Source: an uncultured Candidatus Altimarinota bacterium (lineage in GTDB: Bacteria > Patescibacteriota > Gracilibacteria > BD1-5 > UBA6164). Taken from it: a stretch of 34,624 bases of DNA. Positions 1-34,624 of this stretch are shown here, piece by piece. The position numbers and the translations under genes were made by a program. Positions within the stretch are counted from its first letter, which is position 1; each line of letters begins with the position of its first letter. The notes under the pieces were generated by a model that saw only the letters and a program-made list of their open reading frames with translations, ran no database searches and was not told the DNA's origin. The stretch lies in the NCBI GenBank assembly GCA_937944145.1, contig CALDZK010000018.1:1-34624 (forward strand), read 5' to 3'.

Positions 1-855
1 GAATTAGATGTCTCCTACAAATACCAAAATAAGGAAAGATATAGAGTAAACTGTTATATGGACTCAAACGGGTACTCTATAGCGATGAGAACTATCCCAA
101 AAGATATTCCTAGTCTCGAGGAACTCGGACTCTGAGAGCAAGTAAAAAACCTCTGTAAGAGATCAAAATGACTCATACTCATGACAGGACCCACAGGAAC
201 AGGAAAATCTACAAATCTCGCTGCAATCATCGACTATATAAACAAAGACCACGCAAAACATATTATCACAATAGAAGACCCTATCGAATTTGAGTTCAAA
301 TGAGAAAACTCTATCATAAATCAAAGAGAGATAGGGACACATACAGAGAGTTTTCCTACAGCTATTCGTGCAGCACTCAGAGAAGATCCTGATGTCATTA
401 TGATATGAGAGATGCGTGATCCAGAAACTATTCGTGCTGCTATAACTCTTGCTGAGACGGGGCATCTGGTTATCTCCAGCCTCCATACAAACGATACCGT
501 GCAGACAATAGATAGAATCGTAGACGTGTTCCCCAGTGACCAACAAGACCAGATACGTATGCAATTTGCTATGAGTCTCCTAGGTATAGTTTCCCAGAGA
601 CTCTTACCTAGAGTAGATATAGATGGGAGGATTGCAGCCAGGGAGATACTAATCAATAATGATGCTGTCAGAAATCTCATCATTAGTTCAAAAACCAATC
701 AGCTCTACTCTGTGCTCGAAATAGGTCAAAAATATGGAATGATTCTCATGGATAAATACCTCATCGCTCTCTATAAAAAAAATCTCATTTCAAAAGATAC
801 TCTTATGAGCTATACTCGTGATAAAGAAAATATTGAACTCCTTTTAAAAAACTAA
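1..855 (+). CDS. pilT: PilT-type twitching/retraction ATPase, 5' end outside window
   Basis: Hexameric secretion-family ATPase expected to power type IV pilus retraction at the inner membrane. The frame is open from base 1, so the N-terminus lies upstream of the window; 284 residues are visible. Seen in order: Walker [10 protein letters not shown] (nt 187-213), Asp box TIEDPIEF, Walker B region with DPDVIMIGEMRD, and His box [16 protein letters not shown], the set typical of PilT rather than of PilB assembly ATPases. TGA codons stand at conserved glycines, for example at 133-135 and in the Walker B IGE, and support code 25. The C-terminal part ([15 protein letters not shown]) also matches PilT. 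It is followed directly by a weak terminator. The family call is firm; PilT versus the close paralogue PilU cannot be settled. Confidence 0.93.
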
Positions 856-876
856 AAGAGTCCTATGGTCTTTTTT
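854..876 (+). terminator. Intrinsic terminator after pilT
   Basis: The stem pairs AAAAGAGTCC with GGTCTTTTTT over a three-base loop. It has one T-T mismatch and one G-T pair, and the T-run forms the 3' arm. It starts on the pilT stop codon. Confidence 0.55.
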
Positions 877-1015
877 ATGAGAAAAACTTGCATTGCTCCT
901 AAAAAAACTCATAATACACAGGAGATTTAGGATATGCCTATTTGTTTATAGCTCTATTAGTTATAAAGTAAATAGTTTGTTCGTTCTCGTTATTTTAATT
1001 ATTTTATCACGCTAT

Positions 1016-1294
1016 ATGGCTGATACAGCAACAAACAAACTATTTGTTGGAAGTATTTCTTGGAATACTACATGGCAAGAGCTCAAAGAAGCATTTGCAG
1101 AATTCGGAAATGTTGGTTTCGTAAAAATCGTTACTGACAGAGAAACTGGAAGATCTAAAGGATTTGGTTTCGTAGAATTTGAAACAGTTGAAGAAGCAAC
1201 TGCTGCAAAAGAGGCAATGGATGGAAAAGAACTCGACGGAAGACCTCTCAAGGTTGATTTCGCTGAGGAAAAACCACAACAACCTGAAGCATAA
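1016..1294 (+). CDS. Single-RRM RNA-binding protein (cold-shock/glycine-rich RBP type)
   Basis: A 92-residue RNA recognition motif protein likely to bind single-stranded RNA as a chaperone. RNP2 (LFVGSI) lies near residues 9-14 and RNP1 (KGFGFVEF) near 50-57, with the beta-alpha-beta-beta-alpha-beta spacing intact; the tail is short and Gln/Pro rich. The frame is open upstream to 893, but the start at 1016 is preferred because MADTATNKLFVGSI is the usual RRM N-terminus, while the extension (codons from 893) looks non-coding. No Shine-Dalgarno sequence is visible. Such small RRM proteins occur in cyanobacteria and many CPR genomes. A strong terminator follows. Confidence 0.92.
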   Translation: MADTATNKLFVGSISWNTTWQELKEAFAEFGNVGFVKIVTDRETGRSKGFGFVEFETVEEATAAKEAMDGKELDGRPLKVDFAEEKPQQPEA

Positions 1295-1300
1295 CAACAA

Positions 1301-1337
1301 ATTAAAAAAGCAGAGTGTAATACTCTGCTTTTTTAAT
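1301..1337. terminator. Strong bidirectional terminator
   Basis: A perfect 16-bp stem (arms 1301-1316 and 1322-1337, loop GTAAT) has a T-run on either strand. It serves the RRM gene on the plus strand and the convergent small gene on the minus strand, whose stop codon (1333-1335) lies inside the 3' arm. Confidence 0.92.
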
Positions 1338-1563
1338 GTATTATTTTTTCGATGACAGTTCTTGAGTCTTCTTTTTCTAAATCGAGTAATCACGCGGTAA
1401 GTCTGGATACTATTTCTAGTAATCTTGCAGGAGCTCTATGACCTACATAAGAACTCATAGCAGCACGTAGTATCTGAGTATCTCCATCATACGCTTTTAC
1501 TCTTCATCTCAATTCTTCTTCAATACCTGAATTCTCGGTACTCATAGTTTCTGATACGTTCAT
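1333..1563 (-). CDS. Small hypothetical helical protein
   Basis: A 76-residue open frame in code 25, starting MNVSETMSTENSG and ending RTVIEKIIH. TGA is read as Gly in RGRVKAY and LTAGLLDL, so a standard-code search would miss it. It has no cysteines, signal peptide or membrane segment. The composition is acidic and leucine-rich, and it is probably a small alpha-helical bundle. A second in-frame ATG six codons later (MSTENSG) is an alternative start. A promoter-like TTGACT-17-TATTAT lies upstream on the same strand. I do not recognise the family. Reasonably sure it is a gene, because of its codon pattern, promoter and shared terminator. Confidence 0.7.
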
Positions 1564-1595
1564 AATATACGAAAAATTATAAAAATATATTATAT

Positions 1596-1624
1596 ATAAT
1601 AATTAGTACATATAACAGAGTCAA
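1596..1624 (-). promoter_or_regulatory. Sigma70-type promoter of the small minus-strand gene
   Basis: On the minus strand, TTGACT (1624-1619) and TATTAT (1601-1596) are separated by 17 bp and sit about 33 bp upstream of the start codon at 1563. Confidence 0.5.
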
Positions 1625-1652
1625 ATATTTTACATCTAAACAACAAAAAACT

Positions 1653-1680
1653 TTGATTTATTTTTCCTCTTCTTTATACT
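1653..1680 (+). promoter_or_regulatory. Promoter of tRNA-Lys
   Basis: TTGATT (1653-1658) and TATACT (1675-1680) have a 16-bp spacer. The predicted transcript start falls about 10 nt before the mature tRNA 5' end. Confidence 0.6.
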
Positions 1681-1698
1681 CGTCAAGCACAAAAACAT

Positions 1699-1774
1699 GG
1701 ACTGATAGCTCAGTTGGTAGAGCACTCGCCTCTTAAGCGATAGGTCCCGGGTTCGAGCCCCGGTCAGTCCACCA
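1699..1774 (+). tRNA. tRNA-Lys (anticodon CUU)
   Basis: A complete cloverleaf with acceptor GGACTGA pairing TCAGTCC, a normal D arm, anticodon CTT at 1732-1734 with T33 before it and A37 after, T arm CCGGG-TTCGAGC-CCCGG and an encoded CCA tail. The closing pair of the anticodon stem (27-43) is a C-T mismatch. This normal tRNA is a useful contrast to the abnormal tRNA-like element at 5114. Confidence 0.96.
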
Positions 1775-1789
1775 TTTCAAAAAATATTT

Positions 1790-1817
1790 AAGTAGATCAA
1801 TATCGATCTACTTTTTT
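1790..1817 (+). repeat. TAGATC hairpin, copy 1 of 5 (terminator-like)
   Basis: Arms AAGTAGATC (1790-1798) and GATCTACTT (1805-1813), loop AATATC, then a T-run. It is placed to terminate tRNA-Lys. Closely similar hairpins recur at about 18249, 22246, 23750 and 31470, so this is a dispersed hairpin family rather than a private terminator. Confidence 0.75.
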
Positions 1818-1818
1818 A

Positions 1819-1905
1819 TTAACTCAAAATTCGTTCACTTGCTTCCAAAGCTCATTCTACTACTCATCAGTGCATATATGACATTTCAGCAGATATAAAA
1901 AACAA
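1819..1905 (-). pseudogene. Possible C-terminal remnant of an FAD-dependent amine-oxidase-like protein
   Basis: A minus-strand frame reads LFFISAEMSYMHGGVVEGALEA and ends ERILS then TAA. That resembles the last strand-helix of flavin amine oxidases, where a 'FAGE...G.(V/M)EGA..SG' pattern packs on FAD. No start codon or upstream domain precedes it: the neighbouring sequence is the end of the TrmB gene. I read it as a decayed fragment left by rearrangement. It is short, so chance similarity is possible. Confidence 0.3.
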
Positions 1906-1951
1906 TGTATTATAATTGAGAATTAAACATATGGTTTGAATATAAAGATTT

Positions 1952-2710
1952 TTAGCTTCCGTCAGCGATATTTGACTCATAATTTTTTTCTTCATAAATA
2001 TACTCAAAAATAGACTTCATAGTGTCGGCTATTTCTTTGTTTTCAATTACGACTCAGGTGATAGACTCTTTCATAGAGATAAATTTTGTTTTGTTTCCAT
2101 ATACTTTTATGGATATCCCTATATCTAGGTCTTCTTTTTCTATCTTTTTTCCGTTAAATTTGTCCCATTGTATCTCACTATGATTCATATCTCTGTTCAT
2201 GATGAGTTTGAGATTCGCGCGTTTCCCTCACATATTTGAGTAGATATCATTTCGTATTTTTCTGAGTGTGTCTCTTTCTCAACTTTTTCTGTCAGCGTTT
2301 GAGCTAAATATGCATACTTCATCTGGCTGATCTTTTGCCTCCATCTTATAGAGTTCGGCTACATTTTCAGCTCATTCAAAGTAGTATATTTTTGGCTTTG
2401 AAGAAAATTTATTATTGAGTGCTTGCAGCTCAGGGAGTTTTGATTTGAGTTTTGATACTTGTTTTGCAAATGATTCGTATAATTCATCTGGATTACAGGC
2501 TTCATAATAACTGACATTGTTTTTCACGTGTTTTTTGATGATTCACTTCTCTTCCATTCTTTCCAGGATTCCATAAAGAGTGGTTCTTTTTATTCCTGAT
2601 AGTCGCGAGATATTTGCGACTTGCGTGAGTCATAGTTCGAGATTTACCATATATATACGGCTTTCGTTTTCATTGAGTCAGAGATTTCAAAGTATATCTG
2701 TGAGTTCCAT
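1952..2710 (-). CDS. TrmB-family HTH transcriptional regulator
   Basis: A 252-residue protein with an N-terminal winged helix of TrmB type (residues about 1-75: LGNLGLNENESRIYMVN... through KRTTLYGILERMEEKGII), a coiled stretch (about 85-110), then an effector domain (KPKIYYFEGAENVAELY... and DEVCIFSSNADRKSGE) in the place where TrmB proteins carry a PLD-like regulatory domain. MELTDILGNLGL is the usual start, so the ATG at 2710 is kept. The gene is divergent from the RNA-repair operon. A 20-bp dyad motif in the shared intergenic region recurs upstream of the next unit, making this protein the natural candidate regulator of both. TGA codons encode glycine at several sites. Confidence 0.85.
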
Positions 2711-2733
2711 TATATTGAAAATGAGTGTGTAAT

Positions 2734-2754
2734 TTGTCATTTTAGTCGACACTA
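2734..2754. promoter_or_regulatory. Putative activator site, copy 1
   Basis: TGTCATTTTAGTCGACACTA (2735-2754) contains a spaced dyad TGTC-N9-GACA. The whole 21-bp block matches 5334-5354 at 19 positions. It ends 15 bp before the -35 box of the kinase-ligase operon, and lies 24-44 bp upstream of the TrmB start on the other strand, so it could also mediate autoregulation. Confidence 0.65.
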
Positions 2755-2769
2755 ATATATGTATAAATC

Positions 2770-2797
2770 TTGAAGATACAAGTTTATCCCTTATAGT
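2770..2797 (+). promoter_or_regulatory. Promoter of the kinase-ligase operon
   Basis: TTGAAG (2770-2775) and TATAGT (2792-2797) have a 16-bp spacer. The weak -35 box fits an activator-dependent promoter using the site at 2734-2754. Confidence 0.5.
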
Positions 2798-2823
2798 ACT
2801 CCTAATAAGAATTAACGATTATT

Positions 2824-3981
2824 ATGACAAAAGGAAATATTTATATGTTAGTATGACTCCCTGCAAGTGGAAAAAGTAGCTATATTGAAAAGATAGAAAA
2901 TACTGATGCAATAGTTTTATCATCAGATGCAATTCGTCAAGAATTGACCTGAGATGCAAGTATGCAACATAAAAATAGTGAAGTATTTTTAACTTTATTT
3001 GAGAGACTGAGTAAACACCAAGCAAATAAAGTACCAGATATTTACATTGACGCAACGAGCGTTTCTATTGCAGATAGAAGAAAGGCAATTAACGCTATAA
3101 AAAGACAAAATAAAGCAAAGCTTGTTTCAAGGGTTGGTGATGAAGTACAGCTAGAAAGTTTTTACTCGGTGACAGCAATTGTTTTTAATCAGCATCTTGA
3201 TGTACTAATCCAGAGAGATAAAAACAGAGAGAGAACCGTATGAGAGAAAGTAATTATGAGAATGTTGGCAAGATTTGTTCCTCCGTCTTTAGAAGAATGA
3301 TTTGATAATATTATTTCAATACCAATGGATGACTATAAACCCACTCGTACTGGAAAGTTTTTAGAAAAGCTGACATGATTTTGCTCGTGAAACGAGACTA
3401 TTGATTCTGTTTTAGAAGTAGATAATTATTTATCTAAAAGTCTTGATTGTGAACAAACTTCTCAGTGGCACCAAGAAACACTCCTTGAACACTTACATAT
3501 GATATTAGATTTAGTACAAGAACAAGCAGAAGAAAAAGATCTAAAAATGCTAAGGCTTATCACTCTCTTTCATGATATTGGGAAGCCATTTGTTCGATCA
3601 ACAAAAAAAGACAACCTCCTTATCAGAGGATATGAACACCTATGAGGAACAAGTTTTAAAAAGAAAAATGGCACACTCATCGATGTTGCGAATTATAAAG
3701 ATTATCAATTTCTGGAACATGAAAATTTTGGAGCAAATATTTTTGTTTCAAACTACCAAAAAATCTTAATAGATAATAATATTATAACTGAAAAACAAGC
3801 AAAAATTATCGAGGTGATAGTGAGATGACATCTGATTTTTCATACAAATGAAGGAAAAACATCGATCATAATTTCATGAGTTAAATATGATCAAGACACA
3901 GAGATATTTAGGCTTGGAACACTGTTTTCATATTGCGATGGAAACGGAAGAATAGGAATTAATGATATAAAAAATACATAA
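2824..3981 (+). CDS. Polynucleotide kinase-HD phosphohydrolase fusion (RNA end healing)
   Basis: A 385-residue two-domain protein. The N-terminal P-loop kinase (AAA_33/polynucleotide-kinase type) has Walker A GLPASGKS at residues 11-18 and LSSDAIRQEL around 35-45. A C-terminal HD domain has His 216 (in QWHQETLLEHL) and His250-Asp251 (LFHDIGK), plus downstream histidines. Kinases of this class phosphorylate RNA 5'-OH ends. HD domains are metal-dependent phosphohydrolases, and here the HD half may process 2',3'-cyclic or 3'-phosphate ends; that role is inferred. The stop overlaps the ligase start as TAATG, so the two are translationally coupled. Conserved glycines such as G11 are TGA-encoded. 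Function as an RNA 5' kinase is likely; DNA or nucleotide substrates cannot be excluded. Confidence 0.86.
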
Positions 3982-5096
3982 TGGAAAATATATACGACGA
4001 ATTAAAAAGATTGACTCAACTAGAAGAGAGATTCTATTCATCTTTTCAAGAAATAGATGGCTATACTATTGAAAACTTTTCCTATAGACTCGGAAACTAT
4101 GAAATGTTTGCGAGCTGAAACGCAAAAGAAATGAGAGGAATAGCATATATTTATGGAAATGAGATAACTGAGCCACAACTATTTACCTTAGGATACCATA
4201 AGTTTTTTAACTATGGTGAATGAAATACTCTTGAAGAAGTAAAGTGAAGAGAGATTGAATCTATTCAAGATAAGCTTGATGGCTCACTGGTTATGTTTTG
4301 AAAACTTCCGAGTTGAAAAATCATAGCAAAAAGTAAAACCTCTATCGATAGTTTTGTCGCAGCATTTGCAAATGCTTATATTGCTGAAGATGAAAAACTC
4401 TATCAGTTTATAGATGAGTGTTTAGAAGATGATGTATTCCCAATTTTTGAATATGTGTGACCAGAAAATAGGATCGTAGTCAGTTATGAAAAATCTGAGC
4501 TGGTATTACTCTGAATGAGAAAGGCAAACTGAGAATATGTCCCTTTTGATGAAGTACAAAAGAAAAGGGATACACATATTTCTCATATAGCATTATCTCT
4601 CTCGCAAAACTTTACAAGCTTAGAAGAGCTTTTAGAAAAACAACAAACAGATGAAGGATATGAATGATTTATAGTAAACTATACTGATGGATATAAGCTC
4701 AAAGTAAAGTTGCAATCATATGTTCTCAAGCACAGGGCAAAGGATGATATCTATAATGAAAAGCATCTAATAGATATCTGTCTCGCAGAAGAAACCGATG
4801 ATCTCAAATCCTTGTTTGCTTGAGATCAAGAATCACTTGATATTATTAGTAATATGGAGAAAAAAGTATCTGAGTTTTATAACACAGTAGTGCATGAGTC
4901 AGAAGAACTTTTTCAAGAAAATAGAGAACTAATGCAATCTTTTCAAAATGAAAGTGATGATCTGAAAAAAAGAGAATATAGAAAACAGCTTGCGATTAAA
5001 AACTGTAAGAATACATACTTCTCTCTTCTGATGAAGAGAATAGAGGGTAAAGAAATAGATTACAAAGATTTCGTAAGAGCAAACATTAGTACCTAG
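3981..5096 (+). CDS. T4 Rnl1-family RNA ligase
   Basis: A 371-residue ATP-dependent RNA ligase sealing 5'-phosphate and 3'-OH ends. The nucleotidyltransferase motifs are in order: motif I KLDGS with Lys98 as the adenylation site, IIAKSKTS (Ia), FPIFEYVGPENRIV (III), EGFIVNY (IV) and YKLKVK (V). Length and lysine position nearly equal those of T4 Rnl1 (K99 of 374). The C-terminal third is helical and charged, like the tRNA-recognition domain of Rnl1. T4 Rnl1 works with Pnkp to repair tRNA cut in the anticodon loop; here the partner kinase is encoded immediately upstream with a 1-nt overlap, and a tRNA-like element follows 17 nt downstream. The gene ends in a long hairpin. The family assignment is firm. 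Confidence 0.9.
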
Positions 5097-5107
5097 GTGC
5101 TAATGTT
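5082..5107 (+). other. Hairpin spanning the ligase stop codon
   Basis: Arms AACATTAG (5082-5089) and CTAATGTT (5100-5107) enclose the palindromic core ACCTAGGT, giving about 11 paired bases. There is no T-run, so it is not a normal terminator. The core resembles that of the terminator at 5258-5285, so related hairpins bracket the tRNA-like element. Confidence 0.6.
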
Positions 5108-5113
5108 AAAAAT

Positions 5114-5209
5114 GGAAAGGTGACTGAGTGGCTGAAGGTATGCGTCACCCGATAATGGGAACGCATATATCATATATATGATATCGCGAGTTCGAATCTC
5201 GCCCTTCCT
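5114..5209 (+). tRNA. Atypical class II (Ser-like) tRNA or tRNA-like element
   Basis: It has a Ser-type 5' half (GACTGAGTGGCTGAAGG), a class II variable arm (ATATCA paired with TGATAT) and a perfect T arm (GCGAG-TTCGAAT-CTCGC). Three features are abnormal. The anticodon stem TGCGT/ACGCA closes a 15-nt loop (CACCCGATAATGGGA) instead of 7 nt, itself able to pair CCC with GGG. The acceptor GGAAAGG pairs with the 3' strand only if one A is bulged or mismatched. No CCA is encoded. I cannot assign an anticodon. It could be a decayed tRNA-Ser, a tRNA with an insertion removed after transcription, or a substrate or decoy for the adjacent kinase and ligase. Confidence 0.55.
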
Positions 5210-5257
5210 CTATTAATAATCGCATAATAAATTATTTGTAAGATCCTCTATAAGAGC

Positions 5258-5288
5258 AAAAATCAGTGCCTAGGCACTGATTTTTTTT
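5258..5288 (+). terminator. Strong intrinsic terminator of the kinase-ligase-tRNA unit
   Basis: A perfect palindrome with arms AAAAATCAGTGCC and GGCACTGATTTTT around TA, followed by further T residues. It closes the first RNA-repair transcription unit. Confidence 0.92.
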
Positions 5289-5333
5289 GATATAACTATG
5301 GATAGCATAAGTCTATTTAGCTCCTGTTATATA

Positions 5334-5354
5334 TTGTCATTTTCGTCGACAGTA
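5334..5354. promoter_or_regulatory. Putative activator site, copy 2
   Basis: TGTCATTTTCGTCGACAGTA (5335-5354) is the second copy of the 2734-2754 motif, identical at 19 of 21 positions. It lies 15 bp before the -35 box, exactly as at copy 1. Confidence 0.65.
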
Positions 5355-5369
5355 TGTTGATATATAGGC

Positions 5370-5398
5370 TTGTATTATACTAATAAAACGTCTATAAT
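5370..5398 (+). promoter_or_regulatory. Promoter of the SPFH/second RNA-repair unit
   Basis: TTGTAT (5370-5375) and a consensus TATAAT (5393-5398) have a 17-bp spacer. The predicted transcript starts near 5405, leaving a leader of about 430 nt before the SPFH start codon. Confidence 0.75.
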
Positions 5399-5458
5399 AA
5401 GAGCGAATTAGAGTAATCTATATCTTGTTCTAAATACAAGAATGACACAAACTAATAA

Positions 5459-5686
5459 GTGAAATCTGTGTATCAAGAATACTGTAATTCTCCAGCCCCA
5501 TTATCGTCTGTGAAACGATTGACATCTTCGGATGTCCTTAACGTATATTCGGAAGAATATCTAAACATTATTATTTTCGTAGTTTTGATTTCGTTTGTAT
5601 GTGTTGTGTATTTATGCCTTGGTGTAAATCTGCAATATATGTATATAACAGAATTATTTCTAGAGCTCATACCATCGAATCTATAA
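5459..5686 (+). CDS. Doubtful small membrane ORF in the SPFH leader
   Basis: A 75-residue frame with GTG start right after an in-frame stop (VKSVYQEYCNSPAPLSS...), containing one hydrophobic segment near residues 38-55 (IIIFVVLISFVCVVYLCLG). It contains no TGA codon, unlike most genes here. Its first half overlaps three consecutive hairpins. A competing frame with ATG at 5442 gives a 40-residue peptide. I list it because it is the longest open frame in the leader, but the region may be structured RNA rather than coding. Confidence 0.25.
   Translation: MKSVYQEYCNSPAPLSSVKRLTSSDVLNVYSEEYLNIIIFVVLISFVCVVYLCLGVNLQYMYITELFLELIPSNL
5503..5560 (+). ncRNA. Structured leader: three consecutive hairpins
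   Basis: Directly adjacent stem-loops: ATCGT/ACGAT with a 7-nt loop (5503-5519), GACATC/GATGTC closed by a TTCG tetraloop (5521-5536), and ATATTC/GAATAT with loop GGAA (5545-5560). They lie 100-155 nt downstream of a good promoter in an otherwise AT-rich leader. A regulatory leader or separate small RNA is plausible; I match no known riboswitch class. Between 5561 and 5832 I see no convincing gene. A 16-codon ORF at 5696 is followed, in the same frame, by another open stretch after a TAG. Confidence 0.4.
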
Positions 5687-5832
5687 AATAAGATTATGAC
5701 ATTACTTACTTCTGAGGAATTGAGTAAAAACATTGTTCTAGCTTAGAGATTCCATGATTGAGTCCGAAGTATTCTCAAGAATGAGAAATTACGAAAATAA
5801 ATAACTAATAATAAATAACTAATAATAAAAAT

Positions 5833-6960
5833 ATGAAATACTTAATAGAAGAAAACCAAAGAGCATTTGTATATAAAAACGGTGTTATGCATACTATACT
5901 TGCTCCATGAAGATATTATTTTCCATCTGTGCTTTCAGATTATAAAGTTGATATTTTTAATATCGACCAAGAAGAACCTGCTTTTAAATTGCTTGAGAAA
6001 AATAACCTTTCAACAATTATTGATCCTAAATTGCTTGATGAATTTTTTTATCAATTTGAACTGAAAGATTCTGAAATAGGAATAGTGTTTAGAAATAAAA
6101 ATATTCACTCAGCACTGAAGTGAGGAGAAACATATTTATTTTGGAAATGATTTTGAGAATATAGTTGTGATGTTATTGATGTAGAAAAAGAACCTCAAAT
6201 AGATATCCAAAAATATAAAAAATTAAGAGATTTAATAAAAACGTGAGACAATATTGCTCAATATTATTTTGTTGAATCGTATGAAAAAGCAGTACTTGAG
6301 ATAGATGGAAATATAAATCAAATATTAGATGCATGAGAATACCTATTTAGTAATACCTACAACAAAATAGGTTTTACAAAATATGATATGAGATTGCAAA
6401 ATCTAGATGTATCTGGTCAAGAAATACTTACCAAAGATAAGATATCTATTCGTATGAATATTAGTGTGAATTTTATGATTGATGATGTGAAAATATTTCA
6501 TTCTAAATTTGCTCAAGGATATGATTATATTTATCAAAAAGCACAATTTATTATTCGTGAATTAGCATCGAGTAAAAAGCTCGATGAACTACTTGAGTTA
6601 AAAAATGAAGCATCTATGCAATTAGCAAAACTTCTTACAGATGCTCTCAAGGACTCTGGTTTAAAGATAGACTTTGTGTGAATAAAGGATATTATTCTCC
6701 CATGAGATATGAGAGATATCATGAATCAAGTGATAGAAGCAGAAAAGAAATCACAAATAAACGTGATACAAAGAAGAGATGAAACAGCTACTACGAGAAG
6801 TCTGCTCAATACGGCAAAGCTTTTAGAAGATAATCCATTACTTTTGAGATTAAAAGAGTTAGAAACTCTTGAAAATATAATAGACAAGGTAGGGAGTGTA
6901 AATGTATCCAACTGAATAGATGGGTTATTGAAAGACTTTGTAAAAATATGAAATTCATAG
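5833..6960 (+). CDS. SPFH/Band-7 (slipin-like) protein
   Basis: A 375-residue protein with no clear signal peptide or strong membrane anchor. The N-terminal half contains repeated short beta units ending in 'GRYYF', 'GETYLF' and 'GEYLF', which fit slipin-type entries into the SPFH fold. The SPFH domain proper (residues about 190-300) has RLQNLDVSGQEILTKDKISIRMN..VNF, YIYQKAQFIIRELASSKKLDELL and LKIDFVGIKDIILPGDMRDIMNQVIEAEKK, the classic end of the fold leading into a helical tail. Slipins scaffold membrane microdomains. Slipin-like genes are reported beside bacterial RNA-repair genes, as here. It follows a long structured leader and precedes the methyltransferase-ligase block. Confidence 0.86.
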
Positions 6961-7019
6961 ATATACAGGTATATTAATTCTTTATTAAATAATATTATTC
7001 ATTGTAAATGTATAGGGAA

Positions 7020-7044
7020 AAATTATACTAAAAGAGTATAATTT
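7020..7044. promoter_or_regulatory. Perfect inverted repeat upstream of the SPOUT methyltransferase
   Basis: AAATTATACT and AGTATAATTT form a 10-bp dyad with a 5-nt spacer, 19 bp before the start codon at 7064. It could be an operator over a TATAAT-like -10 box (the 3' arm carries TATAAT), or a weak terminator of the SPFH gene followed by GTTGTTT. Confidence 0.5.
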
Positions 7045-7063
7045 GTTGTTTGAATATAGAATT

Positions 7064-7651
7064 ATGACTGAAATTAAAAAAGAAAAAACTTCCCTGAGAA
7101 AAAGAGCTGATGCAATCAAGGAGTTTAGGTGTAAATATCTCATTGCTGTACTTGAAAATCCTGTCGAATTCGTGAATATTGGAACAGTGGTGCGTAATAT
7201 AAATGCCCTATGAGTAGAAAAACTCTATATAGTTGACCCACGTAAGAAACTTCCAGACGATTGGCAAGATATGAGAGAAAAGAAATCTCTCAGTACTCCA
7301 TCGGTTTCTGCTATTAAGTGGTCTTATGTGAAGCGTTTTGATAGTACAGAAGATTGCCTCAATCATCTCGAAAAAAATGGTTTTGTCTCGATTGTTACTT
7401 CACCACATATTAAAGGGAAAAACAATGTCGTATTGCATGAATGAAAATACACGCAATGAAAACTTGCTGTATGGTTTTGAAACGAATCACATGGAGTAAG
7501 TAAAGAAGTGATTGATAAAAGTGAGATGTGTGTACAGATACCGATGTATGGAATTATCGAGAGTTTGAATCTTGCGACATGTAGTGGTATTGTTCTCTAT
7601 GAAATTACGAAGCAAAGGAGAGAGTATGTTGCAAGTAAAAAGAAAAAATAA
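7064..7651 (+). CDS. SpoU/TrmH-family RNA 2'-O-ribose methyltransferase
   Basis: A 195-residue SPOUT-fold enzyme using SAM to methylate a ribose 2'-OH in tRNA or rRNA. Motif 1 is ENPVEFVNIGTVVRNINALG followed by VEKLYIVDP; motif 2 is LAVWFGNESHGVSKEVID; motif 3 is CVQIPMYGIIESLNLATCSG, supplying the trefoil-knot SAM site. The length is that of a bare catalytic domain, close to TrmH without large extensions. It sits 13 nt before an RNA ligase, so a role in protecting or restoring repaired RNA is possible but inferred; the ordinary alternative is tRNA Gm18 methylation. Confidence 0.9.
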
Positions 7652-7664
7652 TATAGAGGAATAA

Positions 7665-8468
7665 ATGAATATACAAAGTAAAAAGTATTGCAGAAGTCTA
7701 CACTCGCATTTAAGTTTATGAACTACATCTGATGATAGATTTATGCCTAAATGATATGTGAAAGCTTTTTCAGAGATGAATAAACTCATTATTACAGAGA
7801 AGCTTGATTGACAAAATAGTTGTTTTAATAAAGAGGGAGTTTTTGCAAGATCACATACTTCTAAGTCCATGAATCCATGGGATAAACCATTATGGGAAAA
7901 ATGGGAACTCATAAAAAATGATTTACATGATATTGAAATATTTTGAGAAAACATGTATGGAGTTCATTCTATAGAGTATTGAAAGTTAGAGTCATATTTT
8001 TATGTATTTGCAATTAGAAAATGAGATACATGGCTCTCTTGGGAGGATACAAAATGATATGCTAGTTTATTTGATTTTCCAATAGTACCAGAATATAAAG
8101 TGTCATTTGAATTAAGCAATTTTGTAAACTTGAATAATGACGAAAATATTGCACTTGAAAAATGGCTTACAAAAGATATTTGAACTTCATGGCTAGAAAG
8201 TGTTGATACGGAAGGAAAACTTTGATGAGTAGACTGTATAACAAAGAAGCCTTGTTCAGAATGATTTGTTATTAGAAATGCAGATTCTTTTAGAACAAAT
8301 CAATGAACGATTAAAACTAATTCAAATGAATTTAATAATCTATTCAAACTTGTAAGGGAGGCTCATGTGAAAACTGAAATTCATTGGTCAAAGACATGGA
8401 AACCTGCAAAACTAGTTGACTACGAAAAACATAAATGGTATGGATATGAATATTTAAATAATAGATAG
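7665..8468 (+). CDS. Second RNA ligase (RNA_ligase family, Rnl2-like group)
   Basis: A 267-residue ATP-dependent ligase of a different family from the 3981 enzyme. Motif I is TEKLDGQNSC with Lys46 as the predicted adenylated residue. Next come VFARSHTSKSMNPW (Ia), IFGENMYGVHSIEYGKL (III), SYFYVFAIR and WLSWEDT, EGFVIRN (IV) and NLFKLVREAHVK (V). The GEN(L/M)Y..HSI signature belongs to a bacterial and phage family normally found beside an HD-kinase gene, and here that gene starts 2 nt after the stop. Many glycines are TGA-encoded. RNA end joining is the likely activity; substrate unknown. Confidence 0.87.
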
Positions 8469-8470
8469 TT

Positions 8471-9613
8471 ATGATATGGAAATTTCCAAAGTATGATACT
8501 TCTAAAGAATTGAATTGGGATGACTTACTAAAGTCCTACTCGTGGATTTTAGATATGAGTGGAGTTCCTCAAGATCCAATATGGCATGCTGAATGAGATG
8601 TCTTAATTCATACTCAGATGGTATTGAAAGCATTGTTTCAACTTGAAGAATTTCAGAAATTGGATGAACAGGAAAAGCATATCTTAGTGACAGCAGCTTT
8701 ATTCCATGATATTGAGAAGATATCGACTACTACCGAAGAAGAAATTGATTGAAAGATAAGAATTGTATCACCTAAACATGCTAAAAAATGAGAATATACT
8801 ACTCGCTTTATTCTCTATAAAGAGTTTAATACCCCTTTTGTTATACGAGAACAAATTTGTAAACTTGTAAGGCTGCATGGTTTGCCTGTATGGTGAATTA
8901 GTAAAAAATGTCCAGAGTTGGAAGCAATATATGCGAGTACTGTAGTTGATACAAAGTTATTAATAATTTTAGCAAAATCTGATATAATAGGAAGAGAATG
9001 AGAAGCTAAAAAAGATATATTATTGAGAATAGAATTATTTAAAGAATTATGTATAGAAAACTGATGTTATGGTGTTCAAAAAAAATTCCAATCAAATCAT
9101 GGTAGATACTTATATCTGAGTTGAGTATCATCATATATTGATTATAGACCATTTGATGATTTTTGATCGAATGTAATAGTTATGTGTGCTTTACCATGAG
9201 CTTGAAAAGATACATATATATCTAATCATTTTGATTTTCCTGTTTTATCGTTAGATGATATAAGAAGAGAATATAAAATAAATCCATCAAACAAAAAAGA
9301 TAAAGGAAAGGTTATACAGCTTGCAAAAGAAAAAGCTAAATCATTTTTACGAGAAAAACAATCTTTTATATTCAATGCAACAAATATAACAGTAGATATG
9401 AGAAAGAAGTGGATTGATATATTTGTTGATTATAAAGCAATGGTGAAGATTGTTCATATAGAAGTTCCATATTCTCAACTGAAAAAACAAAATAAAAATA
9501 GAGATCATTCCGTTCCCGAAAGTGTTTTAGAATGACTTATTTTAAAATATGAAGTCCCTAGCTTGAAAGAAGCTCATGAATTAGAATCAATTATTATAGC
9601 TCCACCTTTCTAG
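8471..9613 (+). CDS. HD phosphohydrolase-polynucleotide kinase fusion
   Basis: A 380-residue protein with domains in the opposite order to the 2824 gene. An HD domain comes first (His39 in IWHAEGDVLIHT, His79-Asp80 in ALFHDIEK, later KHAKKGEYTTR and RLHG), then a P-loop kinase with Walker A LPGAGKDT at residues 241-248 and LSLDDIRREY after it. IFNATNIT and the basic KNRDHSVPESVL segment fit the lid region of polynucleotide kinases. It is paired with the ligase just upstream (2-nt gap), giving a complete heal-and-seal set. Two Walker A glycines are TGA codons. After the stop there is no gene for about 355 nt apart from the small ORF at 9789. Confidence 0.87.
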
Positions 9614-9788
9614 AAATAGGTTCATAATACAATTATCCTTAAAAGTACAAGTTTTAGATGTTTTAATAAATCCATTATAAGAAAAAAATAATATATGAAG
9701 AGTATGTGAATTTAATGTTTTCTTTTTTTAAAATATCTTTTAATGGATAGACTTGTATTAATATTTTATATGATAATGTGAAATAATT

Positions 9789-9854
9789 ATGAAAAAAGCT
9801 ATCCTAACTCTCGCTCTCTGTCTTATATCAGCAACACTTAGTACTGATAAATAG
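9789..9854 (+). pseudogene. Isolated signal-peptide ORF
   Basis: A 21-codon frame starting MKKAILTLALCLISATLST is a textbook N-terminal signal sequence but stops at TAG directly after the expected cleavage region. It begins with the TTATG context common here. It looks like the 5' stump of a deleted secreted-protein gene, though a tiny exported peptide is possible. Flanking sequence (9614-9788 and 9855-9968) holds only AT-rich DNA, a palindrome GGTATTTTT/AAAAATACC (9869-9886) and a loose dyad around 9925-9962. Confidence 0.45.
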
Positions 9855-9968
9855 ACCACTAGCGAACAGGTATTTTTAAAAATACCAAAAAAACATCTCG
9901 AATACAATTCATTATCAGTATTATTTAGTGCTAGTGGGAAAATATTAATACCCTAATACTAAAATACT

Positions 9969-10811
9969 ATGAAAATAGTTTCAAAATATAAAGACTATTA
10001 TGATGCAGGTCTTGTCTATGGAATAGATGAGAAGCTGTATTTTAAACGCGAACAATCAGAAGAGAGAATAAATACCACATTTAGATGAGATGGTTTTGAG
10101 CTGACAAGCAAAGAAGTAAAATATTCTATAATTTTATTTCCACTTGTTGTATGATTTTGCTGAGAATTTCATCCTTTCTATAGAATTCAAATTGAAAAAG
10201 AGATTTGAGGTAAAACTGATATTAATCAAGTATATACTTATACATATGATGATTTTATTCAAGTGTTTATTGATATTTGATGTCAATTAAAGAATACGAA
10301 ATATAAGTCATATCATCACGGAGCTTCAAGTAAAATGAAAACCACATTTAAAGATGCCCTTGTATTTAAGGACTTTGAGCTATGAATTTCATTGTCCAGT
10401 ATATATGATTATCTTAATAATATAAGTAACGATTATGATAGAAGAGGAATGAAGAAAGACTATAAAGCTCTTAAGGATATCTTTCAAACAAGATGAGTTG
10501 CATATTTTATAGCAGGTGCATATGATTTTGAGATAATTGAAAGACAGCATTATTCAGATATACATTGGTTGAATCATATTGTAACATACCCTATTCTCAA
10601 AGACTACAAATTTTCTCAAGTAAAAGATGCTTACACAGCATTTCAGGAAATATCTATGTTTCTTTGAAATATGAATAATCCTGATGATACTATGGTGAAA
10701 CCTGATGATAAATATGTGGCATACTCAAAATGATTTTGTTCTCACTCTTTTAAAAAAAGACCTACAAAATCTGAAGAAAAACCGTGTGATACAAAAACGA
10801 GTTTAGAATAA
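9969..10811 (+). CDS. Conserved protein of unknown function (SKYKDYYD family)
   Basis: A 280-residue protein starting MKIVSKYKDYYDAGLVYGID. I recall proteins with this beginning and an internal GFCG motif (here VVGFCGEFHP) from phages and bacteria, but know no assigned function. It has no signal peptide or membrane segment. The C-terminal end is rich in Lys, Pro and Cys (FCSHSFKKRP...EKPCDTK). It begins a long same-strand series with gaps of 2-22 nt running to 18173, and is followed 13 nt later by the frameshifted gene often found beside it. Confidence 0.7.
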
Positions 10812-10824
10812 TTAAGAATCAAAC

Positions 10825-10935
10825 ATGCAATTTACAAAAAAGAATTTATATAGAAAAGTTAATACGAAAGCTAGATGAGTAAGTCACTACTCAGGGAGGA
10901 CTATAAGTATTCGCGACATAAAAAAAGAGAGGTAA
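10825..10935 (+). pseudogene. N-terminal fragment of a frameshifted conserved gene
   Basis: This frame encodes MQFTKKNLYRKVNTKARG then VSHYSG, and resembles the usual N-terminus of the family continued in the next frame. After HYSG it diverges (RTISIRDIKKER, then TAA), while the +1 frame reads DYKYSRHKKRE, the expected continuation. A single missing base near GGGAGG (10894-10899) would explain both halves. Confidence 0.6.
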
Positions 10936-11285
10936 TTGAAAATGTAAAATGAGCCATGCATAGTAAAGTGCTAAGGTGATATGATTACACTCCTTTATTT
11001 AAGTTTTTACTAAAAAATATATGATCTAATTGGGATGATGTTTATAGTGAAGCAATATCTCGATTAGATACATCAGAACCAATTTTTTGGATAGTAGCTA
11101 TTCATGAAAACGAAAAAAAAGAATATGTAAGGATATGAGAGTCATCGTATTTCTCAGGAATGTATGTTGATAAAAATGGAATATTGCAACTTACTAAACC
11201 TAACTTATGTTCATCAGATATAGGCAAAGCATGTGATTGTTGTACATATACATTGAATGGAGAAGTATTTAAAGCTAATGATTAA
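10875..11285 (+). CDS. Conserved protein of unknown function, apparently frameshifted at its 5' end
   Basis: The open frame from ATG 10875 gives 136 residues. The body (GAMHSKVLRGYDYTPLF, DVYSEAISRLD, PIFWIVAIHE, RIGESSYFSGMYVDKNG, and a Cys-rich end ACDCCTYTL) matches a small conserved family of unknown function whose normal N-terminus is encoded in the overlapping frame at 10825. If translation starts at 10875, the first few residues (MSKSLLRE) replace the native end. So the product may be an N-terminally altered protein, a pseudogene, or the result of frameshifting or a sequencing error. The next gene starts 3 nt after the stop. Confidence 0.6.
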
Positions 11286-11288
11286 GTA

Positions 11289-12578
11289 ATGAACCTAAAA
11301 CAAGAAAATATCACCGATATACAAGCTAAATTCTTTGATTCACTGAAAAGATGAACAGGAGAAGCCTATATTATTATGAGAGATAATCCATCCGTAGATT
11401 TTTCTGGCTACATTAAAAAAGGGATATCAAACAACTATGCATACGATGCCCAGTGTGAATGAAGCAGGGCTAAGTATATATATGATTTAATATCTCTGTG
11501 AAGCCTGCAGGAACAGATGAAACAATGTGTAATAGACGCATTAGTGGACAAAGATATTGATACTTGGGATGCTGTTCATCTCTGTCATTTGGCAAACCTA
11601 TATCTGGATGATGGATATGTTGAAATGAAGCAAGTAATTTATGATTATTTTTATAATAATGAAGATTTTTCTTGCAATTGGATATGAGTAGAACAAATAT
11701 TAGATGTAGATGGTATACAGTGACTGATACATGTAGCTACGCATCTTTGAAAAATGCTGCAAGCAAATTCTAATTGATGGGAAGATAGCCAGATTATAGA
11801 TTCTTTTCAAGAAAATAATCCTAATGTGCAGGTGTATGGAGTGTTAGAAAATGAAGCTAAAACAAACATACATATTCAGATATATCTTGACGCAGTGCAT
11901 AAGAATTCTGAAGAGAGAGAAAAAAGATGAAAAACAGAAAAGATAGAGTATCAAAGCATTACAGAAGAGATTCTTGCTCCAGATACAATATTTCCTTATC
12001 ATAGAATAAAAGATCTGACTGCTCAGCAACTTCAAGAAGTTGCTGAGCAGATTATTCTCGAAACAGATGATGATAACATAGAAAAATTACTTAGAGTTTT
12101 TACGTTTCATAAATTCCCATGAGATCCTACATTTATATTGAAATACGCACAAACAAAAGATAAGTGAGACTCAAGAATTCAAGAACATGCAATTGATGCA
12201 CTCAAGTTTTTAAGCAGTACAGATATTAGAAACTTTGCTCTTGAAAATATCTTAGAATCTGAATTCCCACAGATGTATATTAGGATATTACAATCAAATT
12301 ATGAACAGTGAGATGCAAAAATATTTACTGAGCTTGCGAAAGAACACAAAGACGAACACATGATAGAACATCTTCTCTCAGCCTATTGTGATGTATTTGA
12401 AATACATAGTACCAAAGAGGCAAAAGAACCTTTAGAACTCATGTACTATAAGTCTAATTGTGGACTTCATAGAAAACATTTAGTTGAAATACTAGAAAAA
12501 AACAAGATTTTAGATTCGAAAATAAGAGAAGAACTTCTCTATGATAGTAATCTAGAAACAAGACAATTATTTACATAA
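11289..12578 (+). CDS. HEAT-like alpha-solenoid protein of RNA-repair loci
   Basis: A 429-residue soluble, predominantly helical protein. The N-terminal segment (GEAYIIMRDNPSVDFSGYIKKG, YDAQCEGSRAKYIYDLISL, DALVDKDIDTWDAVHLCHLANLY) is a conserved block I associate with bacterial HEAT-repeat proteins near nucleic-acid repair genes. The remainder consists of helical repeats such as SRIQEHAIDALKFLSSTDIR and MIEHLLSAYCDVFEIHS. No catalytic motif is visible; such solenoids usually act as scaffolds or RNA/protein binders. It lies 10 nt before the RlaP nucleotidyltransferase. The HEAT call rests on pattern rather than on strong repeat consensus. Confidence 0.65.
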
Positions 12579-12588
12579 CAGATATATT

Positions 12589-13368
12589 ATGAACCCAATA
12601 CCAGAAGATATATGCAAAGAGATACAAACGCGACTTTCAAATGCTGAGAAAGAGCATGATATAGAAGTGCTGTTTGCTATAGAATCTGGGTCAAGAGCCT
12701 GGTGATTTGAATCACAAAACAGTGATTTTGATGCACGATTTATCTATAGACATAAAAAAGAGCATTATCTCTCAATAGAAAACAAGAGAGATGTTGTTGA
12801 GTACCCAATTGTTGATGACGTAGATATTAACGGATGGGATATCAAAAAAGCGCTTCAACTCTTTCAAAAATGAAATCCTACTTTTTCAGAGTGGATCAAA
12901 TCTCCAATAACCTATAGAGATAATAGTGATTTTAGAAAAGAAATTTTAGAGCTAGAAAAAGATTATTTCTCTCCGAAAAACTATATATTTCACTACCTTC
13001 ATATGGCTCAGTGAAATTTTAGAGAATACCTAAAAAGAGATCAGGTCAGAGTGAAAAAGTACTTCTATGTGCTCAGGCCGATTCTTGCATGTCTTTGGGT
13101 AGAAAAATACAACACAGCACCACCAATGGAATTTCAAATACTCTATAACGATTGTGAGCTTATTTCTACCGAGCTCAGAGCTGAGATTGATACCCTTCTT
13201 ATCAGAAAGAAGTCTGGTGATGAGCTCGATGTTGAAAACAGAATCCAAATTCTCAATGATTTCCTAGAGGAGCAAATAAATTTTTTTGAAAAGAAAGATT
13301 CTCAGTATGATGTAGATAGGGTTCCAACGGAAATACTAGATGCAGTTTTTAGAAAATATATAAAATAA
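12589..13368 (+). CDS. RlaP-type nucleotidyltransferase (RNA ligase-associated)
   Basis: A 259-residue DNA-polymerase-beta-fold enzyme. The active site is seen as ESGSRAWGFESQNSDFDARFIY: Gly34-Ser35 for the triphosphate and Asp46/Asp48 for metal. The next conserved piece, DVDINGWDIKKALQLFQKGNPTFSEWI, is diagnostic of the RlaP (COG3541-like) family, named for its association with RNA ligase and RNA-repair operons. FHYLHMAQGNFREYL, KKYFYVLRPILACLWV and a helical C-terminus complete the family pattern at normal length. It probably adds a nucleotide to a damaged RNA end or modifies a partner; the substrate is unknown. Confidence 0.88.
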
Positions 13369-13370
13369 TT

Positions 13371-14195
13371 ATGAAATATTTAATTTTATGAGATATACAT
13401 TGACAATACGATAGGCTTTTAGAAAATTTAAATCAATATTTCGACAAAGCTGATAAGGTGATACTACTCTGAGACTATATAGATAAAAATAAAGACTCTT
13501 TGAAAGTATTAGAATACCTCCTTGATTTAAAGGAACAATATCCAGATAAGTTAGAACTCATATGGTGAAATCATGATATTTTTCTCATTAATTCAATATT
13601 ATTTTATGATAGAAGATTATTTTATACATGGTTTTATTTGAGTTCTGCATATAAAACAACTTTATTTAGTTATGTGCCATGAAATGATAGAGTCTTATTT
13701 TATGATGGTTATGATGAATTTATTGGAGAATATCATGATAAAATTTCAAAAGATCCATATATCTTAAGTTTAGCACAGAGACTTTTAGATAATGGAAAAC
13801 TATACTTTAGAGATGAAAAAATATTTTGCATTCATGGAGGTGTTCCAATTAATATAATTAGAAAGAATGAATTTCAGTTTATTGATTTTTATGATTGATG
13901 TAGTCAAATCCAATGATTAAGTAATTTAGAATCAGATTATAAAAACAAAAAAGAATCTGCTATCATATTTTTCTGAGAAACAAAAGAGCATGATCCCACA
14001 TGGTTTTATTGAGCTACATACTATGAATCTATGAGTTTAGAAGGTTTTAAAAAACTTCTAGATAATCTAGAGGTCAATTATCTGTTCCTAGGTCACAGAG
14101 ATTGAATTAAGACTCCAAAATACCCTAAATGAGACATATTTCATTGTTTAAATATGGGATCAAAAGATATTGGTTATTTTTACGAAGATCTATAA
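13371..14195 (+). CDS. Calcineurin-like metallophosphoesterase (PP2A/ApaH type)
   Basis: A 274-residue binuclear-metal phosphoesterase. Motifs run in order: GDIHG (7-11), GDYIDK (34-39), GNHD (66-69), CIHGGVP (about 158-164) and LGHRDGIK near the C-terminus. These belong to the PPP-like group that includes ApaH and bacterial Pnkp phosphatase domains. Glycines of GDIHG and GNHD are TGA codons. It starts 2 nt after the RlaP stop. In the Hen1/Pnkp repair system a domain of this superfamily removes 3'-phosphate or 2',3'-cyclic phosphate; a similar end-healing role is plausible here. Ap4A hydrolysis or protein dephosphorylation are alternatives. Confidence 0.88.
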
Positions 14196-14204
14196 AATAA
14201 AATT

Positions 14205-16043
14205 ATGAAAGACCGTAAAGATATAAATCTTCTTGATATCTCTGGTATAGCTCCAGAAGTATATGAATATATAGATGATATAGGAGATACAAAATATAGG
14301 CTTAATTTATATCACAGTGATAAGAAATTTATTGTATTCTCTTGTCTTGATAGAAAAGATCATATATCTCAAGATGCTTTCTTATATAGCATGAAATTAG
14401 TAGATTGAATATACGGCTCTGATAATGCAAAACCATTTCAATGGGATAATTGAGAAGATGCGTATGAATGGATGGAGTTATATAGTGATATTACATATTG
14501 TTATCAAGAATGGCTATGATCGTCAGAAATAACTAAAAAGGAGTACTATAGAACAGACGAAGTAATTAATTTGCTCTGAAGAATACACGAATTAGAATAT
14601 AGATTGGAATTTGAAGAAGAAGTGTTAGTACTAAAAGAAAATATAGATATATCACTTTTGATAAAAGGTATTGATATAAAAGAATTATATTTTGAAAGCC
14701 TAAAAAAATGATTTTTTTACAAAGCTCTAGATATAAAGAATTCTTCAGAAGAAAATATTGATTTTGAAAGTATTAATAAAAAAGGATTTGATTTTCATCT
14801 AGAGAATAAGAATTATAACTTTTTATTTTCTATGTATGATTTGTGATTTTTCAAAGATAAACTGTTGTATTCTACAGAGATATCTACAGATATATATTTA
14901 TACTATATGTGAAAAGGAGAAATAGAAGCTAGCAAATATGTTGTACAGAGATTATGATTAGATGCCGATAATATAATTAATACAGATCGATATATTAATA
15001 TAGCTATAAACTACGTGACGAATGATATGGTTGGAAGAAGATGACCTAAGGGGTCAATATGAAAGCTTATCTCAGTACTGAATCTAGATATAAATCTGTT
15101 TAAAACAAAGGGGTTACAAGAAAAAATTATCGAAAAGCTTCGAATAAATATACAGCTTTGATTTGAGGATACAGTGAAACAAATCATAAATATACTTAAT
15201 TTTTCGAAAGAACAGCTAGATGAATATTGAATCTGAGAAATAAACTATCCCTTGAAAGTTATAGTTAAAAATACAGATGATATTATAAAAAAAGCTCCTT
15301 ACTATGGTGTAAATAAGCATGACCTGGAGATTATCAGAAAAGATTATGGTTATTTCATCGGTAAAATTGAAGAAAAATCACAAGCTGATATAGAAAAAAT
15401 ATGAATATTTTTTAAATTTTTACTCAAAAGCTGAGAATATGAAGAACAAGATTTGTTATTCCTTTCTAAGGCAAATAAAATTTATAAATTTTCAGATGAT
15501 AAGGATTTTATTCGAATAGTTAAGCAAGAGTTTATACTTGCAGTAAGGCAATGAAAAGTAAAAAAAGTAAAATGACTTAAACAATATTCCTGAGTTATTT
15601 CTGAAGATTTTTTAAACAATTCAGTGATAGATAATAATTATACGAAAAATCATTATTCTTCACTCGAAGAGTATCAGGAAGTATGAAAAATAATATGAAG
15701 AAAAGATAGGATTTCAGCGTTAAATATATTTGAATGATATAAATGAGATTTTACCTTAGAACTTTATAATGCTCAAGTTACAGAATCTTCTTTGGAGTTA
15801 TTTGATCAAAATGAGAATTTTTTGACCATACATAATGGAGATATATCAACTCAAGATGAATGAAAAGACAATATGCCCAGGTTATATATAGAGCTGCATG
15901 ATTATGACGCGTATTTTTCTGTGAGCTATGAATATGTTTTGTCTATACGAGATATTAAAGGGAAGATTATTTGGGAGAATAATAATTGAGCAAATAGATG
16001 TAACCATGAACATATGATATTTGTTTGGAGAAATGCAGAATAA
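14205..16043 (+). CDS. Large orphan protein of the repair island
   Basis: A 612-residue soluble protein, very rich in Asp, Glu, Ile, Lys and Tyr, with many TGA glycines. I recognise no domain. Visible: an N-terminal beta-rich part (KYRLNLYHSDKKFIVFSCLDRKDHISQDAFLYSMKLVDG is one contiguous stretch at about residues 32-70), a middle of ankyrin- or solenoid-like helices (around 170-430) and a C-terminal beta-rich part ending NRCNHEHMIFVWRNAE. No signal peptide, membrane segment or catalytic signature. Gaps of 9 and 16 nt to its neighbours place it in the same operon as the phosphoesterase. It may be a recognition or scaffold subunit; this is a guess from context. Confidence 0.6.
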
Positions 16044-16059
16044 AAATAATCAACAATAG

Positions 16060-16398
16060 ATGAAAGCAAATATAATTACATCTTTCGATGAGATAAAATG
16101 ACCACATAGGTTATTTTATCTGTGAGATGATATTTCAGATGAAAATATTGAGTTGTTAATAGAAAAATGATTAGTTGAAATTCAAATATATTCTAAAAAG
16201 TGAAGGGTGTTAGAAGAAAAAATAGACCTTGTAATTGTTTGAAAGAATATAGAAAAAAATATTTCTCTGAATATCACAACTATTAGTTTTGATTATCAGG
16301 AGGAAAGTATTCAGGATGCACTTTTACTCTTTTCGAACAATCACAGGAAAATAGAAAATAATTATATATTTTTAGAAATAAATTATGAAATGGAGTAA
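16060..16398 (+). CDS. Small hypothetical protein
   Basis: A 112-residue acidic protein with alternating beta and helical segments (RLFYLGDDISDENIELLIEKG, then VEIQIYSKKGRVLEEKIDLVIVG). It resembles a compact alpha/beta domain of unknown family. It overlaps the next gene by 14 nt in another frame, a sign of translational coupling. No motif recognised. Confidence 0.6.
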
Positions 16399-16858
16399 GA
16401 TACGAAAAAATGTAGAGGAAAATATTTGTAATGAGTTACAAAAAGTGATTGATGTGCAAATGACTGGATATCATGGAGCACATGATTGAGTCTGAGAAGC
16501 TTTTGTTACAGTGAATAAAAAGAAAGTATTTGGAGTCGGACATTATAAATGGCTCACAAAATCTGAAGAAGTTCCTTATGATTGATATGATGCGATACAA
16601 ATTACAGATCAGGTAGCACTAAAAAACGCAAAAGCTTGAGCTCTCGATACGGCATATATTATGCTCAATTTAAGAGAATATCGTAATTATAGTTTTGAGG
16701 ATTTGTTAACTACGAATAACCCGATTCTCAAAGCATTTATGATTGTAGATAGAAGACTCGGGAAAAGGAAATTTCAGACTATCCACATAGATGAAGATGA
16801 TAGTGAAATAGTAAAGATATTTTACGAATTAAGAAAACAAGTGTTTAGTATAAGATAA
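16385..16858 (+). CDS. SF0329-family protein of unknown function
   Basis: A 157-residue protein beginning MKWSKIRKNVEENICNEL, with the family's basic helix and then DVQMTGYHGAHDGVGEAFVTVNKKKVFGVGHYKW, matching the known 'T.Y...HD..GRAWI..DG' pattern. The C-terminal half (TDQVALKNAKAGALDTAYIMLNLREY, then NPILKAFMIVDRRLGKRKF) is also family-like. Biochemistry is unknown; the basic, aromatic N-terminal half could bind nucleic acid. The ATG lies inside the previous gene (AATTATG context). Within this operon it precedes the CCA-adding enzyme by 22 nt. Confidence 0.72.
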
Positions 16859-16880
16859 ATTATGAAAAAGAAACAATAAG

Positions 16881-18173
16881 ATGACAAATATAGTAACAAT
16901 ACAGAATAAGCTGAAAGAAATAGATAAAAAACTCTACATAGTTGGAGGTTTTTGTCGTGAGAAGATTTTGGGAAACGATAACGAGTGAGATGTAGATATA
17001 GTCACAGATGCGACTCCTGATGAGATGAAGCAGGTGCTAAAAATAGTATGAGAAGTCGGGAAGAAATATGGTACATGTATAGTGTCTGAATGAGGAGAAG
17101 CTTTTGAACTGACAACTTTTCGTAAGGATATCGGAAGTATAAACTATAGAAAACCAGCAGAAGTTGCATTTACAGACTCACTCGAAGAAGATTCTGAAAG
17201 AAGAGATTTTACTTGTAACGCGATATATTATAATCCTGAAACACAGGAATATATAGACCCCCAAAATGGTACTCAGGATATTGAAAATGGAGTCATACGA
17301 TTTGTGTGAAATATCGAGGATAGGATTCAGGAAGATGCCCTGAGAATACTGAGATTTATTCGTTTTAAAAATAGGTACAATTTCAAAGTGGTCGATGATA
17401 CATACTGGGATATATTGAAACAAAACATCGAGATACTCAAAAATATTCCTATGGAAAGAATCAGGCAAGAACTCGATAAGATATTATTGCATCCAAGTAA
17501 TACAAACGCACTCGAAGATTTAAAATACATATGATTTTTAAAAATATTTCTTCCTGAACTTGATTGTCTAGATAAATATCCATGAAATAAATATCATCTC
17601 GAATGAGATGTCTGGATTCATACAAAGATGTGTATTGAGGAGATGAATAATATTGTAAAGCGAGATGCTATTACTTGAGAGAGGAAGCTTTTGTTATTGT
17701 GGGCTATTTTGCTTCACGATATCGGAAAGGCTCCGACTTTTACTGTCTGAGCGGATTGAGAATCCCACTATTATGATCATGAGAATATAGGAGCTCAAAT
17801 GTTCAAAAATGAACTGGTTGAAAGATTAAAATTTTCAAATGAGTTTGAGAAGAAGATATATTTTATTATCAAACAGCATTTGCGTGTGTTTATTATTCCT
17901 GAAATGAGAAAGCTCAAAGCAAGAAAACTTATGATGGAAAACTATTTTGATGATTTACTCCTCGTATGAGAGGCAGATAATAAATGAAGAAGGCTTCAAA
18001 AACTCGAAGCTTTTGAAAACCTCTTAAGTATCTATGCTGATTTCAAAGTATTACTTGAAACAAAACAGTTTCTAACATGAGAAGATATCATGAACAAATA
18101 CCCAGAGTTAAAGTGAAGAGAGATATGAGAAAGATTGAAACAACTAAATGATCAGATACTTATTAAAGGTTAA
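16881..18173 (+). CDS. cca: CCA-adding-type tRNA nucleotidyltransferase with HD domain
   Basis: A 430-residue class II tRNA nucleotidyltransferase/poly(A) polymerase family protein. The head has IVGGFCREKILG (Gly22-Gly23) and GDVDIVTDA (Asp37/Asp39), then the FRKD, DSERRDFTCNAIYYN and EDALRILRFIRFKNRYNF motifs for nucleotide and tRNA binding. A C-terminal HD domain has HLEGDVWIHTKM and LLHDIGKAP (His279-Asp280). CCA enzymes rebuild the 3' CCA of tRNA, and this HD domain could remove cyclic phosphates as in E. coli Cca. GGFCRE departs slightly from the usual GG.VRD. It may be the genome's housekeeping enzyme or a repair-dedicated copy; the tRNA-like element at 5114 lacks an encoded CCA. Confidence 0.9.
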
Positions 18174-18195
18174 AGTTTAACATTTCATTCATATA

Positions 18196-18365
18196 TCTCC
18201 ATCTCAGTTCTAACAAGGTTCACTAAGTTCCAAGCACATCAACGTATTTTAGAAGTAGGCTAGAGTAGGTCTACTTTTTTAGAGTTAGATTATTTTCATG
18301 CAAATAGCTATTTAAAGACATTTTTGCTTTAAAATAGAGGATAGTATTGGTTCGAGCGTCAGATG
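18196..18365. repeat. Compound intergenic repeat, copy A
   Basis: Left module with TCAGTTCTAACAAGGTTCAC (within 18196-18231), then a degenerate TAGATC hairpin with T-run near 18249-18280, then a right module ending GTTCGAGCGTCAGAT. It shares all three modules in order with copy C (23692). It fills most of the 297-bp gap after cca. Confidence 0.8.
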
Positions 18366-18408
18366 TTTATATTATTAAGTATTATATATAAAACATAAAA
18401 AATATAAA

Positions 18409-18436
18409 TTGACAATAAGTTAAAAATTCTTATAAA
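18409..18436 (+). promoter_or_regulatory. Promoter of the nucleotidyltransferase-aminotransferase unit
   Basis: A consensus TTGACA (18409-18414) and TATAAA (18431-18436) have a 16-bp spacer, just after repeat copy A and about 35 bp before the TTG start at 18471. Confidence 0.6.
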
Positions 18437-18470
18437 TTATATTATATTTAATAGATAAATAGAAGCATAA

Positions 18471-20177
18471 TTGAACGATAATATAATAGTTCTAGAATCA
18501 TTGAGAGATATCACAAAACTACAAATAGATATGCATGTAGATGAGGTATGTTTTTCAGAGGATATTATAAAAGATTGAGAAGTAAGTTCTTTGAATGAAG
18601 CCTATAATATATTTTTGAGGAATATATATGGTGATGATATAGAAACATGAAGTTATTCGGTGCAACAAGTTTATATTGATGGTAAGAAGTATTTTCAAGT
18701 TGAAAGACGAAATCTAATACTTGAAGAAGAGCAAAAAATTGTGTTAGATTTACTGACTGACGAATTTGGAGAATCTGTTGTTTCAGTGTGAGTATTTTGA
18801 TCATACATTACGAAAGAAGATTGAGAGTATTCTGACTTTGATTTAGTAGTAGTTTTGGAGTGATATAAGGATTCAAATATATATGAGCGTGAAAAAGCTT
18901 CCCCAAGAATAAAAAGAGAGTTAAGAGAATCTTGAGTAAAATCTCTGTTTGCTTTTAATTTCACTACAAAACAAGAGCTTGAATGAGCTTCCTCAAAATG
19001 AGCCATTTTGGTTGAAACAATGGCGAAGAGTTTTTATACAATAATAGATAAAGATAGTTTTTTGGAAAAATTACTGCTGGAAGATAGAGGTATAGTTTAT
19101 AGATGAAATTATATATGGGAATGAGAATCTTTAAATAATGATGATAATATAAAAAGATTAGATGAAAAAATAGGTGAATTAGAGACTATATTACGGGCAT
19201 GTATTGATTATCCTGAATATTATGAGCACTATTATGAATGGGAATTAGTAAAAATGAAAATTGTAAGAAAGGCACTGACATCTAAGAATTTGTATGTTTG
19301 AATATTTGACTTTGAAGCAGTATGTAAAGAACATCTTGATTTAGGTAAACACGAGAGGCAAGAACTATATGAGTTATATAAAAAGTTCTGCGCAGACGGT
19401 AAAAAGGGGATAAATAATTATGAAAATATAGATGATAACATAGAATTTTCAGACCATCTTATATCTATTTGAAAAACATTACCATGATTGCAACATAGAT
19501 ATATAGCGTTAAGAAATATTTTATCTCATTTATTACATAGAACTTGAAATTTCATAATTGATGGGGAATTTACTCAAAAATTTTTACAAATTTTTTGAGA
19601 AACACTACCAGAAGATATTGAGAACGATTTTTATGAATGTGTATTTAAAACAGAGCAGATTTTATGAAGAACTTGATATCTATCTTTTGATTTAGATGAA
19701 GATGGACAATATATTTTTGAGCAGTGAGATTATGGCTATCATAAACTTATACAAACAATAGACATGCTCATTGAATACTTTCAAGAAAGTTCCATCCAAT
19801 TATTAGATAAGGTATGAGTAAAAGAAACAAAAGTATTTATAGTTTCGTCATGAGAAGTTGATACAGATCAATTCATTTTTCCTCACAACATTCAAGTAAT
19901 TACTTCAGATGAATTATTAGATGTCCAGAGTGATGTAGAATATATTGTTAGATTGAACTCAAATCATTCTTTCTGACCAGATTATATTTTAAAGTTACTA
20001 TCATGATTTAATAAGCAATGAGTGAAATGCGTTACTGGGAATAGAGTGTCATTGATAAAAGGAGCAGAAGCTAAGTTTAGTAATTTTGCTTTCAAGAGAG
20101 AAGATTATGAAAAAGATTGAAAATGAATTTTTAGACATGCTTTAAGGAGTGTGTGAACAGAATACTTTACCAGTTAA
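18471..20177 (+). CDS. MNT-like nucleotidyltransferase with large C-terminal extension
   Basis: A 568-residue protein if started at TTG 18471, chosen because the codons to the first ATG (18531) look coding (NDNIIVLESLRDITKLQID) and a stop lies directly upstream. The polymerase-beta-fold site VGVFGSYITKEDGEYSDFDL has Gly110-Ser111 and Asp122/Asp124. Past it come about 200 helical residues (KRLDEKIGELETILRACIDY and following), as in kanamycin-nucleotidyltransferase-type proteins. The final third (KVFIVSSGEVDTDQFIF, VEYIVRLNSNHSFGPDYILKLLSG) is alpha/beta and unrecognised. It probably transfers a nucleotide to RNA, a protein or a small molecule. It is followed 9 nt later by an aminotransferase. 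Confidence 0.68.
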
Positions 20178-20186
20178 TATATAGAT

Positions 20187-21344
20187 ATGAAAAAAAACGT
20201 ACCACTTTCAGAAGATGTTCTATCCCTTTGATGGGGATTTATTGATGAATCATACAATCCATGAATCATTCCTGAGATTACTGCAAAGGCTATATCAGAC
20301 AGAGGATATGAGATATTACAATACAACGATAGCCTATGACTTCCTGAACTAAGAGAACATGGAAGAAAGTTTTTGGAAAGTAAATTTTGAATTAAGGATA
20401 TTCAAGGTGATGAGATAATGATAACTAATGGTGCGACTGCGGGGATAGACTTAGTTGGTAGGTATGTATTACAATGAAGACATGATTCTATTGCTCTCAC
20501 TCCAGTATATGACACTGCACTAGAGAGTTTAAAGAGAAATTCTAAGGAGGTACTAACAGTTGAATTATGAATATTTGAAGAGGATGAATCCCTTATTCCA
20601 GATTGGGATAAGCTAGAAGACTTAATGAGTAGAGAAGATACAAAACTAATTTATGTAAATACAAATTTTCAAAATCCTACTTGAATAGTGCTTGATGAAG
20701 AAACAAAAACAAGGATTTATGAATTAGCGAAAATACACTGAGTTGTAATATTAGAGGATGACCCATATAAGCTATATAATTTTAAGTGAGAGGATACATG
20801 ATGAAATATTGTAAATATGGATAAAGATAAAGAACATGTTGTATACCTTAACTCGATCTCTAAGGTATTTTATCCATGAATGAGAATTGGGTTTCTTGTA
20901 TGAAATAGAAAAATAGTTCATGGCATATCCGAACTTCAAAAATATTCCACATCTAGTCCAAATTTGATTATGCAGTGAGCAAGTATAGAAGCGTTTGAAA
21001 GGTGAGAAGTTGATAGATCTATTTCTCATTACATGAGAGAGATATGAGAAAAATCTAAGATTATTATTCAATCATTGGATGATAAAGGGCTTATCTGAAT
21101 AAATTCTCCTATTCAATTTTCATCAAGTAAATGAGGTTTTTATCTTTGGGGAAAATTCAGAGATGGAAGAAATACGGATGAGCTCTCTCAACAAGCCTTG
21201 CAATATTGAGTATCTTTTGTACCATGAAGTATATACTGACCTTGAACAGAGTATGATGATTCTTTTAGAATGGCTTATGCTCAAATAGATAAGTCTAGAA
21301 TTGAAGAAGCTGTGCAAAGGTTTGATAATCTTGTCAGGAATTAA
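20187..21344 (+). CDS. PLP-dependent class I/II aminotransferase
   Basis: A 385-residue fold-type I aminotransferase resembling 2-aminoadipate transaminase and the C-terminal half of MocR regulators. Seen: LPELREHGRKFL, ITNGATAGIDLVGR (cofactor phosphate loop), YVNTNFQNPTG, ILEDDPYKLY (the Asp contacting the pyridine nitrogen) and LNSISKVFYPGMRIGF with Lys226 as the Schiff-base lysine. No N-terminal HTH, so an enzyme and not a MocR regulator. An amino-acid enzyme is unexpected in an RNA-processing series; it may use an aminoacyl or nucleotide-linked substrate, or be a passenger. The stop is 17 nt before the 2H phosphoesterase. Confidence 0.87.
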
Positions 21345-21361
21345 TTATTTAATCATATAAT

Positions 21362-21925
21362 ATGCAAACAACATCTCATTTTGTATGAATAGAAATGAAT
21401 CCAAAATTATTTTCAGATATATTTGTGAATGTTTATAAATATCTAAAAGAGAATGATATTCTTGAATCTGTAAATATACAAAACCCTCTTTCTTCTCACA
21501 TTACTCTTTATTATTTGGAGAAGGATTTATGAGATCCAGATAAAGATAATGTAAGAAATAATATTTCAGTATTAGATGTATCGAATGATATATATCTTAC
21601 TTGAATTAATTACTTTTTCAGGTGAGAAAACAAGTTTGTTTTATATTTTACTACACAAACTGAAATGCCACTTAAAGATTATAGAGATACTTTACACAAA
21701 AAATACAATAGAGTTGATGTTGAAGACAATAGTTTTGAATTCTCTCCTCATATTACATTTTTAAGAATTTTAGATGCTGAAGTATTTGAGAACCATAGAA
21801 TCAATATAGAAAGTATCATCTTTGGTGAAATTAAAAAATTAAATGATACTAATATTAGTAGTAAACAAGTATGACTATATGCGGTAAACTCTACTTTTAG
21901 GGAAGAAATACAAATAAAAATTTAA
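21362..21925 (+). CDS. 2H phosphoesterase (2'-5' RNA ligase/LigT-like)
   Basis: A 187-residue protein with the two catalytic H-x-T motifs: SSHITLYYL (His46, Thr48) and FSPHITFLRI (His130, Thr132), with the usual internal-repeat spacing. The family opens 2',3'-cyclic phosphates or handles 2'-5' linkages in RNA. That activity would open cyclic-phosphate ends for later phosphatase and ligase steps in this island. The initial residues HFVGIEMNPKL also fit LigT-type proteins. The start at 21362 is 17 nt after the aminotransferase stop. Confidence 0.82.
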
Positions 21926-21930
21926 GAACT

Positions 21931-22197
21931 ATGTCAGAGAATACTTCTCAATTTCAGTTCTAACAAGGTTCACTAAGTTCCACCAATAAATCGTTAAAAT
22001 CTAAAACTCAACAGATAGTATCAAATTTATGGTTTTTTACCTCATTACTATCAATATATGGAATAAGTATTTCAATTACACAAATTAAAAACAAAGCATG
22101 ATTCTGGCCATATATAGGGCTTTTTTTTAATTTTGTATGGCTCTTATTTTTTCTTTTGGTTTTTTTATTAGTTTTTATTGCTGATTTGTCTGTCTAG
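21931..22197 (+). pseudogene. Small two-TM protein ORF interrupted by one in-frame TAA
   Basis: From ATG 21931 the frame reads MSENTSQFQF, then TAA (21961-21963), then stays open for 77 more codons to TAG at 22195. Downstream it encodes QGSLSSTNKSLKSKTQQIVS and two hydrophobic segments (LWFFTSLLSIYGISISI and PYIGLFFNFVWLLFFLLVFL). No ATG, GTG or TTG offers a clean restart after the TAA. The TAA lies inside the left module of the compound repeat, so repeat insertion or conversion probably created the break. A real membrane protein may have been inactivated; readthrough is less likely. Confidence 0.5.
21946..21983. repeat. Compound intergenic repeat, copy B, left module
   Basis: TTCAGTTCTAACAAGGTTCA with neighbours matches the left modules of copies A and C. 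Here it is separated from the hairpin and right module (22241-22355) by about 260 bp containing the two-TM ORF. Confidence 0.75.
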
Positions 22198-22240
22198 TTA
22201 ACTCAATTTTTCTTTTAAAGACACCAATACATTTCAAATA

Positions 22241-22355
22241 AAAAAGTAGATCAATGTCGATCTACTTTTTTAGAGCTAAAGTATTTTAGTACAAATAGTT
22301 CTTAAAGGACATTATTACTTTAAAATAGATGATAATATTGGTTCAAGTGTCAGAT
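22241..22355. repeat. Compound intergenic repeat, copy B, hairpin and right module
   Basis: The hairpin has arms AAAAAGTAGATC and GATCTACTTTTTT, then a right module (TAGAGCTAAAGTATTTTAGT ... GGTTCAAGTGTCAGATG) clearly related to A and C. It lies just upstream of the AAA+ gene. Confidence 0.8.
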
Positions 22356-22438
22356 GTAGTAATTAATTTGATATATTCTAACTTGCGTATATTTATTTTA
22401 TATTTACAATATATTTAATAATTGATATATTAAGTTCT

Positions 22439-23644
22439 ATGACTACACTCCAAAAATCTTTTCATGAATGACTTCCAGATGAGGAAATTATATCATGAAT
22501 ATTGGATCTATCAGGTAGCTCAGAATCAATACAGGATATATCATCAGGATCCCTTGAGCAAGTTATTGGTCAAAATAATGCAAAAAAGGTTCTAAAAGAT
22601 ATTTTAGAAGAGGTAATTTCATGAGTAAATTTAAAAAAGGAAGGTTATAATAAACCAATTGCTAGTATGATTTTCGCGTGACCTAGCTGAGTAGGAAAGA
22701 CACTTCTTGCAAGAGTAACCCAACAGATTCTTAATAAACATTTTGAAAATGAAATTAAAATAATAAAGATAAACTGTGCTGACTTTGCGTGAGATAATGC
22801 TTATTGACTTACTAGACTGACAGGAGCAAGTGCAGGATTTATAGGCTCGGATAGAAAACCAGTTTTACATCCAGATAATGTGGAATGAAAATGAAGAGTT
22901 ATACTTCTTGATGAAATAGAGAAAGCTTGACCAGCGTTTTGGAATATTTTACTCTCTATTTTAGATGATGGCACGCTAGATATTGACTATACAGAAATTG
23001 ATAGAGAAACGGCAGACTCCTTAATCTTTGAATGACGAGTCGTAGATAGTACTGAGATTGCGTCATTAAGAACATTGTTTTGAGATAGTGTTATTATTAT
23101 GACTTCAAATATTTGAAATGACGCAGTAGAAAAGGAACTAAAAGGTTCAAGTATATGATTTTGAGCAGGAGTCAAATCTTCGAATGAAGTTGACGTTGAA
23201 TCAATAGTCTTACAAGAATTTTGAAAACAGTTTAGAATGGAGATGCAATGAAGATTTGATTATGTGGTCCCTTTTGAACATCTCAGTAATGATAATGCAA
23301 GAGAAATTATTAATCAACTTATAAACAGACTCATAACCAATACTCTTTCAAAATGAAATGGGTTTGTTATAGAATTTACAGATAAAGCCAAAGAAAAAAT
23401 ATTATCTGATATTACAGATTCTCCATGATTTAGAAAATTTGGATGAAGGCATATTGAATGATATTTCAAAAAGCATATAGTTCCTTATGTTGCAAAAGCT
23501 ATTAATTCAGGGAAATTTAGAGAAGAGAAAACCGATAACTGTTTACTAGTTACGGTACATAACTGAAAAGTAGCTCTCTCTAAAATACCAATTTGAGAAT
23601 CAAAAGATATAAAAAATAGAGTTAAAATAACATTAGAAGGGTAA
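22439..23644 (+). CDS. Stand-alone AAA+ ATPase of the ClpA/ClpB D2 type
   Basis: A 401-residue protein with one AAA+ module and a small N-terminal part (1-45). Walker A GPSGVGKT is residues 81-88, Walker B VILLDEIEKA has Asp158-Glu159, sensor 1 is IIMTSNIG, the Arg-finger region is EMQGRFDYVVPFEHL, and the sensor-2/small-domain helix is FGGRHIEGYFKKHIVP. The substrate loop GGFIGS-like segment (ASAGFIGSD) follows the second conserved glycine-rich stretch. It is like one ClpB/ClpA second domain without the D1 domain, and has no ClpX zinc finger. Two Walker A glycines are TGA codons. Probably a remodelling or unfolding ATPase; the partner is unknown. It is bounded on both sides by copies of the compound repeat. 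Confidence 0.82.
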
Positions 23645-23691
23645 TGACACTCAAAGTAACTATAAAGACTTTACTAAATCATAATTATTAT

Positions 23692-23858
23692 TCTCCATCT
23701 CAGTTCTAACAAGATTCACTAGGTTCCAAGGATATCAACGCATTTAGAAGTAGATCAATATCGATCTACTTTTTTAGAGCTAGAGTATTTTAGTACAAAT
23801 AGGTATTTAAATACATCTTTACCTTAGAATACAGGAGGTACTAGTTCGAGCGTCAGAT
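23692..23858. repeat. Compound intergenic repeat, copy C
   Basis: The left module TCAGTTCTAACAAGATTCAC, hairpin GTAGATC/GATCTAC with T-run (about 23750-23776) and right module ending GTTCGAGCGTCAGAT, in the same order and spacing as copy A. It marks the right border of the RNA-repair island, between the AAA+ gene and the convergent metal-export operon. Confidence 0.8.
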
Positions 23859-23904
23859 ACAGTAGTTACCTCTTGAAAATTATTAAGTAAGATTAGTTTT
23901 TTAT

Positions 23905-26900
23905 TTACTTTTTTTCTTTTTTATACAACATCAAAAACATTCCTGGACGAATAAATACTTCTACTAATGTTGATACTAAGAGTCATCCAAATACAACCGT
24001 AGCAAGAGGATAGAGTATTTCTTTACCTGGTGATTCTCATCAGATAATAAGAGGAAGCAGAGCTAACATACTTGTAAGAGAAGTCATAAGCATAGGGGTA
24101 AGTCTATTGAGCGAGCCAGTAATAATAGTTTGTTTATTAAATGGCATACCTTCTTGTTCGATCAGATACTTCCAATGTTCTATGAGCAATATTCCATTTC
24201 TCGCTGAAAGACCAAGTAGAGAAATAAGTCATACCATACTGGCAAGATTAATCACGTTTCCAGTCAGTTTTATGGCAATCATACCTCAGAGGAAAGTGAC
24301 AGGTATGTTCGCTAATACTTGTAATACTAAGCTTAGAGAACGAAACTTTATAAATAAAGCAACTACGATACCAATAAACGCTAATATAGAGAATACAATA
24401 AGTTTTCTACTTGATTCTTTCTGACTTTTATAGGTCCCTTCATAACTTATGAAGTATCATTTTGGCATTTCAATATTTTCTGCAATACGTTTTTTGAGTG
24501 TTTCAATAATAGTCACACTATCTCCATCCAGTATACCCGAACTTACTACTATACGTCTCTGACCGTTATCATGACTGATAGTATTTCTTCCAAGAGTTTC
24601 TTTTACTTCTGCTACCTCTCATAGAGATATCAGTTTCCCATCTACACTGGCAATAGGAAGACGAGAAATATCTCTTTTATTTTCTATCGATTCAGGTGGA
24701 AGTCTGAGTGTTAGCTCATATGATCTATTTCCCTCAAGAATAGTTCCGAGATCATGTCCTGCAAGAAGTGTCTCTGCTGTACTCGTAAACTCTCAAATAC
24801 TTATTCCAAATTGTGATAATTTTTGCCTATTAGGAATAATACTCAATTCAGGAACTTTTACTTCTTGTTGCACCACAGGGGCTAGTGTTCCAGGTATCGT
24901 TGCGAGTTCACTTTGTACTTGCTCAGCTATATCTCTGAGTATATCAAGATCATTTCCAAATACTTTTATAACCAGAGGTGCACGAACTCAGCTCAGAATA
25001 TGTTCTATTCTATGACTGATTGGTTGACCGATAGTTACGTTTGCACCTTGTACATCTATATGTCCAAATACATCTTTAATTTCTTGTATAACCTTATCTT
25101 TATTTGCATCTGCATTTATATCTACTTCAAGTTCAGATATTTGTACTCCATTTGCATGTTCATCTTCTTCAGCGCGACCACTTCTTCTCGCAACAGATGT
25201 AACATCTGATATTCAAATGAGTGCTTTTTCAATAGTAGTTCACACTGTATTGCTTTGTGATAGCGAACTACCTGGAGGAAGAGATATTCAAATCGTCAGT
25301 GTTCATTCATTAAATGGTGGTAAGAATTCTTTTCAAGACGAGACAACAAGTAGGCTGGTAAGGATTATACCTCAAATAGCTAATATAACTCATCATTTTG
25401 GAAAATATAAACTCCACTTAATAGCAGGGAGTGCAATTTTATGAAGTAATCTTACTATATACGTAGGCTGATTTTTTTCTATTATAGTTTTATGAGGCAA
25501 TAAATAATAACTCATAATAACTACAACACTCATTGCTACGATGGTAGAAGATATCAGTGCAGTAATATAAGCAATAGCAAGAGGAGCCATAAGTCTTCAT
25601 TCAATTCATCCTAAAGCGAGTAGTGGTAAAAATACCAGTGTCACTAGAATAGTAGAATATATAACAGAACCACGTACTTCCCTACTTGACCCAAGTATCA
25701 CTTCTTTTATAGATTTTTTTGTTGGATCATTATCTTTCTTTTGAGCATTTGCTTTGAGCCATCTAATACTATTTTCCAAATCTACTACAGCGTCATCAGT
25801 CAGCTCTCAAATCGCTACTGCCATACCTCAAAGGGTCATTACATTGAGTTCTATCCCAAAGTATTTTAGAATAAGTATAGATAACATAAATGAGCACGGG
25901 AGTGCCGTGAGCGTAATAGCAAGAGCTCTCCAATTTCACAAGAAGAGAATAAGAATTAGTACTACTAAGATACTCGCATCTCGTATCGCAGTAGAAATAT
26001 TATTTATACCATTACGAATAAACTTTTCTTGAGTAAATAAATCACTGTGTAACACCACGTCATCTCATAGGGTTACTTGAAGTTCATCAAGTGTAGATCT
26101 TACCCTCGCACTTAGTTCAAGGGTATTTTGATCAGGTTGTTTTTGAATACTCATAATCACACCAGGATTCCCATCGATACCTGCATCTCATCTTGGGTTA
26201 ATAGCTGCTGATTTTGATACCTCTGCTATATCTCAAAGCTTTATAGATACACCATTACTTTGTGCTATTATAGTTTGCTTAATAGTATCTAGATTATTTG
26301 TTTGAGCTATAATTCTGATAGGAGATTCACCATCTTGAGTTACGAGAAAGTTTCCTGATTTATTTTCAACAATTCACTCGAGTTTGGACGTGATTTCATC
26401 AAGTGAAATTCAAGTATTTGCAAGTTTATTTGGATCTAAGAGAATTTGGTATTCTTCTCTTTCTCCTCATATTATTGTTACCTGAGCAAGACCTGAGAGT
26501 GTGAGAAGCTTAGGTCTGATACTCCAATCTGCAAGTGCTCTGAGTTCTCATGGTGATACACTTCAATTTGGAGAGCTGAGACCTATGAGTTGGATCTCTC
26601 ACATAATAGAACTAATCGGGCCAAGAACAGAATTTGTTCCTTCAGGTGTACTAGTAGTATTTAATTTTTCACTTACTATTTGCCTCGCTAGATATATATC
26701 CTCACCCCAACCAAACTCTACGAAAATCAGACTTAAACCAGCAGAGCTGATACTTCTTACTCTTTCTACTCATGAAGCTCAATTAAGAACCGATTCAATA
26801 GGAGTAGTAACGAGTAATTCTACCTCTTCAGCTGCAAATCATTCAGCCTCTGTAAATACAGTAACGGTTGGTCTATTTAAGTCAGGGAGAATATCTACTG

Positions 26901-27012
26901 AGCTCGTGATGGTTTGGTATATTCAAAACAAAAATAACGTAAAGGAGATAAATAGGACTATTTTTCTTTTTTGCAGTACCCATCTAATAACATTTTCAAA
27001 AATGGCTTCCAT
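23905..27012 (-). CDS. HME-type RND efflux pump (CusA/CzcA-like)
   Basis: A 1035-residue inner-membrane RND transporter of normal length for heavy-metal pumps. The N-terminus [15 protein letters not shown] leads into TM1, and [20 protein letters not shown] is the usual porter start. The TM4 region [16 protein letters not shown] carries the acidic proton-relay pair, followed by a large second periplasmic loop ([20 protein letters not shown]) and the C-terminal TM bundle ([36 protein letters not shown]). It exports metal from periplasm or cytosol using proton motive force. The start overlaps the upstream gene stop (TAATG), so it is coupled to the membrane-fusion protein. The metal is inferred as copper from the multicopper oxidase in the operon. 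Confidence 0.92.
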
Positions 27013-28952
27013 TATTTTTCATCGTTAGAAACTAATTTTGTGTCTATTTCTAGTCACTCACTGAGTGGAACAGGACTAGCTATGATAATCCATTCAGAAC
27101 CATCAAGTCCTCCTTTTACATAAGCAGTTCCATTAAAGAAAAAGTCTGTTTCTATCCTTTTAGTTTTCGACTGCAAACTATCATCTATAAACCAAATACT
27201 GCTAGAGTTTTCACTGAGTTCTATAGCAGACTCAGGTATAGCATATAGAGAAATATCATCCCCGTTATCTGTTTCACTAAATAGTGGTATCTGCACTCGT
27301 ACATTCATATTTGTTATAACTCTCTCTAGATCATCTCTTCCAGTAATATCTGCTTCTACCAAGATTTGTTTTGTGTCTTGTGATAAACTCTTGCTTACTC
27401 TGGAAATAGCTACCTGAAAACTTTCAGACGGTGAAAATGGAGATGAGAAACTCACCTGTTTTCATTCTCTTATAAATGGATATTGATCTTCTCCGATATA
27501 AAATCTAATGAACTTACTGCTTTCATCTACCATACTAAAGAGTGGTTTTGATATATCAACAGACGTTCATACACTCACGTGTTTGGCAGTGATAGCTCCA
27601 CTAAAAGGTGCTTTTATAGTAGTTCCCCATCAGCGTTGTCCCTGGAGAGCCTCTATCTTTGCCTGTCTGTTTGCGATTTGTGTATCTATCTCTCTTTGTG
27701 AGAGGATTGTTTCAAGTTCTAATTCTTGTGTTGTGATCTTGAGCTGGGTATCGAGTGTTTGGTTTTCTACATCGATGTTTATATCAATACCTTTATTTTG
27801 CGCAATAATTTGAGTTTCTAAATTTGTCACAAGTTGTTGGATCTCTCTCCCCTTTTGTTCTAGTTCTAATTTCTTTGTGATTTTTTGAGTTTCTAGGTCT
27901 TGTATACGATTGAGTATCTCAGAATTTCCAAGTTGTACCTCATTATAGTGATCTATTGCCTCATCTAGTGCCTGTAGTCTATCGCTCAGTTCTGTGCCCT
28001 CAGAAACAGAAATAGATACAGTATTGCTTATCTGACGAGCTTCTTGGCTAAACCTAAGTGCCTGATTTGCCAAATCTGCCTGACTCAAAGTACTGTTACG
28101 GTACTCTGCATGAAAACTGAGAAAGCTCTCACTGAGTTTATATACTTCATTTCATGTAACTCATATCAATTCAGATCTGATTATCTTTCGGGAGGCAGGT
28201 CTGAAATTTTTTATTTGAAATGAATCATTATATAAAAAGTCAGCAGTAGCATCTATCATATCTATAACACTATTTGTAATACCTAGTTGTCTTGTATCTT
28301 GTTGCGACCTTGCTGTTGAGATCTGAGCATCTATAGTTTGTATATCGACTTCATACTGCTTCTTTGCAGTTTCTGCTTCTAGTTTTCTTGATTCTATCTG
28401 GGTTTGAATAGGAAGAATCTTGTTGGTAGTATCGAGGTTTTTTCTGTCTTTATTATTGATGAGTAAGGTTTTTTTGTCAGCGTTTGTCTGACTGAGAAGC
28501 TCGATCCTTTTATCTGTATTTTTTGCTACGAGTGTTTTTTGTGTTTTTAGGATAGATATTTCTTTTTGTAAGAGTGAGATATCTGATCAGATCTGTATAT
28601 CAGACCTTTCAGGAGTGATACGGGCAAGGACTTGACCTTTTTGAACGTAGTCTCATGTTTCTGCTAGTAGTTGGGTTACATTTCCAGATTTAAGCGGATA
28701 GATCTCACTTTGGTTTTTTGCATGAACGACTCCATTCACTTCAAAACTCGTGGTATCTACATATGCCTGTTTTGCTTTTATAACTGTTACAATAGGATAT
28801 TTTGATCCTCCTGATGTTTCTATTTCATCATGTTTTTCATCTCAATGCCCAAATACCATATAGGACCCAGCAAACAAAGAGAGGAATATTACCATAGTAA
28901 TACCGATTTGCTGTTTCATATAATTTTGTATATTTTTTATGTATGTACTCAT
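27012..28952 (-). CDS. RND membrane-fusion (periplasmic adaptor) protein
   Basis: A 646-residue adaptor with one N-terminal membrane anchor (IGITMVIFLSLFAGSYMVFG), a lipoyl/barrel-sandwich half (VVHAKNQSEIYPLKSGNVTQ, GDYVQKGQVLARITPE), a very long alpha-helical hairpin (about residues 130-420, rich in Gln, Glu and Lys), then a second lipoyl half (GTTIKAPFSGAITAKHVSV) and beta-barrel. The hairpin is longer than in CusB-type adaptors. A second ATG (MKQQIG, start 28919) is an alternative. It links the pump to an outer component; no outer-membrane factor gene is present in the window, and in a possibly single-membrane CPR cell the partner is unclear. Confidence 0.87.
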
Positions 28953-28980
28953 AGATTATAAGGTTAAATAAATTAGTATT

Positions 28981-29289
28981 TTAATGTCTATGTGGTGGTA
29001 CATCGTCAGCATGTTCATGATCATCGTCGTGAAGATGATCATCAGTGCCAGTATCATCATGTTTTGTACCACCTTCTTTTGGAATATATGGATTTCAAAA
29101 TTCATCTACTGGACAGTCACCTACAAGAGATCCATCAGAGACTTTATGACAAGCTATGTTATCATCTGCAACTATATCAAGTGTTGGGGATATTTCTACT
29201 GGTGGTGGGGTAGTATCAATAGCTTGTTTATTATCTGTACATGATACAATAAAAATTGCTACGAAAAGTAAGAGAATACATTTTTTCAT
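28981..29289 (-). CDS. His/Asp-rich lipoprotein
   Basis: A 102-residue exported lipoprotein: signal MKKCILLLFVAIFIVSC with a lipobox ending at Cys17, then a spacer and a C-terminal metal-binding tail full of His and Asp (KHDDTGTDDHLHDDDHEHAD, ending PPHRH). The tail is reached only when a TGA codon near residue 65 is read as glycine. It probably binds metal at the cell surface and hands it to the RND pump or oxidase. It lies between the multicopper oxidase (25 nt) and the fusion protein (28 nt). Confidence 0.85.
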
Positions 29290-29314
29290 AATTAAAGTAA
29301 TTAAATAAATAAAA

Positions 29315-30874
29315 TTAGTGGCTATGTTTTTGTGTTGGGAGATCATGATCTCATACCGTAAAGTGAAATAACATTCCTGCATGTAAATGCTCACTTATAT
29401 GGCAATGAGCCATCCATATTCATGGATTCGTATTATCTAGGAGTATTTTAATTTTCTCTCCAGTTTCGAGGAGAACAGTGTCTTTCCATTGTAGATTATC
29501 GTTGATAACCCCATCACGCTCGATTACTACAAATCTCTGACCGTGAAAATGGATAGGGTGCTGCATAGGATGATCAGCATGTTTATCATTGTCTATTTCT
29601 ATTACTACTTGTTCTCATAGTTCAAATTGCCAGTCAATATCTTGATTTACTTTTCCACTATCTTGATCCACAAGTTTCCATACTACATTTTTGTTTGTAA
29701 AATGGCTATTTTTGTCTTTTTGGTCATCCTTCCAGCTTATAGTTTGTGCATCTCCGTGTGCATGATGTGCGTGGGATTTTCCTCATTGTATATCAACAGC
29801 AACTCTGAGTCTTTTATCTGCTCTTCACTCAGCTAGCCCCTGTATCTGAGATCGAATAGCTCAAAAATCATCACTATTATCCCTGAGAGTTTGGAAATCA
29901 CTCAAACTATCATTTTGAGATTTCTCTGTTACCAGAACTTTTCATAACTCATGCGTAAACTCAGGAGTACTATTTTGTATACTGTACTCTCATGGTTCAG
30001 GATAGTAGACTTCTAAAATATATCTTTCTGCTGGAGCGATAGTTATTCACTGGGCTGGAGCAAGTATTTCACGTTCTATTCTTCCAATATCTCCTCACAC
30101 AATCTTTGTTTGTGCTCCGTCAATAGTGATTCTGAAAGGACGTACATTTGCACTATTAGTGATAAAATATCTCACTGTTTGTCACGCTGTAGCTGTAGTA
30201 GAAAATTTTTCTTCGTTGTTAATCATCTGTATATCACCGAAACGTCATGTGAGTGCGTGCGTAGTAGTATCTTGAAAATACTCTGACAAACTCAGATCAT
30301 CGAGTATCCAGCTTTCTTCAGGTAAGTCCTGAGTCCAATAATCCTCTGATTCGGGTTGTACTAGGTAGTTTCCATAGAGTCATCCATCTTGTTGTCTGTC
30401 TTCACGAACATGAGGATGATACCAAAACACTCCTGCATCAGGAAACTCAAGTTCATAGCGAAAGGTTTCTCCAGGTTTTACAGATGGATGAGGTATACCA
30501 GGAGTCCCATCCATAGTATAGTCTCCACGGAGTCCATGGCTATGGATCGTAGTTTCTTCATCAATATTATTTGTGAAATTCAGTGTTATTTTTGCTCACT
30601 GAGGAACTTGAAAAATTGGTCCAGGAATCATTTCATTATAGGCGAGACGCTTGAGTATTTTTCCCCCGATTTCTTGTTGTACAAAATCAGCAGACATATC
30701 ATAACTCTCACCATCTCTGAGTGATATTATAATCGGTTTCTTTGCATGAGGTATATCAAGAGCAATGTTATTATCATAGCTTTGTCCTTTGAAAGCCCCT
30801 GCATTATAGTTATTATAAATCTGGTATGATGTGATTATAACTATAAAAATAATCAGAAAATATGTTTTTTTCAT
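29315..30874 (-). CDS. Multicopper oxidase (CueO/CopA-like)
   Basis: A 519-residue three-cupredoxin-domain oxidase with an N-terminal signal/anchor (KTYFLIIFIVIITSY). All copper-ligand motifs are present: TIHSHGLRG and FWYHPHV in domain 1, HPIHFHGQRF and MAHCHISEHLHAGM in domain 3, covering the type 1, 2 and 3 sites. Such enzymes oxidise Cu(I) to Cu(II) or other metal/organic substrates in the periplasm. An added His-rich stretch (GKSHAHHAHGDAQ) lies before domain 3. The genes around it encode metal-binding exported proteins and an HME pump, consistent with copper detoxification. Confidence 0.93.
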
Positions 30875-30878
30875 AAAT

Positions 30879-30905
30879 AAAAAAGATAATTATATAAAAA
30901 TTATC
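30879..30905 (-). terminator. Terminator/attenuator-like hairpin before the oxidase gene
   Basis: On the minus strand, GATAATT and AATTATC pair around a 7-nt AT loop and are followed by six T. It lies a few bases upstream of the oxidase ATG. A second GATAATTTT upstream (plus 30931-30939) could compete for pairing, which suggests attenuation between the first gene and the rest of the operon. Confidence 0.45.
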
Positions 30906-30942
30906 CACTAAAAAAGTAGATAGGTTTAAAATTATCTTTTTA

Positions 30943-31314
30943 TTATAATAAAAGCTCTGTACTGATACGTATAGATGTACGCTGTTTGATATTATCAGGA
31001 GGAGACTGGGGAAAAACGAGATTTTTTATAAACTTAAATACGAAATAATCCCTATCTTGCCCGTAATCTCGGAGTATATCCTCACTCGTATCATCGTAAT
31101 CTACTCCTGTATGAGAGCTAGCAATTGATACATGGACTTCTTGTAATTCACTACAACAGTCTATATCTTCTTGGTCGTGATGATGCGCTGACTCGCTAGC
31201 GTGTACATGATGTTCTAAATGTCCTGCATGTATATCAAGAGACATGCAAAAACTTCCTAAAGCAATGAATAGAAATAGAGCTGAGCTGAGTATTTGCTTG
31301 AAGTAGGAAAGCAT
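30943..31314 (-). CDS. His-rich exported protein, first gene of the metal operon
   Basis: A 123-residue protein with a signal peptide (LSSALFLFIALGSFCMSLDIHA) and a mature His/Cys cluster (GHLEHHVHASESAHHHDQED, then DCC), strongly suggesting metal binding. The remainder is hydrophilic and ends RTSIRISTELLL. No known family recognised. It directly follows the palindromic operator and promoter region, so it should be the most strongly expressed gene of the operon. Confidence 0.82.
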   Translation of the reverse strand: MLSYFKQILSSALFLFIALGSFCMSLDIHAGHLEHHVHASESAHHHDQEDIDCCSELQEVHVSIASSHTGVDYDDTSEDILRDYGQDRDYFVFKFIKNLVFPQSPPDNIKQRTSIRISTELLL

Positions 31315-31331
31315 GCTAGAAAAACATAATC

Positions 31332-31348
31332 ATAATGAATATCATTAT
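31332..31348. promoter_or_regulatory. Palindromic operator of the metal operon
   Basis: ATAATGA-ATA-TCATTAT is a perfect 7-bp dyad. On the minus strand its edge forms TATAAT (31349-31344), a -10 box with TTGCAA (31370-31365) upstream at a short 15-bp spacing. A metalloregulator binding here would block transcription. The Fur-box-like base pattern is noted, but no regulator gene is visible nearby. Confidence 0.6.
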
Positions 31349-31469
31349 ACTTCTTTATTTATTTTTGCAAGGGATTAGGTAATAATAAAGAGAAAAATTG
31401 TAAGAAAATAGGGATTTTTTGAAAAGAGAATTTCAGGAAAATAAAATGCTCCTATTCTAAAAATATACT

Positions 31470-31497
31470 AAGTAGATCAATGTCGACCTACTTTTTA
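31470..31497. repeat. TAGATC hairpin, copy 5
   Basis: AAGTAGATC-AATGTC-GACCTACTT (one mismatch), followed by T residues. It lies between divergent genes, where no plus-strand gene needs termination, so it fits a dispersed hairpin element better than a private terminator. Confidence 0.65.
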
Positions 31498-31517
31498 TTT
31501 TATGTATATAAAAACTT

Positions 31518-31546
31518 TTGACATAAGTATACGGATTTGTATACTT
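31518..31546 (+). promoter_or_regulatory. MAPEG promoter with embedded operator
   Basis: TTGACA (31518-31523) and TATACT (31540-31545), 16-bp spacer. A perfect dyad AAGTATAC-N6-GTATACTT (31525-31546) fills the spacer and -10 box, the classic place for a TetR-type operator. A TetR gene lies two positions downstream. An 18-bp hairpin ATCCTAAA/TTTAGGAT (31554-31571) sits in the leader. Confidence 0.8.
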
Positions 31547-31593
31547 TCTTCACATCCTAAATTTTTAGGATATTATTTCTTAAAGTATTTCTT

Positions 31594-32004
31594 ATGGAAT
31601 CACTTATTACATATCTTGCTCTGAGTTGAATGCTCACCGTTCTCCTTTGGACACCTTATATTGTAGATAGATTATTCTCTTGGGGTCTCAAAGACTTTCT
31701 CTTGAACTATCCAAAATGATTTCCAGTAGAGGAACCAAAAACTCCTATGTGGGCTCAAAGAGCAAAGAGAGCTCATCTGAACATGGTTGAAACTATGCCA
31801 GCATTTGTTGCTGTAGTTGTAGCTGCTATAGCTACTGGTGACGCTGGAGTTATATCATCTGCAGCTTTCTGGGCACAGATATTTTTCTTTGCAAGAATCA
31901 TCCACGCACTCGTATATATCCTAGCAGTCCCTGCTATGAGAACACCAGTGTATCTTGTGTCTTGGTTTGCTATTTTGATGATTGGTGCAGGAATAATCCT
32001 ATAA
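31594..32004 (+). CDS. MAPEG-family membrane protein
   Basis: A 136-residue four-helix integral membrane protein. The signature RAKRAHLNMVETMPAFVAV follows the first helix and loop, as in MAPEG proteins (microsomal glutathione transferase relatives). Other membrane segments are ITYLALSGMLTVLLW, AAFWAQIFFFARIIHALVYI and PVYLVSWFAILMIGAGIIL. Bacterial members are largely uncharacterised; roles in detoxification of lipophilic or electrophilic compounds are assumed. Its operator-bearing promoter and downstream TetR gene suggest chemical induction. Confidence 0.9.
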
Positions 32005-32040
32005 CACCAAACTTCTAAAAAATCTGAATTCTCAAAGAAA

Positions 32041-32076
32041 AAATATGCAAAACTATAAGTTTTTGCATATTTTTTC
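32041..32076 (+). terminator. Terminator after the MAPEG gene
   Basis: AAATATGCAAAA and TTTTTGCATATTT pair around CTATAAG, and the T-run continues. It separates the MAPEG transcript from the TetR gene, which therefore needs its own promoter. Confidence 0.88.
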
Positions 32077-32122
32077 TAAAGTTTATAACACACAGACTAT
32101 CAAATATCAACAAATACTTCTT

Positions 32123-32692
32123 ATGAACATAAAAAAACAAGAAATCATTCAAACAGCAATCAGGCTCTTTTCAGAAAACTGATTTCACGCAACAGGTGTG
32201 GATATGATCGTTAGAGAATCATGAATCACAAAAAAAACGCTTTACCATCATTTTGGGAGTAAAAATGGTCTTATCGTCGCGAGCTTGTGGAAATACCATG
32301 GAGACTTTGTAGAGTTCCTCTCTTCATCTGTTGCAGAATCGAGTGATGATCCACTCAAACAACTTCAGGCTATATTTGATGTTGCCTATAGCCGGTTTCG
32401 TCAGGACAATTTTTGTGGTTGTATGTTTATAAATGCTATATGAGAATATTCAGACTCTGAGTCAGAAATTACGGAAGTATCACAGAACTTCAAACATACC
32501 ATTTATAATGCTATTAAAGAAATCTGCATCAAGGCAAGTCTAAAAAATCCAGATGAAACAGCTCGTCATATAGCACTGTTGCTCGAATGAGCTATCGTGA
32601 CAGCTCAAGTTATGTGAGATCCAAATGCAGCTGAAACGGCTAAAGATATACTAAAAACTCTTATACATGAACAACAATCTCAAACTCGATAA
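32123..32692 (+). CDS. TetR/AcrR-family transcriptional regulator
   Basis: A 189-residue repressor. The N-terminal HTH (residues about 8-55) has IIQTAIRLFSENGFHATGVDMIVRESG, with GITKKTLYHHFGSKNGLI as the recognition helix region. The ligand domain (DNFCGCMFINAIGEY) resembles the TetR group with a conserved 'GC...N' motif. It likely controls the MAPEG gene through the dyad at 31525-31546. Its 3' end overlaps the next gene by 26 nt, so repressor and glycosylase-like protein are co-expressed. Confidence 0.9.
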
Positions 32693-33251
32693 TCTCATAC
32701 AAAAAATCAGGTCTTGCAAGGTATGTAGCGATCTCCCATGTGGTCCGAGACCTATACTGTCTGTATCTCCAACTTCAAAGATACTCATTATCGGACAAGC
32801 TCCCTGAATACGCGTCCATACTTCGGGAATTCCATGGGATGACCCCAGTGGAGAGAGACTCAGGCAGTGGCTCTGAGTAGATACTAAAACTTTTTATGAT
32901 GCGAGTAGAGTTGGTATTATGCCTCTAGGGCTTTGTTATCCATGAACGGGAAAGACCTGAGATCTCCCTCCCAGAAAAGAATGTGCCCCACTCTGGCATG
33001 AAAAGATTTTAGAGCAACTCCCAGAGCTTGAGGTCATAGTTCTGATTGGATGATACGCTCAAAAGCATTATCTCTGAAAAAGGTTAGAAAAAAACCTCAC
33101 TGAAACCGTAAAAAATTATAAAAATTATCTCCCAAAGTTTTTTGTACTCCCTCATCCATCCCCGAGGAATAATATATGGATGAAAAAAAATGAGTGGTTT
33201 GAGGCAGAGGTGATTCCTGAACTGAAGAAATCAGTATCACAATATTTATAA
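32667..33251 (+). CDS. Uracil-DNA glycosylase family protein
   Basis: A 194-residue protein of the UDG superfamily (family 4/5-like group, 'UdgX-like' small proteins). Seen: KVCSDLPCGPRPIL with cysteines near the N-terminus, the active-site stretch ILIIGQAPGIRVHTSGIPWD followed by DPSGERLRQWL, and the C-terminal motif LPHPSPRNNIWM. It should remove uracil or related damaged bases from DNA, though this subgroup is often only annotated by similarity. Translation start ATG lies inside the TetR gene in another frame. Confidence 0.85.
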
Positions 33252-33318
33252 ACTACAACTTTTCTTTCTTGTTTGATAAAGGCAAAGAGAGCTAAAAGCC
33301 AGATAGGAATATTAAAAA

Positions 33319-33356
33319 AAAAACAGCTATGTTCATATGTGAACATAGCTGTTTTT
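33319..33356. terminator. Strong bidirectional terminator
   Basis: Two 17-bp perfect arms (33319-33335 and 33340-33356, loop TATG) have A/T-runs outside. It serves the glycosylase-family gene and the convergent NTF2-like genes. Confidence 0.92.
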
Positions 33357-33370
33357 GTGTGTATTCTACA

Positions 33371-33760
33371 TTACTTTGTCTCATCGTTATTATCCATATC
33401 GAGAATCATCTTCCAACTTCCATCTTCTTGACGTCTATATACGAGTACGAGTCTTCACTCTCCACCACGTTTTTCTCAGCTTGCTTTGACAGTCAGATTA
33501 TTTTTGAAGTGTCCAACCAGAATTGCCATATCTCCTTGTACATCTAGGTGTTGTACTTCAAATTCTGATACTATATCAAACATTTCTATGAGAGGTCCAT
33601 ATTTTTTTCTTACAGCTTCTTTTCCATGTCCGATTGGAGATTTTTCGTTACAAATAACCAGATTTTCATCGCAGGTTGCTACGATACGTTCGAGATTTCC
33701 TTCATCAAGCCCTTGCATCCATTCGTTTAGTTCATGTTGTATAGCTTCTTTATCAGTCAT
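33371..33760 (-). CDS. NTF2-like/DUF4440 (SnoaL-type) protein
   Basis: A 129-residue cone-shaped NTF2-fold protein: initial helices EAIQHELNEWMQGLDEGNLERIV, the strand pair DENLVICNEKSP, and the diagnostic end GRLVLVYRRQEDGSWKMILD. The C-terminal part follows a TGA read as Gly near residue 95, so a standard-code call would be truncated. Enzymatic role unknown; such folds are isomerases, binding proteins or immunity factors. It is the second gene of a two-gene minus-strand operon (27-nt gap). Confidence 0.85.
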
Positions 33761-33787
33761 AATATATATGATTATGTATTAAAATAT

Positions 33788-34180
33788 TTACTTTTTTGGG
33801 GCTCCCATAGGGCAGTCTATATAGTATCCCCATCCTCCGTTTTCGAGTTTACGTGCTACTTCGGTAGATGATCCCTCCGCAGCTACCTGACCATCAGGTG
33901 TTTTTATGACCCAGTTTGCGTGCAATAGTGCGATGTCTCCTATAATAACTTCACTCGTTATAGTACTCTCAAGAGTTGGCCTCATAGCAAGCATCTCTGC
34001 AAATGCTTTTCTTACTCCGTCATGTCCTATAAGAGGTGGTTCAGTCGGTGGAAAAAATATCTGACAATCAGGGTGAAAGAGAGACACTATCCCTTCCATA
34101 TCACCATTTTTCAAATGTACTCAAACAGTATTTGCGATATCAGAAGGAGAATGAGCAATAAGTTCTGTAGTATGTTCCAT
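33788..34180 (-). CDS. NTF2-like/SnoaL-type protein
   Basis: A 130-residue paralogue-type NTF2-fold protein: IANTVGVHLKNGDMEGIVSLF, FHPDCQIFFPPTEPPLIGHDG and ITSEVIIGDIALLHANWVI are typical SnoaL-like elements. The start at 34180 (MEHTTELIAHS) is used because the first segment continues through a TGA codon; starting at MKNGDMEG would lose the first helix. A 19-bp dyad lies just upstream and a divergent HxlR regulator beyond it, so repression by HxlR is likely. Confidence 0.85.
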
Positions 34181-34189
34181 AATTTTATT

Positions 34190-34208
34190 AACTTTATAAT
34201 TTAAAGTT
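34190..34208. promoter_or_regulatory. Inverted repeat, putative HxlR operator
   Basis: AACTTTA-TAATT-TAAAGTT is a perfect 7-bp dyad 9 bp upstream of the NTF2-like start codon, in the intergenic region shared with the divergent HxlR gene. Confidence 0.5.
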
Positions 34209-34309
34209 ACTTTATTTTATATATAAACTATTTTTTTACAAGTTAAAATTGATTTTATTGTTGTTTTTTATACTATATTTATAGATGATACCTTATAATA
34301 CCGAATTCT

Positions 34310-34624
34310 ATGCCAAATAAACTCAATCCAAAAATGTGTCCTATGGATAGATTTATTGCATTTGTTTCAAAAAAATGGATGCTTTTTATAGTGACAACCA
34401 TTGCAAATGGGGCAAAGACCTATAGTGACATAGCAAATAATACCTACAATATAAATTCGAGTATTTTGTCTTCAAGACTCAAAGAACTTCAAGAATACGG
34501 CTTTATAGAAAAAAAGATAATCTCTCAAACTCCTATAAAAGTTGAGTATAGCCTCACTGAAAAGGGAAGGACTTTTTCAAAAGAGTTTGCCTGAGTCATC
34601 GACTGGGCAGAAAAGTGGATGTAA
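34310..34624 (+). CDS. HxlR-family winged-helix regulator
   Basis: A 104-residue regulator ending exactly at the window edge. It starts with MCPMDRFIAFVSKKWMLFI, the usual HxlR cysteine before the 'KW' helix, followed by NINSSILSSRLKELQEYGFI (HTH and wing approach) and VEYSLTEKGRTFSKEF. The final segment GVIDWAEKWM is read through a TGA codon. HxlR proteins respond to redox, aldehyde or ligand signals and often control a divergent neighbour, here the two NTF2-like genes. Confidence 0.9.

Follow-up and report, generated by a model that had tools for sequence, protein, structure and literature searches.

An in-frame TAA close to the start of what resembles a small membrane-protein gene raises the question of whether a gene was broken at this locus or whether the stop codon belongs to something else. 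The window (the whole 34,624-nt stretch of DNA analysed here) is contig 18 of an 18-contig, 1.18-Mb genome with a stated completeness of 98%. TGA encodes glycine in this genome (code 25), with long genes obtained under code 25 and broken-up genes under table 11. An ATG and ten codons lead to the TAA at 21961-21963, the next 77 codons are open and the frame closes at a TAG (22195-22197). One in-frame TGA, at position 22099, falls inside the 77-codon frame, whose continuity depends on TGA being a sense codon, as the long neighbouring genes also require. With TGA read as Gly, the TAA and the 77 open codons reported at 21931-22197 by the first-pass annotation are confirmed. Its further statements that the TAA is part of a repeat and that this copy is split also held, since the stop codon sits within a left module L (21946-21983) and the terminator-R module of the same copy begins about 260 bp from L. 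Our analysis indicates that the TAA most likely belongs to a conserved scar of mobile gene islands joined beside a tRNA gene, and mutational damage to a membrane-protein gene is an improbable origin for it. The features on which the argument draws are as follows.

1699..1774, plus strand: tRNA-Lys (CTT), presumed integration target; 3' end CCACCATTTC, then a terminator
1785..1818, plus strand: tRNA-Lys terminator, a 29-nt hairpin identical to that of copy 3
18196..18233, plus strand: L copy 1; its minus strand reads WNLVNLVRTEM
18253..18366, plus strand: terminator and R copy 1, immediately after L
21931..21963, plus strand: ATG and ten codons to the TAA; a gene start without comparative support
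21946..21983, plus strand: L copy 2, source of the TAA; its minus strand reads WWNLVNLVRTEI
21964..22197, plus strand: 77-codon open frame with two hydrophobic stretches, an orphan; no in-frame ATG, GTG or TTG before 22156
21981..21988, plus strand: left core-like direct repeat CACCAATA, one of only two copies in the window
22222..22229, plus strand: right core-like direct repeat CACCAATA
22244..22357, plus strand: terminator and R copy 2, with R from 22266
23692..23729, plus strand: L copy 3; its minus strand reads WNLVNLVRTEM
23748..23861, plus strand: terminator and R copy 3
31455..31500, plus strand: another copy of the 3' flank and terminator of tRNA-Lys

Copies and spread of the L and R modules

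Exact matches to TTCTAACAAGG lie at 18208 and 21958, and a copy with a single mismatch lies at 23704. Matches to the 38-nt L module at 18196, 21946 and 23692 reach 46-48 bits (E 1.6e-13 to 3.7e-13), far beyond chance, and the 92-nt R module is found at 18275, 22266 and 23770 with a terminator before each. The spacing between L and R is about 42 bp for copies 1 and 3; the second copy has its L end at 21983, and its terminator arm begins at 22244. A first search with a mixed query of window copies gave matches in 5 of 99 genomes, the window's own included; in the fifth of these, G029, only 34 bases matched and the later family searches gave no hit. Across 48 family genomes, L was detected at E<1e-8 in seven places in four genomes (three in G000, two in G012, and G039 and G045), with nine weaker places besides, and R at E<1e-16 in seven places in the same four genomes, with six weak places (E 0.002-0.01). 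In each of G000, G012, G039 and G045, strong L and R matches follow one another in alternation along one strand. TTCTAAC or TTTTAAC is retained in 7/7 strong L copies, a terminator precedes R in 7/7 strong copies, and R is conserved across the four genomes.

The two modules are also found apart. G012, G039 and G045 contain L without an adjacent R, mostly followed by ACCA or a variant and a terminator-like hairpin of its own, and they contain R without L, with a similar core and a terminator ahead of R. One strong L copy (G012b) shows neither a clear core nor a clear terminator. This separate occurrence in relatives indicates that L and R are separable ends, and that the pair is more than a single repeat split by inserted DNA. 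The sequence (G)GTTCGAGC, like a tRNA T-loop, is common to tRNA-Lys and most R copies. A decayed tRNA was considered as the origin of R and rejected, as local alignment to tRNA-Lys was not convincingly beyond 500 shuffles; the observed score was reached by 30, 408 and 164 shuffles for window copies 1, 2 and 3 and by 39, 35, 264 and 84 for G045, G012a, G012b and G039, respectively. A transposon with R and L as its ends was set aside once the tRNA anchoring described below emerged.

Minus-strand reading of L and the serine recombinases

To a six-frame reading of L we submitted 14 copies (7 strong and 7 weak, which are related and not independent); only minus frame 0 exceeded all 300 column shuffles (z 3.0), and the figure for the next-best frame was 16 of 300. 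The weak hits in G033 and G021, which have no core-terminator context, were excluded, and the G038 copy lies outside the set. The motif in minus frame 0 is [LIVF]Vxx[VI][RK][TI][EK][IM], the two preceding residues often being WW, and a stop occupies the second codon of this frame in two of the 14 copies (G012b and G039). The minus strand of L thus encodes ...LVxxVRTEI, the C-terminal end of a large serine recombinase, and the plus-strand TAA is a minus-strand TTA within ...GTTAGAAC. The one recombinase with a full L-type tail seen in the family is G038:C21, a protein of 505 aa (Pfam Resolvase 3.8e-18, Recombinase 2.7e-16) with the C-terminus ...SALWSKLVNEVRTEIMNYEGHIKIVKV, also given as ...LNSALWSKLVNEVRTEIMNYEGHIKIVKV. 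The profile model R2 weakly matches the 3' end of its gene in the correct orientation (E 0.0065).

Recombinases of the PF07508 family are present in 27 of 47 family genomes. The window's own genome has no PF07508 match at E<=1e-5 and no PF00239 match at E<=0.01, so present mobility there is unsupported. Comparison of coordinates at 30 recombinase loci, out of 52 places listed, revealed that the recombinase 3' end overlaps an opposite-strand tRNA in 17 (the overlapped tRNAs being Lys, Pro, Cys, Glu, Trp and Arg) and ends within about 160 bp of a tRNA in two more. The best five matches outside G038 to a composite C-terminal query, which was built in part from tRNA-Lys cases, comprise G030, G036:C52 and G042, all at tRNA-Lys, and G033 and G036:C35, with no tRNA within the examined piece. 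An L-like end (E up to 0.5) was found beside tRNA-Lys recombinases in none of nine regions from six genomes. L is therefore not the end of every tRNA-Lys recombinase element, and the candidate role of L as the far end of such elements generally was dropped. Among the pieces L101-L130, the last codons of family serine recombinases are often antisense tRNA sequence (WWDIRGSNPGP is one case); such tails are a source of misleading C-termini in annotation.

The L pattern was also run against other contigs. Viral contigs gave four matches, by eye without terminator context, and none to the R pattern. Genome contigs gave 17 stretches matching L, five of them Gracilibacteria (G011, G012, G018, G039 and G045) and 12 others. 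Two stretches from Nomurabacteria (L081 and L093) look like related junctions; they have one flank in common, the other differs at the L-like peptide LRGLVDDVRTEL, and each has its own terminator-like hairpin. They may represent such a junction in a second candidate phylum. A peptide similar to that of L is present in L084 and L086, L084 being putatively recombinase-like by eye, and the L090 match, in what we take to be a release factor gene, looks like a chance match.

The coding signal bears on two other readings of the modules. L and R could together make up an integron attC site, one half each, with the window as a cassette array that lacks an integrase. Gene units do lie between the repeated sites, as in integron arrays, and the L start TTCTAACAA and the R end TTCGAGCGTCAGATG resemble attC ends. 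However, no integron integrase (IntI) was found above the cut-off in 99 genomes, folding gave no consistent attC hairpin (R''-L''...L'-R'), the modules occur apart in relatives, and L codes on the opposite strand. The attC/CALIN candidate was rejected on the first three of these points, and we regard the integron reading as scarcely credible. Alternatively, L and its terminator could form a regulatory RNA element at transcript 3' ends, and a terminator-like hairpin does follow L, by eye, in most copies. This proposal is very unlikely, as a shared structure is absent from L, Rfam gave no match at the L or R modules, and the conservation of L tracks minus-strand codon positions.

Proposed islands beside the tRNA-Lys gene

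An upstream tRNA on the same strand is present in 6 of the 10 genomes with L. It is tRNA-Lys in five (the window, G012, G018, G039 and G045) and tRNA-Sec in G038; the examined pieces of the other four (G025, G037, G011 and G015) contain no tRNA. The weak L match of G038 falls within the recombinase 3' end, downstream of tRNA-Sec, and in G018 tRNA-Pro precedes a third, weak L. The G045 contig starts within the 3' half of tRNA-Lys (by eye against G039), and its serine recombinase reads antisense into the tRNA, so that a large serine recombinase beside the array, with its gene crossing the target, is seen in this genome. Between this tRNA-Lys recombinase and R (2706-8204 of piece L037), a restriction-modification-like pair was noted by eye only.

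Repeats of the tRNA 3' flank at the junctions were tested against 500 shuffles each. Seven of 12 junction comparisons beat every shuffle: four of five in the window (copy 1, copy 2 right, copy 3 and 31470), both in G018 (L1 and L2), one of three in G012 (Ra) and neither of two in G039. The five that did not were copy 2 left, G012 La, G012 Rb, G039 R and G039 L. For L1 and L2 of G018 the scores are 94 and 62 (no shuffle above 25), and for copy 2 right, copy 3 and 31470 of the window they are 62, 59 and 58 (no shuffle above 29); the window matches consist mostly of the terminator hairpin, the sharing of which could have other causes, and the copy 1 junction has a 12-nt match only. Further repeats are found in other relatives. 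In G042, the one clear distant tRNA repeat matches the tRNA-Lys 3' end at 17/24 positions, lies 37 kb downstream and has a different tail, and G004 holds three near-exact copies of the tRNA-Lys 3' part inside about 0.5 kb; at the same threshold, tRNA-Lys 3'-end repeats were absent from G036, G026, G021 and G028.

We propose that L is the end (an attachment half-site) of islands serially integrated at the tRNA-Lys 3' end by a large serine recombinase, and we put the probability of this reading at roughly 80%. The window is most likely a tandem island array at the tRNA-Lys gene (1699-1774), and the copy at 31455-31500 may, judging from its sequence, be the distal boundary of the array. Islands would integrate one after another, presumably by way of a circular intermediate. 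In the autonomous form the recombinase gene would cross the attachment site and its last ~20 codons would be supplied by local sequence, either the antisense tRNA at the tRNA site or the L end of a neighbouring island. A gene crossing the attachment site would keep L as a minus-strand protein-coding tail and make the plus-strand TAA incidental. A more tentative extension, which is probably wrong, is that resident islands keep L as a ready 3' gene end, so that an incoming recombinase element landing beside L regains its native C-terminal tail and one landing at the tRNA receives an antisense-tRNA tail. If so, full enzyme activity would depend on the neighbour, the arrays would be self-licensing docking sites, and the synonymous-type conservation of L would be a trace of that selection.

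Several known systems resemble this arrangement. In staphylococcal cassette chromosome (SCC) elements, the large serine recombinases CcrA and CcrB act at a single chromosomal site, the protein gene rlmH, and give composite tandem islands. SCC, likened here by description, thus shares large serine recombinases and tandem islands with our array and differs in having a protein-gene target and not a tRNA. SCC has itself been compared with the ssrA islands of Dehalococcoides, the known kind that the plan of our array matches by analogy (PMC3146451). As described in that article, the Dehalococcoides islands are tandem, the ssrA 3' end recurs as 20-bp repeats, a conserved motif of 15 bp stands ahead of the repeat, and the serine recombinase gene always overlaps attL. 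Its authors suggest that full function of the recombinase may be confined to the circle or to a position beside an island with the 3' fragment, and our data provide sequence evidence, from bacteria in which TGA encodes Gly, for this open idea of a recombinase gene completed on the circle or by a neighbouring island (PMC3146451). Both systems appear to have tandem islands downstream of one RNA gene with 3'-end direct repeats at the boundaries, a short conserved motif immediately ahead of each repeat, a large serine recombinase (DsiB in Dehalococcoides) by attL whose 3' end overlaps the site and can run into the RNA gene or the adjacent island, and some islands from which integration genes are missing (PMC3146451). 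In contrast to the islands described there, the target here is mainly tRNA-Lys and not ssrA, several junctions show a short RNA-gene repeat or none detectable, the sequence continues with a terminator copy and a second conserved module (R), and the window's genome has no serine recombinase match; moreover, the Dehalococcoides insertion point lies in the ssrA T-loop, whereas several junctions here carry only the last tRNA bases.

Islands targeted to tRNA genes are reported to employ tyrosine integrases usually (Islander, PMC4383910). Our array shares with such islands the integration at a tRNA and the displaced copy as a boundary, and the enzyme here would be a serine recombinase. Patescibacteria are reported to have expressed ccrB-like recombinase genes in a groundwater study (PMC9938205). 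Among the open-access matches listed, there was no description of such arrays in Gracilibacteria, in related candidate phyla or generally.

The 77-codon frame of copy 2 and the neighbouring genes

Under the island reading, copy 2 would hold a small segment with a membrane-like frame at the junction of the L of one island with the terminator-R of the next. Its frame would extend back into L by chance, its own start having been cut off at the junction, or it would never have been a gene. The segment of about 240 bp is bounded by CACCAATA at 21981 and 22222; at least two copies of this 8-mer arose in 22 of 100 window shuffles, so the boundary is a suggestion. The frame from 21964 runs back into L and meets the TAA, and the ATG at 21931 is upstream sequence, so that no damaged gene is needed. 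The first-pass annotation had offered two explanations. Insertion of a repeat into a gene is unsupported, as the TAA is fixed in 7/7 strong L copies, L is meaningful on the opposite strand as a recombinase C-terminus and no convincing homologue was found. Insertion of a gene into a repeat survives in outline, in that the membrane-like segment does part L from terminator-R.

Whether the frame is a gene was assessed in several ways. Dinucleotide shuffling of the local 318 bp produced a stretch of 77 or more codons free of stops, in any of six frames, in 96 of 1000 trials, so the open run by itself is weak evidence of a gene. Homologue searches gave no convincing match spanning the TAA or starting after it in 99 relatives (29 genomes with E<=1, own included; best other E 0.0046, partial), in 353 genomes of the class (14 with E<=0.01, own included; best other 8.3e-4 across 35 residues) or among viral contigs. 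Pfam gave no match, PHROG gave one at 0.08, and 22001-22143 has no significant second copy in the own genome. The intact homologue, colinear across the TAA, by which a pseudogene would be recognised was thus missing from the 99 relatives, the 353 class genomes and the viral contigs. Homologues that begin past the TAA, which the first-pass annotation had named as evidence against its reading, were not seen either, because no homologue was found.

A real two-TM protein gene at 21964-22197 could nonetheless be translated today through a non-standard start (ATA or ATT) or TAA readthrough. The peak hydrophobicity of the frame is unusual, being equalled in 0.4% of 1000 composition shuffles and exceeding 99.6% of them, its codon score exceeds that of every one of 1000 composition shuffles and of 98.8% of 430 out-of-frame windows, and the ATG at 21931 follows the preceding stop by only 5 nt. 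On the other hand, the codon score is lower than in any of the 215 in-frame windows taken from neighbouring genes (on which the score had itself been trained), the frame lacks any ATG, GTG or TTG before 22156, the homologue searches above, Pfam included, found nothing convincing, and the TAA is invariant in every strong L copy. We therefore consider a present-day gene unlikely. The results conflict, and the frame may be a former coding piece whose 5' side was cut; it is most likely a 5'-truncated remnant or chance. The island-end reading removes a false pseudogene or readthrough candidate and illustrates that an island end can imitate a stop-interrupted gene.

The arrays would mark sites of accessory-gene uptake in these small genomes, here of RNA-repair and, by eye, metal-efflux genes. 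An RNA-repair-type run at 2824-9613 comprises an AAA_33 kinase, a T4 Rnl1-type RNA ligase, a Band_7/SPFH protein, a second RNA ligase and an HD+kinase protein, and a CCA-adding-like gene was recognised by eye at 16881-18173; both sit in the interval from tRNA-Lys to L copy 1. Repair of cut tRNA-Lys is a function of T4 Rnl1 and Pnkp, and the location of the RNA-repair genes by tRNA-Lys is curious for that reason. Genes of efflux type (RND/Cus-like efflux, multicopper-oxidase-like and related genes, by eye from translations) occupy the minus strand at 23905-31314, with R copy 3 on one side and the copied terminator at 31470 on the other. To the right of the array, similar uracil-DNA-glycosylase-like genes were noted by eye at 32667-33251 of the window and at 16408-16977 of L133, in the G018 region.
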